Shown here: in pieces, positions 1 through 51,197 of the stretch | Layout: every line of letters starts with the position of its first letter | Numbering within the stretch: the first letter of the stretch is position 1 | The notes under the pieces: generated by a model | What the model was told of the DNA's origin: nothing | The model's input: only the letters and a program-made list of their open reading frames with translations | Databases searched by the model: none | Virus record (IMG/VR): IMGVR_UViG_3300005663_000062 | Coordinates: 1 to 51,197 of that record | Source: a virus | Reading direction: 5' to 3' (one strand) | Length of the DNA: 51,197 nt | Position numbers and translations under genes: made by a program

Positions 1-434
1 GTTGCAACAAAGTGCGTCCATTGATTTTCGTAAGAAGCCAAACTTGTATTATATAGTCTTCCAATAGAGGCACCTGCGCTGTCGTCATACACACGGAAAT
101 TAATCTTTTTCGGTGTACCGGTATACATATTCCATTCTTGGTTTGACCCAACTTGCCATTTACTTGCCCAAACAAAATATGTAGCAGTGTGCATATAAAC
201 CCAGCTACTAATGCTAAGCGGGGTAAGGGCAGGCGTGAAATCATCGTGGTCGGCAACTTCAATATAATCGCTATTCCCGTCTAAATCAACGCCAGGATAT
301 TTGTAAGTTGCCGTCGCTTGCAATACTCCAGGATGACTATTTAGACTATAGTCAAAGGCCGTTCCTTCCCACAACTTGAGATGTAAGACCTCAGAAGCGT
401 CGGAGACCTCCGGCTGTAAGTGTTTAGGTTTCAT
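1..434 (-). CDS. LamG-domain virion protein, N-terminal part (gene crosses the circular junction)
   Basis: Leftward frame starting ATG at 434 and running off position 1; the rest is 51197-50945. Joined, it is 228 codons. The N-terminal half has the Concanavalin-A/LamG look: a strand followed by DLDGNSDYIEVADHDDFTP, then SISSWVYMHTATYFVWASKW, and a WTHFVA strand at the edge. LamG folds bind carbohydrate or act as adhesion modules, so a receptor-contact role on the tail is likely. The start is set by TAATG overlap with the stop of the upstream gene and by GCGGGG just upstream. It sits between tail tubular A and tail tubular B, where tail accessory proteins are expected. Identity of the fold is confident; its ligand is unknown. 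Confidence 0.85.
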   Translation of the reverse strand, partial: MKPKHLQPEVSDASEVLHLKLWEGTAFDYSLNSHPGVLQATATYKYPGVDLDGNSDYIEVADHDDFTPALTPLSISSWVYMHTATYFVWASKWQVGSNQEWNMYTGTPKKINFRVYDDSAGASIGRLYNTSLASYENQWTHFVA

Positions 435-823
435 TAGATACCCCGCAAAGTTACAACCATATTAGTTACCGCTGTCCCTGACGCTGCTGATATACCCATT
501 ATAACATCTACTGTTCCAGTCACAGGCTCGTTTACACTGAATGGGTAAGTTACGGCCTCCGCCTTCTCGCCGGAATCAAAGATTGTATTATCTCCGTTAT
601 CTTTAATAACGACCTGACCGGTAACATTATTTGTCGTATCAGGGACTTTGAGAATAATCTTTTGCAGAATGCCATTTATCTTTACATTAAGCGTGCCGTC
701 TGCGGTATCGTCAGCGTCCCACAGACCATTAAGGACGATTTCCCATGCAGGAAACCTTTCCGCATCAGATAACCTTTGGTCAAACTTACTTGTTACTGTC
801 ATTGTTGGTGCTGCTGGTGCCAT
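434..823 (-). CDS. Small virion-associated protein, unknown family
   Basis: 129 residues, Thr/Val/Asp rich with alternating beta-strand pattern (for example VTSKFDQRLSDAERFPAWEIVLNGLW near the N-terminus, then TGQVVIKDNGDNTIF). No signal peptide or membrane segment. It lies directly after tail tubular A and is coupled by TAATG to the LamG gene, so it is probably a minor tail or fibre-attachment protein. The family is not recognised. The existence of the gene is well supported by operon packing; the function is inference from position only. Confidence 0.7.
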   Translation of the reverse strand: MAPAAPTMTVTSKFDQRLSDAERFPAWEIVLNGLWDADDTADGTLNVKINGILQKIILKVPDTTNNVTGQVVIKDNGDNTIFDSGEKAEAVTYPFSVNEPVTGTVDVIMGISAASGTAVTNMVVTLRGI

Positions 824-834
824 GATTTAATCTC

Positions 835-1689
835 CTAACTTGTATAGCCGTCGCCTCTGAAATTCGGATTGATTGTTCGTCCTTCGGTAGAGCCTCGTCC
901 GGCATCCACCCAGGATGTTGATACTTCTCTTACATATTTTTTCTGTTCGTCGAGACCTTCGGCTTTCGACATTGCTTTTTCTAATTTCTCTTCAAGCCTC
1001 TCCGTCTTGGCAACACTCTTTGTAATATTGTCCGAGAGTTCCACCGCCAGGGAGAGATAGAGGACTTTTGTAAAGTAAAACGGGAACAGACCCGTATTCG
1101 TTACTAATTTGATATAGTCTATATAGACTGTGATAGATTCCATATTGGTCAGAATGAAACCTTCCTCTTCTTCCCAGTCTGTAATCTCGATACCGCCTAC
1201 ATTCACACTCGTTACTCTCAAAGAATCTTTCGGTATCCTGTATCTGTACCTGAAGTTATTACTTATCCAAAACACCGTCCCCGTAGCGTCGTTAGTTGAA
1301 AAGGCAGTATCAGTCAGGTAGAATTGACTTGGCGAAATCACTACCACACGAAGATAGTCGCCATCAAAGTTGCTCGTATCGTCTATCTCGGCATCGTTTC
1401 CGGTTATAAGAGTATGAGCGGTATCCGTAGTAACCAGCGTCGTATCGGCTACAATACTCGAATAGTCTGAAAAGGCCGCTATCGAAGATGAGTCCCTATT
1501 GATTCCGATACCCGTCTTCCTTGCGAATTTCCATCCTTTTTCCGGGCCTGACGTTAGAAGTTGACCCAGTGTTTCATCGTAAACATTGTCGAGCTTACGC
1601 CGGTTCTCAACATCAGCGTTTATTTTAGCTAATCTGTTCTGTCCGAGTCTCGACAGGGCAAGATTATAGATTCCGAGTTTCGTTGCCAT
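835..1689 (-). CDS. Tail tubular protein A-like (gp11/Gp4-type adaptor)
   Basis: 284 residues. The N-terminus (LGIYNLALSRLGQNRLAKI... VYDETLGQLLTSGPEKGWKFARK) is the typical helical start of T7 gp11 / P22 gp4 type head-completion proteins: helices, a LDNVYDETLGQLL segment and the conserved GW(K/N)F. These form a dodecameric adaptor below the portal. Residues about 73-148 look like a beta-rich insertion (VADTTLVTTDTAHTL... TGTVFWISN) before the fold resumes at YRYRIPKDSLRV. A C-terminal coiled-coil stretch follows (KTERLEEKLEKAMSKAEGL). AGAGG precedes the start. Found two bases downstream of the O-antigen ligase gene, which splits it from the capsid block. Confidence 0.85.
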   Translation of the reverse strand: MATKLGIYNLALSRLGQNRLAKINADVENRRKLDNVYDETLGQLLTSGPEKGWKFARKTGIGINRDSSSIAAFSDYSSIVADTTLVTTDTAHTLITGNDAEIDDTSNFDGDYLRVVVISPSQFYLTDTAFSTNDATGTVFWISNNFRYRYRIPKDSLRVTSVNVGGIEITDWEEEEGFILTNMESITVYIDYIKLVTNTGLFPFYFTKVLYLSLAVELSDNITKSVAKTERLEEKLEKAMSKAEGLDEQKKYVREVSTSWVDAGRGSTEGRTINPNFRGDGYTS

Positions 1690-1690
1690 A

Positions 1691-3244
1691 TTAAACCTCT
1701 TGCTTATACATCTTAATTGTTGTTACAAGATTATGTTTTGCATCAATAAAATCGGGACACATTGTTAATACTCTGTGCAGGCATTCGACGGCTCGTCTAT
1801 ATTCACCATTTATTGTATAACAAGCCGCCAAATTCATTAAAATGTGTATATGGTTAGGACTGCATTTTCTCGCGTACTCGAAAGACTCTAATGAATTATC
1901 TAAATCTCTCTTTGTTAGAAATGCAACTCCACGATAATAGGCCAGCGGCATTCCAGCCCTGTCAAGATTGGCTAAGAATGGTAAATTATCTGTTACCGAT
2001 ATAACTCTGTCCCAATTTATATTTCTGGCACGATATATTTCCACGCTCTTCATAGATGTCTGAAGTTTTATAGTAAATCCAATTACGCACAATACAAGAA
2101 GCGCGATAGCACCGGCCGTATAAACTCTCTTAAACTTAATCAAAGCAGGTTTGTAATCTTTCATAGCAAGGGCAAAGAATATCATTAACAAAAACCACAG
2201 ATACGCCCTATGGCTCGGAAACGTAAAACAAGCGAAGGTTATATAACCAGCTATTCCAGCCCTTATTGCTCCACGACTGTAATATAGAGCTAAAATAAAG
2301 AGCAGTAAGTAGCTTGCAAATCCAAATATTCCTATTTCTGACCATTCCTGAAGAAAGTCGTTATGCGCCCATCCGATAAGTTTATTTTCACCATTACTGC
2401 CAATCTTATAATTTATATTTGCCCTCGTTTCCGGAGATGAATACTTTGCGTATAGCGGGAATATCAATTTCCAGTTTCCAGCACCAACTCCGGCAGGATA
2501 GTCCTTAATCATAATTGCAGTCTGCTTCCATATCTCTAATCTCTGCCCTAACGAACTGGTATTGTAGATGTCATTGCCTTTGCAAACTATAACCCCTAAT
2601 AGCAATAGGCCGCACAATGAAGGAATAAGATATTTCCTGTTAGATAAAGCAAATACTATCAATGCTGCGAATAACGCTAACCAGCTCGAACGCGCTCTGA
2701 GTGAGATTATCACAAACAAACTTAATCCAATAGCTACTAAAGAAGGAATCTTCCATTCTTTGTAGTAGTAGCTGCACAGTATCATCAAAAGCACAATGGA
2801 TGCAGCATTGAGATTCTTGCTATCCATTATCCCGACCCTTACTGCAATTGATTTAGACGAGAACTCATAAATACCATACAAGCCAAGGCATATAGTTGTC
2901 AGAATAATGACCTTGGCAATATTCAATTTCTTCAAGAGAGTTGCCAAACAGAGCATAATCAACATTGCATTGAACATTGAAAATGACCGGGAAATACTCT
3001 CGCCTTTATTAACAGCGAAACATATCGAATATGTCAGCCATAACCAGTAAGCTAAGTATGCGAGAAATACAGGATGCTTTAAGACGCCGAAATCTACTTT
3101 TACGAGAACTAAAAGCATTAGCGTCATTACGCCAAGCATTAACTGCCTTGCGGCCAAGTCACGACCATCTACATAACCATCAACAGAGACGGCGAGACAA
3201 AGCACTAATCCTGCAATAAAAACTATATTGGCACACCTAAGCAT
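1691..3244 (-). CDS. O-antigen ligase/polymerase-like membrane protein with C-terminal TPRs
   Basis: About 517 residues with roughly ten hydrophobic segments. Wzy_C/O-antigen-ligase features: RARSSWL near residue 183, GVGAGNW near 252 and AHNDFLQEWSEIGIFG near 293, in a large periplasmic-loop context. Residues about 430-515 form TPR-like helices (YRGVAFLTKRDLDNSLESFEYA; then LAACYTINGEYRRAVECLH). Members transfer or polymerise undecaprenyl-linked glycan at the outer face of the inner membrane. Start chosen at ATG 3244 with GGTGGA upstream; the frame stays open to 3298. The gene overlaps the small membrane ORF upstream by 22 nt. It sits among capsid and tail genes, a remarkable place for host-envelope cargo. 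Family call confident, acceptor unknown. Confidence 0.85.
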   Translation of the reverse strand: MLRCANIVFIAGLVLCLAVSVDGYVDGRDLAARQLMLGVMTLMLLVLVKVDFGVLKHPVFLAYLAYWLWLTYSICFAVNKGESISRSFSMFNAMLIMLCLATLLKKLNIAKVIILTTICLGLYGIYEFSSKSIAVRVGIMDSKNLNAASIVLLMILCSYYYKEWKIPSLVAIGLSLFVIISLRARSSWLALFAALIVFALSNRKYLIPSLCGLLLLGVIVCKGNDIYNTSSLGQRLEIWKQTAIMIKDYPAGVGAGNWKLIFPLYAKYSSPETRANINYKIGSNGENKLIGWAHNDFLQEWSEIGIFGFASYLLLFILALYYSRGAIRAGIAGYITFACFTFPSHRAYLWFLLMIFFALAMKDYKPALIKFKRVYTAGAIALLVLCVIGFTIKLQTSMKSVEIYRARNINWDRVISVTDNLPFLANLDRAGMPLAYYRGVAFLTKRDLDNSLESFEYARKCSPNHIHILMNLAACYTINGEYRRAVECLHRVLTMCPDFIDAKHNLVTTIKMYKQEV

Positions 3245-3384
3245 CGAAGAATCCACCAAAATAAGGCTATCAGGAAACAAATAAGGCAAAGAGGCCAAAG
3301 AACTAATACTGCACCAAAGACAAATATAGTACGTATAACGTCTTTGGCCTCTAAACTATGCCTATTCTGTACAGGATAAGCCAT
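3223..3384 (-). CDS. Small membrane protein, 53 residues
   Basis: ATG at 3384, stop TAG at 3225-3223. The middle is a long hydrophobic stretch (IRTIFVFGAVLVLWPLCLI then CFLIALFWWIL) that could be one or two membrane segments. It starts two bases after the secreted beta-helix gene and its 3' end overlaps the ligase start by 22 nt, so the two are likely translated together. AGGAAAAG lies upstream at rather long spacing. It may assist the ligase in the membrane, like small Wzx/Wzy partner or Gtr-type proteins in seroconversion cassettes; this is inference from position. Confidence 0.6.
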   Translation of the reverse strand: MAYPVQNRHSLEAKDVIRTIFVFGAVLVLWPLCLICFLIALFWWILRCLGVPI

Positions 3385-3386
3385 TT

Positions 3387-4424
3387 TTAATTCTTTTCCT
3401 GTTGGGTTAACGGCGGTTGTCGAGTACCGGAAACATCAACTGCTATACCGACATAATTCTCTATTAACATCATCGAACCTGGGTCGATACTTGTAGCAGT
3501 CGCATTAGTAGCGATTGTGTTATAAGTAATCAATCCAGTAGCCGCTGCGGTGAACTCAATAGCATGCTGTCCTGCTGTCTTATTCCGAATTATATTTCGA
3601 GATATTACAGCATCTTCATCAACGGTATCAGACCATATCGCTGAAATCGCAAATTCGCCCTGTATATCGTTACCGACAATCTTCATATTATTATTAGCTC
3701 CATTACCAGCCTCGATAAAGTGATTCGGGCCGGTAGTTGAAGTATGCCGATAGATACAGTTGTAAATTCTGAAATCATTTGCTCCTGCCGCGAGGTCGAT
3801 AGCGTCAAGAAACGCATCTGTTATAAAGGCTGGCTCAGGCCATTCACAGGCAATGATAGTGCAATTGTCACCTGCCGCTTCTACGCTGATTCCCATTGTT
3901 ATCTCTGTGCCTGTAACGAAACGCAAGTTGTATATGACAATATTTGCAGCGCCTACGACGAATTCGCCTGCCAATGCCTCATAGGTAAAAGTAGGCATGT
4001 CAGTACCCTTGCCAATGCCAATAACAGTAATGCCTGCGGTAGTTAAATCAACTGCGTCGGCGGCGCTCAATGTCTCGCCATGGTTTTGAGCAAGCATGAT
4101 ATAATCGCCTCGATTGGCTCCGCCATCGGCAAGACTTAGAACGTCAGCCTCTTTGAGAGTTATAACAGCCCTTGAAAAAGACTTGCCATCGCCGCTTACT
4201 GACCTTCCAGAATTCACATACCATATCTTTCCGAGTCCAAGTTGTCCGCCGACTTCGACCGCAGCCTGTATTTCCTGTGCCCATATCGTCGCCCTGTCCT
4301 TTTGGGGATGGCCGCCCCATTGATAACCGTTGTTAAACGTCTGCCTGTCAGCGGCGTTGTAAGTCAGAGCATGTACAGGTACGCACATAGCCAAAATGAC
4401 TATGATAAATAGTAATCGTTTCAT
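3387..4424 (-). CDS. Secreted right-handed parallel beta-helix protein
   Basis: 345 residues. Begins with a clear Sec signal peptide (MKRLLFIIVILAMCVPVHA, probable cut after VHA). The mature part has the pattern seen in phage beta-helix virion proteins and secreted polysaccharide-binding helices: IWYVNSGRSVSGDGKSFSRA, GDYIMLAQNHGETLSAADAV, then successive rungs (ITVIGIGKGTD, IVIYNLRFVTG, CTIIACEW, FRIYNCIYR, MKIVGNDIQG, AVISRNIIRN, GLITYNTI). Similar proteins are frequent near capsid genes; a Sec signal is unusual for a virion protein and would instead send it to the periplasm or surface. The start overlaps the glycosyltransferase stop by 4 nt (ATGA). Export versus virion role is unresolved. 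Confidence 0.75.
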   Translation of the reverse strand: MKRLLFIIVILAMCVPVHALTYNAADRQTFNNGYQWGGHPQKDRATIWAQEIQAAVEVGGQLGLGKIWYVNSGRSVSGDGKSFSRAVITLKEADVLSLADGGANRGDYIMLAQNHGETLSAADAVDLTTAGITVIGIGKGTDMPTFTYEALAGEFVVGAANIVIYNLRFVTGTEITMGISVEAAGDNCTIIACEWPEPAFITDAFLDAIDLAAGANDFRIYNCIYRHTSTTGPNHFIEAGNGANNNMKIVGNDIQGEFAISAIWSDTVDEDAVISRNIIRNKTAGQHAIEFTAAATGLITYNTIATNATATSIDPGSMMLIENYVGIAVDVSGTRQPPLTQQEKN

Positions 4425-5059
4425 TGTTTTACTCCTTTCTTGAGTAGTTGTAGTTTGTTTACGATATTCAGTAATCCAATATATTTTTCATGGTTGCATT
4501 TCACCAGAGGGTCACACCAGATGTCGTACCCGGCCTTGCGAGCCTTATCGCAGAAGTAAATGTCCTCACCCATTTCAATACCACCGGGAACGAAAACATT
4601 CTTCCAGTAAGGCCATTCCAGAGCTTCAAAGACTTCGTACTTGATAAGTGTTACACCAAACCCACCGGATACTATCTTAAATGGGTTTCGAGGCAGGTCG
4701 TCAAGTTCAATGAACAATTCATCCCTCGATACCGACCATCGTATCTCACCTTTTTGTGTCATTGGATAAACACCCATAACGATGTCTTTATCTAACTCTT
4801 TCAGTTTCTCTAAAGTGTTCTTCTTCGGTAAAACGTCAGCGTCGAGAAATAAGATGTGGGTAGGCTTGGGTATCCTGTACTTTGCGTGCTGAATTGCCAT
4901 ATCACGCCCGACTTCAGGCTTGGAAGAAACTGGATGATATATTTCAACCATCTCCTTAGTGTATTCCCAAAACGATAGAGTCTCTTTTAAGCGTGAATCA
5001 ATTTTATAATCCTGGCCAAGCGGAACGCTGACAAGAATGGGCCTATCCAAATAAATCAT
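4421..5059 (-). CDS. GT-A fold glycosyltransferase (GT2-like)
   Basis: 212 residues, soluble. A strand-rich N-terminus (PILVSVPLG) is followed by the nucleotide-sugar metal-binding motif in ILFLDADVLPKK (DAD at 73-75), an acceptor-type loop VSGGFGVTLIK at 130-140, and the C-terminal EDIYFCDKARKAGYDIWCD (165-183) with His190, the usual order in phage GT-A enzymes. Such enzymes modify host surface glycan or decorate virion proteins. It lies 9 nt after the Bbp16-like cement gene and is coupled by ATGA to the secreted beta-helix gene, forming a cassette with the ligase. Donor and acceptor cannot be read from sequence. Confidence 0.8.
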   Translation of the reverse strand: MIYLDRPILVSVPLGQDYKIDSRLKETLSFWEYTKEMVEIYHPVSSKPEVGRDMAIQHAKYRIPKPTHILFLDADVLPKKNTLEKLKELDKDIVMGVYPMTQKGEIRWSVSRDELFIELDDLPRNPFKIVSGGFGVTLIKYEVFEALEWPYWKNVFVPGGIEMGEDIYFCDKARKAGYDIWCDPLVKCNHEKYIGLLNIVNKLQLLKKGVKQ

Positions 5060-5068
5060 ATTATCTCC

Positions 5069-5521
5069 CTAAATATTAGACGTTGAAACCTGAGTATCGT
5101 AAGACGACTGCGGGCCGTGGTCTAACCACGCATTCAGTGCGCCTGTCACAGTTCCGGTTGCGACGACTGCTACTGCTAAAAATCGCCTGTCGTCAACATT
5201 TACAGGCAAAGGCACACGTAACAGCCATTCACCGACAGCTATAGACGCTCCTATCGTTCTCGCACCTGAAGACAGAACAATAAGACTGGAGCTATCCTGA
5301 CCTCCGGCGGCGGTGTCAGCTAAAAGCCGAATATCAATAGTCGTACCCGTAATAGCTGTAGTCCCGACTCGTACATTCAGCCAGAGAGGTTCGCCTGCAC
5401 CCATTTCAAGGTCAGCCGCCTGCCAATCTATAGTCTTTGCGGTACCACCGATTGTAGTACCGTTCGTAGTAGTGATTGTCAGGTCGTCCATAAATTCGTA
5501 CATTATATCATAAAGAGCCAT
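5069..5521 (-). CDS. Bbp16-like capsid cement/decoration protein
   Basis: 150 residues, all-beta. It matches the look of the Bbp16 family of podovirus capsid cement proteins: a short N-terminal helix, AKTIDWQAADLEMGAGEPLW, LNVRVGTTAITGTTIDIRLL, GEWLLRVPLPVNVDDRRFLA and a closing strand with TGTVTGALNAWL. The gene directly follows the major capsid gene (14 nt gap), the standard place for this family. It would sit on the capsid surface and stabilise it after expansion. No export signal. Confidence 0.75.
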   Translation of the reverse strand: MALYDIMYEFMDDLTITTTNGTTIGGTAKTIDWQAADLEMGAGEPLWLNVRVGTTAITGTTIDIRLLADTAAGGQDSSSLIVLSSGARTIGASIAVGEWLLRVPLPVNVDDRRFLAVAVVATGTVTGALNAWLDHGPQSSYDTQVSTSNI

Positions 5522-5535
5522 AAATGGCCTCCTTT

Positions 5536-6564
5536 CTAAGTTGTGACAATTGTTTCTGTCGTGTCGATTGCATCCAGTCGTCTCACCGGCATATCGTGGA
5601 ACATTAACTGCGGCTGTCCGAAGGGATTGTTCGGACCCCAGAAGACGTTGACTTTGTCTTTGGCGAGAATCATTAACTGTACGAAAATGGTCTCATTAAC
5701 GTACATGTAAATCGTTCCCGGAGTCCTGTAATTGTAGCGGGTCTCGATAATCTTATCCTCGTCAAGCGTAGCTGCGTCCGTGGTTGAGTTGGTCGAGATA
5801 TTCGCCAGTCTCTTAACAGTTCTCGTATCCTCGATAGCCAGCCCGATGTCCCATGAAAATTCGGTGATATGTGCCCACAACTGCTTGTTGTTAGGCTCGA
5901 AGGACGGGGTATTGGAAGAAGAATCGGACAAGGTGTAGACCAGTCCCATGTCTTCTTTTTTGATACCGCCGCCTGTAGCGTTACGGGGATAGATTAAGTA
6001 AACGCCACCCGCTCGCCACTGGATGAACCAGATAGACGTTAGGGATGCGCCTGTACCTGCCGTAGCACCGTTGTTAGCCACATAAGCCGACCTTGACGTA
6101 CTAAGAGTGTTGTACCTCGCCAAGAGGCCGTCAAACTCTTCAGGAGGCTCCGCTGTCTTATTTCCGGCGACCATAGTATTAGCGAACTCCTGACCCATAG
6201 CCTCGATGTGAGGACGTTCCTGCTGCTGACGGAACTTGGCGGGATTCGGCTGGAGTCTCATAACATCGTCAGGGCATTGATACCTCGCCTTTTGCTGAGC
6301 GATTGTCTCTCTGACCTGATTCAGACGGCCTGCGGTGGCGTTCCAGCCCTCGCCTATCTTCACCCATGAGGGCTTAGGAAGTGCGGTACGCCTTGAGACT
6401 ACGTGTGAGGTAATATCATTAGCACGCTGAACGACAGCGTCCTGAATGAGATCGTTGGTTTCGTTCAATACTTCCGCTACGTCGATGATCTCCTGATTAT
6501 GAGTCATCCTCGCAGCGAGAAGCATGTTTTCTCTTTGGTTAATATCACTACTTGAAATAGCCAT
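5536..6564 (-). CDS. Major capsid protein, BPP-1/GP7-like HK97-fold group
   Basis: 342 residues. Features of the GP7/Bbp17-type capsid family in order: N-terminal AEVLNETNDLIQDAVVQRAN, TALPKPSWVKIGEG, the long linker NPAKFRQQQERPHIEAMGQEFANT, PPEEFDGLLARY, SIWFIQWRAGGVYLIYPRN and HITEFSWDIGLAIEDTRTVKRLANI, then C-terminal YMYVNETIFVQLMILAKDK. It forms the icosahedral shell. Length is normal for the family. GGAGCC precedes ATG 6564. Upstream lies a 116-bp spacer and then a sulfotransferase-like gene, which separates it from its scaffold gene; normally these are adjacent. Confidence 0.88.
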   Translation of the reverse strand: MAISSSDINQRENMLLAARMTHNQEIIDVAEVLNETNDLIQDAVVQRANDITSHVVSRRTALPKPSWVKIGEGWNATAGRLNQVRETIAQQKARYQCPDDVMRLQPNPAKFRQQQERPHIEAMGQEFANTMVAGNKTAEPPEEFDGLLARYNTLSTSRSAYVANNGATAGTGASLTSIWFIQWRAGGVYLIYPRNATGGGIKKEDMGLVYTLSDSSSNTPSFEPNNKQLWAHITEFSWDIGLAIEDTRTVKRLANISTNSTTDAATLDEDKIIETRYNYRTPGTIYMYVNETIFVQLMILAKDKVNVFWGPNNPFGQPQLMFHDMPVRRLDAIDTTETIVTT

Positions 6565-6680
6565 GATTAGGCTCCTTTCGCATTAAAATTCAAATTGTCG
6601 TTTTTGCGTAGGAGCTATCCTGTCAAACGCAGGCTGCTACTTCACTTTTAGCCGTGATATGCTTTGGTCTTACCAGCAAC
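6565..6680. other. Spacer between sulfotransferase and capsid genes
   Basis: This 116-bp stretch has no ORF. It contains complementary blocks TGCGT/ACGCA and GTAGGAGC/GCTGCTAC (one mismatch) around 6604-6650 that could form a small structure in the capsid mRNA leader. No convincing promoter was found: a TTGACA-like hexamer in the minus strand has no matching -10. The ribosome site AAAGGAG for the capsid gene is at its left edge. Its existence as an unusually long gap in a tightly packed operon suggests a processing or control site, by inference. Confidence 0.4.
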
Positions 6681-7397
6681 TCAGGCCCCTTGGGGCTGTC
6701 CTGAGCTTTGTATTGATTCCTCTCTGTCCCTTGCGGGAGAGTAACCATATTGTAAATGTTTGTCATATACCTTCCGGGCCAACTCCCTATTACATGCGGA
6801 GAGTTGCTCCCAGGTAAACGTCGTTAATTTCTTACACAAACAAGAGTTATTAGTTTCTCTTGAATTTCTTTCTTTTATATCGGGTAACGACTCAAATGGA
6901 TGGTCTATCCTTTCGAGGAATTCAGGCCATACATCCGACAAGTCCTCCAGCCTGTATCGCCATACACAAAACTCTTCCAGTAACTCATTCCATTTGAGCC
7001 AGTATTGCATACAGCCTAAAAGTCCTCTTCCATGACACTCGATGACATGATTCATAAAGCCCCATGCCTGATGGTCAAACATTGACGCTATCTGTTTCAG
7101 TGGATGCCGTACCTGATGAAAACAGTTATCAGGTTTTATAATAGCCAGATGATAACCGACAGAGCCATCGACATCAGTTTTTTCGTGACCTATTTTGTAT
7201 CCTAACTTCTCCAATACCCTCGTCATGTAAATAGTGCCTGACCTTGCACACGCCGCCACGTATATACCCTTACCAGTAACCTCGCAGCCTTTATATTCCC
7301 AGACCGGTTCGCCGCGTCTATTCTTTACATACGCACCATCTTCAGATATTTTTACCGGTGCGCCGCATCGAGTTATAACTGGTATTTCAATTCTCAT
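6681..7397 (-). CDS. Sulfotransferase-like P-loop protein
   Basis: 238 residues. The PAPS-dependent sulfotransferase signature is visible: a 5'-phosphosulfate-binding loop in GIYVAACARSGTIYMTRVL (ARSGT at 51-55) and a 3'-phosphate-binding segment in CFHQVRHPLKQIASM (residues 92-106). Later residues (QYWLKWNELLEEF, YRLEDLSDVWPEFLERI) fit the helical C-terminal half. Such enzymes sulfate sugars, peptides or lipids in the cytoplasm or Golgi-like settings; in phages they are taken to alter surface glycans. The start overlaps the scaffold stop as TAATG. Its place between scaffold and capsid genes is odd. Substrate unknown. Confidence 0.75.
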   Translation of the reverse strand: MRIEIPVITRCGAPVKISEDGAYVKNRRGEPVWEYKGCEVTGKGIYVAACARSGTIYMTRVLEKLGYKIGHEKTDVDGSVGYHLAIIKPDNCFHQVRHPLKQIASMFDHQAWGFMNHVIECHGRGLLGCMQYWLKWNELLEEFCVWRYRLEDLSDVWPEFLERIDHPFESLPDIKERNSRETNNSCLCKKLTTFTWEQLSACNRELARKVYDKHLQYGYSPARDREESIQSSGQPQGA

Positions 7398-8146
7398 TAA
7401 TACACATGCCCCTGAGCCACAAAGAATGCCCTTGCCTTCTTGGATTCGTCATCGTCCCCGTTCCTGTACATACCGGGAGATTTAGGATATTGAGGTTTGT
7501 ATTCAGCTTCCGTTTTATCGCCTTTCTGGTCGCCTTTTACAAAAGTATCAGTTGCAATCCTTTTGGCAAAGCTGAGAAACTCTTTAACGAATACGGGATG
7601 ATTATGCAGTCCGCTGTCAACTAACACCTGCCTGAATTCTTTACTACAATCGTTAGTTACAAACCTGTCGGCCAACTCAAAGTTGACATCATAATCATTT
7701 TTCCATTCGTCCTGTAATGACTTTTTCGCAACCTCCAGAGATTGTATAGATTGCTGAGACAATTCATCAAGCCAATTTCGCATAACAGTTTCCACTGCTA
7801 TCTTCGGCGCGCCTGTATCAAATGCCCATTGTTTAATTTTATTAACCATTTCCTGGTCGATAGGCACATTATCAGGCACTGTTATCTCGTAACCTTCCGG
7901 GGTATCGACACCTCTGATTTTGGCGTAGAAAGCCGAAACCTCTTCTTCGGGAGCGCCTTCGCCGGGTATCTTGATTTTGCCTGATGCCGACTTCTGGAGT
8001 TCACTGTAATCTCTTATCGCATCGTTAGGGTCTTTCCATCCCTGCTGAGTTACCAGTTCGGCATTCTCATCAGAAAACCAAGGGGCTGCTACTGCCGCAC
8101 CCTCTACCGTAGTATCTGTCATTAAACTTGATTCTGGTTCTGGCAT
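7397..8146 (-). CDS. Capsid scaffolding protein
   Basis: 249 residues, acidic N-terminal half and charged helical C-terminus, no cysteine-rich or enzymatic motif. Recognisable podovirus scaffold features: WFSDENAELVTQQGWKDPND (proposed partner-recognition 'GWK/GFK' segment), SELQKSASGKIKIPGE, FYAKIRGVDTPEGYEI, then a helix-rich region with LQDEWKNDYDVNFELADR and a C-terminal end with YPKSPGMYRNGDDDE. It would direct capsid assembly and then exit. ATG 8146 is chosen because AAGGAAG lies at good spacing; an internal ATG at 8122 forms TAATG with the upstream stop but lacks a ribosome site. Confidence 0.8.
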   Translation of the reverse strand: MPEPESSLMTDTTVEGAAVAAPWFSDENAELVTQQGWKDPNDAIRDYSELQKSASGKIKIPGEGAPEEEVSAFYAKIRGVDTPEGYEITVPDNVPIDQEMVNKIKQWAFDTGAPKIAVETVMRNWLDELSQQSIQSLEVAKKSLQDEWKNDYDVNFELADRFVTNDCSKEFRQVLVDSGLHNHPVFVKEFLSFAKRIATDTFVKGDQKGDKTEAEYKPQYPKSPGMYRNGDDDESKKARAFFVAQGHVY

Positions 8147-8346
8147 AATTCTTCTTCCTTTTCGTAATAGTTCTTTAACCTATTTACCACAGACATTGCT
8201 TCGTTTCCTTTTTCAATTTGCTTCTTCACTAATTCAATATGTTCTTTATCAGAAGATAAGGCAAATATCCTGACCCAAACCTGTCCATTTCCGGTGGGGA
8301 TTAACATATTATCTACATAACTAAACGATATTTCTTCCTCGTCCAT
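8122..8346 (-). CDS. Small acidic/helical protein, unknown
   Basis: 74 residues. N-terminal beta segment (ISFSYVDNMLIPTGNGQVWVRIFALSS) followed by a charged helix (KEHIELVKKQIEKGNEAMSVVNRLKNYYEKEEEL). It overlaps its neighbours at both ends (25 nt with the scaffold, 26 nt with the upstream zinc-ribbon gene), as most genes here do. No family recognised. A role in head assembly is only suggested by position. Confidence 0.6.
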   Translation of the reverse strand: MDEEEISFSYVDNMLIPTGNGQVWVRIFALSSDKEHIELVKKQIEKGNEAMSVVNRLKNYYEKEEELCQNQNQV

Positions 8347-8578
8347 CTATTTTGTCCTCGTTAATTATAGTAATTATCTGATTTATCTTACTCTCAATCG
8401 CCTCCATTCTCCGCATGTACCCTTCAATCGGAGTACCGCCATCCCGTCCAGGCTCCCACTTGGGATATTCGGCGAGAGGCAAGATTACTCCTTCAGGGCA
8501 ATCCTCGTAGTTGTAATGTAAGATTCCACATTTCCTGCACTTCACTTTTCGTTTTATCTTTTCTTCAACTTCTGGCAT
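8321..8578 (-). CDS. Small zinc-ribbon-like protein
   Basis: 85 residues. Near the N-terminus CRKCGILHYNYEDCP supplies a CxxC pair and a third cysteine, as in many phage mini zinc ribbons; the middle is Gly/Pro rich (LAEYPKWEPGRDGGTPIEGY) and the C-terminus a helix (MRRMEAIESKINQIITIINED). One base separates its ATG from the upstream stop. Function unknown. Confidence 0.6.
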   Translation of the reverse strand: MPEVEEKIKRKVKCRKCGILHYNYEDCPEGVILPLAEYPKWEPGRDGGTPIEGYMRRMEAIESKINQIITIINEDKIDGRGRNIV

Positions 8579-8770
8579 TTATATTCCTTTCAATCCTTTT
8601 GAACTTTTTAATCTGGCGATTAAGGCACTGAGCCTTGTTTCAAGAATCTCTATTCTTCCTTCGAGATTTCCAACATGCAACAATACTTCGCCTATTGTTG
8701 GGCCAACCGGATTCTTCGGAGTTACGGTTTTCTCCTCTTCTTTAGGCTTTGTAGTTTTCTTTTTAGCCAT
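8579..8770 (-). CDS. Small lysine-rich N-terminus plus coiled coil, unknown
   Basis: 63 residues. MAKKKTTKPKEEEKTVTPKN is a charged unstructured start, followed by IGEVLLHVGNLEGRIEILETRLSALIARL, a leucine-patterned coiled coil. It overlaps the Bbp19-like gene by 49 nt. Possibly a small head or scaffold-associated protein; unverified. Confidence 0.6.
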   Translation of the reverse strand: MAKKKTTKPKEEEKTVTPKNPVGPTIGEVLLHVGNLEGRIEILETRLSALIARLKSSKGLKGI

Positions 8771-9012
8771 CCTGTTTCTTCCTTTCGTGGTAAATTGAAT
8801 AGTCTGTCAATTATAGTTTCGTTTCGTCTTACGTCGCCATACTCGCCCAATTTATGTAGTATAGTCTTTGCAAAGTTTTCTACCGCCATCTCTTCGGGTG
8901 TATTTATTTCTTCAAAGAGCTTTGCTTCTATGAGAAGGTTCCTCAGGACTATCTTCCCTGACCCTGTACCGAAGCAGTTTCTGTAATATGTCTCTATCGG
9001 GTCAAAATTCAT
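8722..9012 (-). CDS. Bbp19-like small protein
   Basis: 96 residues. The segment YYRNCFGTGSGKIVLRNLL followed by ENFAKTILHKLGEYG recalls the Bbp19 family of short proteins encoded beside the portal in BPP-1-like podoviruses (pattern: F.tp.G..vL..Ll ... G.r..v..I...L). The C-terminus is strongly basic (LKRKLQSLKKRRKP). The start overlaps the upstream stop as ATGA. The biochemical role of the family is unknown. Confidence 0.6.
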   Translation of the reverse strand: MNFDPIETYYRNCFGTGSGKIVLRNLLIEAKLFEEINTPEEMAVENFAKTILHKLGEYGDVRRNETIIDRLFNLPRKEETGWLKRKLQSLKKRRKP

Positions 9013-9242
9013 TCTGCCCCTTCGATGTTATTCATTCTAAACTCCTCAAGAGATTGCAAAACTTCAATAAACTGAGGAACATCACAAATATGTACATTGA
9101 TAGAGTCATTTTTTATTTCGCAACAACCATCCCATTTGATATAGGCAGTATAGTCCCAATCTTCTAACCTGACTTCAAGAGCAATTTCGCCATCATCAAA
9201 GTCGTTTGTTATAATCCAATTTAATTCTTTTGTTTCTGTCAC
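9009..9242 (-). CDS. Small acidic protein, GTG start, unknown
   Basis: 77 residues. No ATG fits; the frame begins at GTG 9242, forming GTGA with the end of the 24-residue lysine-rich peptide gene. Beta-rich and acidic (LNWIITNDFDDGEIALEVRLEDWDYTAYIKWDGCCEI). The ribosome site is poor, so translation may depend on coupling. No family recognised. Confidence 0.6.
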   Translation of the reverse strand: MTETKELNWIITNDFDDGEIALEVRLEDWDYTAYIKWDGCCEIKNDSINVHICDVPQFIEVLQSLEEFRMNNIEGAE

Positions 9243-9313
9243 TTCTTTTTGTTCTTCTTACGCTTAGCTTTGATTTTCTTTCTTTGTTTCGGGGTATGTC
9301 CGTGTAGTGCCAT
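9239..9313 (-). CDS. 24-residue lysine/arginine-rich micropeptide
   Basis: ATG 9313 to TGA 9241-9239, preceded by AAAGGAG at good spacing. After MALHGHTPKQ nearly every residue is Lys or Arg. It begins 3 nt after the stop of the 57-residue gene and its stop overlaps the next gene start. A nucleic-acid-binding or virion-packaged basic peptide is plausible. Support is from spacing and ribosome site, not homology. Confidence 0.5.
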   Translation of the reverse strand: MALHGHTPKQRKKIKAKRKKNKKK

Positions 9314-9316
9314 TAG

Positions 9317-9490
9317 TTACTCCTTTACGAAAGCAAGTGGTTTATCAATTAAACCACTCTCACACATTATGTTTAGTGTTGTACGTATCCAACGAAGATT
9401 ACTACCCTCTATAGTCTCGTCTTCCTCTGCCATTTCCAATATCTGTACAAGCACTTTGTTTATAAATATTGATTCTCTTTCTGTAGGCAT
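9317..9490 (-). CDS. 57-residue helical protein, unknown
   Basis: ATG 9490 to TAA 9319-9317, coupled by TAATG to the 18-residue peptide upstream. The sequence is amphipathic helical (IFINKVLVQILEMAEEDETI; then LRWIRTTLNIMCESGLIDKP). It is part of a chain of very short genes after the portal. No family recognised. Confidence 0.55.
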   Translation of the reverse strand: MPTERESIFINKVLVQILEMAEEDETIEGSNLRWIRTTLNIMCESGLIDKPLAFVKE

Positions 9491-9546
9491 TAGTTACTTC
9501 TTGCTCCAAAAAACTTACGTTGTTTATTTGTCAATTTCTTTGCCAT
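9490..9546 (-). CDS. 18-residue basic micropeptide directly after the portal
   Basis: ATG 9546 follows the portal stop immediately (TAA then ATG) and its own stop overlaps the next start (TAATG). Product MAKKLTNKQRKFFGARSN resembles the start of short basic phage proteins of the 'K(x)xQRKFFG' kind that occur beside portal genes. It may be a shortened version of such a protein. Real translation is inferred from the coupled stops and starts. Confidence 0.5.
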   Translation of the reverse strand: MAKKLTNKQRKFFGARSN

Positions 9547-11292
9547 TTACACGCCTACCGCCTCTCCTATCGCCGCCAGAGGCGAGCCTTCGGCTGTTTC
9601 GCCTTGTAACTTCGGTACGCTGTCAGCCATCTGCTGAGCTTCCTGTAAAGCCTGCTGTCTTGCCAACTCCTCTGCCCGTTGCTCTCGTATCTCTTCGACT
9701 TGTGCCGTTGACCTCATACCCTCCTGTGGGAAATCACTCGCATCAAGTAGGGCTTCGCTGAGCCAGTCTTCATCCACTCGGTCAACTATGTTCGGAAACA
9801 GAACTGAAGCCTCTGCAATTTCTCGCAACCCGTTCTTTATTGGCTGTAATATAAAGAGTCTTCTTTGCGCCTGAGCGAGTGGGCCGGTGAAACGGACGCT
9901 GATTTTAGTCCTTTGATTGCCACGCTCCTTTTCCTCTTCGATTCTGTCAACTAATATCTGGGGCGGCTCAGGTAATCTTCCTGCCTTATTTTCAATATCA
10001 GCAACAATATCGAAGTTCTTACTAAGGCCATCTTCTGTGAGTCTATCGACCTGCGGCCCCATTAACTGCGCCTGCTCGGATTTTATCTCTATAATCTCGG
10101 TAGCCGTGGCCTCGCCCTGCCTTCCGATAAAGGCGTTGAAGAACTCCACCCTGTATCCACCGTTGATGAATCTCTCGTAATACTGCTCTCTGTCGAGACC
10201 TACGGGGAAATTACTTCCGGGGTTAATGACCTCTATCTTATCTCCGCCTCTTTCAAAGTAGTTGTTACCGTCAGCGTCCATTCTCACATGACCCCTCTGG
10301 GCTTCAGGGACGTTACGCGCGGGTCTTACCGCTAACTGTGAAGCCTGCAACAGGGTCTTACTGATAGTATTCAACTTTTCAATCGCTACCATGAAGTCCA
10401 TTGCCGGAGAGTAACCGTAGATTTCGTCGCTATTTTTCCTGAATCTCCACACAGCGTAAGGGAATACATCGTAGCCACTCTCTTTAACGATGAGGTCATT
10501 CATGCCGTCACCTACGCCAGCTAAAAGAATCTCCGAAGTCTGGTTGGGATCGTTAAAACCTCCGGTCGAACCTTTGGTCTGGACGTAAACCGACTTGAAC
10601 TTCTTATTAGTTGAAGTGATAGAACCGAACTGAGGTTCATCGTTGGGATAGACCGCATGGATGAATTCGTGTTTCTTCTCAGGATTGGAAATGGCGTTCT
10701 GAGTAATATCGTTAGTCAGTCTGTTCTCGTCGAACATCTGCACAGCCTGTCTTGCGGTTAGGAAGAACTTCCTGAAAAGGACATCGACGTTCTGAAACTT
10801 ATTCTCGGCAATAAAAACTTCTCTCAGGTGGATAGGTATGTGGACTGTCGTACCGCCTTTAATATCCTCCTCGACGTACATCGTAGCCGTTCCAATCGAA
10901 CCTGCATCGTTAAACCATTCATTCAATACAGAGTAGAAGTTCGACCTGTCGTAAGCGGCGTACATCGCCTCGTCGTATTCCTGTAAGAATATTCTCACCT
11001 CGTCAATATCGTTCAGGGTATGGTCGCTCATCTCAGACTTGAACCATCTGAGAGACTTCGATACCATGAAGCCCTGCATCCCATCCCGCCATATCCCCAA
11101 AGCACTCGCAGGGGTCGGGTCGAATATCGCCTTACCTCTCTTCTGACCCTTCTTATCGTTTCTCGAAGAGTCTCGTATCAGTTCCCTTCTGGGATTGGTA
11201 AACGAAGCCGCCTGCTGGATAAGAGGCTCGTAGTCCCGCTTGACCTCTTCAAGTTGTTTCTGTCTCAGTAAGATTTGTCCCTGACCGCTCAT
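9547..11292 (-). CDS. Portal protein (head-tail connector family)
   Basis: 581 residues, the usual length for the T7 gp8-like head-tail connector family. Motifs in order: KRDYEPLIQQAASFTNPRRELI, PTPASALGIWRDGMQGFMVSKSLRWF, LNEWFNDAGSIGTATMYVEED, then YPNDEPQFG, YPFAVWRF-type segment FPYAVWRFRKNSDEIYGYSP, RPARNVPEAQRG, and GRQGEATATEI. Twelve copies form the genome gate. The C-terminal 60 residues are Glu/Gln-rich coiled coil. Start ATG 11292 overlaps the upstream stop by 4 nt. Confidence 0.92.
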   Translation of the reverse strand: MSGQGQILLRQKQLEEVKRDYEPLIQQAASFTNPRRELIRDSSRNDKKGQKRGKAIFDPTPASALGIWRDGMQGFMVSKSLRWFKSEMSDHTLNDIDEVRIFLQEYDEAMYAAYDRSNFYSVLNEWFNDAGSIGTATMYVEEDIKGGTTVHIPIHLREVFIAENKFQNVDVLFRKFFLTARQAVQMFDENRLTNDITQNAISNPEKKHEFIHAVYPNDEPQFGSITSTNKKFKSVYVQTKGSTGGFNDPNQTSEILLAGVGDGMNDLIVKESGYDVFPYAVWRFRKNSDEIYGYSPAMDFMVAIEKLNTISKTLLQASQLAVRPARNVPEAQRGHVRMDADGNNYFERGGDKIEVINPGSNFPVGLDREQYYERFINGGYRVEFFNAFIGRQGEATATEIIEIKSEQAQLMGPQVDRLTEDGLSKNFDIVADIENKAGRLPEPPQILVDRIEEEKERGNQRTKISVRFTGPLAQAQRRLFILQPIKNGLREIAEASVLFPNIVDRVDEDWLSEALLDASDFPQEGMRSTAQVEEIREQRAEELARQQALQEAQQMADSVPKLQGETAEGSPLAAIGEAVGV

Positions 11293-11471
11293 CTGTATAT
11301 TTCCTCAACTTTGTCTGTTTCGGGATTGCTTCCAGTAGTAGAAACGTACATTCCGCACCAACAACATTTATCGACCTCAAAATTCGACATCCGTTCTGGC
11401 GAAGATAGAATCGCTTTCCCAACACAAGTCAATTTAACGCCATTTTCAGTATATACTTTTTTGTGTCTCAT
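11289..11471 (-). CDS. Small Cys-rich protein
   Basis: 60 residues; ATG 11471 overlaps the upstream stop as ATGA and has GAGAGG at good spacing. VDKCCWCGMYVS gives a CxxC-like knuckle, with another Cys in KLTCVGK. Located immediately before the portal gene. Function unknown. Confidence 0.6.
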   Translation of the reverse strand: MRHKKVYTENGVKLTCVGKAILSSPERMSNFEVDKCCWCGMYVSTTGSNPETDKVEEIYR

Positions 11472-11623
11472 GCCGAACACCTCTCGTTTCTCGTTCTCTT
11501 AAGATATTCTCTCTCGGAAAATTCACAACCACTCGTCTTATGAATAAATACTTTTACTAAATATTTATCTTCACAAACAGGTCTAATTTCAAATTTCCAG
11601 TCATCGGGAATTATATGAGCCAT
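11468..11623 (-). CDS. Small protein, 51 residues, unknown
   Basis: ATG 11623 to TGA 11470-11468. Product begins MAHIIPDDWKFEIRPVCEDK and continues beta then basic helix (SEREYLKRTRNER). It is bounded by overlapping stop/start signals on both sides (start in the upstream stop region, end ATGA with the next gene), which supports reality. No family recognised. Confidence 0.6.
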   Translation of the reverse strand: MAHIIPDDWKFEIRPVCEDKYLVKVFIHKTSGCEFSEREYLKRTRNERCSA

Positions 11624-11835
11624 TATGCGCTTCCTCCCAACAGCGTTCCTTTGTTTGAAGCGTCCTCAGAGGAGCCTAATCCACCGCTCGTTAAGATAGT
11701 ACCCGCACGCCCGAACTGTCTAATCTTCTGTCTTCGTCTGGCGCGTTCCTTTTCCACAGTCTCTACGTCCAGGGGGACGGGACTTGGCACAGGTGCCTGC
11801 TGAGTCAGTACCGCTCGTTTTGGTTTCCCACCCAT
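11623..11835 (-). CDS. Conserved small portal-neighbour protein
   Basis: 70 residues. The MGGKPK start, the RRRQKIRQFGRAGTILTSGG core and the KGTLLGGSA end match a small protein commonly encoded just upstream of portal genes in podoviruses (RRGRASTILTGG ... KTLLG type). No structure or function is known to me. A different small protein in this genome at 47002-47265 also starts MGG and ends in a similar STLL tail. Confidence 0.7.
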   Translation of the reverse strand: MGGKPKRAVLTQQAPVPSPVPLDVETVEKERARRRQKIRQFGRAGTILTSGGLGSSEDASNKGTLLGGSA

Positions 11836-11837
11836 GA

Positions 11838-12008
11838 TTAAGCCTTTCCTTTCCAGTCAGTAATCGCGTCTCTTACAACATCATTAACTTCTATATCATC
11901 TGTGCAGATGTGTATTTCGTCAGCCGGAAACCCAATACGTCCACTCGCCACGACAAATCCATCGTCTGCTTCTGTAATAGTTATTTCGTGTCGTTTTAAT
12001 TGTTCCAT
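11838..12008 (-). CDS. Small acidic protein, 56 residues
   Basis: ATG 12008 to TAA 11840-11838; the start overlaps the upstream stop as TGATG. Product: MEQLKRHEITITEADDGFVV, then a beta/acidic region with ICTDDIEVNDVVRDAI. Unknown family, probably minor head component or chaperone by position. Confidence 0.6.
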   Translation of the reverse strand: MEQLKRHEITITEADDGFVVASGRIGFPADEIHICTDDIEVNDVVRDAITDWKGKA

Positions 12009-12430
12009 CAGGCTTTACCAAGTAAAAGAAATTCGAACGCGTCCGTATTTGAGGCAGCGTCTATCACCACACCTAAATTACCAGCCGGATTTATAGATAT
12101 AAGATTAGCGTCGCCACTTTGAATTACAACGTGGGCAGCGGCCTCGGCGAATGTAGTAGTTCCCGCCGTATCCAGTTGTAAGAAGATAGTGCCGGACAAC
12201 GCCTTGATATAGAGATAAGTCATCTTCGTTAATGCTATCTGCGGAGCGAGGTCGCTAAGTTGTAACGCCGTCGCTGTCGCCGTAGCAACTACAAGCCTGC
12301 TCGGTGTAAATTCCACAGGTACGGTTAGAGTCAAGTCGTCGGGGAGTCCCTCAGAGTCAACGCCGTAAGTTATCGCCTGTCCGAGTCCTGTTACTTCAAG
12401 TTTAATATTTAATGTAGCTACACCTGCCAT
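12008..12430 (-). CDS. Beta-rich structural protein, probable head fibre/decoration
   Basis: 140 residues, Ala/Thr/Leu rich and strand-forming throughout (GVATLNIKLEVTGLG; TYLYIKALSGTIFLQLDTAG; NLGVVIDAASNTDAFEFLLL). No signal or membrane segment. Coupled by TAATG to the upstream zinc-type gene. Composition and place between TerL and portal suggest a capsid-surface or tail-accessory protein; not recognised as a family. Confidence 0.6.
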   Translation of the reverse strand: MAGVATLNIKLEVTGLGQAITYGVDSEGLPDDLTLTVPVEFTPSRLVVATATATALQLSDLAPQIALTKMTYLYIKALSGTIFLQLDTAGTTTFAEAAAHVVIQSGDANLISINPAGNLGVVIDAASNTDAFEFLLLGKA

Positions 12431-12648
12431 TAGTCTTTCTCCTTAAATTCACCACACCAGTCATCTGGCCATACCGCGCTATGTTCTTTCGCCATTTCTG
12501 TCTCTGGATTTTTATCATTTGAATTGTGATGCGTAGGGGGGTAACGATGACAGAATCCATAGTCACAGGTGTCAGCGTTATGCACGCCTTCTTTTTCATA
12601 AGTCCACGATGAATACCACTGAAAATATTTACAATCTTTACATTTCAT
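12430..12648 (-). CDS. Small Cys-pair protein (CxxCxYF...WCGEF type)
   Basis: 72 residues. MKCKDCKYFQW, DTCDYGFCHRYPP and a final DDWCGEFKEKD make a small zinc-binding pattern seen in many phage and clostridial mini-proteins. ATGA overlap with the terL stop. Function unknown. Confidence 0.65.
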   Translation of the reverse strand: MKCKDCKYFQWYSSWTYEKEGVHNADTCDYGFCHRYPPTHHNSNDKNPETEMAKEHSAVWPDDWCGEFKEKD

Positions 12649-14180
12649 ACCGTTATCGGATTCCAGTCTCCTGATTCTCCTTCATTTACAGCATCCATGA
12701 AATACGGCAAGTAAGTCTTCGATACCCCGATAGGCCTGCCGTCAATATACAAGTGCCAGCGGTATGCCCTCGCCAAATGCCTGACGGCATCGGCTACGTG
12801 GCACGTCCAGTCCTTGACCGGATCACGATGGTATGCGGGTTTATCGTCCGTACTCAACTGTTCATTCTTCTTCTTTCTATATTTCTTCAATGCCGTTACT
12901 AAATCACGGCATTTAAGCTTATTTATTCTTAATTTTGTAAATATGCCCCTTACTTCCTCAATACCGTCATTAAATCCATGCTTCTCGACACAGTGCATAT
13001 CGTAACCAAGCTCTGCAAAACTGTCTCTTACCGTCTTACCGCCCCGCTTGCGGTTACTTCCAGTGTCGGGGTCTAAGTCCCAACCCGCCCAGTGAGCCTG
13101 ACGGGGAGCATAATTGTAAGGCTTCGTATCCATCATCTTCGCATAACCCGATACGCCAATACCGTCGTTATCGTAATAAAAGTCTATTACGCGCACTGTA
13201 CTCTGGATAAACTGGACAAATAATATAGCCGTATAAATATCGCCGTAGTCACCGAAAGTATAGACGGGCATATGCTCATCATGTGGGTAATCGCCTATAT
13301 GCTTTTCGCCCTTCAGAGCCGCCATTCTATCACCGTAAAACGTGCCTTCGAGGTAAGTTGGGAACTCGCCCAGGACTCTAATCCTGAAAATGTTACTGTC
13401 CTCGCCGTGCTCGGCAGCCATATCTTCATAGTATGTTCGTCCGGCTACGGACTGGATAATATCCTTACCCTCTTTGTAGTTGGGCGTGTCCTTAACGCTT
13501 ACGTTTATTACATTCCATCTACTCTCCGGCTGGCATATCTTGTAAAAATAACCTGTCGGGTCTGTCGGGTTACCTATCGCTAAAAAATGACAATTACTGT
13601 TTATCATTAACCCCTGCGTCGCCGCATTCCAAATCGGACGAATAATACCACAGGCTTCGTCGAAAATTATCAACACCCATTTGTTATGGTATCCCTGCAT
13701 CTTCGTGGCCTGCTCGGTGGCGGTATCGGGAGAGGTAGCGAAACCGAGAGCAAAGTTTAGTTCCCACTGGCCTCTCTCTTCAGGCGGTAAACCTTTGAGG
13801 ATGGAAGGTGATGGCTTGCAGTCCCACGTTAAAGTAGTCATCTTGCCGCCTAAAGGTATCTTAGACCCTGAATACGCAGAGTGTATCTCTTTCCATAACT
13901 GGTTTTTTACTAAAGTGTCAGAGGGGGCGGTGGTAATCACGGTAGAAGGCTGAAAGCATGTCTTAAACCATACAGCTATTCTCGCCGCTCCATAAGTCTT
14001 GGAAACGCTGTGACAGGCGGGAACAGCGGTGTACATATTGTCACGTACACTATTCGCTATTTCTTCCATCTTGGGCCAGAAATCCTTTACGCCCAGACAA
14101 TTTTCTATAAAACCGCGAGGGTCGCGTTGATAACCCCGCATCTTCTCTGCTATTAACTTGTGAGAATTAGTTACTTTCAT
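12645..14180 (-). CDS. terL: Terminase large subunit
   Basis: 511 residues. ATPase part: a deviant Walker A, VPACHSVSKTYGAAR near residue 50 (Ser where Gly is usual before the Lys), WVLIIFDEACG as Walker B, and NCHFLAIGNPTDPTGYF as the coupling/motif III region. Nuclease part: VYTFGDYGDIYTA with acidic residue, then FYYDNDGIGVSGYAKMMD and HVADAVRHLARAYR near the C-terminus. It packages DNA into procapsids through the portal. ATG 14180 chosen for length and TTGAG upstream. An intrinsic terminator ends only 17 nt upstream, separating it from the preceding genes. Confidence 0.92.
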   Translation of the reverse strand: MKVTNSHKLIAEKMRGYQRDPRGFIENCLGVKDFWPKMEEIANSVRDNMYTAVPACHSVSKTYGAARIAVWFKTCFQPSTVITTAPSDTLVKNQLWKEIHSAYSGSKIPLGGKMTTLTWDCKPSPSILKGLPPEERGQWELNFALGFATSPDTATEQATKMQGYHNKWVLIIFDEACGIIRPIWNAATQGLMINSNCHFLAIGNPTDPTGYFYKICQPESRWNVINVSVKDTPNYKEGKDIIQSVAGRTYYEDMAAEHGEDSNIFRIRVLGEFPTYLEGTFYGDRMAALKGEKHIGDYPHDEHMPVYTFGDYGDIYTAILFVQFIQSTVRVIDFYYDNDGIGVSGYAKMMDTKPYNYAPRQAHWAGWDLDPDTGSNRKRGGKTVRDSFAELGYDMHCVEKHGFNDGIEEVRGIFTKLRINKLKCRDLVTALKKYRKKKNEQLSTDDKPAYHRDPVKDWTCHVADAVRHLARAYRWHLYIDGRPIGVSKTYLPYFMDAVNEGESGDWNPITV

Positions 14181-14196
14181 AATTTTCTCAAGGCAC

Positions 14197-14237
14197 AAAA
14201 AAAGAACCGCATAGGTGTATAGCCCTATACGGCTCTT
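14197..14237 (-). terminator. Strong intrinsic terminator just before terL
   Basis: On the minus strand a 13-bp stem (14236-14224 with 14215-14203; two G-U pairs, no mismatch) encloses an 8-nt loop and runs directly into seven Us (plus-strand A run 14197-14203). The two wobble pairs become A-C mismatches on the other strand, so it is meant to act on leftward RNA. Transcripts from upstream should stop here before terL unless antiterminated. Confidence 0.85.
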
Positions 14238-14254
14238 AGTTTGTCTTTCGTCAA
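14224..14254 (-). promoter_or_regulatory. Possible promoter overlapping the terminator
   Basis: Minus strand TTGACG (14254-14249) and GTATAG (14230-14225; spacer 18) or TATAGG (spacer 19). The -10 lies in the 5' arm of the terminator stem, so RNA started here would lack that arm and could enter terL. The -10 match is modest. Confidence 0.35.
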
Positions 14255-14270
14255 CCAGCCCCTGCCGGTT
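14253..14270 (-). other. Second hairpin upstream of terL
   Basis: Minus-strand 7-bp stem AACCGGC/GCTGGTT (one G-U pair) with AGGG loop, no U tract. It precedes the terminator and is part of the 117-bp spacer before terL; could be an RNA processing or protein-binding site. Confidence 0.4.
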
Positions 14271-14297
14271 CGGTTGAACCCATTATTCAGTTGTCAA

Positions 14298-14585
14298 TTA
14301 AGCTTCTTTTAATACTTTTTGAATATCAAGTTCTTTGGGATAAATAAAATGTATTTTATCATTTCCCCATTGAATAACATATACAGAAGACTGCCTCGGC
14401 TCTAACATATCAGGACTACCATAAATATCATCGCTGATAGTATTGCACATACGAGACACTTCTTTATCCGTCAATGCTCTATCATAGATATAAGCAGGAA
14501 TTTCGGCAGCCTTCTCCTTTGCCATCAAAACCGATGGTGCTATCGGTGAAATCGCAATCAGTTTTAAGAAGTTTCTACGTTCCAT
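14298..14585 (-). CDS. Tat-signal microprotein with LamG-tail-like segment
   Basis: 95 residues. The N-terminus MERRNFLKLIAISPIAPSVLM has a twin-arginine motif (RRxFLK) and a short hydrophobic core, so it should be exported folded through the Tat system. After the signal, YIYDRALTDKEVSRMCN resembles the last strand and helix of LamG domains (compare FNKELTPAEIAAL in the tail protein at 47267), followed by SPDMLEPRQSSVYVIQWG. The LamG body is missing. Its start overlaps the end of the other Tat gene by 11 nt. It is the last gene before the terL terminator. Export of a phage microprotein by Tat is unusual. Confidence 0.75.
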   Translation of the reverse strand: MERRNFLKLIAISPIAPSVLMAKEKAAEIPAYIYDRALTDKEVSRMCNTISDDIYGSPDMLEPRQSSVYVIQWGNDKIHFIYPKELDIQKVLKEA

Positions 14586-14841
14586 AAATCGTTCCCTTAC
14601 TCACAAATTTGCACACATCACCATCCTTTGCGCCGTCGAAAGGCATACGCAATCCCCCAAATTTATCAGTGGCTCTACTGGCGTCAACTTCTTTGTCGTT
14701 TATATAAAAACTCCAAGGCGCCTCTCTTCTTTTCTTTAAGCCAGAAGGAGGCCAAGGTGCATAGTTACTCTCCTTCGCCATCAGTACACTCGGTACGATG
14801 GGGGAAAGACCCAACAGTTTAAGAAATACTCTGCGATTCAT
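14575..14841 (-). CDS. Tat-signal microprotein (paired with the next gene)
   Basis: 88 residues. MNRRVFLKLLGLSPIVPSVLM is a twin-arginine signal almost the same as that of the neighbouring gene (18 of the first 24 residues agree), while the mature parts are unrelated (here APWPPSGLKKRREAPWSFYI and FGGLRMPFDGAKDGDVC). ATGA overlap with the upstream gene. Likely periplasmic. No family recognised. Confidence 0.75.
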   Translation of the reverse strand: MNRRVFLKLLGLSPIVPSVLMAKESNYAPWPPSGLKKRREAPWSFYINDKEVDASRATDKFGGLRMPFDGAKDGDVCKFVSKGTIYGT

Positions 14842-15035
14842 AGCTTTGTCCTAAGTGGCGAGGGCGTGTTTGACCCTTCATCGACTACCAATGGTTCGTT
14901 TATTACTAAAACAGGCTTTACGAGATATTCTAATAACATTGAATTCTGTTTAATTATAAACATATTCTGCTCAAGGATTTCGTCAATAGTTTTTAATACA
15001 TCTTTGCTGACTTTAACTATTTCTATTCTGTTCAT
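14838..15035 (-). CDS. Small helical protein, unknown
   Basis: 65 residues: MNRIEIVKVSKDVLKTIDEI, then an amphipathic helix ILEQNMFIIKQNSMLLEYL and a Pro-rich end. GAGGATTTGA precedes ATG 15035. Coupled to the Tat genes by ATGA, so co-expressed with them. Unknown function. Confidence 0.6.
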   Translation of the reverse strand: MNRIEIVKVSKDVLKTIDEILEQNMFIIKQNSMLLEYLVKPVLVINEPLVVDEGSNTPSPLRTKL

Positions 15036-15043
15036 TCAAATCC

Positions 15044-15130
15044 TCATAATGTACCGCCCAAAACGTCCTGCTGTATCGCCAGTGTATGTATTTGTTTAAT
15101 AGCCAAATCATAGTCTTTTCCTTCTAACAT
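15044..15130 (-). CDS. 28-residue peptide, tentative
   Basis: ATG 15130 to TGA 15046-15044, product starting MLEGKDYDLAIKQIHTLAIQ. It overlaps the methyltransferase stop by 7 nt and ends just before the next ribosome site, filling an otherwise empty gap. Ribosome site is weak. Confidence 0.4.
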   Translation of the reverse strand: MLEGKDYDLAIKQIHTLAIQQDVLGGTL

Positions 15131-15777
15131 TCCGCACTTATCATCATAGTATACGCAAAACAGTTCAATGACCTGCTCTTTGTTATGAATTCTTTTCCAA
15201 TCTTAGGAAATTTCACTACGTATCTTATTTCTTTAATCACAAAACCAGCCTTATTTAGCATATATTTAATAAGCCCTAACGAAATAAACGTATGATGCTT
15301 GCATTGGCCGTATCTTCTGTATATGAACTCTTGATAAGAATAACCAAATAATATCCTCAGACGATTTACCAAATTTAAATCATAAGGGACAGAACATAAT
15401 AACTGACCACCCTTAACTAACACTCTTTTGATTTCCTTCATTAAGAATATCGGATCGAAAACATGCTCGATAATATCACCGGCCCATACCACATTAAACG
15501 CACCGTCAGGATACGGAATACCGGTATCCAAGTCATGCACTTTGCAGTTGAGACCCTTCTGCTTCGCTAAACCAATGGCCACCGGAGAGAAGTCCAATCC
15601 TGTTAGTTCGTGGCCGTCATCCTGTAATCGCTTCATTATCTCGCCCGAACCACAACCAATATCCAGTATGCTACTCACAGATTCACCCAGGAAATTAAAG
15701 AGAGCTTCCTCGGCTTTCGATATTAAGCATCGCTTGCCGGTTCTGTATCCGTTGTTTTCACGTTCTACGGGTATCAT
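15124..15777 (-). CDS. Class I SAM-dependent methyltransferase
   Basis: 217 residues. SAM-binding motif I ILDIGCGSGEIMKRL near residues 40-54, acidic post-I ELTGLDFSPVAIGLAKQKG, motif II/III region YPDGAFNVVWAGDIIEHVFDP and the KRVLVKGGQLLCSVPY strand are all present, as in the Methyltransf_11/UbiE-like group. Substrate is probably a small molecule or glycan rather than DNA, as no target-recognition part or SPPY/NPPY motif is seen. Coupled by ATGA to the upstream membrane-protein gene. May belong functionally with the envelope-modifying cargo; inference. Confidence 0.8.
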   Translation of the reverse strand: MIPVERENNGYRTGKRCLISKAEEALFNFLGESVSSILDIGCGSGEIMKRLQDDGHELTGLDFSPVAIGLAKQKGLNCKVHDLDTGIPYPDGAFNVVWAGDIIEHVFDPIFLMKEIKRVLVKGGQLLCSVPYDLNLVNRLRILFGYSYQEFIYRRYGQCKHHTFISLGLIKYMLNKAGFVIKEIRYVVKFPKIGKEFITKSRSLNCFAYTMMISAEC

Positions 15778-16178
15778 TCAATTATCCCCACAAATTCACA
15801 TAGCACACCCGGAGCATTCGGGTCAAGGGAAAGAAAACCGCTTCTAAGTAACGCCTCTGCCTCCTGTTCGAGACCAAGTTCTTTTATCCTGACTTTAAGT
15901 TCATTACTTATCTCCACTTCCTGCTCATGGACAAACTCTTTGGCTCGTCTTCTATCAGCTTCCTCTTTAGTGATAAACTCAAGCCCCTCAATTCGTACAT
16001 TATCAGCACCTATTTCAATAGTAGATTCCACTACCACCGTACCGTTGCTATCCGGACTCCACGCATGCTTCGCCTCTAAATTCTCTATTCGCAACTCAGT
16101 TATCCACCATGAAAAGACAAGCAAACTTAACACAATCAAGAGTATGATAATACGTAATTCTCGTTTAGCCGGCTTCAT
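15774..16178 (-). CDS. Single-pass membrane protein with periplasmic beta/helical domain
   Basis: 134 residues. Basic start MKPAKRELR, then one membrane segment IIILLIVLSLLVFSWWI, so N-in/C-out. The outside part has VVVESTIEIGADNVRIEGLEFI followed by a charged helix KEEADRRRAKEFVHEQEVEI. Could be an i-spanin-like or envelope-located helper; no family recognised. Overlaps neighbours by 4 nt on both sides. Confidence 0.65.
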   Translation of the reverse strand: MKPAKRELRIIILLIVLSLLVFSWWITELRIENLEAKHAWSPDSNGTVVVESTIEIGADNVRIEGLEFITKEEADRRRAKEFVHEQEVEISNELKVRIKELGLEQEAEALLRSGFLSLDPNAPGVLCEFVGIIE

Positions 16179-16495
16179 ATGTCAAGAGCTTTCGTGGGAG
16201 AGCTGCATTTACTGCACAAACCATAACGAGACCAATTACTTACGCGACCACATATATAGCAATTGTAAGACTCAATGATAGCATCAGGTGTGGCAAAGCT
16301 ATCTACAGCATCAAGAGGTGATGGGATTTCGACAGGATAAGTCAAAGGCGTACCATACATCACTTCCATCGCCAAAGTGGGGTTAGTCATAAATAAGGCC
16401 TCCACCTGCTCCTGTGCCGCAAATCGAGCATTGTTCGTTATAGGAAAGCCACAAGAATTTACAAACCGGACTAATTCATTATATATGTCAAACAT
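16175..16495 (-). CDS. C-terminal zinc-ribbon protein
   Basis: 106 residues. Helical N-terminus, then CYICGRVSNWSRYGLCSKC near residues 78-97, a regular CxxC-x13-CxxC ribbon. ATG 16495 has the upstream stop overlapping it by 8 nt. Role unknown; one of many mini zinc ribbons here. Confidence 0.65.
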   Translation of the reverse strand: MFDIYNELVRFVNSCGFPITNNARFAAQEQVEALFMTNPTLAMEVMYGTPLTYPVEIPSPLDAVDSFATPDAIIESYNCYICGRVSNWSRYGLCSKCSSPTKALDI

Positions 16496-16679
16496 TACGG
16501 GTTATCCTGATAATAAAGTTATATACTATAAACCTGAAATTAAAATTCCATCCGTACCATCCACCCCTCTTGCCATCGTAACATCGCATTAATTCAAAAC
16601 CTAAACCTCCTACGTTACTGGGATGATATTCACCTAATAAAATGTGCCTGTTACCTATATTAAAATTTGTACTTAACAT
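16488..16679 (-). CDS. Small aromatic-rich protein, unknown
   Basis: 63 residues starting MLSTNFNIGNRHILLGEYHP, ending in a Phe/Tyr/Trp-rich stretch. Start ATG 16679 with AAGGAAG about 9 nt upstream. The 115-bp gap upstream (16686-16799) has no ORF. Less certain than its neighbours. Confidence 0.45.
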   Translation of the reverse strand: MLSTNFNIGNRHILLGEYHPSNVGGLGFELMRCYDGKRGGWYGWNFNFRFIVYNFIIRITRNV

Positions 16680-16799
16680 TGTCAAGCACTTCCTTAAAGA
16701 ATGATATTTCAGTTATACAAAGACCCCCTTGGTACCTTATCGTCGCACCAGACCGAAGCCCCCTCCCCTACCCGGCCTTCTCTTAGGATGCGTCCTTTT

Positions 16800-17330
16800 T
16801 TATTCATGTGCTCGTATCTCGTAGTCCTGTTGATAGCCTGTGTCCGGCTCTGCGCTGAGTGTATCATCCGTTGATATGCCTACGCCTGTATATGGCCTGC
16901 CCGGACATACCTGCTCATAGTGCATGGCGTTGGCCATCCTTGTAGTGCGTGCCTGCTCATCGACTGTGCCGTCCGGGTTGGTAGTCAGACGGTTGATGCC
17001 AGCTACGATAGATGGATGTAGCTCGGGCTCATCGCCTATCCTCGGCGGTGCTGCTCCTGCTCTCTTGGCCTTAGCTCTACCACTCCAGGCACATGGGCCA
17101 CAGCATACGAGTATCGGCTCTATCTCATTACCACAACACCAACAATGTCCGGGCTTGACAAGCTGTGTGCGCTGTCTGTGCGCCTTGTCATTAGGGCCAA
17201 GCTTATCAGGCACGGTAACGCCTCCATTCTCATAGGTAACGCCTTCATTAAGTAACGCCTTTTGCTTGGCTTTGTAACGCCTTTGGCGCTCGGCGTTAGC
17301 CTCTTTCTGTTTATCCTTGTCTTTATACAT
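16800..17330 (-). CDS. Protein with basic N-terminus and zinc-binding centre
   Basis: 176 residues. A highly basic start (KQKEANAERQRRYKAKQKAL), then repeated GVT segments, then CWCCGNEIEPILVCCGPC (a CxxC...CxxC zinc site) and an Ala/Pro/Thr-rich tail. This layout is found in phage proteins next to terS. The first 120 nt of the gene carry four copies of a 9-bp DNA repeat placed in three different reading frames. It begins two bases after the terS stop. DNA binding is plausible. Confidence 0.65.
   Translation of the reverse strand: MYKDKDKQKEANAERQRRYKAKQKALLNEGVTYENGGVTVPDKLGPNDKAHRQRTQLVKPGHCWCCGNEIEPILVCCGPCAWSGRAKAKRAGAAPPRIGDEPELHPSIVAGINRLTTNPDGTVDEQARTTRMANAMHYEQVCPGRPYTGVGISTDDTLSAEPDTGYQQDYEIRAHE
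17215..17282. repeat. Four copies of a 9-bp direct repeat beside terS (possible pac/iteron)
   Basis: GTAACGCCT (AGGCGTTAC on the minus strand) at 17215-17223, 17236-17244, 17252-17260 and 17274-17282. In the overlapping gene the repeats are read in all three codon phases (RRY; KAL; GVT), so conservation is of DNA rather than protein. A partial inverse copy is at 17291-17297. Confidence 0.7.
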
Positions 17331-17332
17331 AT

Positions 17333-17755
17333 CTATCCTGTTTTGGCCTCCTGTGGGCTCTCAGTGACGTTTATACCAACGACTGCCATTATGTCCACAA
17401 GAGTCATTCCTGCACTTGTATCGGCGTTGTAGAAGCCTATATGCCTATTCAGTTGGTCGTTTGCTGTGAGAGCTGCTGTGTGATGATTGGATTCTTTGGC
17501 ATTCTTAAGCAATTCTTTCGTTTCTCTTACTTGAGATTCTATTGATAACTCCGTTTTAACGCTCTGTGCGTCCTGTAGAGCCTTTATTTCTGCCTTCACC
17601 AGTATATTATCGTATATCTTTGAACTCAAGCCACAGCGTGCGTAGGACGGCTTGTAACCTACTTCTATGAGTGTTTTAACTCTGTTATCGAAGCCATTCA
17701 ATGCAAAACAGTTAGCTATTGTCTTTGCTTTCTCTTTTGTTATTCTATTAGACAT
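17333..17755 (-). CDS. terS: Terminase small subunit
   Basis: 140 residues. N-terminal helix-turn-helix-like region of the Terminase_2 type: ANCFALNGFDNRVKTLIEVG followed by KPSYARCGLSSKIYDN and VKAEIKAL, then a central oligomerisation helix (SQVRETKELLKNAKESNHH) and a C-terminal tail for TerL contact. It recognises the packaging site. It lies 3.2 kb and several genes upstream of terL, not adjacent as usual. Start overlaps the stop of the 32-residue gene as TAATG. Confidence 0.8.
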   Translation of the reverse strand: MSNRITKEKAKTIANCFALNGFDNRVKTLIEVGYKPSYARCGLSSKIYDNILVKAEIKALQDAQSVKTELSIESQVRETKELLKNAKESNHHTAALTANDQLNRHIGFYNADTSAGMTLVDIMAVVGINVTESPQEAKTG

Positions 17756-17853
17756 TAAACCTCATTATGTGTGAATAAAGCCAGATAAAACTTACAAACA
17801 TACTTTGCAGATAAGCCACAAACAAAACCTATTGTCAACATAATATATTCCAT
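17755..17853 (-). CDS. 32-residue membrane micropeptide coupled to terS
   Basis: ATG 17853, AGAGG upstream, stop overlapping the terS start (TAATG). Product MEYIMLTIGFVCGLSAKYVC plus a short tail: a hydrophobic segment that could span a membrane. Coupling suggests it sets terS translation. Confidence 0.5.
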   Translation of the reverse strand: MEYIMLTIGFVCGLSAKYVCKFYLALFTHNEV

Positions 17854-17871
17854 TCTTACCTCTTATCTTAT

Positions 17872-17970
17872 TCACGTTATTTCGTGTTTGTTTGTAGGGC
17901 AGGAGGAGTGATCAACCTGCCCAAGTGATAAAATATTCATCAATATTTCATAGTTTGTTTTCACCTCCTT
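17872..17970 (-). promoter_or_regulatory. Leader with perfect Shine-Dalgarno, 3-codon and 22-codon ORFs, and hairpin
   Basis: Minus strand AAGGAGGTGA (17970-17961) is a full match to the 16S 3' end. It is followed by ATG AAA TAT TGA at 17951-17940 and, by TGATG overlap, a 22-codon ORF (17940-17872) starting MNILSLGQVD. Within it GGGCAGG (minus, near 17923) pairs with CCTGCCC (near 17904), and the loop carries a CCTCCT stretch able to pair with the Shine-Dalgarno. Looks like a translational leader for the terS region; may equally be a remnant gene. Confidence 0.4.
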
Positions 17971-18023
17971 ATCCTGGTATTTGGTTGTTATGTTTATGTT
18001 TCATGTATGGGCTTTGTTATTGC

Positions 18024-18203
18024 TTAAATAGCTTCTAATACTGCTCTTACGGTTGCTCTGTCAAATTCTTTCGTCGGTTCGTCGAGTAGTGAATAGTCTC
18101 CATTAGTCCAATATGGCTTGCCGTGCTTTATCTCATACTGCTTGCAATACGCTTTATGCACTACTTCAGATATTCTTTCAATCTCTTCTGTCTTCGCTTC
18201 CAT
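18024..18203 (-). CDS. Small RyR-domain-like protein
   Basis: 59 residues from ATG 18203. IERISEVVHKAYCKQYEIKH then PYWTN and TVRAVLEAI resembles the short RyR-like domain of phage proteins (pattern: IA..vHe.nrAyc ... W ... S...GV). That domain's role in phages is unknown. The spacer 17971-18023 downstream has no gene. Confidence 0.5.
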   Translation of the reverse strand: MEAKTEEIERISEVVHKAYCKQYEIKHGKPYWTNGDYSLLDEPTKEFDRATVRAVLEAI

Positions 18204-18212
18204 TCTAACGCC

Positions 18213-18359
18213 TTATTCTCTCCATGTGGGATAACCACAGTAACATGACTGCTCTTGCCTTAGAATACCGCATTCAGGACATCGCCATCCACTTGCCATT
18301 ACTTTACCTGATACTTCGATTGTTTCCCACTTCCATTCTTTTTCAAGTATGCTATCCAT
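18213..18359 (-). CDS. Small zinc-ribbon protein
   Basis: 48 residues from ATG 18359, which follows the upstream stop directly; the frame is open further upstream to 18428 but that would overlap by 68 nt. The pattern WRCPECGILRQEQSCYCGYP gives CxxC-x8-CxC. Unknown function. Confidence 0.55.
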   Translation of the reverse strand: MDSILEKEWKWETIEVSGKVMASGWRCPECGILRQEQSCYCGYPTWRE

Positions 18360-18360
18360 T

Positions 18361-18594
18361 CTAACTAAAACTTTCCATCCATTCTGTTTCGTCAATTTCA
18401 GTGTAATTAGTTGCTGAGCTTTCGTCAAATCCTACGGCCAGGAAATTCTCATAGCCATTTACGCCTGTTTGCTCTGCAATGTGTGTCCAACCATAAAGCG
18501 TAGTCCTGCAGGCCGTTATGATGTGTAGCTTGTGGCCGGTAGTGTGTTTGTAGTATCTACCTATTTCAAACGTCAATTCTTTTGTCTTTTCCAT
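18361..18594 (-). CDS. Conserved phage protein (IGxYYxHTxGxK family)
   Basis: 77 residues. LTFEIGRYYKHTTGHKLHII, CRTTLYGWTHIAEQTG, then FDESSATNYTEIDETEW and FS at the end fit a small beta-barrel protein seen in many phage early regions (IG.YY.HT.G..m.i......T..Y...l.AE ... S..NW.EI..eeW...F). Function unknown. Confidence 0.7.
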   Translation of the reverse strand: MEKTKELTFEIGRYYKHTTGHKLHIITACRTTLYGWTHIAEQTGVNGYENFLAVGFDESSATNYTEIDETEWMESFS

Positions 18595-18695
18595 TCTAAG
18601 CTCTTATCTTCTTGCCTTTCGTCCCTATCGTCTATTTCGTGGCATTGCATGTAGTGAGGGCAATCGTCCCAGCATGGTTCGCATTCTAAATTCAT
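18573..18695 (-). CDS. 40-residue Cys-rich protein
   Basis: ATG 18695 with AAGGAG at ideal spacing, stop TGA 18575-18573 inside the next gene. MNLECEPCWDDCPHYMQCHE supplies four cysteines and histidines for one metal site, followed by a charged tail. Unknown function. Confidence 0.55.
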   Translation of the reverse strand: MNLECEPCWDDCPHYMQCHEIDDRDERQEDKSLEWKRQKN

Positions 18696-18707
18696 TTTAT
18701 TACTCCT

Positions 18708-18926
18708 TCAGGCTATTTGATAATTCTTGATAATCCTTTCAACATCCTGAGACCTGAATCCCATAAATGATAATACCATTCGATTCAGCTTTGTATCACA
18801 AGTCTTGCAAACGCCTTTATACTCGCTGTTTAAGCAACAAATAGACCATTGTTGGCTCGATGGCTTTCCACACTTAAAACAAGGTACTCTGCTGATTCCT
18901 ATGCCTGTGTATGGTTTTTTCCTCAT
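18708..18926 (-). CDS. Zinc-ribbon phage protein (CxxCxxPxxxQWxIC type)
   Basis: 72 residues. CFKCGKPSSQQWSICCLN, then CKTCDTKLNRMVLSFMG and a C-terminal helix. The same layout (C..C..pa...W.iC ... lC..CD..LN.lvL.fm) is common in proteobacterial phages without known function; it may be a degenerate HNH/zinc knuckle. ATG 18926 follows the upstream stop. Confidence 0.65.
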   Translation of the reverse strand: MRKKPYTGIGISRVPCFKCGKPSSQQWSICCLNSEYKGVCKTCDTKLNRMVLSFMGFRSQDVERIIKNYQIA

Positions 18927-18930
18927 TCTA

Positions 18931-19110
18931 TTACTCCTTACTAAGAGCGTAACATTGTATACTCAAAAAACCTAACATCTTGCGCCATATAAGCCAGCAT
19001 TCACCTCTTGCCTGGTTTCGCGCGTAATATGACAATTTACGAAAACCCTTCCAATGGTGTGTTAAACATAAATGATATGCCGATTTATTTGTATTAATCT
19101 TTATTATCAA
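18931..19110 (-). CDS. Small protein with TTG start
   Basis: 59 residues. No ATG fits; TTG 19110 is preceded by AAAGGAG at 7-nt spacing. Product begins with IIKINTNKSAYHLCLTHHW and contains WLIWRKMLGFLSI. Ends just before the next ribosome site. Unknown; existence supported by the ribosome site and packing. Confidence 0.5.
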   Translation of the reverse strand: MIIKINTNKSAYHLCLTHHWKGFRKLSYYARNQARGECWLIWRKMLGFLSIQCYALSKE

Positions 19111-19147
19111 CTCGTTACTCCTTTTGTCCTGTCTGGGACTGTTATGC

Positions 19148-19312
19148 TCAACACTGGCTTTGGTAAAGACTTAACCAACAACAACTTCCGTCACATTTTC
19201 TATGTTGCGGTTCAAGGTAAAATACTACCCAGTTTCTCTTTCGTAGGTATCGCATCATTATTCTGTGATGAAAAGACTTTGCGTTTCTGAGCCATGTTTT
19301 TATTTTGTCCAT
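19148..19312 (-). CDS. Small basic Cys-containing protein
   Basis: 54 residues from ATG 19312, GGAG at 7 nt. MDKIKTWLRNAKSFHHRIMM is basic helical, the tail CDGSCCWLSLYQSQC is Cys-rich. Unknown. Confidence 0.5.
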   Translation of the reverse strand: MDKIKTWLRNAKSFHHRIMMRYLRKRNWVVFYLEPQHRKCDGSCCWLSLYQSQC

Positions 19313-19330
19313 TCTCATTCTCCTGTTATG

Positions 19331-19579
19331 CTATAATACCTCCATAACCTCTTCAGTTGCGTTTGTTTGCCCACAATATTTACATTTAGCGGCTATACCA
19401 TGATTTTCCCAGACATGGTCACAAACATCTAAAATACTAAGATTCATCTCCCAGATTACAATATTATCTTTTTCCTGGCATTGGTCAATCAAAAAAGTAG
19501 CAAGCACTGTATTTTGTAAATCTACTAATTTCAACCGTGAACCCCCTGATTGAGCATTATCCAAGATTACTCTTATCAT
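19331..19579 (-). CDS. Small protein with C-terminal zinc knuckle
   Basis: 82 residues. Beta-rich first half (MIRVILDNAQSGGSRLKLVD), then CDHVWENHGIAAKCKYCGQT, a CxxH...CxxC pattern. Unknown function. Confidence 0.6.
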   Translation of the reverse strand: MIRVILDNAQSGGSRLKLVDLQNTVLATFLIDQCQEKDNIVIWEMNLSILDVCDHVWENHGIAAKCKYCGQTNATEEVMEVL

Positions 19580-19615
19580 TTTTTGTCTCCTTTATGTGTG
19601 GTATCATTGACATAC

Positions 19616-19819
19616 TCATTCTAACTTTGTCCTGTCCGGGCCTGTTATTGACTGTAAGTGCTGCTTAGGCTTAAACTTAGCATCAATTTTCTCTTCTTCT
19701 CTCAATAGCCAGTCTATTTCTTTGAAAGTGCATTGCATATGAGGCCTCGGCTTGCCCTGCATCTTCTGATGCGTTTGTGTCCTCGGCACTTGTAAGCATG
19801 TTTTGTTTAATGTTTCCAT
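19616..19819 (-). CDS. First small leftward gene after the control region
   Basis: 67 residues, basic and Gln/His rich (QVPRTQTHQKMQGKPRPHMQ), no recognised domain. Ribosome site is weak (GGGTGA). If real it is the first gene of the leftward operon; it may instead be part of the leader. Confidence 0.4.
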   Translation of the reverse strand: METLNKTCLQVPRTQTHQKMQGKPRPHMQCTFKEIDWLLREEEKIDAKFKPKQHLQSITGPDRTKLE

Positions 19820-20023
19820 AACTTTTCACCCAGACTACAAACGGGATAAGACCGTTTTAATGACACGATACGAATAAACTTCTGCTCTTGCGTCAATACC
19901 TTAGCTAATTGTATATCCCTTTAGCAGCCTTATCCCCGGGTATGAATCTGTAGGATAATCGTCTGTGTGGCATTTGTTAGTATCGAGCAGCATAGACATA
20001 TTTTGACCTTACGTGTCTTTGGT

Positions 20024-20115
20024 CGAGCGGAGCTTTGTATATCGTCGCTCTGTTACAGTTATAAGAAAAAAGACAGGCCATCCGAGTTTCTGATATACAA
20101 AGCGGGTGACCTGTC
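20024..20115 (-). ncRNA. Interlocked-helix (pseudoknot-like) leader element with terminator-type hairpin
   Basis: Helix b is 12 perfect bp (20032-20043 with 20092-20103). Helix a (20025-20029 with 20046-20050) and helix c (20072-20077 with 20110-20115) each interleave with b, in the order a b a' c b' c'. On the minus strand helix c is followed by six Us (20071-20066), like a long-loop terminator. It lies just downstream of the leftward promoter, so it would be at the 5' end of leftward RNA, where cis-acting antitermination or attenuation elements sit. Confidence 0.5.
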
Positions 20116-20150
20116 ATTATATCTTTTATCATATTACTCCATCATTCTGT

Positions 20151-20180
20151 AATATGTTCGTTTTCGACGCCGTGTGTCAA
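20151..20180 (-). promoter_or_regulatory. Leftward promoter
   Basis: Minus strand TTGACA at 20180-20175, 18-nt spacer, CATATT at 20156-20151. The -35 is consensus, the -10 matches four of six. RNA would start near 20144. Confidence 0.5.
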
Positions 20181-20204
20181 TTCGACAGCCTGCTTATTCG
20201 ACGC
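20163..20204 (+). repeat. Three TTCGAC repeats
   Basis: TTCGACGC 20163-20170, TTCGACAG 20181-20188, TTCGACGC 20197-20204, spaced 18 and 16 bp. They surround the -35 of the leftward promoter and may be an operator. Confidence 0.45.
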
Positions 20205-20223
20205 AGTCACGACGATAAAACCT

Positions 20224-20253
20224 ATTATAAATCACAAACGCGCAATAAAGCAA
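20224..20253 (-). promoter_or_regulatory. Second possible leftward promoter
   Basis: Minus strand perfect TATAAT (20229-20224) with a poor -35 TTGCTT at 20253-20248, spacer 18. Confidence 0.35.
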
Positions 20254-20356
20254 ATGTATTCTAAAATAATCTCTTATTTTCTTATAAATATACTCCTTGA
20301 TATTGAGCCAATAACAGCGATATTGATACAAAATATTAACTTGACGAATAATTTTC

Positions 20357-20385
20357 TTTACAAGTGAGTAAATATTGACGATAAT
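20357..20385 (+). promoter_or_regulatory. Rightward promoter of the plus-strand island
   Basis: TTTACA 20357-20362, 17-nt spacer, GATAAT 20380-20385: five of six matches in both boxes. Start expected near 20392, and the TCGACCAAA motif (20399-20407) follows at once, a natural operator position. Confidence 0.65.
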
Positions 20386-20398
20386 ACTTTTATGTTAA

Positions 20399-20407
20399 TC
20401 GACCAAA
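20399..20407 (+). promoter_or_regulatory. TCGACCAAA motif, copy in leader of first rightward gene
   Basis: Within TTAATCGACCAAATTAA, 26 nt before ATG 20434. Other copies: 20018-20026 (minus), 20694-20702 (plus), 21240-21248 (minus). Confidence 0.55.
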
Positions 20408-20433
20408 TTAATCACTTATGAAGGGAATTGAAA

Positions 20434-20646
20434 ATGTACTACCACGTCAAAACCAATTACGACCAGTTAAAACCAAACGACAGATTTACTGTAAGATACG
20501 ATAACAAGCTTATGACTTGGCAGGAATACCTTGAAGCCAAAAGGCACGGACTTTGCAAGGTGCTTTCTGATATGTGGGCAGCAAATCAACACGATAGCAA
20601 AGTATCGTTTACCCTTAACTATCCTGTCTGGAAATGGCAGGCTTAA
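20434..20646 (+). CDS. Small protein, first gene of the rightward island
   Basis: 70 residues. ATG 20434 chosen for AAGGGA at 7 nt; a TTG two codons upstream is too close to it. Sequence MYYHVKTNYDQLKPNDRFTV ... MTWQEYLEAKRHG shows a small alpha/beta protein without known motif. Probably early-expressed given its promoter. Confidence 0.65.
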   Translation: MYYHVKTNYDQLKPNDRFTVRYDNKLMTWQEYLEAKRHGLCKVLSDMWAANQHDSKVSFTLNYPVWKWQA

Positions 20647-20690
20647 AATCCGCAGGGCGGGGATTTGCGAATCCTCTGCCTTATGTATTT
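20647..20690 (+). other. Competing hairpins between the first two rightward genes
   Basis: GGATT at about 20661-20665 can pair with AATCC upstream (20647-20651) or with AATCC downstream (20670-20674, loop TGCG, extended by GGC/GCC). The second form ends before a T-rich stretch. A terminator/antiterminator pair is possible. Confidence 0.4.
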
Positions 20691-20731
20691 TAATCGACCA
20701 AACATTAACTAAACAGAAACGAGGTGGAATT

Positions 20732-21205
20732 ATGAGTACGAGAAGTCAAATTGTAATTAAAGGTTGTTTTGATGATGAAATAGTATTTTATCGTCATTGT
20801 GACGGCTATCCAGAAGTATCTATGGCTCCATTACAGAAGCTAATGGACTGGATGCGCCGTGGAATCATCAGGGATAACGCCGAGCAGGCTGCTGGATGGC
20901 TTATTCTTATCGGAGCAATAGAATACGCTACAATTCCAGAATATGAGCTTGAGCCGAACGACAAGGCTTGGAAACGATATGGCTTGATTGAGACTATCAA
21001 AGACCCTACCGACTGGAAGTGCGGAGCCTATGAGCCAGCAACTTGTCGCCACGGAGATATTGAATTTCTTTATATCCTTGATTTGAAAGAGAAAACAATA
21101 TCTTGTTACACAACACATTTTGACGGCGTGGGGTTCCCAGACAAAGAAAAAGACAAGCTCCAGTTCGTCGATACTGCCGAAAATCCGTGGAAAGGCAAAA
21201 GCTAA
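20732..21205 (+). CDS. Conserved phage protein of the MSTRSxI...YRHxDGYP family
   Basis: 157 residues. MSTRSQIVIKGCFDDEIVFY RHCDGYPE at the N-terminus identifies a small family common in phages and some bacteria (MSTR..i ... vYrHwDGYPe). The remainder includes WLILIGAIEYATI and FLYILDLKEKTISCY. Its role is unknown. ATG 20732 has GAGGTGG at good spacing; a TCGACCAAA motif lies 29 nt before it. Confidence 0.7.
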   Translation: MSTRSQIVIKGCFDDEIVFYRHCDGYPEVSMAPLQKLMDWMRRGIIRDNAEQAAGWLILIGAIEYATIPEYELEPNDKAWKRYGLIETIKDPTDWKCGAYEPATCRHGDIEFLYILDLKEKTISCYTTHFDGVGFPDKEKDKLQFVDTAENPWKGKS

Positions 21206-21214
21206 ACACAAACC

Positions 21215-21277
21215 GCTTGCCATCGGCTCAATTCTCTGATTTGGTCGATTGGTTTACAAGCCGGTGGCAGGCTTTTT
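21215..21277 (+). terminator. Long-loop terminator in the rightward island
   Basis: A 14-bp stem (21215-21228 with 21259-21272; two G-U pairs on the plus strand only) encloses a 30-nt loop and is followed by TTTTT (21273-21277). The loop contains an inverted TCGACCAAA motif (21240-21248). Placed between the 157-residue gene and the zinc-ribbon gene. Confidence 0.6.
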
Positions 21278-21293
21278 ATATTGGAGAATGATT

Positions 21294-21461
21294 ATGAAAC
21301 TTTGTCCAAAATGCAAAAATGGAGTCTTGTTTTTCAGCACTAATCTTGAAGATTGGGTTTGCAAAACTTGCGGTTATGCCGAAAAGAAGGATAGCTCATT
21401 GAAGGAGAATAAAAGATGGATGCCAACCAGAAAAAATTGCTTGCAGAAACAGAAGGAATAA
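21294..21461 (+). CDS. Mini zinc-ribbon protein
   Basis: 55 residues from ATG 21294 (GGAG at 7 nt). MKLCPKCKNGVLFFSTNLED WVCKTCGYAEK is a textbook two-knuckle CxxC-x17-CxxC ribbon, as in TFIIS/RPB9-like or RNA-polymerase-binding mini-proteins. Basic tail. Its end overlaps the next gene by 46 nt. Confidence 0.65.
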   Translation: MKLCPKCKNGVLFFSTNLEDWVCKTCGYAEKKDSSLKENKRWMPTRKNCLQKQKE

Positions 21462-21619
21462 TTGACCAAATCAAAAAACAACACTGGCTCAATGTGCATT
21501 TTAGAGCGTTTGAATTAGCAAATAATGCTTGGAAAGAACATATAAGAGCAAATGCAAGAGTAGGAGCTAAAGAAGTTGATAGTCCAGCAGGTGCAGTCCT
21601 GGACGATAGACTAAACTAA
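21416..21619 (+). CDS. Small helical protein
   Basis: 67 residues, GAAGGAG upstream of ATG 21416. Mostly helix (KKLLAETEGIIDQIKKQHW; FELANNAWKEHIRANARVG). Unknown. Confidence 0.6.
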   Translation: MDANQKKLLAETEGIIDQIKKQHWLNVHFRAFELANNAWKEHIRANARVGAKEVDSPAGAVLDDRLN

Positions 21620-21666
21620 CCCGCCTGCTCCCGGCTATCGGGCTTATATGAAGGGAAGTGAGAATT

Positions 21667-21963
21667 ATGAAAATCACAGTAGATGCAAAATATGTTAAGG
21701 GTGAAGTAGAGCTAAAGTTTCGTGAATACCCAAACGGAAGTAAAGCTATTCAGGCATTTTCTCTTGATGGAGAGCCTGAATTTACTGCTACCGTAGCGCT
21801 TGATATACTTCCAACGACCGACCATGTATTTTTGAAGGGCTGGTCAGAAAATGAAGGTATTCCAGAAGCTCTTGAAAAAGCTGGTATAGTTGAGCTTACC
21901 GGATGGACAATACCTACCGGATATTGCAAAGCACAAGATGCAAGATTATTGAAAGCTGATTAA
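21667..21963 (+). CDS. DUF4313-like phage protein
   Basis: 98 residues from ATG 21667 with AAGGGAAG upstream. MKITVDAKYVKGEVELKFRE, YPNGSKAIQAFSLDGEPEFT, then FLKGWSENEGIPEALEKAGI match the layout of DUF4313-type phage proteins (Y.nG..aI.l.d.dGEP ... vk..sENeg....L...Gi). Function unknown. Confidence 0.65.
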   Translation: MKITVDAKYVKGEVELKFREYPNGSKAIQAFSLDGEPEFTATVALDILPTTDHVFLKGWSENEGIPEALEKAGIVELTGWTIPTGYCKAQDARLLKAD

Positions 21964-22026
21964 CTCCATGCCCCGTGAAATATACATACTAACGATAATT
22001 GTTTACTTTGAAAGGAAGCGTGAAAG

Positions 22027-22155
22027 ATGAGCATTCTAATAGGCATACTTGATTTAATTTCATCATTAATGTTTCTGTATATTGCATATTGGTTATGTAA
22101 GAACAGCAGAAAATGGAAAATAGGTATTGATAAATGGATAGATAGTTTGGATTAA
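22027..22155 (+). CDS. 42-residue membrane protein
   Basis: ATG 22027 preceded by AAAGGAAGCG. MSILIGILDLISSLMFLYIA YWLCKNSRK: one membrane segment and a basic end with two Trp. Possibly a toxic or superinfection-exclusion-type early peptide; inference only. Confidence 0.6.
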   Translation: MSILIGILDLISSLMFLYIAYWLCKNSRKWKIGIDKWIDSLD

Positions 22156-22185
22156 CAGCCTACGGGCAGGAAGTGAGAGGATATT

Positions 22186-22434
22186 ATGGCACATACAAAA
22201 GGTGAGTGGCATGTGAATGATATTGACGAAGGCGTATCTATACGGTCAGGCGAACGTATTATATGCGAGATTGGCACAAATCCATCAAGGGAGGATTTAG
22301 CCAACGCCCTACGCATCGTCACTTGCGTAAGCAGCCACGACGGGCTTGTGGAAGCTCTGGGAGAACTATTAAACCAGCCTAATTGCCCTGGCTGTAAGAC
22401 TAATGCCAAGCAAGCTCTCGCAGCCGCCAAGTGA
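22186..22434 (+). CDS. Conserved small phage protein (HTKGEW... family)
   Basis: 82 residues. MAHTKGEWHVNDIDEGVSIR, REDLANALRIVTCVSSHDGL and VEALGELL follow the frequent phage pattern (HT.GpW ... A..eeaeaNA.LIaaaPelleAL), with CPGC added. Function unknown. Last gene of the rightward island, ending 5 nt from a convergent leftward gene. Confidence 0.65.
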   Translation: MAHTKGEWHVNDIDEGVSIRSGERIICEIGTNPSREDLANALRIVTCVSSHDGLVEALGELLNQPNCPGCKTNAKQALAAAK

Positions 22435-22438
22435 GGGA

Positions 22439-23035
22439 TTACTTGCCATTGCTATCGCCTTTCAGGGCTTGCTCGTACTTTTCGTCTATACCATAGTGCT
22501 TTATTAAACTCTCTGCCGTCTTGAGATTGGCTCTCATTTCCATAAAACCTTCCTGTTGGTCAGAATATAACTGATGCAAATTTGAGGCATCCTGCTCTAA
22601 AACTTCTTTTAGTCTTTTTTTATCACTCTCCGCCGCATCCGCCCGCTTGGTGAGTTCAATAATTTGGCCACGCTGGTTGTCATTTCTGATTGCCAACTCG
22701 TCTCTGTCTTTCGCCTCTTCCGCCCACCGGTCGCGTTCGTATGTCATGTTTTCGAGCAGGTTGGTCTCGGCTTCGAGTTTGTTGCAGAGTTCATAAATAT
22801 CTTCCCCGGAAACATGACCTTCGATTCGCTTTTTTAGTTTCCATTTATCCCGCATCTTTTCCACAAACTCACTGACCTTTTCGGGAGTATGGTCTGGCTC
22901 TTGGCTCTCCGATAGCTCTTTACAAATAACCATGTGACCTCTGGCTTCTTCTCCCATAAACTTCGGAAATGTTTTGCCGCAATGCGGGCAGGTGTAGTGC
23001 AATCCCTTTGGGTCGTCTGGCTCTTGGCTATTCAT
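22439..23035 (-). CDS. Zinc finger plus long coiled coil
   Basis: 198 residues from ATG 23035 (GGAG at 8 nt; an ATG at 23041 is too close). HYTCPHCGKTFPKFMGEEARGHMVIC is a C2H2/C2HC-type finger; residues about 55-195 are a charged coiled coil (EAETNLLENMTYERDRWAEE; TKRADAAESDKKRLKEVLEQ). Last gene of the leftward series. Possibly DNA- or nucleoid-related; not recognised. Confidence 0.65.
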   Translation of the reverse strand: MNSQEPDDPKGLHYTCPHCGKTFPKFMGEEARGHMVICKELSESQEPDHTPEKVSEFVEKMRDKWKLKKRIEGHVSGEDIYELCNKLEAETNLLENMTYERDRWAEEAKDRDELAIRNDNQRGQIIELTKRADAAESDKKRLKEVLEQDASNLHQLYSDQQEGFMEMRANLKTAESLIKHYGIDEKYEQALKGDSNGK

Positions 23036-23037
23036 TC

Positions 23038-23469
23038 TCATTTCTCCTTTAACTGTTTCGTAAGCTCATTCCTTCGGTTATTCTTATTGACGCTGTGCAG
23101 CTTTATCGTGTTGGGCAGGGCTTCGCCGGCCATTTCCTTGCTTATGCCAGGCTTGGCCTGTGGCCTGTGGTCGAGACAATACCTGTATGGGTGGCCATCC
23201 CTGTCCTTGCCGATGATATAGGCTCCAGGGAGCTTGCAACCACTCTTAGAGCACTTGGGCATGCCTCCACGCTCTAACTGTACCCTGTGCCACGTCTGCA
23301 TTGTAAGTTTCCAGTTATATACCGGGTCGCCCTGCTTCTGGCCTTTCTTGGGCTTCTTTGTCCACGGCGGGTCGCTGTCCTCGTAGTGCATTAGGAAGTC
23401 TGCGCAGTTTACAGCCAGATTCCTTAGTCGGGCATAAGATTCGAGTTGGTCAAGTGTTGGGATTTTCAT
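23038..23469 (-). CDS. Basic protein with Cys/His zinc site
   Basis: 143 residues. MPKCSKSGCKLPGAYIIGKD then YRYCLDHRP gives CxxxxC...CxxH, a metal site; the rest is basic. Found in an array of small genes; unknown. Confidence 0.6.
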   Translation of the reverse strand: MKIPTLDQLESYARLRNLAVNCADFLMHYEDSDPPWTKKPKKGQKQGDPVYNWKLTMQTWHRVQLERGGMPKCSKSGCKLPGAYIIGKDRDGHPYRYCLDHRPQAKPGISKEMAGEALPNTIKLHSVNKNNRRNELTKQLKEK

Positions 23470-23662
23470 CGTTTAACATTCTCCATATTTCCCACACACC
23501 AACACTTATTATCATTTCTGCTTTTTCTTCTTTCCAATTAGTAGATGTAACAGTCCTTTTGTGATTTCTTTTTCCAAAAACATCGCCAAGTTCAAATGCT
23601 TCTCTTTGACTTGTTGGTACAAATTCTACAGTTTGGTCTGTTGTGTTTGCGTTTATTACCAT
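23450..23662 (-). CDS. Small protein, unknown
   Basis: 70 residues from ATG 23662 with GGAAGG upstream. Beta start (MVINANTTDQTVEFVPTSQR), charged middle, helical end. Overlaps the next gene by 20 nt. Unknown. Confidence 0.55.
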   Translation of the reverse strand: MVINANTTDQTVEFVPTSQREAFELGDVFGKRNHKRTVTSTNWKEEKAEMIISVGVWEIWRMLNDENPNT

Positions 23663-23688
23663 GTTTATCCTTCCTTTCTTATCTGAGG

Positions 23689-23934
23689 CTATACCTTCTC
23701 GCATACGATTTCCGGTATCACAAACGTCCGCTCTACGCCTAAATCGTCCTTGAATACCAATTCATTGCCCATCTTCACAGCGTCCCGACAGTTCGTGCAA
23801 TTCTGCGCAGGATGGCCGAAGTGCCTGGCTTTGGGTGATTTGACGTACCTTTCGTGGTTTGTACCTACGGGACGCTCTGTGCGGGTAATAACGTAAACTT
23901 TGAATCTGTCGTTGTATTTCGGTATGTATTTCAT
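23689..23934 (-). CDS. Small basic protein with one CxxC
   Basis: 81 residues. YNDRFKVYVITRTERPVGTN, then PAQNCTNCRDAVKMG and a beta end. Half a zinc site. Unknown. Confidence 0.6.
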   Translation of the reverse strand: MKYIPKYNDRFKVYVITRTERPVGTNHERYVKSPKARHFGHPAQNCTNCRDAVKMGNELVFKDDLGVERTFVIPEIVCEKV

Positions 23935-23940
23935 AATCTC

Positions 23941-24204
23941 TTAGACTCCTTCGTTCGGTATTCCAGCGGCTTCTAATGCCTGACCAAGTATGTACACGTC
24001 AGGGCTATCCCACAACTTTTCGGCTTCGTCATATTTTTGTTCTTCAAAGGCCGCCGATTCCTTCGTATCGTCTTCAATATGTTCTGGCCACTTTCCCACC
24101 CATCGTAAATACGTGTTGTCATTATCAACCATAAGCACCCAGCCTTTTAAGTCGCCGGATTTGAACGCCTTTGCTAATTCTTGGATATTATTGTACTTTG
24201 CCAT
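23941..24204 (-). CDS. Small acidic protein, unknown
   Basis: 87 residues: NNIQELAKAFKSGDLKGWVL MVDNDNTYLRW, then an acidic helix and ILGQALEAAGIPNEGV. Resembles small phage proteins that hold a short Leu-rich N-terminal helix and a DND-type strand; no function known. Confidence 0.6.
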   Translation of the reverse strand: MAKYNNIQELAKAFKSGDLKGWVLMVDNDNTYLRWVGKWPEHIEDDTKESAAFEEQKYDEAEKLWDSPDVYILGQALEAAGIPNEGV

Positions 24205-24226
24205 TGTATTTCTCCTTTTTATGGGG

Positions 24227-24412
24227 TTAGGGCTTGCTTAATTTCTTTTCAAGCCGCTTTATCTCTTTGCACAAAAATAAGACTTTTCTCATGTAAGTAC
24301 GCATTTGGCAGACTTTGAGATTTTGAGCAAGACTATTCCTTTTTTTTCCGCAAAATTGTTTTATCTTGCGAGTAGCTTCGCCTTTTATTATTTCTACAGA
24401 ATATTTCTTCAT
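24227..24412 (-). CDS. Small lysine-rich protein
   Basis: 61 residues, strongly basic throughout (KKYSVEIIKGEATRKIKQFC; KEIKRLEKKLSKP). Possibly nucleic-acid binding. Unknown family. Confidence 0.55.
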   Translation of the reverse strand: MKKYSVEIIKGEATRKIKQFCGKKRNSLAQNLKVCQMRTYMRKVLFLCKEIKRLEKKLSKP

Positions 24413-24460
24413 TTCCTCTTATCCTTTCTTTGATTGTGTCTATGAAGTCCTATATTGCGA

Positions 24461-24553
24461 TTACCATCCAATATCATCGTCCTTGGCTGAGATACACACA
24501 CTTACCACAATAATGACAATTAGTAGGGCTATCAATAAAAGTACCTCTAACAT
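24461..24553 (-). CDS. 30-residue membrane micropeptide
   Basis: ATG 24553, stop TAA 24463-24461, AGGAGT upstream. MLEVLLLIALLIVIIVVSVC forms a complete membrane segment followed by ISAKDDDIGW. The gene starts just after the HNH gene stop. It is too short for homology but the ribosome site and composition are good. Confidence 0.55.
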   Translation of the reverse strand: MLEVLLLIALLIVIIVVSVCISAKDDDIGW

Positions 24554-24556
24554 TTT

Positions 24557-25240
24557 TTACTCCTTTTCCATACATATTACATCTTCCCAGTCGATTTTCG
24601 GTGAGCCTTTGGCCTCGGCCAGTCTGCATTTAACTGTCCTTTTTCTGCCCGGATTTTTTGGCCTGTGGTCAACGTTAGATTTCAGTAGTGGCCTATGCGG
24701 GCAATAACCGTAAAAGCCAAGTGCTATGTTGCAATTCAAACACAAACAACGATATTTATCTTTTGGAAACCCCTGTTTTTTGATGTCTTGATATATCTTT
24801 CGGCCTTTACCGCATCTCGCTCTATGCTCAGCACCATCGCCGTTTATGTGGTCAATAGTCAAGAACTCAATATGCTTCTCTCCGCAACATTCACACTTAC
24901 TACCATAAGCAGACATCACTTCTTTTTTTAAGGCTTTATCCTTCTCTTTAAGTCTTTTGATAATATCTATCTTGTTTCGTTTGTAATAACTTAAAGCTTG
25001 CCCTCTGATTTTGTCAGCATTTTTCCGATAATGCAAAGCATCTTTATCTTTCTTCGTCCTCAATACACCATCTCCGCCATTGGCTAAAGATAAAACTTTG
25101 CGCCGCCCATGCCCCGCACAAAAGGTGCTGCAAAAATAATGGCCTGTCTTTGTGGTCTTTTTTCGGTTACTGGCATAATCTATTACGAGTACGCCACAAT
25201 GACCACATTTGAACTTTATTCTTTTGGCTTTTGTGTGCAT
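24557..25240 (-). CDS. HNH endonuclease with methyltransferase-like tail
   Basis: About 227 residues. N-terminal zinc ribbon (CGHCGVLVI ... CSTFCAGHG), a Lys-rich linker, then a typical phage HNH: CECCGEKHIEFLTIDHINGD, HRARCGKGRKIYQDIKKQGF, YRCLCLNCNIALG. The last 22 residues, RLAEAKGSPKIDWEDVICME.., copy the end of the adjacent methyltransferase (RLAESKGSPPINWEMVICTQ). ATG 25240 lies inside the methyltransferase 3' end (25-nt overlap) with GGGAAA upstream. Fits a homing gene that invaded the end of its neighbour. Confidence 0.8.
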   Translation of the reverse strand: MHTKAKRIKFKCGHCGVLVIDYASNRKKTTKTGHYFCSTFCAGHGRRKVLSLANGGDGVLRTKKDKDALHYRKNADKIRGQALSYYKRNKIDIIKRLKEKDKALKKEVMSAYGSKCECCGEKHIEFLTIDHINGDGAEHRARCGKGRKIYQDIKKQGFPKDKYRCLCLNCNIALGFYGYCPHRPLLKSNVDHRPKNPGRKRTVKCRLAEAKGSPKIDWEDVICMEKE

Positions 25241-26370
25241 ATTACCATTTCCCAATTTATCGGTGGACTACCCTTGCTTTCAGCCAATCTTCTAAAAAAA
25301 CTGGCCCGTTTTGTTATTTTTACTATATCTCCACCAAATAAGGAATGCTTTTTTTCTATTTTTATTAACATTGCTTTATGTTTACAGACAGTCTTAAATC
25401 CTATGCTATGACATAACTTTTCCCAATCACCCTCAAAATCTACAATCTTTTTATTCCTTACGAAATTCTTAACAACCCAGATAGCATGACCTCCCGGCTT
25501 TAGTATCTTGTGGCACTGCTCAAGTATCTCTTTAGCGGCTTGCCAGAAGGTGGGGCCTTTAACTTCACCTAACTGGCCTTCTGTTTCACCGTAATGTTTT
25601 GACTTGCCCCCCGTTAAGTCTTTTCCAGATTGCCAATTAGATTCATTTCTTTGTACGCCCGATGCTATTACTGCGCTTCCTTCATACGGCGGGCTCGACA
25701 CCACTAAGTCCACGTCCCCGGCCTTGAGATTGCCGAGATTGCCTTTGGTCTGGCCATAACTTTGCTTGCGAGGCTTACTATCGTGTATCTGTTGGCGCTT
25801 TGCTGGCGTATCTCCAACAGCGCCAATATTTACATTATTCTCTATAAATGGTGGACTTGAGATGACCATATCCACCTTACCGGGCTTCATTGCGCCGAGT
25901 TGGCCGGGGGTCTGGCCGTAATCGTCCTTTTGAGTTTTGCTGAGTTTTTCAAATTCTATTTGTGCAGGTGGTTGCCTTACCGAGAACGGCGGACTCGAAA
26001 TAATAAGCTCTACTGATTCTTCCACTACTTCGCACAGTTTCCGGGAATCGCCCTGAATAATCACAGGATAAGGACAGCCGAACTCTTCAAAGCCCCTGCG
26101 GTGAAGCTCGAAGTTCTGCTTGGCTAATTCCACGAATTTCTGCTCAAGCTCTACGCATATCACCTGATAGCCGTCATAAGCCCCCAGAATGCCCGTAGAG
26201 CCGATTCCTCCGAACGGGTCAACTATTACACCGCCCCACCCCTCGTCCTTACAGTGGTCGAGGATACGCTTTAAGAGGCCATAACTCATCTTCGCCGGAT
26301 GCTGAAAACTTTCCGGTGCGATGTGGTCTTTCCAGCTATCGTTGTAGCAGTTTATCCAACTATTTTCCAT
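25216..26370 (-). CDS. DNA methyltransferase with three SPP(F/Y) motifs
   Basis: 384 residues. SAM motif I DPFGGIGSTG at 51-60 after a motif-X-like HPAKMSYGLLKRIL, acidic partner CVELEQKFVELAKQ, then three copies of the catalytic motif IV signature: SSPPF 125-129, SSPPF 171-175, SSPPY 225-229. Each copy is followed by a YGQTxGQLG module (151-159, 205-213, 260-268). The C-terminus has HKILKPGGHAIWVV and the closing RLAESKGSPPINWEMVI strand. SPPY-type motifs mark amino-MTases acting on DNA (N4-cytosine or N6-adenine). The repeated catalytic module is unusual. May protect phage DNA from restriction. Confidence 0.85.
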   Translation of the reverse strand: MENSWINCYNDSWKDHIAPESFQHPAKMSYGLLKRILDHCKDEGWGGVIVDPFGGIGSTGILGAYDGYQVICVELEQKFVELAKQNFELHRRGFEEFGCPYPVIIQGDSRKLCEVVEESVELIISSPPFSVRQPPAQIEFEKLSKTQKDDYGQTPGQLGAMKPGKVDMVISSPPFIENNVNIGAVGDTPAKRQQIHDSKPRKQSYGQTKGNLGNLKAGDVDLVVSSPPYEGSAVIASGVQRNESNWQSGKDLTGGKSKHYGETEGQLGEVKGPTFWQAAKEILEQCHKILKPGGHAIWVVKNFVRNKKIVDFEGDWEKLCHSIGFKTVCKHKAMLIKIEKKHSLFGGDIVKITKRASFFRRLAESKGSPPINWEMVICTQKPKE

Positions 26371-26488
26371 ATTTCTCTCTAAAGCAGTTTATCGTATTTA
26401 TACTATTGCAACTCCAGCATTTAGAATGCCGTTTTTTACTCACAAAAGAGCAGCCGCAGTCATAACAAAATTGAGGATAGAATATCAT
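26360..26488 (-). CDS. 42-residue zinc-ribbon microprotein
   Basis: ATG 26488 overlaps the upstream stop as ATGA; stop TAG 26362-26360 lies in the methyltransferase start region. MIFYPQFCYDCGCSFVSKKR HSKCWSCNS gives CxxC...CxxC. Unknown role, probably co-translated with the methyltransferase. Confidence 0.6.
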   Translation of the reverse strand: MIFYPQFCYDCGCSFVSKKRHSKCWSCNSINTINCFREKYGK

Positions 26489-26703
26489 TTCTCCTTACGC
26501 CAATACTTGTTTGCACATTTTTGGTAACGAAATAACTTATCAGCTATCACCCAGTACAGCATGTCCTTCTCAGGCCACCACCCGCAGCCACAGGCACACG
26601 CTACGTCTTCGATAGGCTTGCACTGCTCTTGCTCCCGTTTGGCAGCCTTAGCGAGCTTGCGGGCACGTTCACGGTCTTGGATGGAGGTGTGTTTCTTCGC
26701 CAT
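26485..26703 (-). CDS. Small basic protein with CACGCGWW zinc-type motif
   Basis: 72 residues. Basic start (RERARKLAKAAKREQEQC), then ACACGCGWWPEKDMLYW and KCANKYW. Coupled by TAATG-type overlap to the YopX gene. Unknown. Confidence 0.6.
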   Translation of the reverse strand: MAKKHTSIQDRERARKLAKAAKREQEQCKPIEDVACACGCGWWPEKDMLYWVIADKLFRYQKCANKYWRKEK

Positions 26704-27095
26704 TAGGATTCCTCATGTATGTGGCCGGTGACTTCAAGACTATACCATTCATACCAGATATTATCTGTGCTATCATCTGGCATATCTTCGACTTTTGTAT
26801 CTAAACGTCTTTGTGAAAAACAGCCTCCGTAGTAAACAACTTCAAAATCAACAGGATGGTCAAGGTGTTTGTGCGTATATCTTACTTTATCCCCCTCGTA
26901 AATCTCCACGCCGTTCTTGTCTTTGAGGCCGGTGTATTGTTCGAGGATAACATTGTATCCGTGTTCTTCTTTGCAGTCCTCGATGTCCTGAAGAAATTCC
27001 AATAGCGTCCTATCTTCTTGCATACTGTGCTTTTGTCCGGGCAATGTTTTGTTTTTGCCGTCCGTAAACCACGCTCTAACTTTTATCTCTCTCAT
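26703..27095 (-). CDS. YopX family protein
   Basis: 130 residues. REIKVRAW at the start, VILEQYTGLKDKNGVEIYEG DKVRY in the middle and SLEVTGHIHE at the end are the three blocks of the YopX family, a small phage protein group of unknown function. One of up to three such genes in this genome. Confidence 0.85.
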   Translation of the reverse strand: MREIKVRAWFTDGKNKTLPGQKHSMQEDRTLLEFLQDIEDCKEEHGYNVILEQYTGLKDKNGVEIYEGDKVRYTHKHLDHPVDFEVVYYGGCFSQRRLDTKVEDMPDDSTDNIWYEWYSLEVTGHIHEES

Positions 27096-27508
27096 TTCTT
27101 TGCCCTCAATTCGTTATACATAGATTTATACATGAGTCCGATACCGATTATCTTGCCGTGATAAGACTGGTTTTTGTCTAAAAATACCAATTTGTCATAT
27201 ACATCCTGCCCATATTTTTCTATTACAAATTCTTTGTAAACAGCTTCTTTGCCCTGATGAAAGCCGTTACAGTCCTTACATTGAGCATGAATATTCCGCT
27301 CATCAAAATAAACGCCACTTAAACCACCCCGGCCTTTGGGAATACAATGGCCTGCATCGCAATTCTTGTTATAGATAATTATTCTTGGACAGGTACAGCA
27401 CTTCACGTATCCAAAAGGCGTTTCTGGATATTGATTTTGATATTCTATCGCGTCCCTGAGCCGGATATACTTACTGCACCACTTCCATGCGGTTTTCTTA
27501 GCTGTCAT
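27092..27508 (-). CDS. NinG/Rap-like recombination protein
   Basis: 138 residues. YVKCCTCPRIIIYNKNCDAGHC, GGLSGVYFDERNIHAQCKDC NGFHQGKEAVYKEFV and DKLVFL match the NinG (Rap) layout of lambdoid phages: a CxxC, GH, RNIHxQCxxCN zinc/nuclease core. NinG aids phage recombination as a Holliday-junction endonuclease. Shorter than lambda NinG, as the C-terminal part is reduced. Confidence 0.75.
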   Translation of the reverse strand: MTAKKTAWKWCSKYIRLRDAIEYQNQYPETPFGYVKCCTCPRIIIYNKNCDAGHCIPKGRGGLSGVYFDERNIHAQCKDCNGFHQGKEAVYKEFVIEKYGQDVYDKLVFLDKNQSYHGKIIGIGLMYKSMYNELRAKK

Positions 27509-27729
27509 TTCGTCTCCTTCAAGATTCCCATAGCATTACGGATTCGGAGCAGCCCGATAGACATATTGTAAACTACCTGTTCAGGGTTAGCGTCCATGCC
27601 TTTTTTGGGTACGGTCGCTTGAACAACATCTTTTGGACATTCCATTATTTCTACAAGCATATCCCGTAACCGCTTATTCTCATCCTTCAAGTCGGCTATC
27701 TCTTGCACTAAGTCATCTGTCTTGGACAT
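27505..27729 (-). CDS. Small coiled-coil protein
   Basis: 74 residues. LVQEIADLKDENKRLRDMLVE is a regular coiled coil; the rest is helical with LLRIRNAMGIL. No family. ATGA overlap with the NinG-like gene. Confidence 0.55.
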   Translation of the reverse strand: MSKTDDLVQEIADLKDENKRLRDMLVEIMECPKDVVQATVPKKGMDANPEQVVYNMSIGLLRIRNAMGILKETK

Positions 27730-27741
27730 GGTTTACTCCTT

Positions 27742-28023
27742 TTAAGTCCATTGATGTTCTCTGTATGCACCGCCATCAGGTTCATCTATATCGGCTTTGG
27801 TCAATACCTCGGTGCAGTCCTCGCAGTAGCCTACAATCAATTCTTCTGATTTTACTTTGCACCGCTTGCATTCTTGTATGCACACCTGCCTGGCTTTGGC
27901 CTCTACGCATATCAGTTGGCTAATAATAGGGCCGTTGTCCTGTAGGGTTATAGTTTCGCACTGGCATTTGCCCTTTTTGTTATTGCAACATTTGAACTGT
28001 CTGCATTTGATTATTTTTGTCAT
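27742..28023 (-). CDS. Small Cys-rich protein (DUF1540-like start)
   Basis: 93 residues from ATG 28023 (AGGAG at good spacing). KCRQFKCCNNKKGKCQCETI resembles the short Cys motif of DUF1540; a second cluster (ECKRCKVKSEELIVGYCEDC) forms another zinc site. Unknown function. Confidence 0.6.
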   Translation of the reverse strand: MTKIIKCRQFKCCNNKKGKCQCETITLQDNGPIISQLICVEAKARQVCIQECKRCKVKSEELIVGYCEDCTEVLTKADIDEPDGGAYREHQWT

Positions 28024-28033
28024 TGGTTTACTC

Positions 28034-28363
28034 CTACGTACTGTCAAGATGCCTGTAAATTGACTGATAGCCGTTAAGTTGTGCCATCAACGCCGTAAGG
28101 TTGCTTATACAGGCTTTATATCCACTCTCGGCCAGTTCAAGCCTCTCTCTGTCGGGGGCGCAAACTTTCTTGGCTATCTTCTCGATAAGCGTAGCGGGGA
28201 ATTTGCCTTCGTCCTTCAGGGTTACAATCGCTATGCCAAGTCGCATATCGTAGTTGGATATGGCTTTAGCCCTTTCTGCGCCCTTGCCCTCTATCTGCTT
28301 GCGGAATTTGCCTATCTCTATAACGATAGACTCTATCCTATCAGCTACTTGTTTAACTTCCAT
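28034..28363 (-). CDS. Helical phage protein beside the SSB-like gene
   Basis: 109 residues, entirely helical: ESIVIEIGKFRKQIEGKGAE, then LGIAIVTLKDEGKFPATLIE and AESGYKACISNLTALMAQLN. The pattern 'G.PATLI.kia' between two long helices is typical of a small protein encoded next to phage SSB/recombination genes. Function unknown. Confidence 0.65.
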   Translation of the reverse strand: MEVKQVADRIESIVIEIGKFRKQIEGKGAERAKAISNYDMRLGIAIVTLKDEGKFPATLIEKIAKKVCAPDRERLELAESGYKACISNLTALMAQLNGYQSIYRHLDST

Positions 28364-28390
28364 AGTCTGTACCTTTCGTCAAAAAACTGC

Positions 28391-28897
28391 TCAAAACCCA
28401 AGTTCGTCCTCGCCCGGCATCTTCTTTTTAGTGCCTTCGATAAACCACGTTGCCATAATATCAGAAAGTTCGAGCAACTTGCCGACAATATCAAAGCCAA
28501 CACCTTCCTTTGTTATCCATGCAGCTACGACCTCGCCAGCTACCTTGCCTGCTGTCTGGCGGCATATCATCTCGTCTTTGCCTGTTGGTTGTACTATCGT
28601 CCTCGCTGTGGCGTTTGACTGTTGAGCGGCCTGTCCGTCACCCTGAGAGGCGCTTTGATACGCCTGACGATACTCAGGATTGACCTTCTTAAACTTTACG
28701 CCGTGTTCGGTATTCTTTATCTCAAAAGTGATTTCTTCGCCCACGTTCATAGGGTAAGGCTGAGACTTCGAGCCTATCTCGCCGGTTATCTGGCCTTCGC
28801 CCGCTACGTCAATCGTCATCATTGACGTATTGATGTAACCGTTTTGGCTCTGGTAGCCACCGTTAGGCTGTATGCTTTTAATTATTCCTGTTTTCAT
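28391..28897 (-). CDS. SSB-like OB-fold protein with acidic tip
   Basis: 168 residues from ATG 28897 (AAGGA at 7 nt). N-terminal strand set GIIKSIQPNGGYQSQNGYIN and GEEITFEIKNTEHGVKFKKV looks like an OB fold; a Gln/Ala-rich linker; a helical domain; and the end MPGEDELGF, an acidic-aromatic tip like those SSBs use to bind partners. Probably coats ssDNA in replication or recombination. The fold is inferred; not a canonical bacterial SSB. Confidence 0.55.
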   Translation of the reverse strand: MKTGIIKSIQPNGGYQSQNGYINTSMMTIDVAGEGQITGEIGSKSQPYPMNVGEEITFEIKNTEHGVKFKKVNPEYRQAYQSASQGDGQAAQQSNATARTIVQPTGKDEMICRQTAGKVAGEVVAAWITKEGVGFDIVGKLLELSDIMATWFIEGTKKKMPGEDELGF

Positions 28898-28898
28898 G

Positions 28899-29228
28899 TC
28901 ATTGTCCTTTCTCTTCAATTAATTCTTTCGGGTATCCACACAGGATTTCCGAATATTCATCTTTCTTAGCTCTCAATCGCCATATCGCTTCTTTGCCTTC
29001 GTCCCTGCCACTAACGAGTAACGCTTCCGGGTGTTCTGTACGGTAGTATATATTCTCCTGCCAGCAAGTTTCGTCAACGACAGTTACCGTCTGGACGTAC
29101 CATTTACCTCTCTGCTTAACCTTACCGATATACATTATCGTAGCCCGGACACAGTCAGCGTGGGGAGTGAGCTTAGTGTACTCCGTATCCTTATAGAGAG
29201 GCATTTCGTAAACGTCTCGCAGATTCAT
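28899..29228 (-). CDS. Possible OB-fold protein next to the SSB-like gene
   Basis: 109 residues. VRATIMYIGKVKQRGKWYVQ TVTVVDETCWQENIYY is strand-rich like an OB fold, followed by a charged helix and YPKELIEEKGQ. One base separates it from the next start. May be a partner in single-strand handling; no family identified. Confidence 0.5.
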   Translation of the reverse strand: MNLRDVYEMPLYKDTEYTKLTPHADCVRATIMYIGKVKQRGKWYVQTVTVVDETCWQENIYYRTEHPEALLVSGRDEGKEAIWRLRAKKDEYSEILCGYPKELIEEKGQ

Positions 29229-29346
29229 GCTCTGTCTCCTGTATTGCTTTCATTATCAGTCTGCGCATCTTACGCACGTCTTTTCTCGGATAGCAGTCGC
29301 CTTCAGACTCTGCCATCGCCTGGATTGCTTGCGGGGGAGTTTTCAT
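29191..29346 (-). CDS. 51-residue basic protein
   Basis: ATG 29346 with GAGG at 6 nt; MKTPPQAIQAMAESEGDCYP RKDVRKMRRLIMKAI is basic helical. Overlaps both neighbours (44 and 38 nt), so it is less sure than others. Confidence 0.45.
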   Translation of the reverse strand: MKTPPQAIQAMAESEGDCYPRKDVRKMRRLIMKAIQETEHESARRLRNASL

Positions 29347-29620
29347 TATCTTCCTCTTTTTTCATAAGCTCTTTTGCTACAAGTGCCAACGGATTATCTG
29401 AGTCAATGTCGTAAGATAATTTCCCGCCCCATTTATTATAAAGTTGGTACACCTCAAATTCTGCAATAAATACACCCTGATAAACAACAACAATCCCTTC
29501 ATAGGCAAGGTGGACGCCATCAGCAAATGGAGCCTTATCACCAATTTTGTAGTGTGCCATACAACACTCTCCAGATTTTATCTGTATATATTTTTCACCA
29601 AATTCATCATAAAGTCCCAT
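29303..29620 (-). CDS. Small protein, unknown
   Basis: 105 residues. KIGDKAPFADGVHLAYEGIV VVYQGVFIAEFEVYQL is a small beta domain; the end is acidic and low-complexity. A start at the second ATG (about 29560) would also be possible. Unknown. Confidence 0.55.
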   Translation of the reverse strand: MGLYDEFGEKYIQIKSGECCMAHYKIGDKAPFADGVHLAYEGIVVVYQGVFIAEFEVYQLYNKWGGKLSYDIDSDNPLALVAKELMKKEEDNENSPASNPGDGRV

Positions 29621-29624
29621 TTTC

Positions 29625-29834
29625 TCATTCTCCTATACATTCTGGACATTTCAGTTTATTGATACAGCACTTCGGCACAGGGTCGCTTCTGTACCTCTTG
29701 CCACAGGCTACGCACAGCATGCGCCACGGCTTCGATAGTACGCCTCTTGACCGGAGTAGCAGCAGGTCGGATTCCCGCATATCACGCTCTAAGGCGTGGC
29801 GTAAGCCTATCATGCCGGGGAAGTCTTGTTTCAT
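29625..29834 (-). CDS. Small zinc-ribbon protein
   Basis: 69 residues. Basic helix first, then MLCVACGKRYRSDPVPKCCI NKLKCPECIGE, two or three Cys pairs. Coupled to the next gene by ATGA. Unknown. Confidence 0.6.
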   Translation of the reverse strand: MKQDFPGMIGLRHALERDMRESDLLLLRSRGVLSKPWRMLCVACGKRYRSDPVPKCCINKLKCPECIGE

Positions 29835-30256
29835 GGCTTCTCCTTGATGAGTTCGAGTTGAAGATAGCGAACGGCTAAACTGTTCAGTGGATATTTCAAT
29901 CCTCGTTTGCTTCTTTTCTTGATATAGTAACCCCCGTCATGGAATACGACGGTAGTCGTACCGTACATTCTTCTGAGCGTAGAGTTTTTACTTGGCGGTC
30001 TGCCGTTCAATGTCCTGTCCCCTATTTTTCTTGTCGATTGCAGGGTATCCCCCGCGAACACCTTATCGCCGTTCTTGTCGTCACAAACGTAGGGCAGGAT
30101 AGATAACTCCGTTATTTTGCAATTACATAAAAGTGGCGTAAATTCATTGTTACCATGCCAAGCCTCAAATGGATATTTTTGATAGAGAGGCTTTGCACCG
30201 TCGAATTTCATATACCCAACCGTCTTGCCGTCTTTCTTAAGTTTGAACAGGTTCAT
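29831..30256 (-). CDS. Diverged YopX-like protein
   Basis: 141 residues. ELSILPYVCDDKNGDKVFAG DTL resembles the central YopX block (TGLKDKNG..IYEGDi); the C-terminus LQLELIKEKP is short. First residues differ from the family. Next to a clearer YopX gene, so probably an old duplicate. Confidence 0.5.
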   Translation of the reverse strand: MNLFKLKKDGKTVGYMKFDGAKPLYQKYPFEAWHGNNEFTPLLCNCKITELSILPYVCDDKNGDKVFAGDTLQSTRKIGDRTLNGRPPSKNSTLRRMYGTTTVVFHDGGYYIKKRSKRGLKYPLNSLAVRYLQLELIKEKP

Positions 30257-30672
30257 TCCTTCTTTCCTTTGAGTAGTTCCGGGTTTTGATGGGCGTTGCC
30301 GATGATTTCAAAATCTATATAGTCATAAGTCGCAAGGGGGTATGAAGTCCGTCCATCGTCCCATTCAAAATAGACTCTCAGTTTTTTATCATCCCACTTG
30401 ACAATCCCTATATGTCCATTGTCGTCTTTGACCTTATCGCTAAAATAGCATTCTGTGTGCTTCTTATCCTTGAGGCCGACTTGCTGGCCTACTGTGCTTG
30501 GCTGGACTTCGATGAAATCTGTCTTGAGAAATAATATGTTTTTAGCGTTAATATCATCAGGTGAGGTAACAAACGGCACTATATAATGTTTATCTACAAC
30601 TTTAACATACCACCCATACACGAACTTCTTGCCGTCTATGGGGATGGCGCGGTAGGGTCTTGGATTGGTCAT
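30253..30672 (-). CDS. YopX family protein
   Basis: 139 residues. PYRAIPIDGKKFVYGWYV, STVGQQVGLKDKKHTECYFS DKV, HIGIVKWDDKKLRVYFEW and YIDFEIIGNAHQNPELL cover the whole family pattern. Function unknown. Start overlaps the upstream stop as ATGA. Confidence 0.85.
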   Translation of the reverse strand: MTNPRPYRAIPIDGKKFVYGWYVKVVDKHYIVPFVTSPDDINAKNILFLKTDFIEVQPSTVGQQVGLKDKKHTECYFSDKVKDDNGHIGIVKWDDKKLRVYFEWDDGRTSYPLATYDYIDFEIIGNAHQNPELLKGKKE

Positions 30673-30836
30673 ATTTTATCCCATCTTTCTTCTTTTAACT
30701 TTTCTATAAGTACTGATAATTCGTTTTGCCAAATCACAGTAGGAAAAACTATTTCTGCTTTTGGGAAATCTCCACGCCATATTTTTAACGCCTGCAAGAT
30801 TAACCTCTTTTCTATGTTTGTTAATTCTGGGTTCAT
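30669..30836 (-). CDS. 55-residue helical protein
   Basis: ATG 30836 and TGA 30671-30669, both ATGA-coupled to neighbours. MNPELTNIEKRLILQALKIW, then PTVIWQNELSVLIEKLKEER. Unknown; gene model strong because of both overlaps. Confidence 0.65.
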   Translation of the reverse strand: MNPELTNIEKRLILQALKIWRGDFPKAEIVFPTVIWQNELSVLIEKLKEERWDKI

Positions 30837-31261
30837 AATTTCACCTCTATCATTCTAACGCCCCAATTTAACGCTTCCTGATGCGTCGGGAAGAACACGT
30901 CAAGCCTTCGCCCCTTAATAGCGCCGCCCCTGTCCAATACCTCGGCATATCCATATCCCTTAATATCAATCCATGTTCCAAAAGGTATCGACTTAGGGGC
31001 GGCAATGAATTTGTCTCCATGAGCTATCATGTGGCCACTTGCTGTTACGTAATCACTGTATCGGCCACAGCAGAGTTTACACGGGCAGTAGGCCGTAACT
31101 CTCCATATCTGTGAAGTCTGCTCCTGTGGGGTGTCAGGGGCTTGTGTGGGGGTATGGCGGCACTCCGTTGCCTTGCCTCCTGCCCATACCGTTACTATTA
31201 GAATAGTTATTGCAAATAGTATATAACCAGAAATCATCGCTATTTTGTCTACCTTACTCAT
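30833..31261 (-). CDS. 3D-domain lytic enzyme with signal anchor (endolysin candidate)
   Basis: 142 residues from ATG 31261 (ATGA with upstream). One membrane segment (ISGYILFAITILIVTVWAG, residues 10-28), Pro/Thr linker, then a 3D domain: RVTAYCPCKLCCGRYSDY, TASGHMIAHGDKFIAAPKSI, FGTWIDIKGYGYAEVLD (Asp110), GGAIKGRRLDVFF (Asp121). 3D domains belong to the lytic transglycosylase (MltA/RlpA barrel) group that cuts peptidoglycan. The first of the three name-giving aspartates seems replaced (AAPK instead of a vDP). The only recognisable murein hydrolase in the genome. Confidence 0.75.
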   Translation of the reverse strand: MSKVDKIAMISGYILFAITILIVTVWAGGKATECRHTPTQAPDTPQEQTSQIWRVTAYCPCKLCCGRYSDYVTASGHMIAHGDKFIAAPKSIPFGTWIDIKGYGYAEVLDRGGAIKGRRLDVFFPTHQEALNWGVRMIEVKL

Positions 31262-31542
31262 GTTATCTCTTTCGCCTCCTTTAGGGCTTGTCTTAAGCCG
31301 CAAGTGCATTTAATCTTATCTGTTGGTAATATTGCGTGATAGTAAGGGCAGTCCCTTAGGTGGTTACCGTATTTCTTAAGTGCTTGCAGTAGCTTGTCGT
31401 ATTTGTTTTTCTCTTTCAGCAAGCCGAGAGTTAGTAAGTCAATATCCTTCATTTGTTTTTCTTCTCCAAGAAATTGACCTACGCTTATTGCTTCGTACAC
31501 AGCGCCTTCAGCTTGCTGTTTAAGTTCTTCTATTCTATCCAT
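31258..31542 (-). CDS. Small helical protein with C-terminal CxC
   Basis: 94 residues, helical, containing LRDCPYYHAILPTDKIKCTC GLRQAL. Preceded by TTTAGGAG. Unknown. Confidence 0.55.
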   Translation of the reverse strand: MDRIEELKQQAEGAVYEAISVGQFLGEEKQMKDIDLLTLGLLKEKNKYDKLLQALKKYGNHLRDCPYYHAILPTDKIKCTCGLRQALKEAKEIT

Positions 31543-31554
31543 AATTCTTTACTC

Positions 31555-31629
31555 CTAAAATAAAGGGCGGTCAGGGTCGTCCGAGCTTTGCATAGAATTA
31601 ACTTCCTTGTATTTATCCTGCCGCCCTTT
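31555..31629 (-). other. Long hairpin overlapping a 12-codon ORF
   Basis: AAAGGGCGG (31562-31570) plus CAGG (31572-31575) pair with 31617-31629: 13 bp with one bulged base and a 41-nt loop. On the minus strand the loop carries AAGGAAG and ATG 31593 of a 12-codon ORF (MQSSDDPDRPLF) that ends at 31555 past the stem. Leader peptide or riboregulator; unproven. Confidence 0.45.
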
Positions 31630-31636
31630 CATGCCT

Positions 31637-31972
31637 TTACTCAATCAATGCTTTTAATTCTGCTTCTGCTTTGTCGCATCTCGTTCTGAAATTATCATAC
31701 CAGCCTTTTTCTTCTGTTCTTAGACTGGATATTTTACGGTAAGCCGCTAAGAGTATTGCTATTTTCTCATTCGGCGGTTTATCAACACAGTCGGGACAGA
31801 AATTGCCATCACCTGAGCCGCTAAAATGGACAGCGTGGCTATACTCTATCATCTCACCTTTTTTCTTACAGTCATAGCATGCACACTTGCCACAACCGAG
31901 GCATATATAAGTCAAGCCTCCATTATCGCATGTATCACAAAAATCTACCTGTTTCGTAATGGCTTTCTTCAT
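31637..31972 (-). CDS. Zinc-binding protein with several Cys pairs
   Basis: 111 residues. VDFCDTCDNGGLTYICLGCG KCACYDCKKKGEM, then HAVHF and NFCPDCVDKP: enough ligands for two metal ions, B-box/ZZ-like spacing. C-terminal coiled coil (WYDNFRTRCDKAEAELKALI). Unknown. Confidence 0.6.
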   Translation of the reverse strand: MKKAITKQVDFCDTCDNGGLTYICLGCGKCACYDCKKKGEMIEYSHAVHFSGSGDGNFCPDCVDKPPNEKIAILLAAYRKISSLRTEEKGWYDNFRTRCDKAEAELKALIE

Positions 31973-32035
31973 TTCTATTCTCCTTTACTGTGTTTATTTC
32001 GTCTATATCTTGTTATCGCTTTAGTTCTAAATAAT

Positions 32036-32084
32036 AGGGACGGGCTTTTAGTGGAGGAAAGGAGAAAGGATTTGACCCGTCCCT
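32036..32084. other. Long-loop hairpin in intergenic gap
   Basis: AGGGACGGG (32036-32044) pairs with CCCGTCCCT (32076-32084), 9 bp, 31-nt purine-rich loop. The gap 31973-32124 has no ORF. Resembles the other long-loop stems of this genome. Confidence 0.4.
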
Positions 32085-32124
32085 TGAGTTGCTTGATTAA
32101 CTTTTTACAGAGCGTTATAAGTGC

Positions 32125-32520
32125 TTACTGGGACTCTGCCGAATTGATGGCGGCTTTGATTTGCTCGTATATTATATTTATCTTCGTACCTTGTTTGTTT
32201 ATGCCCATTGGTATTGTTACATTGCTTAATAGTATTCTGGCATTCTTGCACGCATCTAATAACTCAGGTGCGGCGGCTATGAGATTAGCGTGGACTTCGT
32301 CTTCTTCTGCGTTGCAATCATCTTCTCCGTACCAGATAACCATAGCTATAGTAACGAAAGCGCCATCATCGCCTTTGTATCCAACGAAAATACAATCTTC
32401 ATCTTCACATTTTCTCGTTATCCATTTTTTTTCACTCATATCATCCTCACTTTCTTTGATTCTCTCTTCCAGCCCCTTAACCTCTACAAGGCTGTGCCTG
32501 CCGAATGTGGCTATGTTCAT
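32125..32520 (-). CDS. Small conserved phage protein (AAAPELLDAC end)
   Basis: 131 residues from ATG 32520 (AAGGGA upstream); a second start at 32439 also has a good site (GAGG). WITRKCEDEDCIFVGYKGDD GAFVTIAMVIW then VHANLIAAAPELLDACKNAR, the usual end of a common phage family of unknown role. Confidence 0.6.
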   Translation of the reverse strand: MNIATFGRHSLVEVKGLEERIKESEDDMSEKKWITRKCEDEDCIFVGYKGDDGAFVTIAMVIWYGEDDCNAEEDEVHANLIAAAPELLDACKNARILLSNVTIPMGINKQGTKINIIYEQIKAAINSAESQ

Positions 32521-32524
32521 GGTT

Positions 32525-33016
32525 CTATCCCTTGTCCTGTTTGGCTTTGAGTATGACTTGGCCGAGTTTGCGATGGATTTCTTCGGCTACTCCAATCTTA
32601 AACCAGTCAGCTTTGCCTCGTGTTCCAAGCCAAACGTATCCTTGCCTCATGCAATCCATTACTATATCGTTGCCACATGCTCCATCGGAGCTATTCCATT
32701 GCTCCAGTGGCTTTATGGCTTTGAGGTCGTCGCCGAGATTGCCTAATAATGTATGACCAGAAAACGGTTTATTTACAACTACACCAGAGCCTTGTTTAGC
32801 TCCAAATAGCTCAATATCTCCTTTGCGTTTTGCATACAGAAACATTGTACCATCCGAATTCACCCCGTAGTCTAAGTGCCTCAGTTCCGGCTTCGGCTTC
32901 TTCTCCTCTGCTACCAGCTTCGCCAGTCTGTCAACTTCATTATTGGCTTCGGCAAGGGCTAAGTCCCTGTCTTTCTTTGCCTGTTCTAACTGTGTTTCGA
33001 GTTGTTGCTTGCTCAT
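32525..33016 (-). CDS. Coiled-coil plus beta-domain protein
   Basis: 163 residues from ATG 33016 (GGAG at 8 nt). QLETQLEQAKKDRDLALAEA is a coiled coil; then YGVNSDGTMFLYAKRKGDIE and a C-terminal alpha/beta part (WLGTRGKADWFKIGVAEEIH). Unknown. Confidence 0.6.
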   Translation of the reverse strand: MSKQQLETQLEQAKKDRDLALAEANNEVDRLAKLVAEEKKPKPELRHLDYGVNSDGTMFLYAKRKGDIELFGAKQGSGVVVNKPFSGHTLLGNLGDDLKAIKPLEQWNSSDGACGNDIVMDCMRQGYVWLGTRGKADWFKIGVAEEIHRKLGQVILKAKQDKG

Positions 33017-33058
33017 GTTCATTCTCCTAAATATCAAGTTCCATAAGCCCGCCCAATG

Positions 33059-33286
33059 TTACTTGGACGGTAGTGCGGAGCTTAATCTTTTAATACAATG
33101 ACCCCGCCAAACCAATTCACAAGTTTGAGGCATATCTCTATCTCTTGGAGCATAATCACAGAAACATCTATGCCATAATGCAGGTCCACCATCTTTGTCA
33201 TATAAAAAATATTGGCATATCTCCGCTTTTACATAATCCCCTTCTGTATTCGCCTTTCTTATCTGGGCAGTATCTATTGTTTTCAT
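33059..33286 (-). CDS. Small protein, unknown
   Basis: 75 residues. KAEICQYFLYDKDGGPALWH RCFCDYAPRDRDMPQTCELV has several Cys/His that could bind metal. AAAGGAG upstream. Unknown. Confidence 0.55.
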   Translation of the reverse strand: MKTIDTAQIRKANTEGDYVKAEICQYFLYDKDGGPALWHRCFCDYAPRDRDMPQTCELVWRGHCIKRLSSALPSK

Positions 33287-33603
33287 TTCATTCTCCTTTC
33301 AAGAGATAAAATACCGAGGACGGAGGGTGAAGAGCACTGCCGAATTGGTCAGAACAACTCCGCCTCGGTACAAAACTACGTTGATTGTTTTCGTGCTCTT
33401 CATTTTCACGTTCTCTATTAATTTGTCACTATTACTATCGGATATTAGAACCGAAAACTTCAATAATTACCAGAAAATTCTTGCGAGAAATATGCACTTT
33501 TTTACAAGTATTGAATTGTCAATTACTTACAAGCGAAAATAATAGAGACAGTGACGTCGTGCCACTGCCTCTACCGGAGGGTGAATGAGCTTTTGTTATT
33601 TTA
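33287..33603. other. 317-bp noncoding spacer rich in RNA structure
   Basis: No ORF. Contains the interleaved stems at 33312-33402, a TCTCTATTA/TAATAGAGA pair (33412-33420 with 33540-33548), a local hairpin near 33505-33530, a GAGxCAGTG/CACTGxCTC hairpin (33544-33571), and a direct repeat CGGAGGGTGAA(T)GAGC at about 33321 and 33574. The whole looks like a folded RNA or replication site. Confidence 0.5.
33312..33402. ncRNA. Pseudoknot-like pair of stems
   Basis: Stem A: TACCGAGG (33312-33319) and GGAG (33322-33325) with CTCC (33358-33361) and CCTCGGTA (33363-33370). Stem B: TGAAGAGCAC (33328-33337) with GTGCTCTTCA (33393-33402). Order A B A' B', so both at once form an H-type pseudoknot. All Watson-Crick, so the strand cannot be told. 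Confidence 0.5.
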
Positions 33604-33987
33604 CTAAAATGCGAGTTGCATATATTCTATAATATTAGGCGCGTATTTCTCTATGGCTTTTTGAGATACCGAACCTAACAGCCTTACCTTTAATCCCAAG
33701 AATAAACCCAACTCATAATCTGACTGTTCCGGCAACTCTGCCAACCTGTCAAGTTCGATTATGGCATCAGTAACTTCATTCGGAAGCTCGTTTATTCTAC
33801 TGCCGAGAGCGCCTTTGATAAATCCAGACTGGATAGGCCAGACGGACAGACAGTTTGTAGATACTTCCCGTATCGTCTCAGCATTCTTAACGTTCTCAAT
33901 AGATAAGTCGATAGCAGATTTCCTTATAGTAGCACAGCCGCTACTCAGTAGAAACGCCACCAATAAGATTGTCATTGTTTTCTTCAT
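33604..33987 (-). CDS. Lipoprotein, 127 residues
   Basis: ATG 33987 with GGAG at 6 nt. Signal KKTMTILLVAFLLSSGC with lipobox LSSGC, so exported and lipidated, then a mostly helical domain (NVKNAETIREVSTNCLSVWP; IIELDRLAELPEQSDYELGL). Either an o-spanin-like lysis part or a superinfection-exclusion lipoprotein; it lies in a lysis-like group. Confidence 0.7.
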   Translation of the reverse strand: MKKTMTILLVAFLLSSGCATIRKSAIDLSIENVKNAETIREVSTNCLSVWPIQSGFIKGALGSRINELPNEVTDAIIELDRLAELPEQSDYELGLFLGLKVRLLGSVSQKAIEKYAPNIIEYMQLAF

Positions 33988-34156
33988 TCTTTTCTCCATT
34001 ATCAATATTCCATTGACGGTTAATTGCGTAAACGGCGATTATTAAAACACAACCACATACTGCAAGCTCGATATAAGTTTCTGGCCTATAAGCTACTAAT
34101 GCTGTTATCGCAGTAATCGCTATGCCTTTTTTTCTGGATTCAACTGTCTTTTCCAT
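33941..34156 (-). CDS. Small membrane protein, holin-like
   Basis: 71 residues. Basic start then two hydrophobic stretches (GIAITAITALVAY and YIELAVCGCVLIIAVYAI) and an acidic Asn/Glu tail. AAGGAG upstream of ATG 34156. Size and layout fit a class II holin, but no family is recognised. Confidence 0.6.
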   Translation of the reverse strand: MEKTVESRKKGIAITAITALVAYRPETYIELAVCGCVLIIAVYAINRQWNIDNGEKNEENNDNLIGGVSTE

Positions 34157-34313
34157 GTTTTCTCCTTATTCTTTCGTCCAGCCAATGATAGCGTTCGTTG
34201 AGTTTGGCGTATTTCGTCATACTCATATCAGTGCCGTCGCTCATAGCTTCTGTTAGTGTCTCGGCGATTCGGTGGCGCTCGTCAATCATCTGTTGCAGAG
34301 TCATTCGTTTCAT
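34140..34313 (-). CDS. 57-residue helical protein
   Basis: ATG 34313 to TGA 34142-34140. MKRMTLQQMIDERHRIAETL, then KYAKLNERYHWLDERIRRKH. Overlaps neighbours (32 and 17 nt). Unknown; may be tied to the lysis group. Confidence 0.5.
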   Translation of the reverse strand: MKRMTLQQMIDERHRIAETLTEAMSDGTDMSMTKYAKLNERYHWLDERIRRKHGKDS

Positions 34314-34521
34314 TAGTCAAGACTTGCTCGATTAATTTATATCGCTTTTCGTCTTCTGCGCAAAGAAAGCAATGGTCGTGGAAATATTCGTGGTCATGCT
34401 GATGTTTTGGGTGATGCTTCTCGATAAATTCTCTCAGCCTCTTGTTCTCGGCTTGGAGGTCTTTATATTTCTGTTTAAGCTCCATTGCTGCCAATATTCC
34501 TGTTGCCATATCATTTGTCAT
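34282..34521 (-). CDS. Coiled-coil His-rich protein
   Basis: 79 residues. KQKYKDLQAENKRLREFIEK HHPKHQHDHEYFHDHCFLC: coiled coil followed by a His/Cys cluster that could bind metal. ATGA with the upstream lipoprotein. Unknown. Confidence 0.6.
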   Translation of the reverse strand: MTNDMATGILAAMELKQKYKDLQAENKRLREFIEKHHPKHQHDHEYFHDHCFLCAEDEKRYKLIEQVLTNETNDSATDD

Positions 34522-34697
34522 TTTCTTTCCTCATAATCTTTCAATTGTTTTTGTGCCCACAACGCTCTTGTAACGTATAGTCTGTACTCAGCTTGCTTTG
34601 CAGGTGAAATCTTGATGTCGGGGACGGGATTGATGCGGATGCGATTGTCGGTACAGCCTGTGAGAAATACGATACAGATTAGTAGTAACCATTTCAT
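34518..34697 (-). CDS. Small lipoprotein, o-spanin candidate
   Basis: 59 residues from ATG 34697, GGAGG at 8 nt. MKWLLLICIVFLTGCTDNR has lipobox LTGC; the rest RINPVPDIKISPAKQAEYRL is short with a helical end, like small outer-membrane spanins. First gene after a consensus promoter. Confidence 0.65.
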   Translation of the reverse strand: MKWLLLICIVFLTGCTDNRIRINPVPDIKISPAKQAEYRLYVTRALWAQKQLKDYEERK

Positions 34698-34721
34698 ATT
34701 CATATCCTCCAATTTCACAGC

Positions 34722-34750
34722 ATTATACCATGAACAGGAAAGTATGTCAA
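34722..34750 (-). promoter_or_regulatory. Consensus sigma70-type promoter
   Basis: Minus strand TTGACA (34750-34745), 17-nt spacer, TATAAT (34727-34722), plus TGG just before the -10. All twelve box bases match. It would drive the small lipoprotein gene and the leftward small-gene block. Confidence 0.8.
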
Positions 34751-34751
34751 A

Positions 34752-34973
34752 CTATTTCTTGACCGCATCCCAAATCATATCAATTTTTTCACCCATATTA
34801 CCGACCTTTTCCTCGAATTTTATGCGATGGTCAGAGTTCAATTTAATTTCAGGCTGCATTTTAGTATTATCCTCCACCTGATGGCCTAATGAGGCATAGC
34901 CATAGATTATGCTTGCAAGAAGAGTTATAATTGCTATGGCCATTGCGCCGTACGTCTTGATGCTGTTTGTCAT
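34752..34973 (-). CDS. Single-pass membrane protein, i-spanin/holin-like
   Basis: 73 residues. TYGAMAIAIITLLASIIYGY is one membrane segment; the outside part DHRIKFEEKVGNMGEKIDMI is helical. N-in/C-out fits an inner-membrane spanin or pinholin. It lies last in the fibre gene group, just before the consensus promoter. Confidence 0.6.
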   Translation of the reverse strand: MTNSIKTYGAMAIAIITLLASIIYGYASLGHQVEDNTKMQPEIKLNSDHRIKFEEKVGNMGEKIDMIWDAVKK

Positions 34974-34984
34974 GCTGTTTTCCT

Positions 34985-35851
34985 TTATTTAGCTGCTGCC
35001 GTTCTTGTTCCTATCGTATCGGATTCGATATGTAAACCTACTTCTGTCAGGAATGGATCGCCCGTAGGCTCTGTGCCTGTTGAGGCTATCCTTCTTACCC
35101 TGCCTTTAACTATCGCTCCCTGAACAAAACTTCCCGATGTATCGTTATCTATATGGAGTGTGAATCCGGTAAGGTCTGTTGTTGATGCGGGTATAGTCAA
35201 TTCTCCATCAATCGTAGTCGTAGCTGGATACACATCTCCAAAACCAGCTTCAGGGGGAACGTCTGCGATTGTATATTCTATTTCAAACTTAATAGTCCTG
35301 TCATCTACATTACTTCCATTTAATGCACCATGAATGTGAAACTCAATCAAAGCAGCATTCTTATAAGAATGAGCGAGTTCAGTAGAGAACTCCTGAAAGT
35401 CATTCAAGTCATAAGCGTAGGCGTTAAGATTGCCAACGAAGCTATCCCACGAAGGTGCGTTTGCCGCCGGTACTCTCGCACTGGATAGAGGAACGACTAA
35501 ATCATTAAACACAGTTGCAGCACCATTCATTACATAAGTGCCGTCAGCTTCAAAATGAGAATAATCTACTGCTCCACCGAACCATGCTTCTCCTTGCACT
35601 TCCAAATTCTTTTCAATAAGTAAATGGCCGCCGGAATCACTTACATGGTTAGCCGAAATCGTTGTCGTACTAATTATGTTTAAAGCAGTTGTCGTTACGC
35701 CCGGTGCGGCAGGTGCTATAGTACCCGGAAAACCTATTATATGTAATCGGTCAACAGAAGAAAGAATACCATCCGGCACAGGGGCAACGACAAGAAACAT
35801 CAAGCTCATGCCAAGCATTGACCGCCTTTTTGTCTCAGTATCTATTGCCAT
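34985..35851 (-). CDS. Tail fibre / receptor-type virion protein
   Basis: 288 residues. The start KRRSMLGMSLMFLVVAPVPDG is a short attachment motif seen in phage structural proteins. The C-terminal half contains HSYKNAALIEFHIHGALNGS, DRTIKFEIEYTIADVPPEAG, VYPATTTIDGELTIPAST and KGRVRRIASTGTEPTGDPFL TEVGLHIESDTIGTR, a beta-sandwich head domain common at the end of phage fibres. Likely receptor contact. Start overlaps the upstream stop. Confidence 0.65.
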   Translation of the reverse strand: MAIDTETKRRSMLGMSLMFLVVAPVPDGILSSVDRLHIIGFPGTIAPAAPGVTTTALNIISTTTISANHVSDSGGHLLIEKNLEVQGEAWFGGAVDYSHFEADGTYVMNGAATVFNDLVVPLSSARVPAANAPSWDSFVGNLNAYAYDLNDFQEFSTELAHSYKNAALIEFHIHGALNGSNVDDRTIKFEIEYTIADVPPEAGFGDVYPATTTIDGELTIPASTTDLTGFTLHIDNDTSGSFVQGAIVKGRVRRIASTGTEPTGDPFLTEVGLHIESDTIGTRTAAAK

Positions 35852-36948
35852 TATCCACTCACAAACTCTTCTTTTGTCGTTGTTCCGGCAGCATCACTTA
35901 TAGTTGCCTTTGCCAAGTCTGTACTACCATCATCTTTCTTTAGAGTAATCAATGTAGCTGTGGTTTCAGTTTTATTTCTAAACGCTTCGTATAGCCAGTT
36001 AAGAGCAACGGGCAGGCTTGCTGTTACTGAAGGAGCGCCTGTAGCTAAATCGCTCATCACTATCTTATTAAGAGCATCTGACTTTACAGCATCCGTAGTA
36101 ATAGAGTCAGTAGCAAAATGCTCGGCACTAAAAGCATTGTCCGCTATCTTTGCGGCGGTGATAGCATCAGCACCCAGCGTTACACCAGCTGTTACTGAAG
36201 CAACCGAACCATCTACATTTCCAGTAACAGTACCAGCATTCGTTACTCCAGCTATTGTATCGCCTACAACTACGTAATCCGCACTAACTATTGTCCTTGC
36301 GTTAAACTCTGCAACTGTCGGAATATCAGCTATATCCGCACTTATGGTTGCACCAACGGCAGCACCTAAGACGCTCGCAAGGGCAGCACTATCAGTTCCC
36401 ACCATTACATCTGAAGCAACTAAAAGAGGAGTAGCAACATCAAACAACTTCTTGAACGCAGCGGCAAGCTGACCCGCCGTTTCTGTAAGAGCCGAACCGT
36501 GAATAAATGTAAGGTCAGATTCAACAGCCCCATTAGCTATGTTGATAGAAGACAAAATAGTATCATTATCAGCAGATTGAGCCACAGAAGCTGTATCTAA
36601 ATCAAAGGCATGTTGAGCAGAAGCATTCCCATAAGTCTCAATAACCAAAGACTTATCAAGAAACGCCTTTGTTGCTTGGTCAACAAGATAGACAACTACT
36701 CTCGCTGCCTGCATATCTTCAAGGGCAAGAGTTATAGAATAAGCTCTCCCTTCGTCTGTAACGAGAGTAGATAAATCAGCGTTACCAGCGGCATTAGTTA
36801 CCTGTTCTTCAGCAGCCTCGTCTCGCATCATAAAGACATCGCCAGCGGCAGGAGTCCAGTCAGTTCTGAAATCAACACCGTCAACTTCGTAAAGTTCAAA
36901 ATCTACCGTTGCTGCTACTCCGTATTTTCTTAGATGGACACCTTGCAT
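35851..36948 (-). CDS. Tail/fibre protein with BppU-like start and repeat tail
   Basis: 365 residues. The first 110 residues (VDFELYEVDGVDFRTDWTPA, AGDVFMMRDEAAEE, YSITLALEDMQAARVVVYLV DQ) resemble N-terminal baseplate-adaptor domains. The middle is Ala/Asp/Val-rich fibre shaft with repeats (GADAITAAKIADNAFSAEHF). Probably a fibre linking tail and receptor protein. Followed directly by another fibre gene. Confidence 0.6.
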   Translation of the reverse strand: MQGVHLRKYGVAATVDFELYEVDGVDFRTDWTPAAGDVFMMRDEAAEEQVTNAAGNADLSTLVTDEGRAYSITLALEDMQAARVVVYLVDQATKAFLDKSLVIETYGNASAQHAFDLDTASVAQSADNDTILSSINIANGAVESDLTFIHGSALTETAGQLAAAFKKLFDVATPLLVASDVMVGTDSAALASVLGAAVGATISADIADIPTVAEFNARTIVSADYVVVGDTIAGVTNAGTVTGNVDGSVASVTAGVTLGADAITAAKIADNAFSAEHFATDSITTDAVKSDALNKIVMSDLATGAPSVTASLPVALNWLYEAFRNKTETTATLITLKKDDGSTDLAKATISDAAGTTTKEEFVSG

Positions 36949-37785
36949 TTAGCATCCCTCCCTTCTTCTTCTTAATATTGGTATTCCTGTTGGCGGTGCT
37001 GCGGCCTCAAACCCACCTAACAGCATCCTGTTCGGGTCTTTGAACATTATGAGCGGCTCTCGGAAGAGTGAAACAATTTCAGATTGGGTGAGAACCCGGT
37101 TGTACGCAGAAAATATCTCAAGACCAGCATTTAAAAAGAGGTCATTTCCATTTCTTCGACCAATAGAAAGACCAGTAACACTATCGGTAAAAGGAGTATC
37201 TGTTCCTGATTGCAATACACCGTTTAGATATGCTTTTCCTGTTGAGCCGGATACCCCGGCATAAGTGTATACAAAGTTATAAAGTACACCCGCTGATAAT
37301 GCCGTAGAACTTGCACGACTATCACCCCAGGTAGCACCTCCGGTAAAAACCCCCGCCTTTATCTCCCCATCATTTACTAAACTCAACGTAGTTCTACTTA
37401 CGGCAGCTGTTATAGTATTTGCAAATATTTGTTGTTGGGCAGCAACCGTATCAGCTATAAACCAGAACGAAAGTGAGAAATCGTTACCAGCAGCAATTTC
37501 AGGAATGGCAGAAGCAAAAGAGATATATTCATTAGTTCCGGGTAAATCTACTGCGCTTCCAAGTTGTCCAACCCGCCACGAAGGAGCAGTACCCTGAAGA
37601 GTTCCCGTCTTGCCGTTGCCGCTCAAATCAGTAATGATATTGCCTGCGGAAGCATTCATCAGCCAGAAGCAGATGAGACCTTGAGTTGACCAGTGGCGAC
37701 GGTCTATGCCGTACCGTTGGGTGTATTCAAACGGAAACTTCTCGTTTGGATTGTATATTCGAGTATTTGGTACTATTATGCTCAT
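36949..37785 (-). CDS. LamG-domain virion protein
   Basis: 278 residues. LamG/ConA-like domain at about 35-250: GLICFWLMNASAGNIITDLS, GTNEYISFA, DFSLSFWFIADTVAAQQQIF, YNFVYTYAGVSGSTGKAYLN GV, LSIGRRNGNDLFLNAGLEIF and closing NRVLTQSEIVSLF. The first 30 residues form an attachment part. Coupled by TAATG-type overlap to the upstream gene. One of three LamG virion genes here. Confidence 0.8.
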   Translation of the reverse strand: MSIIVPNTRIYNPNEKFPFEYTQRYGIDRRHWSTQGLICFWLMNASAGNIITDLSGNGKTGTLQGTAPSWRVGQLGSAVDLPGTNEYISFASAIPEIAAGNDFSLSFWFIADTVAAQQQIFANTITAAVSRTTLSLVNDGEIKAGVFTGGATWGDSRASSTALSAGVLYNFVYTYAGVSGSTGKAYLNGVLQSGTDTPFTDSVTGLSIGRRNGNDLFLNAGLEIFSAYNRVLTQSEIVSLFREPLIMFKDPNRMLLGGFEAAAPPTGIPILRRRREGC

Positions 37786-38255
37786 TATGGTAAATTCAGA
37801 ATATACGTTCTATACGCGAGTATATTTACAGTAGCGCCTAATGTCTGCCCTGTCGTATTGCGGAAACCGAGTTTCCACCTGCCCGGTGGTATCGGTATCA
37901 TAGATTTCACGGCAGTCTTGACCTCTGCTGCAGTATCCACTCTCAATCCCATAATAGCAATGACTTTGTCCTGAGTCGGTATGTCCGTATCTGCACTTAC
38001 ACCATCTTCGTTAGTATCGAAGTCCGTACCGCCGTCAACGCTTTCAAACATATAAATCGTGATAGATGGATTTGTCTGCGCAGATAAGTCAAGAGACGAG
38101 AGGGTTACTTCCAGATCCATGTGAGTTGCAAGATTCGTCTCGTTATTGACTTCTGCCGAGACCTTAATTACATTATTTGCGAGAGCATTAAGTTCTGTAG
38201 TGAGCAGGTTCGTTAACGCTACCGTTGGGGCTTTCCATTTGAAATCAGATGCCAT
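37785..38255 (-). CDS. Beta-rich virion protein (cement-like)
   Basis: 156 residues. NLLTTELNALANNVIKVSAE VNNETNLATHMDLEVTLSSL, then SITIYMFESVDGGTDFDTNE, a calcium-type acidic loop, and PPGRWKLGFRNTTGQTLGAT VNI. General layout resembles Bbp16-like or fibre-base beta-sandwiches. Found in the fibre cluster. Family not recognised. Confidence 0.55.
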   Translation of the reverse strand: MASDFKWKAPTVALTNLLTTELNALANNVIKVSAEVNNETNLATHMDLEVTLSSLDLSAQTNPSITIYMFESVDGGTDFDTNEDGVSADTDIPTQDKVIAIMGLRVDTAAEVKTAVKSMIPIPPGRWKLGFRNTTGQTLGATVNILAYRTYILNLP

Positions 38256-38266
38256 TATTTATCTCC

Positions 38267-38629
38267 TTACGGAACATCGGCTTCAAAGCCTATCCATTCT
38301 AAAGTTATCTTTTTTTCGTCCACTATTTCAGTTAAAAGGTCACCATACCTTGTCTCTATCGTAGCTTTTCGCTGAGCATCGTCTAACTGTACCGAACTAA
38401 ACTGCACTGTCCTGACAGCCTCAAACAGAGTACCGGCTTTCAATGCCGTGTCTTCCGGCACTGAGATGTTAGGTAAGACCGAAGCTATATTTGCAGAACC
38501 TCCTAACTCCAATACAAGAGCGTCTTTCCATTCAATGCTTGCTTTATTTGTGCCAGCAGGTATTGGAATATGGAAAGCCACGTTTATAGTTTTTCGTTTT
38601 TCCTGTTGTTTTAATATGTGGTAGTTCAT
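38267..38629 (-). CDS. Small virion protein, unknown
   Basis: 120 residues. TINVAFHIPIPAGTNKASIE WKDALVLELGG, then helix-strand region. Similar small proteins lie in fibre clusters of podoviruses. Function unknown. Confidence 0.55.
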   Translation of the reverse strand: MNYHILKQQEKRKTINVAFHIPIPAGTNKASIEWKDALVLELGGSANIASVLPNISVPEDTALKAGTLFEAVRTVQFSSVQLDDAQRKATIETRYGDLLTEIVDEKKITLEWIGFEADVP

Positions 38630-38633
38630 TATT

Positions 38634-38885
38634 TTACTCCGTAATTCCGCCTATCAAAAGGCGCGTTCCTGTTATAGTTCCTGTTACATCAAGCTCTGAT
38701 GTAGGGCTTGAGTTGTTTATTCCTAACCTTTTAGTTAAATCTCTCCATACTAATTCTGATTCTTTCGTAGGGAACCAAGCCAGTAAGTCGTTGTCCCAAT
38801 ACAATAAAACACCGTCAGTACCAATTACTTCAGTATCACCTCTGAAAACTTTTACCCCAACCGGACTATATCTGTCTCTATACAT
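38634..38885 (-). CDS. Small fibre-type protein with GIN..PTSELDVTG motif
   Basis: 83 residues; ATG 38885 overlaps the upstream stop (TAATG) and has GGAG at 7 nt. The end LGINNSSPTSELDVTGTITG is the typical start of phage tailspike or chaperone-type fibre domains (iGt..Pt.kLdV.Gt), yet the gene stops there. A truncated fibre or a base piece. Confidence 0.6.
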   Translation of the reverse strand: MYRDRYSPVGVKVFRGDTEVIGTDGVLLYWDNDLLAWFPTKESELVWRDLTKRLGINNSSPTSELDVTGTITGTRLLIGGITE

Positions 38886-39475
38886 TACCAAACTCCATAC
38901 CACACTGCCACGTTTCCCGCTTCGGTTCCAGTTGAGCCGTCAGCATCGGTTATTTCTACTTTCCAAAAACGATATCCGGCGTCATCGAGCCATACACTTG
39001 CCACTGACTCGAATTTGCCTACGTCGGTCGCTTCTACTTCTTTAGGCCAGTTCTCGTCTGTGACTACGAGCGTATTGGCCCAGAACTTATTCGTAGCGGC
39101 CACCGGAGCGCTGTCATTGAAGCCAGGGACGGTAGGATACGTTATAACGGCCTGAGTACCCAATATGGCCGTTCCCACGGCTGCGAGGCGTGCTGGCCCC
39201 TTTATTCGCCATGCTAAGATACGATAACCAAAAGTCTTATTAGCCGCACTGCCACCGGTGAACATGAACTCGATACCATTAGCTTTCATCTGGCCGGTCG
39301 TATCCTCTTCGGTACCTTCCGGTCGGTGCAGGTCTATGACACCTATGCCCGTAGTGCCAAGTATTGCCGGGCGGTTCGGATAGTCGCCTTTCGTAGCCAG
39401 GTCGAGCAGTGCAGCGTCTTCGTTAGCCTCATTTCTGGCTATTCTTAAATTTTGGGATAAGGTTGTAAGGAACAT
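38885..39475 (-). CDS. Virion protein, unknown
   Basis: 196 residues. Strand-rich (IEFMFTGGSAANKTFGYRIL AWRIKGPARLAAVGTAIL; VASVWLDDAGYRFWKVEITD). Directly after the 1629-residue gene, so likely a tail or fibre-attachment protein. No family recognised. Confidence 0.6.
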   Translation of the reverse strand: MFLTTLSQNLRIARNEANEDAALLDLATKGDYPNRPAILGTTGIGVIDLHRPEGTEEDTTGQMKANGIEFMFTGGSAANKTFGYRILAWRIKGPARLAAVGTAILGTQAVITYPTVPGFNDSAPVAATNKFWANTLVVTDENWPKEVEATDVGKFESVASVWLDDAGYRFWKVEITDADGSTGTEAGNVAVWYGVW

Positions 39476-42400
39476 TACAATCTACTCTCCGTAGTTGACA
39501 TTATTATTTCAAACATAGAAAATCTGGTTCTTCTTATTTCAGCACTTCCAGTCTCCTTCGCTATATCCGCCAACTTGTTTGCTTGAGTTGCAAATCTGTT
39601 CAGTGTAGTTAACTGCTGCTCTTCTTCTCTGGTCAGTCTTTTCTTTTTAGACTTCTTTTGCAATTCGTTTCTTTTCTCGTATAAAGCAAAGACTCTCTCA
39701 GAAAACTTTCTTGGACTCTCCACGTCACCGAATGTAACTTCACGGATAATCTTAATCTTACTATCAGCTAATAATGGTCTTAAGAACTCCTGTACCGGCG
39801 CTAAGAACGGCTTGCCGGCAACGCGGACGCCAAAGTTATAAGAAGTCCTTATAGCTCTCTCTATATCGTTTTGCAACTTTACCATTAACTGCTCATTGAA
39901 AGCCTTGTCCTCACTGGTAATTTCTTCTACAAATTCGTCGAGTAATCCTGAATCAATTATTACCTGCGAGATTGCTACGGCGGCATCTACTCCTGTTTCA
40001 AGGACATCTATCGCGGGAAGGTCGAAAGTATTTCTATTCCAGTTATATCCTTCACCCGTAATTCTATCAGCTATCAACTCTCCTATTCTAACAGCAAATT
40101 TACCACCTTTAGTCAGTCTGAGTATATTCTTGCCCGTATCTTTAATGATAGCTTCCGGCAGCTTTTCTCTTTCTTTCTTATCGTCGAACTTGAATATCCC
40201 TAACGCCGCAAGTGCCGCTGTTGCACCTCTTGATATTGCCCATTGCAAGCCCTTTTTCCATACTGCTACCGAAAACGCTGAAGTTATAACAGAGCCAAAA
40301 TCCTTGGTAAGTTCTTTTTTATCAGCTAATGTCTTGTTGCTTTTGGCGTAAGCATCTGTAGCCCTGATAACGATATTCTCCTGCGCCTCAAGAGCAGTTC
40401 TGAATATGGTAAGTTGTCTTTCTATGAACGCTGGATTCGATAAAGATACAGACCTGTCCAGCATATCAAACACAGGTTGAGTCCTGCGTACCACGTATTC
40501 TAATCGTCTCGCTGCTGCATATCTAAACGCTTTAGAGTCCGGGTCAGTCATCGCTGGAAGGTCTGCCACCGTTACACCTTCCCATTCAAACGGATTGACA
40601 TTCTTGCCGTTACGGGGAATTGATAGTAATTCAGGAATTACACCTTGTTTGTAAACATTTCCTATCGCAAACTTATCGCCTGTAATTAGTTTTTTCAGAG
40701 CAATATTAGACAACTTCTTTGCCTTACCGAAGATTAATGTATCAAATGCCTCGAAAGATGCGCTCGTACCAACTTCTACGCCTATCCTTCTACCTTTCCA
40801 CCTGAGAGCCATTAAAGCAGAATCCTCTTCGATACGGGCGAGAGTTTCTTTTCCAACAGGTAGCATTGGCCGTGCAAATGAATCTATCTCGGAGTAAGCC
40901 GCAGGATACGACATTGCCTGAGTGCCTATCGTACTCATCCTAAAGCCGAGAGCGGAAGTTGTTACACCTCTCTGTATCATGCCGCCAAAGACCTCCAGTG
41001 TACTCCTGCTGGTCGTTACGCCCTGTACCCTGCGTAGTATAGTTATTATATTTTGAAGCTCCTTACCCCTGCCTGCCGCATTCATGGCATTCTGGAATTG
41101 AGCATTACTCACAAGTATTCTTGCATTTCTCAGTGGTATCGCCATTTCCAGTGAAGCGTCAGATTCTAAGCCACTCAAGAAGTCGTCAGACCATTTTTCC
41201 AGTCTAAGCGGCTTTGTCCCGCCTGTCCTTGGCAAGTATTGGCCTTGTAATTCAGGAGGTACGGATATGTCTTTACCACCTTCGACTATTCTGGGCAATA
41301 CCCTTGGACGTGATGTATAGGTTGGCTCTCTGGCAATAGGAAACCCATTCAGCCTTTGTGTTGTTTCATTAATTGCTTTTGCTCTTTCGAGATTCAGTTT
41401 GTTAGTCCAGTCAGCGATACCTTTTAATACCGGGTCTTCTCTTACAATCTTCAATGCTTCGCTTAGTTCTGCAAGCCTGTCAACCTTATCGTTTCCTTGG
41501 GCATCTAAAGGATAAAATATGTTTTCACCTGCTACCTGCCATCCTTCGGCAGTTAGTATAGCTCTCAGGTTGTCGGGACTTCGTGAATGTAATTCCAGCT
41601 TGATAAGGAAGTCTTTCTCGACTTTTATCTTTTTACCGGCGAGAGTTATCGTTACTTTCTCTTTAATCTGGTCGGTATCTTTGAATCCAATCCTCTCGAA
41701 TTCTTCAGCAGACTCGTTTATCCAGCCACGTAATCTATCAGCGGCCTTTCTATGTCCTTCGTGAAGGTCGGTGTCGAGAATCTGTTTCGTCACAGGACTA
41801 TTAGGATTCGTTGCTAACTGTACCAAAGTATCCAAATGAGCATCGTCAAGGAACAATACACCCTTACCGAATTCGGCAGTCTTTTGGAGTTTTCCTTTCT
41901 GGACATCAATAGGTTTGCCAGCCTCTATCTTGCCAGCCTTGCGCCTCGCCGCACTGGTAGTTGCTATTTCGTTTTCAGTGACAGTTTTTATTGCACCCTC
42001 AAGCGGCTTGAATCCTTCTTTGGTTAGGAGTTGCCCTTTGAGTTTGGCGTTGTTTGCCAACTGCTGCAGCGACTGAGTAACCAGTTTAATATCATCGGTA
42101 TCAATCTCATCGACATTCTTCTGGGTAAGAACATTCAACTGTCTGACTCTTTCGTTGGGAAGTCTTAGAGCCGCTTCTGTATCGGCATCTAAAGTTTCAA
42201 GACCGCCTGCCAATTCAGAGGACAGTCTCTGAGTTACCTGCTGTAAGGATTTCAAGTCTGCGCCTAATAGTTGTTCTCGTCCACGGCGAGCCTTGACATC
42301 TAATTCGCCGAATGTTTTTACCCCTTCAATGGGTTGCTTAGAGATTTTCTTCGTACTTATCTCGTCGATAATATCTATCATCTTCTCTCGCTGTGGAGAT

Positions 42401-44364
42401 GGTATCTTGCCTAATCTGACTTTACCAAGTCGGTTATCAGATTCCAGTTTCTTGATAGTAGAACGCAAATCACCTACTGCAAGTTTACGGTCGAACTTCT
42501 CAACTCCGGCCTCGACCTCATCCATAAGTTTCCTGACACCCTTAATAGTCTTGACGGCATTGGCACGCTTAATAAAGCCAGCCCTCAACTCTCTGGGAAT
42601 AGCAGTAATCATAGAGATGGCATCATTGCGTAGGAACTCTTTGAATTCAGTCGCTTGGCGTATCTTGGCTATCTTAGCTTTTGCACCCTCGATAGTCTTT
42701 TCAAGCCTTACGCCCGCACGTTCTTTCATCTTGGCAAGAGCCTCTTCCTTTTTCGCAATCTCTACTGCGGTCGCCTTGGCGAGAGCAACCTTCTTATCTG
42801 CTTGTTGCTGTTTCAGTTGCGTCTTTAGCGTAGCTATCTTCTTTTCGGACGACTGGATTGACCTTCTTACTTTCGGGTCAACTATTATCTTGGTCGCAGG
42901 AGTTTCCGGCCCGCCTTTGAATGTTATACCAAATGGCCCCGCCTCTTCAGGTGATACTATCTTGGCAGGTATCACAGCAGCGACTTTCGGAGCTTTAGTT
43001 GTTAATGCTTTAGCGGCAGCGAGAGCGGCGGCTTCTTTCTTGACTACTGCTTTAACCACTTTCTTGACAGGTTCTATTTCAGCAGCACCAATACGGAAAC
43101 CAGCAGGAGTAATTCTTCTGGCAGGTGCGATAGGTGGTTTAATCTCTAACGCAAGCAATTCGTTTGCTTCGGCTACCTTTAATATCTCCACCCATTCCTG
43201 TTGACTTACCTGTGGAATTTCTTTGTGAAGTTTTGCGGCTCGTAATTGTCTGGGGACACCCTTTACTAACGCTATTGCCTTCGATAAAACAGCAGCAGTC
43301 AACGCAGCTATCCCTGTAGTTACTACAACAGATTTTATTCTATCCTCAAGCGTCTCTCCAACTTCAGGAGCTTTCAATATCTCTAATAAGCCTGCCCTTG
43401 CACCTACGCCTATAGCAGCCTTGGCTGTTTTAGATAACCCGGAAAAGACTCTCAATTTGGAAGGGTCGGGCAATAGAACAAACTTTATTAACTCAGCAGA
43501 AACGCCACCTGATTCAAGTGCTATTCGTGTCATTATCTTAGGGTCTTCAGTAGCTATCATCTCTCTCATTCTTGCTACTGTGCGGATATAGATAGACTCA
43601 GAACCTTTAGGTAAATCAAGTAATGCCTCGGCAGGACTCAATCCTTTACGAGACACAAACTCTGGAAGGTTTCCCGCAAGAGTATTAAAGAAGTCGGTTC
43701 CTAAGAGTATTGTTAAAGGTCTGTCGCCAACAAACTTTATAACTTCCGGTAATAGTTCCTTTATCTTTATCTCGTCCTCAACTGCTCTTAGCATTCCTTC
43801 GTCGAAGTCGAGAGGATTACTTCCTATCGTACTCCTGATTGTCTTTAGGTCTTCGATTGAAGTAGCCTTAATAATATCAGTCATCTCAGGTTTTATTGTT
43901 ATCGCCCTGGCTGGCTCGTCAGGGTCAGTAATCTCCATATCTATAGGTACTAATGCTTCAAGAGGGTCTTTGCTTTTCGGTCTCTCTATGCCTAAAAAGT
44001 CTTTCGTTGCCGTAACTTGCTGCCTGCCTTCCAATCTTATCTGTTCGGAAAGAGTTGGTACTTTAACACCGCCGACAATTCCCATCTGGTCTAATACGTG
44101 TCTCGGTAGTTTCTGTCCTGCGGAACGCCACCAACTATCCAATCTTCTCTGCTGCTCGAATACGTCGGGAGGTATGAGGTCATTTACTCCAATAGAGTTC
44201 TGTAATTCCTTATTAGCTTGCTCAACCCTATCAGAAGTCCATGCCGCCCTGTTAAGTTTGTCCTGAACGCCGATTGGTTTTATCCAAGACAGGCTGGGCG
44301 GAGGTGCGAGCGTAAGCGTTGACTCGCCCAAAAATGTATTCAATTGTGCTTCGGTTGTCGTCAT
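39475..44364 (-). CDS. Giant internal virion protein (gp16-like position)
   Basis: 1629 residues, the largest gene. It has the T7 gp16 place: last of the tail-tube B / gp13 / gp14 / gp15 / gp16 series. Visible: hydrophobic stretch near 315-365 (VVVTTGIAALTAAVLSKAIA), long coiled coil near 490-570 (SEKKIATLKTQLKQQQADKK), and a helix-rich C-terminus ending ETGSAEIRRTRFSMFEIIMS. The gp16 family is ejected and helps to make a channel through the envelope. No SLT motif (ES..NP ... GA.GLMQ) is seen, so the usual transglycosylase domain seems absent. Confidence 0.7.
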   Translation of the reverse strand: MTTTEAQLNTFLGESTLTLAPPPSLSWIKPIGVQDKLNRAAWTSDRVEQANKELQNSIGVNDLIPPDVFEQQRRLDSWWRSAGQKLPRHVLDQMGIVGGVKVPTLSEQIRLEGRQQVTATKDFLGIERPKSKDPLEALVPIDMEITDPDEPARAITIKPEMTDIIKATSIEDLKTIRSTIGSNPLDFDEGMLRAVEDEIKIKELLPEVIKFVGDRPLTILLGTDFFNTLAGNLPEFVSRKGLSPAEALLDLPKGSESIYIRTVARMREMIATEDPKIMTRIALESGGVSAELIKFVLLPDPSKLRVFSGLSKTAKAAIGVGARAGLLEILKAPEVGETLEDRIKSVVVTTGIAALTAAVLSKAIALVKGVPRQLRAAKLHKEIPQVSQQEWVEILKVAEANELLALEIKPPIAPARRITPAGFRIGAAEIEPVKKVVKAVVKKEAAALAAAKALTTKAPKVAAVIPAKIVSPEEAGPFGITFKGGPETPATKIIVDPKVRRSIQSSEKKIATLKTQLKQQQADKKVALAKATAVEIAKKEEALAKMKERAGVRLEKTIEGAKAKIAKIRQATEFKEFLRNDAISMITAIPRELRAGFIKRANAVKTIKGVRKLMDEVEAGVEKFDRKLAVGDLRSTIKKLESDNRLGKVRLGKIPSPQREKMIDIIDEISTKKISKQPIEGVKTFGELDVKARRGREQLLGADLKSLQQVTQRLSSELAGGLETLDADTEAALRLPNERVRQLNVLTQKNVDEIDTDDIKLVTQSLQQLANNAKLKGQLLTKEGFKPLEGAIKTVTENEIATTSAARRKAGKIEAGKPIDVQKGKLQKTAEFGKGVLFLDDAHLDTLVQLATNPNSPVTKQILDTDLHEGHRKAADRLRGWINESAEEFERIGFKDTDQIKEKVTITLAGKKIKVEKDFLIKLELHSRSPDNLRAILTAEGWQVAGENIFYPLDAQGNDKVDRLAELSEALKIVREDPVLKGIADWTNKLNLERAKAINETTQRLNGFPIAREPTYTSRPRVLPRIVEGGKDISVPPELQGQYLPRTGGTKPLRLEKWSDDFLSGLESDASLEMAIPLRNARILVSNAQFQNAMNAAGRGKELQNIITILRRVQGVTTSRSTLEVFGGMIQRGVTTSALGFRMSTIGTQAMSYPAAYSEIDSFARPMLPVGKETLARIEEDSALMALRWKGRRIGVEVGTSASFEAFDTLIFGKAKKLSNIALKKLITGDKFAIGNVYKQGVIPELLSIPRNGKNVNPFEWEGVTVADLPAMTDPDSKAFRYAAARRLEYVVRRTQPVFDMLDRSVSLSNPAFIERQLTIFRTALEAQENIVIRATDAYAKSNKTLADKKELTKDFGSVITSAFSVAVWKKGLQWAISRGATAALAALGIFKFDDKKEREKLPEAIIKDTGKNILRLTKGGKFAVRIGELIADRITGEGYNWNRNTFDLPAIDVLETGVDAAVAISQVIIDSGLLDEFVEEITSEDKAFNEQLMVKLQNDIERAIRTSYNFGVRVAGKPFLAPVQEFLRPLLADSKIKIIREVTFGDVESPRKFSERVFALYEKRNELQKKSKKKRLTREEEQQLTTLNRFATQANKLADIAKETGSAEIRRTRFSMFEIIMSTTESRL

Positions 44365-46010
44365 CTTATGATTGAGTCCAGCATCCTCTTTATAACTTCA
44401 ATGCCTATATTCTTTTTCTTGCCAGTACCCTTCTTTATTGTTTCACCTTCTTTGGTGAATATCCCTAGTTCTATGGCTTCATCCATAATCCTTTGAGCTT
44501 CTGCCGTTTTGCCTTGTTCTCTCAGGGAAGTCATTAATTTAGTGATACTTTCTTGTTGCTCTTTGAGAGTCTTAGCTAATCTTAACGACCTCGCACTTGC
44601 GGCGTTAAGTTGTTGTACTTCAGATAAAGTATATCTTCTTATCAAATTATCTACTTGAGCATCCAATTCTTTTTTGTCGAATTCGCCCTCTCTGAATGCA
44701 TCGTTAAGTTCTATAACTGCTGTATTGGCAAAGTCCTTTAATATTTCTGCCGCAACGTCATCGCCGAAGAAGTTAGGTTGCTTCTCTATGGCATCCCTAA
44801 GTTGCTTTTCTCTTTCGCCTAATATCTCATTCTGTCTCACCAACTCTACTCTCTTTGCAGTTTCTCCGGCTGCGAATATATCATTTATGAATCCCTTTCC
44901 ATCTGTCCCATTTACTCCCTCAATCTTTGATATGACTTGATATACTTCCAATCCCCTATCTACCGTCATCGAGCCTGTCTTAACAGCATTTATGACTCTC
45001 AATGCCTTTATTCTGGTAGAATCAGATGTGACAATATCTTCGCCGTCAGGTTCTTTAATTGCTGAATTCCAGGTTGTGTAAAATGTCTTTATCTTATCAA
45101 CTGCCTTTATCGCATCTTCATTGGATATGGTCGGGTCAGATAGTATGAGTCTTGCAAATTGCTCTATATCAGCCTCGGAACCTAACTGGACTATCTGTGA
45201 ATAACTTGTCTCTACAGCGGCATTGGCCGCATTAACAGAATTTACATCCCTCTGGTTTACCCTTGCCCTCTCAATAGTATTTATATTAGATAGTCTTGCC
45301 TGTTTCTCTGTAGGAGTAAACGCCTCAGTTGAATTGGTCAGATTCTTAGCATCTTCATATCTTCCAACATTTACAAGAGAATCTATAAGTATTCTATCTC
45401 TCGCTCTCGCCATTTCTCCCGGAGACCAATATGGTGCCATGCCCTCCTCTATAATGCTCAGTGTTGGGTCTTTGAGTATCTCCTCTAATGGAACTCCGGC
45501 ACCAGCTAATACCTGAAACTTATTAGAATATTGCCTCATTGTATCGGCCTGACCAAACTCAACTTCCTTTCTCCATACTATTCCCTCAATCTGGCGTAAC
45601 GTTGTTTGCTTGTTAGTTTTAGAAAAATTGTCAAACAACTGCCCTGCATTCGGACTCATTTTGCTTATAGATAATCCTACTTGAGTATCTAAGTCTGCTT
45701 CGGTCTGCTTTCGGAACTCAGGAAATTGCTCTATACTTGTAAACGTCGTCCTTCTCGCCTCATCTATTCTGTCGGCAACAAATTTATCGTAATCACCATT
45801 AGCACTCGCAAGAGAGGCGTCGTCACGTATTTTCTGCTTATCCAGTTCTACCTTTAGTAGAGCTTGCCCTATATCACTCACGCCCCTGCCAATGGCCTGC
45901 AAGCCCTGTCCTATCGCTCCTGCGCCTATATCGGCAGCACCAACAGGAAGCGGTGCTTTGCCTACCGGCTGTGGTGTAATTTTCGCACGAAATTTTGGAA
46001 TCGGTGGCAT
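44361..46010 (-). CDS. Internal virion protein (gp15-like position)
   Basis: 549 residues. Pro-rich start (IPKFRAKITPQPVGKAPLPV), Gly-rich linker, then helical repeats throughout (TNKQTTLRQIEGIVWRKEVE; QADTMRQYSNKFQVLAGAGV). Long helical proteins of this size precede gp16-type genes and are ejected with it to form the periplasmic conduit. Assigned by size, composition and place. ATGA overlap with the giant gene. Confidence 0.65.
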   Translation of the reverse strand: MPPIPKFRAKITPQPVGKAPLPVGAADIGAGAIGQGLQAIGRGVSDIGQALLKVELDKQKIRDDASLASANGDYDKFVADRIDEARRTTFTSIEQFPEFRKQTEADLDTQVGLSISKMSPNAGQLFDNFSKTNKQTTLRQIEGIVWRKEVEFGQADTMRQYSNKFQVLAGAGVPLEEILKDPTLSIIEEGMAPYWSPGEMARARDRILIDSLVNVGRYEDAKNLTNSTEAFTPTEKQARLSNINTIERARVNQRDVNSVNAANAAVETSYSQIVQLGSEADIEQFARLILSDPTISNEDAIKAVDKIKTFYTTWNSAIKEPDGEDIVTSDSTRIKALRVINAVKTGSMTVDRGLEVYQVISKIEGVNGTDGKGFINDIFAAGETAKRVELVRQNEILGEREKQLRDAIEKQPNFFGDDVAAEILKDFANTAVIELNDAFREGEFDKKELDAQVDNLIRRYTLSEVQQLNAASARSLRLAKTLKEQQESITKLMTSLREQGKTAEAQRIMDEAIELGIFTKEGETIKKGTGKKKNIGIEVIKRMLDSIIR

Positions 46011-46011
46011 C

Positions 46012-46518
46012 TTATGTTTCCTTTAACTGTTGTCCTGCAAGTCCGGCAGCGCCTATGCCTGAAGCAGCTATTCCACCTGCCGTCAATAAACTGCCTCGCC
46101 TGATATTCCTGCCTCTCGCCCTTGCCGACTTTCCTGCAAATCTCGCCGCAAAAGCCTGAGACTCAGCGAATTCACCGCGCAGAAAGCCTTGCTTCAATAT
46201 CGCTAATCTATCTGCTTCAAGTTCCTGCGCGGTTTCTTCGAGTAATAACGCGGGTGTTCCGGTAGCAAGAACGCCGCCCCTTGCTATCGCCACTCTCTGT
46301 GTGCCTTTGAACGCCTTGGCTTCTCTACCGAACTTTCTTGCCTCATCCTGGGCGGCGGCGCGAACCTCTTCGGCCTCTTTAATCTTCTGAGCGGCGTTGA
46401 AGTTTAGTATGTCCTGCTCGGACTTCGATTGAGCTTCGGCGGCGCGGCCTTGCTGGACTGCACCAACGGTTCCTGCTACAGCGCCTACGATAAGGGCTAT
46501 TTCAACTCCAGTGGCCAT
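46012..46518 (-). CDS. Internal virion protein (gp14-like)
   Basis: 168 residues from ATG 46518. MATGVEIALIVGAVAGTVGA VQQGRAAEAQSKSEQD: Gly/Ala membrane-active start, then a long Ala/Glu/Arg helix with RVAIARGGVLATGTPALLLE, the classic gp14-type centre, and a Gly/Ala end. gp14 inserts into the outer membrane during ejection. The open frame extends to 46584, but the family start fits 46518. Confidence 0.75.
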   Translation of the reverse strand: MATGVEIALIVGAVAGTVGAVQQGRAAEAQSKSEQDILNFNAAQKIKEAEEVRAAAQDEARKFGREAKAFKGTQRVAIARGGVLATGTPALLLEETAQELEADRLAILKQGFLRGEFAESQAFAARFAGKSARARGRNIRRGSLLTAGGIAASGIGAAGLAGQQLKET

Positions 46519-46549
46519 ATACAATCTTTGTGCTTCACATAGTATTAAA

Positions 46550-47005
46550 TCAAACATTATATATCTTTCCGTACATAATCGCATCTACGCCATCACTTGT
46601 ATAAGCTTTAGCCAATCCTTCTACTTTGAAACCGAGATGAGCAAATAACGTATGGCACTCAGGAAAGTCCACTCTACCATACGACTGTAAGCGACGAATC
46701 TTGTGGTCTTTAATCAATTTCTTCAATCCTTTACGGATACACTTGTAACTCTCTTTTACATGATTATCTATAAATGGCGTAATCATCAACCATACATCGC
46801 CTACGCCCTCCCACATAATATCAATACCCGCTACACATTCAGGCTGGCCATCTATCCAGCCAGTTACGCACATACCGGATTCTTCACGCTCTTTGGCTGC
46901 TTTGTATGTTTCTTCATTAGTATCAAATCGCAAATTACGCTCTTTTAATCCATGAGTCATAACCCACAGCATATCTTCAGCTTTCATTGGTCTTACATCT
47001 ATCAT
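46550..47005 (-). CDS. GNAT-like protein in gp13 position
   Basis: 151 residues. IDVRPMKAEDMLWVMTHGLK, MCVTGWIDGQPECVAGIDIM WEGVGDVWLMITPF, LKKLIKDHKIRRLQSYGRVD and CHTLFAHLGFKVEG follow the GNAT order, but the acetyl-CoA loop (R/QxxGxG/A) is not clear. T7 gp13 and many podovirus homologues have this fold and act in virion assembly. Placed as in T7, between tail-tube B and gp14. Confidence 0.7.
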   Translation of the reverse strand: MIDVRPMKAEDMLWVMTHGLKERNLRFDTNEETYKAAKEREESGMCVTGWIDGQPECVAGIDIMWEGVGDVWLMITPFIDNHVKESYKCIRKGLKKLIKDHKIRRLQSYGRVDFPECHTLFAHLGFKVEGLAKAYTSDGVDAIMYGKIYNV

Positions 47006-47265
47006 GTCAGTAGTGTACTTCCCCTTGCCTTTTTCTTTTCTTCATTATCTTTTAATGCCCCTCTGCCAAAAAGCGTTCCGACAGGTCTGCGTATTCGGCC
47101 TTGCTCTTCGAGAGGTTTACTTAATAACGACCCTCTACTTGGCTCTATTTTACCTCTCGCAACATCTATAGCTTTCTGCGGAGTTGTTATGTTACTTGGA
47201 AGTACATTCGTCTTCCTTGGTATAGCAGTTATATTCCTAAAAGCATTATTTACTAATCCACCCAT
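47002..47265 (-). CDS. Small basic virion-module protein
   Basis: 87 residues. MGGLVNNAFRNITAIPRKTN, basic and unstructured, ending GRGALKDNEEKKKARGSTLL T. The MGG start and STLLT end recall the small portal-side protein at 11623-11835. Probably a minor virion or assembly part. Confidence 0.6.
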   Translation of the reverse strand: MGGLVNNAFRNITAIPRKTNVLPSNITTPQKAIDVARGKIEPSRGSLLSKPLEEQGRIRRPVGTLFGRGALKDNEEKKKARGSTLLT

Positions 47266-47266
47266 A

Positions 47267-50200
47267 TTAATCTGGCTCCACTTGAACGTCTAAGGACAAC
47301 GCTAATACTGTCATTGGTACAGGGTCGGTCTGTCTTACAATGACAGTGCCGCTCTTGTCATACTCGCCTTCAAAGTCCATTTCTATATCGTCGGTAGTCA
47401 ATGGGAATTCGGCGGAACTCTCACCCGCCTTACGGTAAACTATCGGATTAAGGTTATCTGTAGAACTGCCCCATTCGCCACGCATCGTCTTAAAGAGACT
47501 CAAGACCCCTTCAAGTATATGATAGGTAGCCGAACGGCCTTGATTCTCTATATTCAGTTTCATTGGCTTTAGTGTAGAAGTGTATCCGAGTCCTATCTGT
47601 ACCGTAGAGGCTGTAGTCGTTACTCCATTTAGTTTCAAAGTTATATCGCCACTGCCATCTACTACCGCTTCATCGAATACCACACCATCGGCATAAACCT
47701 GAACAGTCTCGGCTATGAGATGGTCTAATCCTGTCGTTATCGAGGAAGTTGCTGTAGAGTCGTAAGTAAAGCCCGAATCGACAAAGAAAGCGTCATCCTC
47801 GTCTGCACCCCAATTCCTCGGTTTGAACCTTTCCACGTATCTAACTGTACCGCTATTTATAGTTCTTTTGACTGTTACCCAGACCTCATCTTCGCTTCTC
47901 TCACCACCGTATATCACCGCTACGGACTCGAAAGACGAATCGGCATCACCGTCAACAGTAACAAGACGACTCCATGCGAATACCTTTTGCTCGCGTTCGT
48001 AAGACATTATCGCCATCTGGCCGTCGTTTCTCACACACCACAGAATCGGATCGGGAGTTCTCTGGTATGCCATATCCACTACGCCGTCAGTCTTAGCCTC
48101 GCCCATGATATGCTCTGCGAATACTGTCAGGTCGTCGGCTTTGTAAGAATCGGAATTGAAATCAAACAGTAGTTCCCGTATCTTCTTACCGCCTCGCTCT
48201 GCAAAGAGTACAGCCTGATTTATCATTATCGCCGCTACATCCTCAGAGCCTTTAGTAGTCTGGAGTCTCGCGCGAACGTTCGTAGGTGTAAGAGCTTCAT
48301 CTACCTTAGATGCACCGAGTAAGTGCGCACCGCCTACCGTTCCTATGACAAGTGCTTCTCTGGGTATAACCCACCGTATCCGGTTCTGTTGGCCTGTGCC
48401 TACTAATGTGAAGATGATGGAAGAGTTGTCGTCAGTACCACCTGAATAGTCCGTAAAATCGCCGGAAGCACTGCCCCATGTAGTTAAAGGCCCAGACACA
48501 CTACCTACGAAAGTCAGTCTTTCCTCTGCGCTTATCGTAACGTCGATAGGCCATCCTCTGAAGTTACTGAAACTTCCTTCTGAGAAGCGATGAGTTTTAT
48601 CTGTTGAGCCGAGAGTCTTGAGTACTATTGCGGTTGCACTTTGCGGAGTAGCTACTTGTATTATTTCAACTATTCCTACATGAGAGGTGTCCCTCACAGA
48701 TATTTGAATACTTGCATCTCCAGTACCATCGCCGTTAGTCACTCTCGCTCGATAAGTTGCATCTGCAAACTCTTCCGTACCTGAAGTTACAATGTTCTTA
48801 TTTGCCAAACTTGTTACAGTAACTATTGTTTCTTTGGTTGTGAAGGAGTCGTAACTTCTCTCTAAAACGATAGTTGAAGGGCCACCTGTTCCCCATGTCC
48901 CATTAGTTGTAAAATCCCAGGTAATTCCTTTTGGAACTGCAAGTGCAGTAGTAGCAGCATCAACTGTTGTGGAATCAATCGTTTCTCCTATACTTGGCGT
49001 ACCCGTAGCATGAACAAGTTTGAATAATGCTCCGGTTTGTGATTTAGATGTAGCAGAATTACCGCTTGGCCTATGTCCTGCCGTTGTCCCTAATACGAAT
49101 GGCGAATGACCAACTGCTGTTAAGGTAACTTGACCAACTAAAGCAGAAGACGTTATTGTCTTTGCGGTATCATCGTTTTCATCACGAAATGGCCCCGTTG
49201 TAATATCTGATTCCTCCAGAAACCATGCAGAATCATCAAATCTTGATAATCTTCTCTGTTCATAAGAGGGATGAGTAATGAATAAAACATCTGCTGATGT
49301 CTCAAATTTTAACGTAGGTATATCAGCAGTAAGATAAGGAGTGGTTATGCTATAAGCAGTAGTAGAATCAACTCCTTTCAATGCCGCTATTTCCGCAGGC
49401 GTCAGTTCTTTATTAAAAATCGCTATATTATCTACATCGCCAACCCATTTATCTGCAAATGCCACTCCTACTGCACCTATTAAAACATCAGCACCTAAAT
49501 TTTCCATTGCAGTGTAGTTTGCTATAGTTGCGATACTGGTAGGTATTAAAGACCAATCTACGTAAAATTTTATATCGTCCTGACGAAACTCTGATGCAGC
49601 GCCTGTACCACCCGCCCCATTATATGTAACGACTATAAAATGCCAACCATCTGATATAGAAGTCCCCGAAAAGACAGTGTAGCTCCCGCCGGTACTCTCA
49701 TCGAAAAGAGTCATCCTCAGTGTGTCATCATTGAATATTTGCAATTTCCATTCAGAATTTATCCCTTGGTCATCTTTTGCTATAATAGTCTGCCTTCCAC
49801 CATCAGTTTCGTACCGCACCCATATAGCAATAGTAAATGGAGAATCATTCGTGCCATCTCCAAAAGAAAAGTCATCATGGTCTGTAACCGTAATATATGC
49901 TGCATCACCTAAATCAAGGGCCGTATTCGCATTACCAGCAGCATCAGTAGTAGTTAATGTATCTGTATTTGCCGAAGCGGCACCGTTATGAGTTGCCCCG
50001 TCAGCATCAACTACAACTGTATCACTGAGATTATCATCACATTTCCAATGAGCGACAATAAACGAGGATAATGCACTCAAATCTTCTGTACCAAAAGGCT
50101 TGAAAACAGGCGATGGACTTGCCCCTCCTGTAAAGAACTGCAATCTCTGATTCTCAAATAATAAGATATAGGTATCGTCAACTGAATGCTCGAATCCTAC

Positions 50201-50404
50201 GACTCTGCCCTTTGCCGAATTTGACTTCTGGGTGGCAACGTATTCGAGGCCGGGACGTCTTTCCACTGCTCCATAAATTGTTGCGATAAAATTTTCGAGA
50301 GTTCTGCATCCAAACGCATATTTTTCCTGCTCTATCCTACTATCCATCTTGCTTGACAATTCACCGGCATTGAAGGATACGATGTTTTTTGAGATTTTTG
50401 CCAT
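47267..50404 (-). CDS. Tail tubular protein B-like, with inserted LamG domain
   Basis: 1045 residues from ATG 50404 (a TTG at 50425 is also open; GGGAG lies 12 nt before ATG). The start SFNAGELSSKMDSRIEQEKY AFGCRTLENFIATIYGAVER RPG is the hallmark of podovirus tail nozzle/tube B proteins. Residues about 105-345 are a full LamG domain (VAHWKCDDNLSDTVV; FTIAIWVRYETDGGRQTI; WHFIVVTYNGAGG; IAIFNKELTPAEIAAL) placed inside it, after which the tube protein resumes (SAEERLTFVGSVSGPLTTWG; EYDKSGTVIVRQTDPVPM at the end). Likely forms the nozzle and carries a sugar-binding module. Confidence 0.85.
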   Translation of the reverse strand: MAKISKNIVSFNAGELSSKMDSRIEQEKYAFGCRTLENFIATIYGAVERRPGLEYVATQKSNSAKGRVVGFEHSVDDTYILLFENQRLQFFTGGASPSPVFKPFGTEDLSALSSFIVAHWKCDDNLSDTVVVDADGATHNGAASANTDTLTTTDAAGNANTALDLGDAAYITVTDHDDFSFGDGTNDSPFTIAIWVRYETDGGRQTIIAKDDQGINSEWKLQIFNDDTLRMTLFDESTGGSYTVFSGTSISDGWHFIVVTYNGAGGTGAASEFRQDDIKFYVDWSLIPTSIATIANYTAMENLGADVLIGAVGVAFADKWVGDVDNIAIFNKELTPAEIAALKGVDSTTAYSITTPYLTADIPTLKFETSADVLFITHPSYEQRRLSRFDDSAWFLEESDITTGPFRDENDDTAKTITSSALVGQVTLTAVGHSPFVLGTTAGHRPSGNSATSKSQTGALFKLVHATGTPSIGETIDSTTVDAATTALAVPKGITWDFTTNGTWGTGGPSTIVLERSYDSFTTKETIVTVTSLANKNIVTSGTEEFADATYRARVTNGDGTGDASIQISVRDTSHVGIVEIIQVATPQSATAIVLKTLGSTDKTHRFSEGSFSNFRGWPIDVTISAEERLTFVGSVSGPLTTWGSASGDFTDYSGGTDDNSSIIFTLVGTGQQNRIRWVIPREALVIGTVGGAHLLGASKVDEALTPTNVRARLQTTKGSEDVAAIMINQAVLFAERGGKKIRELLFDFNSDSYKADDLTVFAEHIMGEAKTDGVVDMAYQRTPDPILWCVRNDGQMAIMSYEREQKVFAWSRLVTVDGDADSSFESVAVIYGGERSEDEVWVTVKRTINSGTVRYVERFKPRNWGADEDDAFFVDSGFTYDSTATSSITTGLDHLIAETVQVYADGVVFDEAVVDGSGDITLKLNGVTTTASTVQIGLGYTSTLKPMKLNIENQGRSATYHILEGVLSLFKTMRGEWGSSTDNLNPIVYRKAGESSAEFPLTTDDIEMDFEGEYDKSGTVIVRQTDPVPMTVLALSLDVQVEPD

Positions 50405-50446
50405 TTTTAGGTTGAACTCCCACAAAGAAGAGGTATAGTATGTTTA

Positions 50447-50541
50447 GCTAATGGGAACGCAGTAATTCCCTGAATATTAAAGGCAGTTAGTAGGCGTTGA
50501 ACACTTAACTGTGTTCTCATTAGCTCGCTGAAAGCTGCCTT
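50447..50541 (+). ncRNA. 17-bp stem with loop-to-tail pairing upstream of the HNH gene
   Basis: 50447-50463 pairs with 50508-50524 over 17 bp, two of them G-U on the plus strand (A-C on the other), so a plus-strand RNA is favoured. AAGGCAG in the 44-nt loop (50480-50486) is complementary to CTGCCTT at 50535-50541, which would close a pseudoknot ahead of the HNH ribosome site. Confidence 0.5.
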
Positions 50542-50559
50542 AATTTTATGGAGTTTGTT

Positions 50560-50925
50560 ATGCCTAAAGGTGTTTACGTAAGAATGAAACATCAGTCCGC
50601 AGAAACTCGCAGAAAAAGAGGATTGAAAGTTAGTGGCGAAAACAATGGAAATTGGAAAGGTGGCCGATACAGCGCTCGTGGATACATTCGCGTTCTTTGC
50701 CCAATCCATCCATTTTCTAAGGCTGATGGATATATCTACGAGCATCATCTTGTAATGGAAGAACAACTTGGTCGCTATCTTACGCCAAAAGAAGTTGTTC
50801 ACCACATCAATAATATACATGATGATAATCGTCCTGAAAATCTCAAATTGTTTTCTACAACTGCTAACCATACAAAACACCATCACACATTAGGTACATT
50901 TGATATGTTAAAAAAGCATTTATGA
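50560..50925 (+). CDS. Free-standing HNH homing-type endonuclease
   Basis: 121 residues from ATG 50560 (GGAG at 6 nt). NUMOD3-like start HQSAETRRKRGLKVSGENNG NWKGGR, then GYIRVLCPIHPF, YEHHLVMEEQLGRYLTPKEV VHHINNIHDDNRPENLKLF: an HNH_3-type catalytic part (HH, N, H). Read rightward against all surrounding tail genes, in the gap between the LamG gene and tail-tube B. Such genes spread by cutting phage genomes lacking them. Confidence 0.8.
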   Translation: MPKGVYVRMKHQSAETRRKRGLKVSGENNGNWKGGRYSARGYIRVLCPIHPFSKADGYIYEHHLVMEEQLGRYLTPKEVVHHINNIHDDNRPENLKLFSTTANHTKHHHTLGTFDMLKKHL

Positions 50926-50944
50926 CTTTATTTACTTTAGGCAT

Positions 50945-51197
50945 TTACACTCCATACCGCCACCTCGTTTGTTCGTAGAAGTCTTTAACTTGAGCAGCAG
51001 TCCTCGCTGTAGTATAGATACGGACATCATCTATCTGGCCGTTGGCATATTTTGTGTCGTATCTACCTATGTAAACTGGTGCGGTGAGGTTTTCTACTGC
51101 TACAAACAAACCAGGATTGCTTTCGCTATCAGCATCATCAACTCGCAAACCATTCAGATATATTTTAATTCCAGAACTTAAAGTACCTCCATCATAA
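50945..51197 (-). CDS. LamG-domain virion protein, C-terminal part (joins 1-434)
   Basis: The frame enters at 51197 without a start and ends at TAA/TAG-type stop 50945. With the two bases left over at position 1 it reads T-YDGG, then SSGIKIYLNGLRVDDAD, VYIGRYDTKYANGQIDDVRI YTTARTAAQVKDFY, the second half of a LamG domain. Together with 434-1 it makes 687 nt = 228 residues plus stop. This shows that the window is a circular sequence opened within this gene. Confidence 0.85.
   Translation of the reverse strand, partial: YDGGTLSSGIKIYLNGLRVDDADSESNPGLFVAVENLTAPVYIGRYDTKYANGQIDDVRIYTTARTAAQVKDFYEQTRWRYGV

Follow-up and report, generated by a model that had tools for sequence, protein, structure and literature searches.

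A Wzy_C-family membrane enzyme recurs beside a predicted exported beta protein and lies among the virion genes of a phage

Described systems and the layout of the locus

Wzy-type enzymes carried by phages are known from lysogenic conversion: the Wzy-beta proteins of D3 and epsilon15 contain a Wzy_C domain and form part of serotype-converting units that also encode a polymerase inhibitor (PMC4815439). Dedicated O-oligosaccharyltransferases (O-OTases) of bacteria are often encoded beside their substrate and outside lipopolysaccharide (LPS) loci (PMC3643930, PMC12645811), and the Wzy_C_2 domain is used to recognise the PglL/PglS O-OTases (PMC12645811). Capsid glycosylation has been suggested for one mycobacteriophage (PMC11256854).

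Here, an enzyme of this type was found among the late virion genes of an uncultured tailed phage with a GP7-type capsid, in a 51,197-nucleotide stretch of viral DNA (IMG/VR record IMGVR_UViG_3300005663_000062, hereafter the window). As the initial annotation had described, four coupled or overlapping ORFs, encoding a GT-A glycosyltransferase (GT), a beta-helix protein, a small membrane protein and a Wzy_C/TPR protein (Wzy), lie on one strand between genes for a Bbp16-type cement protein and tail tubular A (Table 1); neighbouring ORFs in this run either overlap (4 nt in one case, 22 nt in another) or almost touch, and pN/pS is below 1 for all four genes. An assembly artefact or host DNA, which that annotation had named as a possible refutation, is ruled out by the same gene order in phage L002 and by related arrangements in L123 and L244. 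Its placement of the genes in the late structural region rather than a lysogeny region also stood: they form part of the virion operon and neither recombinase family searched for (PF00589, PF00239) was found in the window, so a reading confined to lysogeny is not needed.

The locus resembles the D3 and epsilon15 units (Iap plus Wzy-beta) in its phage-borne Wzy_C membrane enzyme and adjoining small membrane ORF, but it differs in its virion-operon position, TPR tail and exported beta protein, and no acetylase was seen; those units belong to temperate phages and act in the lysogen, whereas no integrase was detected in the window phage, which may yet reach lysogeny by another route. With the bacterial O-OTases TfpO/PilO, TfpM and PglS it shares a Wzy_C enzyme beside an exported protein outside glycan-synthesis loci, and an exported candidate substrate lies next door in seven loci (in one of which, L248, its start is cut off); unlike them, the phage unit has no pilin, no known sequon and no detected PglL_A domain, and is phage-borne. 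Conserved motifs align with those of WaaL-type polymerase/ligases, although the phage enzyme has a TPR tail and no LPS core locus lies nearby.

Table 1. Features of the locus and its flanks in the window.
Feature	Position	Strand	Basis or remark
Tail tubular A-like protein (flank)	835..1689	minus	phrog_394 1.2e-27
Wzy_C-family membrane glycan transferase, 517 aa, C-terminal TPR	1691..3244	minus	Pfam Wzy_C, TPR_1
TPR tail	1748..1840	minus	Pfam TPR_1; predicted-span parity
Wzy_C domain, residues 171-313	2306..2734	minus	Pfam and hydropathy topology
Small hydrophobic membrane protein, 53 aa	3223..3384	minus	3' end shares 22 nt with the Wzy start
RNA hairpin in the small ORF, lying between the beta-helix and Wzy genes, stem of 12-13 bp	3290..3352	minus	
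Right-handed beta-helix protein, predicted to be exported, 345 aa	3387..4424	minus	
N-terminal module common to same-position proteins of relatives, with or without signal peptide	4266..4367	minus	
Sec signal peptide (predicted), cut after VHA at residue 19	4368..4424	minus	Sequence reading
GT-A glycosyltransferase, phrog_1574	4421..5059	minus	phrog_1574 2e-20
Bbp16-type cement protein (flank)	5069..5521	minus	Pfam Bbp16 2.5e-6

The Wzy_C enzyme, its predicted exported neighbour and the small ORF

The call of an O-antigen ligase/polymerase with TPRs, which had been made to depend on a profile search, was borne out: the window protein matched Pfam Wzy_C (PF04932; 4.9e-13, 49.6 bits, cut-off 31.7) and its tail matched TPR_1 (8.5e-9). 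All seven phage copies, recovered from a scan of viral contigs, passed the curated PF04932 cut-off, and a profile built from them matched the solved polysaccharide polymerase/ligase structures 7tpg/7tpj in the PDB (6e-8), with alignment of the motifs R-x-x-x-W, P..GVG and HND. Residues R235, W239, P-x-GVGAGN (250-257), H294, E303 and G305 are invariant in the seven-phage alignment; R235 and H294 align with 7tpg and would be the counterparts of the WaaL catalytic-loop residues R288 and H338 (E. coli numbering; equivalence drawn from PMC3643930), while R185, a candidate counterpart of the second arginine of E. coli WaaL (R215), is present in six copies and replaced by Lys in L123. Translation probably starts at the ATG at 3244 rather than the listed TTG at 3298, as the L002 homologue begins there too. 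From hydropathy and motif (no trained predictor), on which both the Wzy topology and the signal peptide of the beta protein are based, the long active-site loop (residues 222-303) is presumably periplasmic, and the parity of predicted membrane spans past this loop would place the TPR tail in the periplasm as well. The tail of the L247 copy, and of that copy alone, gave a match to Wzy_C_2 (PF11846; 4.3e-6, 27.3 bits) that lies below the cut-off of 28.5. PglL_A (PF15864) gave no match at E thresholds of 0.1 for the window and L002, 0.05 for L123 and 0.01 for L244 and L246-L248, and the Wzy protein had no match among 50,697 phage records.

The Sec-exported beta-helix of the initial annotation was upheld in part, with a predicted signal peptide and a weakly supported fold. 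No Pfam family was matched, the L002 homologue gave a weak NCBIfam beta_helix_1 match (0.0036), and the predicted structure is of low confidence (pLDDT 48), with one significant match in BFVD and none by Foldseek in the PDB at E<=0.001. Homologues lie just upstream of Wzy in L002 (67%), L244 (59%, residues 61-337), L246, L247 and L248. Equivalent proteins of L002, L021, L118, L123 and others have counterparts of the signal peptide, which, where present, ends at the point where the unexported versions begin. An HMM of 14 signal-peptide versions matched six of the eight peptide-less ones at 3.8e-13 to 2.5e-5, the other two scoring 0.004 (L102) and 0.026 (L108). Members lacking a signal peptide occur beside capsid genes, so a surface-conversion enzyme is not the sole reading of the beta protein. 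The family also occurs without Wzy (L118; ctMEh928, L013), and association of the signal peptide with presence of the GT was not significant (Fisher p 0.08).

The small membrane protein is a hydrophobic ORF as described, with a pN/pS of 0.69 that is weak evidence on 49 codons. A homologue or counterpart directly precedes Wzy in L002, L123 and L244, as in the window, and a small hydrophobic ORF follows Wzy in L246 and L248. The hairpin in the small ORF scores z -5.6 in the window, -4.0 in L002 and -3.5 in L244 and is absent in L123 and L247; one pair is altered on both sides, no more than in shuffles. A terminator between the beta-helix and Wzy genes was rejected for this hairpin, which has no T-run and is missing from the terminator list.

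Recurrence of the pair and separation of the glycosyltransferase

Each of the seven phage loci found (the window, L002, L123, L244, L246, L247 and L248) has a predicted exported beta protein directly upstream of Wzy, although its start is cut off in L248 and its C-terminal part in L123 is a different domain. L002 repeats the entire cement-to-tail arrangement of the window; in L246 the pair precedes a portal gene instead of following cement, and one further setting is a phage with an N4-gp56-type capsid (TIGR04387 1.9e-38) rather than the GP7 type. Divergences of helix and Wzy correlate across six phages (r 0.73, Mantel p 0.035). By sequence, then, the real unit joins a predicted exported beta protein to a Wzy_C protein with a TPR tail, in most cases with a small membrane peptide as well, and the recurrence of the pair in several genomic settings marks it as a putative late-gene module that moves horizontally. 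The search for the cassette in other phages recovered the pair in six besides the window phage, without a constant GT.

The GT-A call was sustained by phrog_1574 (Pfam being under its cut-off) and by a DXD motif (D73, D75) that, with D166, is near-invariant in 18 homologues, and the gene belongs among the phrog_1574 glycosyltransferases of tailed phages. Its grouping with the other three genes as one cassette did not survive: many relatives have the GT behind cement, in most cases with no Wzy; among about 16 complete cement-to-tail intervals the GT occurs in nine and Wzy in three; L123 has Wzy but not the GT; and contigs L244, L246, L247 and L248 yielded no GT homologue. Judged from these sequences the GT is a separate capsid-operon gene outside the Wzy unit, and its recurrence directly behind cement sets this phage group apart from phrog_1574 at large.

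The nearest cellular Wzy homologues are mostly from Bacteroidota (about 22-30%). Similar exported neighbours accompany distant cellular homologues in L171, L173, L178, L181, L183 and L184 (Bacteroidota, Fibrobacterota), of which the L184 neighbour fails the signal-peptide rule used; overall, 14/42 cellular homologues have exported neighbours against a 20% background, a modest excess (downstream alone 6/20, p 0.19). SD-like motifs precede 35/50 genes of the phage against an 18% background, which speaks against a Bacteroidota host, and the capsid led to no genome relative. A sulfotransferase-like protein had no match in the 50,697 phage records and nothing significant in a profile search of the PDB; its predicted structure is poor (pLDDT 35).

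Competing readings of the module

The module points to the joining or re-linking of sugar chains by the phage beyond the host inner membrane late in infection, and periplasmic glycan transfer by a late-made Wzy_C enzyme, common to the two leading readings, is very probable. We tentatively favour, at somewhat less than even likelihood, a dedicated O-OTase. The beta protein, read together with the virion genes, would pass to the periplasm via Sec; the Wzy_C enzyme in the inner membrane would there take a host-made undecaprenyl-pyrophosphate-linked glycan and transfer it to the co-exported beta protein, held by the TPR tail; and the resulting glycoprotein would reach the cell envelope, or particles and debris at lysis. 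Gene order, enzyme family and the recurrence and mobility of the pair come directly from the sequences; late expression, export, topology and activity are inferred, and acceptor and benefit are guesses. The exported beta protein upstream of Wzy in every phage locus supports this assignment, as do the sub-cut-off Wzy_C_2 match in L247, the putatively periplasmic TPR tail and the cellular loci with an exported neighbour. Against it we count the undetected PglL_A, the restriction of that Wzy_C_2 match to one copy, the lack of a demonstrated sequon or conserved Ser/Thr acceptor, family members without Wzy, cellular neighbours only modestly above background, and the fact that the experimentally known phage Wzy_C proteins found, those of D3 and epsilon15, are O-antigen polymerases. 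A narrower version, in which a virion-type beta protein gained a signal peptide, picks up the host's lipid-linked glycan while in the periplasm and gives released particles or debris a coat of host sugar, is unlikely.

Nearly as likely as the O-OTase, and a serious possibility, is late surface conversion like that of D3 and epsilon15, in which the Wzy_C enzyme would polymerise or ligate host surface glycan in a new manner, the small peptide would block the host polymerase (compare Iap of D3) and the exported beta protein would modify or cover the surface, the purpose being to prevent superinfection or to keep released phages from sticking to debris. The membership of known phage Wzy_C proteins in serotype-converting units favours it, as do the relatedness of the epsilon15 capsid protein to that of the window (30.9%) and the small hydrophobic ORF, before Wzy in four phages and after it in two, which may be analogous to the D3 inhibitor; the lack of a detected integrase or resolvase (PF00589, PF00239) in the window, the little time that late placement allows for changing a surface, and a TPR tail and constant exported partner absent from the D3 unit as described tell against it. 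Of the surface-conversion system initially proposed, the Wzy_C transferase and its predicted exported partner within the virion operon are retained; the four-gene grouping is not, and surface conversion is no longer the sole reading. The beta-helix might instead be a polysaccharide lyase or epimerase acting on a Wzy-made polymer, as in exopolysaccharide loci, and so aid release or spread; weak hits to PL6 lyases and to tailspikes by Foldseek, and the invariance of H115 and E117 across eight homologues, point that way, but these hits are non-significant and come from a poor model, the invariant H-x-E may reflect the fold, an unexported homologue adjoins a capsid gene and the beta domain that accompanies Wzy in L123 is a different one, which leaves this role quite improbable. 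We give little credence to the cement-to-tail slot being simply a hot spot for accessory genes, with helix and Wzy neighbours by history and in separate roles for host or phage: in L102 the slot is taken by another glycan cassette (GT-B/FkbM, methyltransferase, PIG-L, GT, WbqC), and in L017, L104, L106, L110 and L115 by other exported beta proteins, yet helix and Wzy also stay paired outside it and in a phage whose capsid is unrelated. Glycosylation of virion proteins in the cytosol, a role put forward for glycosyltransferases of mycobacteriophages, is very improbable for the module; it may suit the GT, which lies beside cement and the major capsid protein and has homologues annotated as glycosyltransferases in mycobacteriophages and cyanophages and one among archaeal virus structural genes, and it recalls the soluble glycan enzymes adjoining a minor-head-like protein in L102, but it fits neither a Wzy_C protein that spans the membrane several times nor a protein that carries a signal peptide.

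An enzyme type known in phages from lysogenic conversion thus sits here in late virion genes, and Wzy and the predicted exported beta protein move together between phages of unrelated capsids. The consequence would be either surface conversion in the lytic phase or periplasmic glycoproteins made by a phage. If the narrower O-OTase version is true, enzyme and acceptor would form a glycoprotein pathway of which we found no description for phages, and it would give a reason for the export of a virion-type protein. The apparent gain or loss of signal peptides exactly at the start of one family bears on how exportable virion-type proteins may be.

Layout of the virion operon and genuineness of the four genes

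A LamG-type ORF of 228 aa runs in frame across both ends of the window (1-434 and 50945-51197), as would be expected if the IMG/VR virus record (51,197 bases) represented a complete genome with circular permutation. The minus strand carries the virion genes; the genes for the Wzy_C/TPR protein (Wzy) and the beta-helix protein would, judged from gene position only, be expressed late. The lysogeny assessment covered only profiles of the larger ORFs and two recombinase families, PF00589 and PF00239, neither of which was found in the window. Novelty was gauged against PHROGs, 50,697 phage records and openly accessible papers.

Positions of virion-operon and other features in the window
Feature	Coordinates	Strand	Location
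Head-tail connector	9547-11292	-	
Sulfotransferase-like P-loop protein	6681-7397	-	between scaffold and capsid
GP7-type capsid	5536-6564	-	
Bbp16 cement	5069-5521	-	
GT-A protein (GT)	4421-5059	-	between cement and tail
Beta-helix protein with signal peptide	3387-4424	-	between cement and tail
53-aa membrane protein	3223-3384	-	between cement and tail
Wzy_C/TPR protein (Wzy)	1691-3244	-	between cement and tail
Tail tubular A-like	835-1689	-	
YopX-family protein	26703-27095		outside virion operon
NinG-like protein	27092-27508		outside virion operon
YopX-family protein	30253-30672		outside virion operon

The ligase call of the initial annotation was upheld, with the window Wzy scoring above the Pfam cut-off (49.6 vs 31.7 bits). 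An assembly artefact as the origin of the four genes was rejected because the same gene order recurs in contig L002 (capsid 89% identical; GT 53%, helix 67%, small protein 49%, Wzy 42-45%) and pN/pS was below 1 for each gene (GT 0.40, helix 0.30, Wzy 0.48, and 0.69 for the small protein on only 49 codons).

The sulfotransferase-like protein (motifs RSGT..., VRHPLKQI.S), which had no Pfam or PDB match, occupies the same position in L002, L017, L018 and L020. In L002 (6440-7864) it is preceded by a fusion protein, APS-kinase (2.8e-16) joined to a nucleotidyltransferase-like domain, which hints at PAPS-dependent sulfation.

GT separability and pairing of Wzy with an exported beta protein

About 30 relatives, most of them contig fragments, were obtained from a capsid alignment. 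GT directly followed cement in 9 of about 16 complete cement-to-tail intervals and Wzy was present in 3 (window, L002, L123), L123 having Wzy without GT; these counts identify GT as a recurrent capsid-operon gene (phrog_1574), and the earlier view of all four genes as one cassette was abandoned, GT and Wzy being separable. GT homologues are annotated in cyanophages and mycobacteriophages, with one lying among structural genes in an archaeal virus genome, and a weak match (0.015) was obtained to the solved protein A197, a glycosyltransferase of archaeal virus STIV. The cement-tail slot of L102 (3133-8037) holds another glycan cassette (GT-B/FkbM methyltransferase, methyltransferase, PIG-L deacetylase, GT, and WbqC at 1.8e-50), the opening part of which is shared by L108.

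The last scan for phage Wzy, using a three-sequence alignment as query, matched L244 (51%), L246 (32%), L247 (31%) and L248 (25%), in all of which a homologue of the window beta-helix lies directly upstream of Wzy, with a signal peptide wherever the start is present. Although its capsid is of the N4-gp56 type (1.9e-38), L244 retains the small membrane ORF along with Wzy and the helix (59% across residues 61-337). The helix/Wzy pair of L246 precedes the portal gene. The exported protein upstream of Wzy in L123 has the common N-terminal module but not the helix. With an exported beta neighbour at 7/7 phage Wzy loci, L123 included, the gene neighbourhoods indicate that Wzy travels together with an exported beta protein, and correlated helix and Wzy identities (r 0.73, Mantel p 0.035, six phages) lend modest support.

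Origin of the exported beta protein

Signal peptides and topology were both called from motifs and hydropathy. The protein at the window-helix position begins with a signal peptide in 14 relatives and lacks one in 8, and an HMM of the former recovers most of the latter. As the predicted cleavage site in L123 leaves AFTNSAD, matching the internal MAFTNSAD start of the unexported L125 version, it seems that either an otherwise cytosolic protein acquired the signal peptide at its front or an exported protein lost it. A virion origin of the family is suggested by the middle part of the L102 version, which resembles a minor head protein (phrog_19577), and by an unexported helix homologue behind the capsid gene of ctMEh928. 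In L017 (4811-8221), the same N-terminal module is followed not by the beta-helix but by tandem beta repeats, in an exported protein of 1136 aa; the one-span proteins of about 87 aa that follow (8281-8550; counterparts in L104 and L106) are weakly Rz-spanin-like (0.0056).

The Wzy enzyme and its putative acceptor

Seven Wzy copies share R235, W239, P250, GVGAGN, H294, E303 and G305, and their profile matches polysaccharide polymerase/ligase 7tpg/7tpj at 6e-8 with motifs aligned; ligase, polymerase and oligosaccharyltransferase (O-OTase) are indistinguishable from the Wzy sequence. The window TPR tail is predicted to be periplasmic because four hydropathy spans follow the active-site loop; L123 gives the same count, and L002 does so only with a weaker span included. 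The L247 tail scored just below the Wzy_C_2 cut-off.

Surface conversion of the kind known from D3 and epsilon15 is the rival explanation; the Wzy-beta proteins of these phages carry Wzy_C and act together with an inhibitor of the polymerase (PMC4815439). On that reading, the putative inhibitor here would be the small membrane peptide next to Wzy. The small ORF also contains an RNA hairpin (z -5.6 in the window, -4.0 in L002, -3.5 in L244; absent in L123 and L247), with 1 of 13 pairs altered on both sides, not above shuffles; at a guess, it may set different helix and Wzy levels. We favour the exported beta protein as the glycan acceptor, because its adjacency to Wzy is constant, as in bacterial dedicated O-OTases, which are often encoded adjoining their substrate (PMC3643930, PMC12645811). 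Against this acceptor count the failure to detect PglL_A in phage Wzy, the lack of a sequon and the modest enrichment of exported neighbours beside cellular Wzy homologues (14/42 vs 20% background).

Six of these cellular loci, from Bacteroidota and Fibrobacterota (L171, L173, L178, L181, L183, L184), nevertheless have a Wzy_C/TPR homologue adjoining a similar protein, mostly with a signal peptide and with the start ...SISP..G..GQ.L.I.I.G.NT.

In both leading models, the phage-made Wzy_C enzyme would, late in infection, act in the periplasm to shift a lipid-linked glycan of the host; in the favoured one, the exported beta protein would receive it.

What the first reader, a model, noticed from the sequence alone, without database searches (positions are those of the whole stretch)
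20018..21248. Four TCGACCAAA motifs across the control region and rightward island
Copies at 20018-20026 (minus), 20399-20407 (plus), 20694-20702 (plus), 21240-21248 (minus). Two precede genes at nearly equal distance within a larger shared block (TAT.TTAATCGACCAAA..TTAA), one is in a terminator loop, one in the leftward leader. Chance of four 9-mers in 1.2 kb is small. No regulator gene is recognisable, so the binder may be novel or host-encoded.
Basis: seen in the sequence. Interest (0 to 1): 0.7.

Follow-up and report, generated by a model that had tools for sequence, protein, structure and literature searches.

The report
Phage leader RNA pairs with terminator
A repeated 9-letter word near a phage's main switch turns out to be one half of an RNA lock and key: the start of an early message is complementary to the loop of a stop signal further along it, and related phages keep the match although they spell it differently, which suggests a self-contained RNA switch for early genes.

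Summary
In detail: TCGACCAAA occurs four times, only at the stated places (0.44 expected). The reading as a protein-binding site is not supported. In RNA terms three copies are sense (two rightward leaders, one leftward leader). The fourth is antisense and lies in the 30-nt loop of a 14-bp intrinsic terminator. Six related uncultured phages have the same layout with different letters: a start-codon region (element A), then a terminator whose loop (A') complements A, then early genes. Matching each A to each loop, the true partners are the best of all 5040 assignments. A leader reading frame runs open through the terminator in 6 of 6 relatives; other frames are open in 1 of 12. The A:A' state and the terminator state have similar predicted energy, and A:A' can form first. 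Best explanation: a transcription attenuator in which a terminator loop grips the leader's start region. In this window two genes lie between A and A', and A is present twice (copies 2, 3). A trans, immunity-like role (as P4 CI or P1 c4 RNA) is possible but untested. I found no match in Rfam or in the papers searched.

The parts
20357..20385 (+). rightward sigma70-like promoter TTTACA-17-GATAAT
   Evidence: 10 of 12 consensus matches; -10 box and its distance to an ATG kept in relatives
20392..20421 (+). near-leaderless 9-codon leader ORF MLIDQINHL, start codon 6 nt after the -10 box
   Evidence: read from sequence; spacing; longer leader ORFs in relatives
20397..20408 (+). element A, copy 2 (finding's 20399-20407), sense, at the 5' end of the rightward transcript
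   Evidence: pairs copy 4 with probability 0.92-0.96 in an 893-nt model transcript
20434..20646 (+). gene 1, 70 aa; its SD region GGGAATTG also pairs the terminator loop (CAATTCTC)
   Evidence: duplex
20651..20685 (+). hairpin, weak terminator-like, directly before copy 3
20692..20702 (+). element A, copy 3 (finding's 20694-20702), sense, leader of gene 2
   Evidence: duplex with loop -20.2 kcal/mol
20732..21205 (+). gene 2, 157 aa, no family match
21215..21280 (+). intrinsic terminator: 14-bp stem 21215-21228 / 21259-21272, then T-rich tail
21229..21258 (+). terminator loop with A' (copy 4, 21240-21248, antisense to copies 1-3)
   Evidence: loop identical in relative L049; 0 of 300 shuffled loops pair as well with the upstream 974 nt
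20151..20180 (-). leftward promoter TTGACA-18-CATATT
19977..20132 (-). 51-aa leftward leader ORF that runs through a terminator and copy 1
20072..20115 (-). leftward intrinsic terminator; loop CTTTGTATATC complements 20043-20033 downstream
   Evidence: 3 of 300 shuffled loops as good
20018..20026 (-). copy 1, sense in the leftward leader RNA; could be met only in trans by the rightward loop
   Evidence: duplex -17.3 kcal/mol; not noticed in relatives

Best explanation
The copies are the two halves of an RNA switch. Element A (copies 2 and 3) lies at the start of early leader RNAs. Element A' (copy 4) is its antisense in the loop of a downstream intrinsic terminator. SHOWN: complementarity, co-variation among 7 phages, fixed order (promoter, start codon with A, terminator with A' in its loop, genes), and a leader ORF open through the terminator in 6 relatives. 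INFERRED: (1) in nascent RNA A pairs with A' before the terminator's 3' strand is made and hinders the terminator, so early genes are read through; (2) a ribosome on the leader start, or anything else that occupies A, changes this outcome; (3) once formed, A:A' also hides the leader start region, so leader translation and transcription set each other. In this window the hairpin no longer directly follows A. Genes 1 and 2 lie between, A is present twice, and the loop also covers gene 1's SD region, so here the element would control the gene 1/gene 2 operon and readthrough beyond it. My confidence is about 0.9 for RNA pairing as the reason for the repeats, 0.55 for attenuation as the function, and 0.4 for the stated sign (A favours readthrough).
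For: Cognate A-loop pairing sum -160.5 kcal/mol, best of 5040 assignments. Helix columns -5 to +7 are paired in 5-7 of 7 phages, with 2-3 Watson-Crick types in 10 of these 13 columns. L052 and L146 differ by a double change that keeps the pair (column 2). Two scans whose patterns contained neither A nor A' brought in L146 and L086/L133, which also have matching A/A'. Loop-to-upstream pairing against shuffled loops: window 0/300 (974 nt upstream), L049 0/300 (505 nt), L052 0/300 (216 nt), G001 3 and 7 of 300 (210 nt, two runs); at 250 nt upstream only, the window gives 18/300 and L049 69/300. Leader frame open in 6 of 6, other frames in 1 of 12. -10 box to ATG 6-13 nt in 7 of 7. A:A' and terminator states lie about 2-7 kcal/mol apart, and nascent RNA ending at A' folds as A:A' in 6 of 6. 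Window: pairing probability 0.92-0.96 over 893 nt. Of 71 terminator-like hairpins in the held contigs, the largest upstream match (16) is L052's element.
Against: L049 keeps the window's terminator loop letter for letter, yet has no TCGACCAAA target anywhere in its 36.9-kb contig; its terminator is also damaged there (5' strand shortened, read from sequence). In the window A and A' are 830 and 537 nt apart with genes between, unlike the close spacing of relatives. L065 and L146 were not picked up as terminators by the scan, and L065's stem is short. In nested folding the terminator still wins in some relatives (L052, L146, L065, L049), so the sign is not fixed. The A core G-R-C is shared, so co-variation rests on the flanks. 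No expression data exist.
Confidence: 0.55

Rival explanations
1. Trans-acting self-antisense RNA. The short terminated leader (about 100 nt in relatives) accumulates and its loop A' binds A in other nascent transcripts, and in the window copy 1 of the leftward leader. It would act as negative feedback or as immunity against a second phage of the same type, like P4 CI RNA or P1/P7 c4 RNA.
For: Several A targets per loop (window copies 2 and 3, perhaps 1; two in L049). Each phage has its own A/A' letters in a conserved frame, as expected for immunity specificity. Known precedents read in passages: CI RNA pairs seqA and seqC (PMC4825925); c4 RNA pairs RBS regions and sets P1/P7 heteroimmunity (PMC12197685).
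Against: In relatives A and A' sit in the same short RNA and would pair in cis first. No sign that a separate RNA is made. Copy 1 has only the 9-nt match and was not noticed in relatives.
Confidence: 0.2
2. DNA operators: A and A' are inverted binding sites of a phage or host protein whose specificity differs between phages.
For: Inverted copies near divergent promoters; four exact copies in the window.
Against: A' lies in a terminator loop and A at the transcript start in each member; orientations follow transcription. Mismatches in the helices are mostly G-U (6 G-U, 2 A-C, 1 other over 9 rows), though these numbers are small. No regulator gene was recognised beside the sites in the window.
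Confidence: 0.07
3. Translation control or mRNA processing only: A:A' hides start codons/SDs or makes a double-stranded site for RNase III, without a role in termination.
For: A' covers the start-codon region of the leader ORF in relatives, and the SD region of gene 1 in the window. Helices of 11-18 bp.
Against: The loop is in each member that of a terminator, with a GGCTTTATTTA tail in five of them, which such a role would not need.
Confidence: 0.15
4. Chance and short-range duplication: the repeats are leftovers of leader duplication and inversion with no function.
For: L049 keeps the loop without a target; copies 2 and 3 look like one duplicated leader.
Against: Different letters but matching halves in 7 phages.
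Confidence: 0.03

Closest known systems
Phage P4 CI RNA immunity (seqA / seqB loop / seqC)
   Same: Phage early leader; an RNA antisense to two sense sites in the same leader region; control by transcription termination (passage read in PMC4825925; seqB in a loop is recalled)
   Different: CI is a processed trans-acting RNA of a lysogen; here A' is in an intrinsic terminator loop, A is at a near-leaderless start codon, there is a leader ORF, and no trans action is shown
P1/P7 c4 antisense RNA (Rfam C4)
   Same: Antisense pieces in loops that block a ribosome binding site and set immunity specificity (PMC12197685)
   Different: No Rfam match here; different structure; the target is a leader start in cis
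Translation-coupled transcription attenuators (trp/his type; recalled)
   Same: Leader ORF through a terminator; two alternative RNA states
   Different: The alternative helix pairs the terminator loop with the leader start instead of one arm of the terminator stem; no run of regulatory codons seen
Gifsy-1 IsrK (dual sRNA/mRNA leader)
   Same: Terminated leader versus read-through mRNA in a phage (PMC4825925, abstract start and passages)
   Different: IsrK is a prophage RNA with another logic; no sequence comparison was made

Membership tests
Transcription attenuator (general) | intrinsic terminator between promoter and genes | tested here: met
   in relatives; in the window it lies after two genes
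Transcription attenuator (general) | alternative helix that competes with the terminator | tested here: met
   nested folding only: the two states are near in energy in 6 of 6 relatives
Transcription attenuator (general) | regulated readthrough | not testable with these tools
   needs RNA data
Translation-coupled attenuator | translated leader ORF overlapping the terminator | tested here: inconclusive
   frame open in 6 of 6 relatives, other frames 1 of 12; translation itself not shown; in the window the leader ORF is 9 codons and does not reach the terminator
P4 CI-like immunity RNA | loop antisense to sites before and after it | tested here: not met
   strong targets found only upstream of the rightward loops; a 15-nt match with G-U pairs downstream in the window (21459-21474) is weaker, 29 of 300 shuffles
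P4 CI-like immunity RNA | stable processed trans-acting RNA | not testable with these tools
   no expression data
Rfam C4 antisense RNA | match to the covariance model | tested here: not met
   no C4 match in the window or 5 relatives
Protein operator | same site conserved in relatives | tested here: not met
   TCGACCAAA absent in 9 of 10; single in 6 and absent in 2 of 8 further related contigs

The most novel reading that the evidence does not exclude
A family of RNA switches in a group of uncultured phages in which each genome carries its own leader/terminator-loop 'key pair'. The pair controls early transcription in cis and, through the terminated leader, shuts down later arrivals of the same key type in trans: an RNA-only superinfection immunity with fast-changing specificity.
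Probability: 0.18. Interest if true: 0.85.

Novelty: new variant of a known kind. Interest (0 to 1): 0.62.

Why it matters
It would be a compact, protein-free way to gate phage early genes: a terminator whose loop is the antisense of the transcript's own start. The sequences differ between phages while the match is kept, so the element invites direct tests (paired-change rescue, comparison of cognate and non-cognate pairs in reporters) and may be findable elsewhere only by complementarity, since the sequence and family searches here missed it.

Tried and rejected
Sequence conservation of the word: exact scan of IMG/VR for TATNTTAATCGACCAAA gave 18 hits, about what chance gives by my rough estimate; only L014 was read. 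Close relatives by gene 2 protein: none. Phage database by DNA: no match near, only short weak ones distant. Other control regions read by eye without seeing the element: G003, G010, L051, L055, L057, L066, L067; L054 and L068 were not read. Of 34 genome-contig hits of the promoter+tail pattern none has the element; L194 ranked first on pairing score but is a 22-bp hairpin in another context. L188 and L189 fail too. Leftward counterpart (loop complementary to downstream RNA): seen in window and L052 only, not in L049 or G001. Formal pair counting on a MAFFT alignment (A4) was dropped because the A side aligns out of register; I used a helix-anchored table instead, whose register I chose by hand. 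G-U versus A-C as a test of RNA against DNA is suggestive only. Left out of the 7 phages: L133 (same sequence as L086 where read), L062, L058 and L161 (same contig or same element as L049), L063 (contig of L052), L053/L064 (near copy of L052's csrA region; contig ends before the element).

Full report
OBSERVATION. TCGACCAAA occurs at 20018-20026 (-), 20399-20407 (+), 20694-20702 (+) and 21240-21248 (-) and nowhere else in the 51,197-base virus record. Expected 0.44; 0 of 100 shuffles reach 4. With look-elsewhere over all 9-mers, four 9-mers reach >=4 copies in 1231 b in the window; in shuffles 2 of 100 have any. The other three are AGAATGGAA, AGGCGTTAC and AAGGCGTTA, so the cluster is significant but not unique. 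The genome encodes a podovirus-type head-tail connector and tail proteins; the best-ranked connector in a named phage is 31% identical (Pelagibacter phage HTVC034P).

ANATOMY. The rightward promoter is TTTACA-17-GATAAT at 20357-20385. Copy 2 begins 7 nt after the first base of an ATG that lies 6 nt after the -10 box. Copy 3 precedes gene 2 at nearly the same distance and follows a hairpin. Copy 4 lies in the 30-nt loop of a 14-bp terminator followed by TTTTTATATT. So the rightward RNA holds UCGACCAAA twice and UUUGGUCGA once, in a loop. The loop pairs with the copy 2 leader at -26.6 to -28.0 kcal/mol, including CAATTCTC with GGGAATTG in the SD region of gene 1, and with copy 3 at -20.9. In a model transcript of 893 nt, copy 2 pairs with the loop with probability 0.92-0.96, copy 3 with 0.0, and the terminator stem with 0.0, because nested folding cannot hold both. 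Copy 1 is sense in the leftward leader; duplex with the loop -17.3.

RELATIVES. The connector led to 10 loci in 10 contigs; the closest is G001, 76% identical. A 56-aa gene left of the control region led to 9, a csrA pair to 7. Two scans for the conserved frame, without A or A', led to L146 and L086/L133. In seven distinct phages (window, G001, L049, L052, L065, L086, L146) an early leader segment A complements the loop A' of a following terminator: window AATCGACCAAAT; L052 GATTACTCGACTAAA; L146 GATTACTCGGCTAAA; L086 CCGACTAAGAC; L065 ACGCTGGCAGGC; G001 CAGTATGAA..GGACCAA; L049 TTGAAAGGACTA and, for the same loop, ACTGAAGGGACTA before the first gene. The matrix of every A against every loop has its best total at the cognate assignment, 1 of 5040. 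The closest non-cognate is L146's A with L052's loop (-22.9 against -21.7 for its own loop). In a helix-anchored table, columns -5 to +7 are paired in 5-7 of 7 with up to three Watson-Crick types; columns 1 and 3 (G-C, C-G) never vary. The anchoring was chosen by me. Structural genes are far less alike: the connector was found in 3 of 6 contigs searched (L146, L086, L133, L065, L049, L052) at 22-26% identity, the capsid in 1 of 6, so the element sits in quite different phages. Several of these contigs are fragments.

LEADER ORF. From the ATG at A a frame runs open through the terminator in 6 of 6 relatives with 32-49 codons. Of the 12 other frames 1 is open. In G001 and L065 its stop overlaps the next gene's start (ATGA), read. 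In the window this ORF is only 9 codons (MLIDQINHL) and ends with the same letters as L049's longer one (TTTAATCACTTATGA against ATTAATCACTTATGA), as if the hairpin between had been lost while a hairpin with the matching loop stands after gene 2. That history is inference.

MECHANISM. In the six relatives, nascent RNA ending at A' folds as A:A' (11-17 nt of A paired), and the two full-length states are close in energy: terminator against A:A' -24.1/-22.4, -26.2/-19.8, -20.8/-25.4, -20.8/-24.3, -22.5/-29.6, -22.4/-19.1 for L052, L146, L086, L065, G001, L049. The gap between A' and the terminator's 3' strand is 1-10 nt. I therefore favour an attenuator in which A:A', formed first, hinders the terminator, and in which occupation of A (for example by a ribosome at the leader start) changes the result. 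The sign is not settled: unconstrained nested folding favours the terminator in L052, L146, L065 and L049, and A:A' in L086 and G001. A trans role by the terminated leader is open.

AGAINST. L049 keeps the window's loop exactly but has no TCGACCAAA elsewhere in its contig. An 8-nt partner (TCGACCAA) lies inside the preceding gene, and its terminator stem is shortened (read). This fits decay of a unit, but equally shows that the loop can persist without its target. The long distance in the window also weakens a cis role there. The leftward pair (loop and downstream segment) stands out in the window (3 of 300) and L052 (0 of 300), but not in L049 or G001.

KNOWN THINGS. No Rfam family matches at gathering score in the window, and permissive scans of the control region and of five relatives give only sub-threshold, implausible hits, such as mir-16 at 24.1 bits against 36.5 needed. 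Nine paper searches were run; in their listings I saw no description of a phage terminator loop antisense to its own leader start. Only open-licence papers are held, so this is weak. P4 CI RNA and P1/P7 c4 RNA are the nearest precedents (passages read).

VERDICT. The repeats are real and most likely the visible part of an RNA pairing switch, not a protein site. It works like an attenuator and has the anatomy of one in relatives; regulated readthrough is untested.

Noticed in passing
L049 8979-9185; L052 2930-3133; L065 1805-1996: A phage-encoded CsrA (Pfam PF02599 for L049 and L052) is the first leftward gene next to this control region in three relatives; I found none in the window by motif.
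   Followed up: partly
window 20072-20115 and 20032-20043 (-); L052 around 3113 (+): Leftward terminators whose loops complement RNA just downstream (11 nt each), a mirror of the rightward design.
   Followed up: partly
window 1691-3298 (-): Protein with O-antigen ligase (Wzy_C) and TPR matches among structural genes; a 42% identical relative in G001.
   Followed up: no
L052, L065, L086 between rightward genes: A recurrent intergenic hairpin AACAGCC...CGCTCCGGCGTATGCTGTT in several relatives.
   Followed up: no
window 17215-17275 and 17848-18590: Two other local 9-mer clusters, AGGCGTTAC (closely spaced) and AGAATGGAA (near leftward gene starts).
   Followed up: no
L049 rc-orientation 1818-1916: The leader ORF MKLERTTIKRSHRAISLLVLSVCLVWALFNHL looks like a small membrane peptide.
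   Followed up: no

Follow-up and report, generated by a model that had tools for sequence, protein, structure and literature searches.

The window analyzed here is a virus record of 51,197 bases with a PF12236 portal gene and podovirus-like tail genes. Leftward genes run from ~19.8 kb to 0.4 kb and a short rightward series begins at 20.43 kb (Table 1). Promoter-like hexamers lie just upstream of the element under study, which bears out, at the level of predicted signals, the claim of the initial annotation that the element directly follows a promoter; its claim that the promoter serves a long operon containing terminators holds as well, as the element heads the leftward series and a strong terminator lies within that series. 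Pre-terminase terminators resembling this second one are found in many relatives (L003 3938-3971, L014 8743-8776, L017 4692-4729, L031 534-569, and others) and possibly represent a point that late transcription must pass. An integrase search of 12 records including the window gave no match while its positive control was found, and a search of the 12 records for a T7-type RNA polymerase gave none, but its positive control was silent too, so that this result carries no weight. The window terminase had no relatives among viral contigs, and terminase alignment A2 had none among genome contigs.

Table 1. Features of the leftward element and of the rightward system in the window.
Feature	Position	Strand	Basis
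Terminator directly ahead of terminase gene, second strong one of the leftward series	14202-14237	-	Similar hairpins in many relatives
51-codon ORF (MIKDIM...), GGAG ahead of ATG, spanning the whole element; possible leader ORF	19977-20132	-	ORF list
9-mer TCGACCAAA, equal to partner sequence of rightward terminator loop, beside hairpin a	20018-20026	-	Exact-match count
Hairpin a, displaying b3' in its loop	20025-20050	-	5-bp stem GAGCG/CGCTC, sequence
b3', complement of terminator loop, past U-tract, in hairpin a	20032-20043	-	Sequence
Helix c, big-loop intrinsic terminator (predicted)	20072-20115	-	12/13 pairs, 18-nt loop, TTTTTTC; -18.1 kcal/mol
b5', 12 nt, terminator loop plus one stem base	20092-20103	-	b duplex -14.7 kcal/mol
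Promoter-like hexamers TTGACA-18-CATATT, leftward RNA	20151-20180	-	Consensus scan, 10/12
Perfect TATAAT, alternative promoter element slightly farther upstream	20224-20229	-	Consensus scan
Promoter-like TTTACA-17-GATAAT, rightward RNA	20357-20385	+	Consensus scan
Rightward partner 1, TTAATCGACCAAA, presumed RNA 5' end	20395-20407	+	Sequence
Rightward partner 2, TTAATCGACCAAA	20690-20702	+	Sequence
Rightward big-loop terminator (predicted), 14 bp, 30-nt loop, TTTTTATATT	21215-21272	+	Stem scan, energy computed

Both strands of 20018-20144 were read, and the minus strand was taken as the RNA strand because a T run directly past the stem is present only there. On the leftward RNA, the order of the strands is c5'-b5'-c3'-UUUUUUC-a5'-b3'-a3'. 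Helix c, with arms GACAGGTCACCCG and CGGATGGCCTGTC, is a GC-rich hairpin followed directly by a U run (20066-20071), as in the definition of an intrinsic terminator. Helix b consists of 12 perfect pairs between GCTTTGTATATC (b3') and GATATACAAAGC (b5'), with arms 48 nt apart; b3' lies 28-29 nt past the stem of helix c, within the small hairpin a, whose weak 5-bp stem joins GAGCG (20025-20029) to CGCTC (20046-20050). Coordinates and topology agree with the initial annotation, which had described a perfect 12-bp helix b interleaved with a and c, and helix c with six Us as terminator-like. The ORF spanning the element is without relatives in viral contigs and without a Pfam match.

The window contains two perfect inverted repeats of 12 bp or more whose arms are 20-100 nt apart, one of them the present element, versus 0.2 per shuffle (40 dinucleotide shuffles of the 51-kb window; highest count in any shuffle, 2). 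The other such repeat, at 3290-3352, was rejected as a second interlocked case: it is a plain long hairpin across the start of the leftward gene 1691-3298, and it is the sole window match in a mismatch-tolerant scan of loops and partners. On the minus strand at 32036-32084, a further big-loop hairpin has a C/T-rich loop, TTTCTCCTTTCCTCC, that complements Shine-Dalgarno-like sequences, one of them ~50 nt downstream. The sequence of the element itself had no match in searches of phages, plasmids or Rfam, which counts against an attenuator reading. The Rfam 15 families gave no match in the window at the gathering threshold, and a sub-threshold mir-16 match at 20350-20429 (E<=1) was taken as chance.

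The window holds a second system on its rightward strand. Its terminator stands after two genes, and the loop carries TTTGGTCGATT (21240-21250), the complement of both TTAATCGACCAAA partners. The distance between this terminator and its partners, 0.5-0.8 kb, is unlike the compact modules of the relatives described below and counts against the attenuator reading. The 9-mer TCGACCAAA, which the rightward partners share with the leftward strand beside hairpin a, has four exact copies in the 51 kb, all inside 20018-21248; because the copies are confined to this stretch, we rejected the idea that it is a promoter motif of a phage polymerase. Cross-talk between the divergent leftward and rightward transcripts through the copy at 20018-20026 is possible. 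After the first or second rightward gene, a kept hairpin (AAAATCCGCAGGGC...GCCTTATGTATTTT) shows paired changes between phages (window 20644-20692; L002 5208-5258; L004 ~3710-3665; L005 ~4225-4180).

The first relative, L002, was reached via a homolog of the window gene at 20434. Ahead of this homolog lies a terminator-like hairpin whose loop complements the presumed RNA 5' end over 15 bp. Further loci were collected with the L002 terminase (11), with an alignment of eight terminases (best 80 of 187), with a second alignment (best 80 of 106) and with the window portal (10); many loci from the terminase and portal searches were the same contigs, and repeats of one contig were removed. Isolate phages had portal or terminase identities of only ~23-37% among the matches listed. 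The scan covered a first set of 84 records, the window among them (945,593 bases), and a new set of 25 records (289,393 bases). It listed stems of 8 bp or longer that have a loop of 13-45 nt and are followed by a T-rich tail, and matched each loop against the 60 nt on either side; in the control, loops were matched with flanks from other records.

Complementarity between loop and flank clearly exceeded this swapped-loop control. In the first set (221 stems), upstream pairing reached a score of at least 22 in 20 cases versus 2.8 expected and of at least 26 in 11 versus 0.4, and downstream pairing reached at least 22 in 11 versus 1.9 expected. The new set (25 contigs, 62 stems) gave five upstream cases at this threshold versus 0.65 and one downstream case versus 0.44. 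The upstream-partner cases are placed in a strand-specific manner: 20 of 25 lie within the 377 kb that precede the packaging genes and on the minus strand, opposite to the terminase (P 3e-12), two lie on the plus strand of the same 377 kb, and three lie in the 807 kb behind the packaging genes. This count covers 108 of the 109 records (the window is omitted), includes near-duplicates such as L018/L019, and assumes a boundary 3 kb before the portal for the long-flank portal-based contigs L091, L093, L095 and L099. In seven whole records, mismatch-tolerant scoring gave 5, 3, 2, 2, 4, 0 and 1 hits, some of which are not clear modules, versus 0.17, 0.67, 0.67, 0, 0.17, 0.17 and 0.17, respectively, in shuffles. 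Two observations count against the attenuator reading: of the 44 contigs that extend 3.5 kb or more upstream, only 16 have a strong rightward module, and the downstream-partner hits in relatives are not strand-specific and are partly re-readings of other hairpins.

The clear class of loop-partner terminators is found on rightward transcripts, where the partner occupies the RNA 5' end and in many cases falls in a leaderless upstream ORF. Its typical order is a promoter, a partner of 8-17 nt close to the start site, a linker of 8-40 nt that is often A/C-rich, a GC-rich stem whose loop contains the complement of the partner, a U-rich tail, a Shine-Dalgarno sequence and an ATG. Such modules also lie off the divergent promoter region in other records (G007 44655-44734 (+); G009 2913-3019 (+) and 9813-9895 (+); G001 24731-24808 (-)), and the G001 module is followed by sequence resembling the start of a tRNA gene. 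On the minus strand of L105, two ~80-nt modules stand in tandem (1377-1453 and 1686-1760) with different private pairs, each ahead of a Shine-Dalgarno sequence and an ATG.

Architecture is retained between phages while the paired letters differ. In 18 of 21 minus-strand units (L019 was left out as a near-duplicate, and L133 and L088 as ambiguous), loops scored a mean of 27.3 with their own partners versus 11.1 with those of other phages, and only 4 of 306 cross pairs reached the lowest own score. The paired blocks are private to each phage and yet complementary. L002 and L004 differ in helix b by a T-A to G-C change on both sides and a C-G to U-G change; L046 and L047 share their promoter sequence and have different 13-14-nt partner blocks, each of which fits its own loop. 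In L013 and L105, the whole ~80-nt module is kept while flanks and downstream gene differ; the module can keep its sequence between unrelated neighbors. The strand-specific U-tract, together with relatives having the same architecture and compensatory changes, supports reading the window element as RNA-type.

We consider it about an even chance that the element is a promoter-proximal RNA attenuator in which a big-loop terminator is combined with a lock complementary to its loop, and which would pair with its own or with sister transcripts. In this model, polymerase from the leftward promoter would either stop at c, yielding a short RNA that displays the loop, or read through c, yielding an mRNA in which the loop of hairpin a holds the lock b3'. 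Because b3' is made after c and the U-tract, helix b in the window cannot decide the termination of its own molecule; leftward pairing would be possible only after the terminator decision, and loop and lock would therefore meet either in trans, between a terminated RNA and a read-through RNA, or later in cis. Such pairing may affect how the leader is translated or how stable it is, or may act back on termination. On rightward transcripts, the lock is at the RNA 5' end and is made first, so that b could form before c3' appears and pairing could pre-empt c during synthesis. Calculated energies are -14.7 kcal/mol for b and -14.6 kcal/mol for c with its loop kept open in the window, and -9.9 to -26.2 and -15.3 to -31.7 kcal/mol, respectively, in 13 other units; being of the same order, they are similar in the way that a switch would need. 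Termination at c, pairing in the cell and an effect on downstream genes are what we infer from sequence.

The upstream ORFs bear on an alternative in which a ribosome on the leader ORF decides between b and c, making the private complementarity an internal antiterminator only. Among 38 rightward units (28 from the first set, 7 from the new set and 3 added by hand), an ATG coincides with the partner segment in 25, and 21 of these 25 have a frame that stays open through the stem, versus 30 of 88 other frames (Fisher P 9e-6). The leader ORFs are leaderless on rightward RNAs and begin with an SD-led ATGATA on several leftward ones; often they end overlapping the next start (ATGA in L014, L039, L068, L082, L099 and L091), and the window ORF spans the element. 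All this is in agreement with control by translation. However, the peptides differ between phages with no overall conservation and the L105 module is kept while its ATG is absent, and it therefore appears to be the RNA, not the peptide, that is kept; moreover, b3' in the window lies beyond the terminator, and control in cis alone leaves the fast divergence of the paired blocks unexplained. We regard a purely translation-controlled attenuator as unlikely. A reading of the U-tract as a frameshift site was dropped, as the hairpin is on the wrong side.

The leftward heads of the relatives form a smaller and less uniform set than the rightward modules, and the loop-partner arrangement was not seen in the closest relative of the window, L091. 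Leader terminators stand at the homologous place in the window, L014, L015, L060, L070, L073, L091 (read by eye), L093 and L133. A downstream partner pairs over 12 bp in the window, 15-16 in L015, 12 in L073 (one wobble), 14 in L133 and 8 in L070, and L093 combines 9 bp upstream with a weaker downstream pairing (10, with wobbles, score 21). No clear nearby loop partner was found in L014, L060 or L091 in an inspection made partly by eye, which counts against the attenuator, as does the fact that no equivalent of the weak hairpin a was noticed by eye in L015. In five heads (window, L014, L015, L060 and L073), ATGATA reads into the stem, again as judged by eye. The leftward loop of L014 also matches 13 nt lying 367 nt upstream; this match was discarded as a copy within a terminator facing the other way. 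A leader stretch (CTCCAGA...TCTTCGGA...TGGA) upstream of the leader terminator is common to L070 (1-400) and the leftward leaders of L005 and L015, and in L070 a tRNA-like end lies between this stretch and the terminator.

These heads allow that the element is an ordinary promoter-proximal terminator and its 12-bp complementarity a coincidence or a relic, in line with a terminator kept in L014, L060 and L091 where a partner is not always found, and with an exact window element that has no sequence relative in which covariation could show. Against this, 12 perfect pairs at such a spacing are expected 0.2 times per 51 kb, and several relatives share the loop-partner relation at the homologous place. 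We hold this explanation to be improbable, somewhat more so than translational control.

A third alternative is that the inverted repeats act as DNA, forming an operator bound by a protein, with the hairpins a side effect. The sites are at promoters, and 4 of the 18 loops share TTGG. Yet the paired blocks are private, their direction is fixed relative to U-tract and start codon, and an HTH_3 protein is absent from 11 of 12 records, the window included. The types of mismatch also point toward RNA: when G-U and A-C were scored alike, rows followed by a Shine-Dalgarno sequence and an ATG contained 12 G-U and 3 A-C mismatches (one-sided P 0.018; summed by hand, with the near-duplicates L018/L019 included). 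This excess is suggestive only, because looser or otherwise selected counts are nearer even: when all rows are taken in which T behind the stem outnumbers A before it, the ratio is 15:9, 9:9 and 5:8 at thresholds 8, 9 and 10. We did not use as evidence a ratio of 19:3 from 33 curated units, since most of these units had been picked up by scoring that favors G-U. Altogether, an operator is very unlikely.

The initial annotation had compared the element to the cis-acting antitermination RNAs of phage HK022. Part of that interpretation is supported, namely an RNA-type element that heads a long leftward series with a terminator; kinship or likeness to put is not. Put RNA binds to the zinc-binding domain of beta' and prevents termination at distant terminators. 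According to PMC9378689, it consists of two stem-loops in ~70 nt that bind RNA polymerase, with putL and putR sharing sequence. The window element resembles putL and putR in being a structured RNA near an early phage promoter and ahead of further terminators. It differs from put as described there (PMC9378689), with its two polymerase-binding stem-loops, conserved sequence and no such interlocked helix: the window leader is a terminator hairpin interlocked with a weak 5-bp hairpin, and the paired blocks of the relatives share no sequence. Because the pairs are private, no fixed polymerase surface is conserved, and because b3' is downstream of the terminator, b could form in cis only after polymerase has passed or stopped at c. 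With neither the shared sequence nor the two-hairpin core, a put-like RNA is the least probable of the explanations and is not supported.

For the attenuator that we prefer, P4 CI RNA and IsrK are the closest working models. One segment of the P4 leader bears the name seqB. According to PMC4825925, the leader segments, among them seqA and seqC, complement one another, and base pairing of CI RNA to sites on the P4 leader brings about premature termination of this transcript. The leader segments found here are likewise complementary. With respect to partner sites, the likeness extends to L093, with leftward partners upstream and downstream, and to the rightward system of the window, with two upstream partners, whereas the leftward element of the window has a downstream partner only. 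In contrast to P4, the complement here is in the loop of a predicted intrinsic terminator, which on rightward RNAs immediately precedes a gene, and there is usually one partner instead of two. A stable short RNA that is processed from an untranslated transcript and causes termination is a feature of P4; no processed CI-like RNA is known from the phages here, and the 12 records searched gave no integrase.

IsrK of the Salmonella prophage Gifsy-1 is a terminated short RNA whose target is the read-through mRNA that starts at the same promoter, and an upstream ORF in that system is coupled to the gene that follows (PMC4825925). The same combination is predicted here, but Rfam reveals no sequence relation and the effect of IsrK, as given there, is on ribosome access (PMC4825925). 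The fit to IsrK is thus one of anatomy, a terminator with a partner beyond it, and the transcripts here are predicted. In the IncI-alpha repY/repZ pseudoknot with its antisense Inc RNA, a loop pairs with a distant complement, an upstream ORF is coupled to the next gene, and loops are private; its hairpin is not known to act as a terminator, and the opposite strand is the source of the antisense RNA. The few rightward loops with TTGG resemble the UUGGCG loop motif reported for that system.

In the literature within reach, which mostly excluded subscription journals, we found no account of a phage terminator whose loop pairs with the leader that carries it. An Rfam scan of seven relatives returned one tRNA and nothing else, and loop-leader terminators of phages that are private in sequence and conserved in architecture are without a matching Rfam family. 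If such terminators are functional, their searchable signature would be architecture instead of sequence, and they would be missed by sequence-based libraries of RNA families.

If the pairing works, a large uncultured group of podovirus-like phages would control its first transcripts by terminators that recognize their own leader, and such terminators would provide a testable RNA route to self/non-self recognition among phages. Nearly all paired letters change while complementarity stays, a pattern expected under selection against cross-recognition, as in plasmid antisense control. It is tempting to speculate, although we think it rather unlikely, that these leader RNAs with their private loops act in trans only on leaders of the same phage, as a widespread, protein-free system of copy counting or superinfection immunity carried on a movable cassette of ~80 nt that is re-used ahead of several genes. 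Early transcription would then be kept in check according to how many sister genomes the cell contains, in phages without a recognizable integrase.

Follow-up and report, generated by a model that had tools for sequence, protein, structure and literature searches.

A LamG tail gene divided between the ends of an uncultured podovirus record supports a closed 51,197-base map

The window analyzed here, 51,197 bases of DNA, is the whole of virus record IMGVR_UViG_3300005663_000062 and very probably represents the genome of an uncultured podovirus (a phage with a short tail) of the HTVC010P/Uetakevirus type as a complete, closed map, in which base 1 follows base 51197. One LamG (lectin-fold) tail gene runs across that point: the pieces at the left and right ends are its two halves, and joining them also closes the gene order. 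A record without end repeats thus becomes a closed genome in which the end gene is annotated once and none goes missing at the ends. Closure also gives meaning to statements about functions that this virus lacks. The result is useful for annotation, and the biology is ordinary apart from a possible exchange of lectin cores among phages.

One LamG gene at both ends of the record

The 5′ part of the LamG gene occupies positions 1 to 434 on the minus strand and holds codons 1-144 and the first two bases of codon 145. Its frame starts at an ATG at 434, is called as an open reading frame of 144 amino acids (434..3) and is still open at base 1. The 3′ part, at 50945..51197 on the same strand, completes codon 145 with one base and carries codons 146-228 and the stop; the minus-strand frame entering at 51196 reads YDGGTLSSGIKIYLNG... 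and stops at 50945. Codon 145 is composed of bases 2, 1 and 51197 (ACT, Thr), and the joined gene is 687 nt long, encoding 228 amino acids plus the stop. The joined protein matches Laminin_G_3 (PF13385) along its full length (positions 1-151 of 151) at 78.9 bits, above the curated cut-off of 27.6 bits. The right half alone reaches only positions 92-151 (39 bits), and the left half alone matched no family at an E value of 0.001. The original prediction of a LamG gene spanning the ends was therefore right in its coordinates, phase and 228-residue total, and the full domain appears only once the halves are joined.

As proof of closure, the agreement of phase and total length on which that prediction had relied is weak: almost all of the genes, which are long, share one strand, and of 20,000 random cut pairs in the record 1,860 (9%) are stop-free for at least 144 + 83 amino acids. 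Among the relatives, a 24,024-bp contig (G004; L037/L038) provides a counter-example: its ends also join in frame, within a homologue of the tail tubular protein B gene (tail B). Compared with tail B, the joined protein of this contig aligns at residues 6-57 and then at 182-270 and 256-1052; the join there is incomplete, with a stretch missing. The contig has a terminase small subunit directly before the start of tail B and no match to the portal, capsid or tail A of the 51,197-base record; candidate readings are a deletion form, a defective prophage or a misassembly. Two recombinase-like ORFs were also seen in it, and the one tested is a Pfam integrase. Because of this contig, an in-frame join of ends needs a homology test, and the lesson for method is that in-frame read-through is weak evidence, whereas gap-free homology across the join together with gene order is strong.

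Such homology was found in related viral contigs. Scans in which each half was used separately both retrieved L002, and the closed record aligns to L002 DNA over 450 columns (83.6% identity) with no gap at the join, 265 bases lying before it and 184 after. Positions 265-1 correspond to L002 4600-4864 and positions 51196-51013 to L002 4866-5043, the single base between them being 51197. A second contig, L003, aligns to the closed record over 287 columns at 89% with 0 gaps and extends 12 bases past the join, where the contig stops; a third, L004, starts 29 bases beyond the join, on the other side from L003.

In relatives the homologue is undivided. The L002 gene (4422-5147) is one open frame of 241 codons, 64% identical in amino acids over joined residues 16-219. 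In the distant relative G011 (IMGVR_UViG_3300005253_000043; 49,035 bp, a similar size), one frame of 194 codons (10199-10783) covers joined residues 1-227, with 52% amino acid identity to residues 1-63 and 59% to residues 179-227 (last 49 amino acids). The closest relative found, G005 (IMGVR_UViG_3300037628_000127; capsid 89% and portal 76% identical in amino acids), has a 199-codon frame in the same place (20030-20629), of which the C-terminal part matches. All three homologues score above the Laminin_G_3 cut-off, two by a narrow margin (28.7 and 27.8 versus 27.6 bits). The case named in advance as contrary to closure, homologues whose two halves belong to different genes, was checked and the opposite was seen: single genes in L002, G011 and G005. 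Gap-free homology at the join and these single-gene homologues together show that the two ends are one gene. No contigs leaving either end into other sequence were found, nor was a near-identical contig crossing the join; the exact 37-base junction word and 30-base left-end word had 0 matches in viral_contigs, and the exact 30-base right-end word had 0 in genome_contigs, negatives of little weight because these collections may lack near-identical records.

Gene order and recognizable functions

On the minus strand the record carries a probable terminase large subunit (12645..14198), whose residues 283-476 match HTVC010P at 1593-2138, inside a gene annotated as terminase large subunit; a portal or head-to-tail connector (9547..11292; PF12236, phrog_332); a protease-like gene (7397-8146; family match); the major head protein (5536..6564; phrog_212); a tail tubular protein A-like gene (tail A, 835..1689; phrog_394); and a small gene upstream of the LamG gene (434..823) that occupies the same place in G005 (78% amino acid identity) and G011 (39%). 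Across the join, the same strand holds the tail tubular protein B-like gene (47267..50425; phrog_376), into which a Laminin_G_3 domain is inserted at residues 174-347, and an internal virion protein-like gene (46012..46584; phrog_418). Between the LamG gene and tail B, on the opposite strand, lies an HNH_3 endonuclease gene (50548..50925, plus), likely a free-standing homing endonuclease. A further LamG domain lies in a separate gene at 36949-37785, probably in the tail fibre region. The best matches of a DNA methyltransferase-like gene at 25216-26370 are short and split, and this gene may be rearranged or fused.

Once closed, the record reads tail A, small gene, LamG gene, opposite-strand HNH gene, tail B; read as a line, it has tail A and tail B at opposite ends. 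Among 11 related contigs searched, all five that hold both genes have tail A before tail B on the same strand. Likewise, in 13 of 13 phage records common to two match lists (25 listed of 213 and 25 listed of 175), the portal gene precedes tail B by 3.2-4.4 kb on the same strand; one phage appears twice among the 13, under separate accessions. In the closed record the end of the portal gene and tail B are 10,318 bases apart, compared with 9,863 in G005 and 9,876 in G011.

The original prediction also held that functions absent from the record are truly absent. Closure upholds this for missing sequence only; for functions, 'not recognizable' is the fitting term, because in the region from about 14 to 35 kb the majority of genes have no match to a functionally characterized family. 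The annotated genes in the corresponding half of HTVC010P are also mostly hypothetical. DNA_pol_A, integrase and DnaB_C had no match in the record or in G011, while the controls matched and the same search method found the portal in both genomes. The phage-type RNA polymerase family (PF00940) had no match in the record, but the controls were unmatched as well, which makes this negative uninformative about absence; a search of the record for tRNA found none. Chen et al. describe HTVC010P-related genomes without integrase (PMC6811365).

Closure, virion topology and alternative readings

Of the earlier description of the record as a complete circular or circularly permuted genome, the closed map stands on the gap-free homology and the gene order, and the topology of the virion DNA does not follow from it: a closed map alone fits circularly permuted, terminally redundant or cohesive-ended linear DNA equally. 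The map probably derives from phage DNA that was concatemeric or terminally redundant and was assembled into a ring, any overlap of the ends being trimmed. No exact terminal repeats, direct or inverted, were found at the record ends, and this counts against the closed reading. CheckV's published end-repeat criterion asks for a direct repeat of 20 bp or more at the ends (PMC8116208). The record has no direct repeat of that length, though an end overlap may have been trimmed; the usual software would for this reason not call it complete, which does not speak against closure as such. Continuity of the ends, which a closed map requires, was found in the gap-free homology at the join and in the single-gene homologues.

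Alternatively, the record could be a linear fragment whose ends lie in separate LamG genes with extra sequence between them. The genome does contain at least three LamG domains (including that at tail B residues 174-347 and that in the gene at 36949-37785), lacks a terminal repeat, and is one in which random in-frame joins are common. A fragment of this kind is nonetheless highly improbable, since two related contigs cross the join at base level without a gap, a single G011 gene matches both of the clade-specific portions of the gene, its start and its end, and a linear reading would reverse the order of tail A and tail B and separate them by about 46 kb. It is also conceivable that the LamG gene was stitched together from two phages through a nearly identical LamG stretch; the 90-100% DNA identity of the LamG core to the otherwise unlike phage L002 is what such a chimera would predict, but both ends of the gene and both flanking tail genes are of one lineage (that of G005 and G011), so that only the core could have been exchanged, and we regard a chimeric join as extremely improbable.

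The ends might instead be the physical termini, cohesive or blunt, of a linear virion DNA, with the cut in the LamG gene marking the packaging site. The record, L003 and L004 each end no more than about 30 bases from a common point, as this would lead one to expect, but both L003 and L004 are short and neither matches the record elsewhere in DNA. G011, moreover, opens in its portal gene (residues 34-580 at its start and 6-73 at its end), which makes a physical genome end at the cut unlikely. It would also be unusual for a packaging site to lie inside a structural gene at a distance from the terminase, which likewise counts against physical termini here; the chance that they explain the cut is slight in the extreme. 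The closed map is thus the reading we retain.

The position of the cut probably reflects assembly instead. Compared with L002 DNA in 30-base steps, the joined gene has an identity of 0.90-1.00 at nt 241-480 and of 0.33-0.67 outside nt 121-600, and the join, at nt 434/435, falls inside the stretch of 0.90-1.00 identity. A LamG stretch common to unlike phages in nearly identical form would break assembly graphs at this point, and this is the likely reason that several contigs end here.

Lectin core, endonucleases and related phages

The 228-residue LamG (concanavalin-like) product is, from its sequence and setting, most likely a virion decoration protein or a receptor-binding tail protein. Its domain, the position of the gene between the tail-tube genes, its conserved ends and its exchangeable core together suggest a sugar-binding tail role; such a virion protein would bind surface sugars. 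The core has probably been exchanged recently with L002, as suggested by the 90-100% DNA identity that drops on both sides. Outside the LamG gene, blastn found no match of the record to L002, L003 or L004, and the tail B proteins of L002 and the record are only about 30% identical.

A broader possibility, which we put forward tentatively and consider rather unlikely, is that unlike podoviruses exchange LamG cores at the site between tail A and tail B, with the adjoining HNH-family endonucleases as the driver. The endonuclease would cut phages without it and co-convert the neighboring lectin gene. Consistent with exchange are the contrast in L002 between the nearly identical core and the divergent tail B, and the comparison with G011, in which the start and end of the gene are conserved and the core is swapped. 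An endonuclease gene lies near the lectin gene in three of the five examined loci that have the latter: the 51,197-base record, G011 and L004 (L003, truncated at the gene, was left out, and G010 was counted with G011). These endonucleases, in the interval from tail A to tail B, are of three Pfam types, HNH_3, Endonuclease_7 and HNH, at 50548-50925 (+) in the record, 9736-10197 in L032 and 776-1453 in L004, where one gene separates the endonuclease from the lectin gene. The G005 and L002 loci have no endonuclease near the lectin gene. In phage T4, free-standing homing endonucleases are described as cutting at sites hundreds or thousands of bases away from the gene that encodes them and co-converting the flanks (PMC2988022). 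The endonucleases beside the lectin gene fit this kind and are candidate homing endonucleases. Literature searches found no report of a phage LamG tail fiber together with a homing endonuclease, and among the papers listed none dealt with LamG or concanavalin domains in connection with tail tubular proteins.

The two nearest comparisons reproduce the closed arrangement. G005, an incomplete contig of 32,044 bp with no end repeat, is contiguous from tail A through the small gene and the 199-amino-acid LamG-type gene to tail B; its LamG core is unlike that of the record, and the interval from its LamG-type gene to tail B contains no endonuclease ORF. G011 is closed by the usual end-repeat criterion, a 121-bp suffix being identical to its prefix, and shares with the closed record the order portal, protease-like gene, capsid, tail A, homologue of 434-823, LamG gene and tail B. 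It differs in its portal (49% amino acid identity), its capsid (61%) and its LamG core, in an endonuclease VII-type gene upstream of the lectin gene, and in having a homologue of the gene at 38885-39475 between the lectin gene and tail B. This last gene has moved: its homologue stands just before tail B in G008, G009, G010 and G011, and it follows a 1,629-amino-acid gene in the 51,197-base record and in G005.

Among known phages, the record shares with the HTVC010P/Uetakevirus type a PF12236 portal, a capsid, tail tube genes A then B, and their order, the type being one of morphogenesis and not a taxon assignment; its portal is about 31% identical in amino acids to that of HTVC010P. Pelagibacter phage HTVC010P (NC_020481) and Enterobacter phage Tyrion (NC_031077, Uetakevirus) are smaller, at 34.9 and 41.8 kb, and in both tail B follows tail A directly with no gene between, while the order of terminase, portal, capsid, tail A and tail B is the same as that found here.
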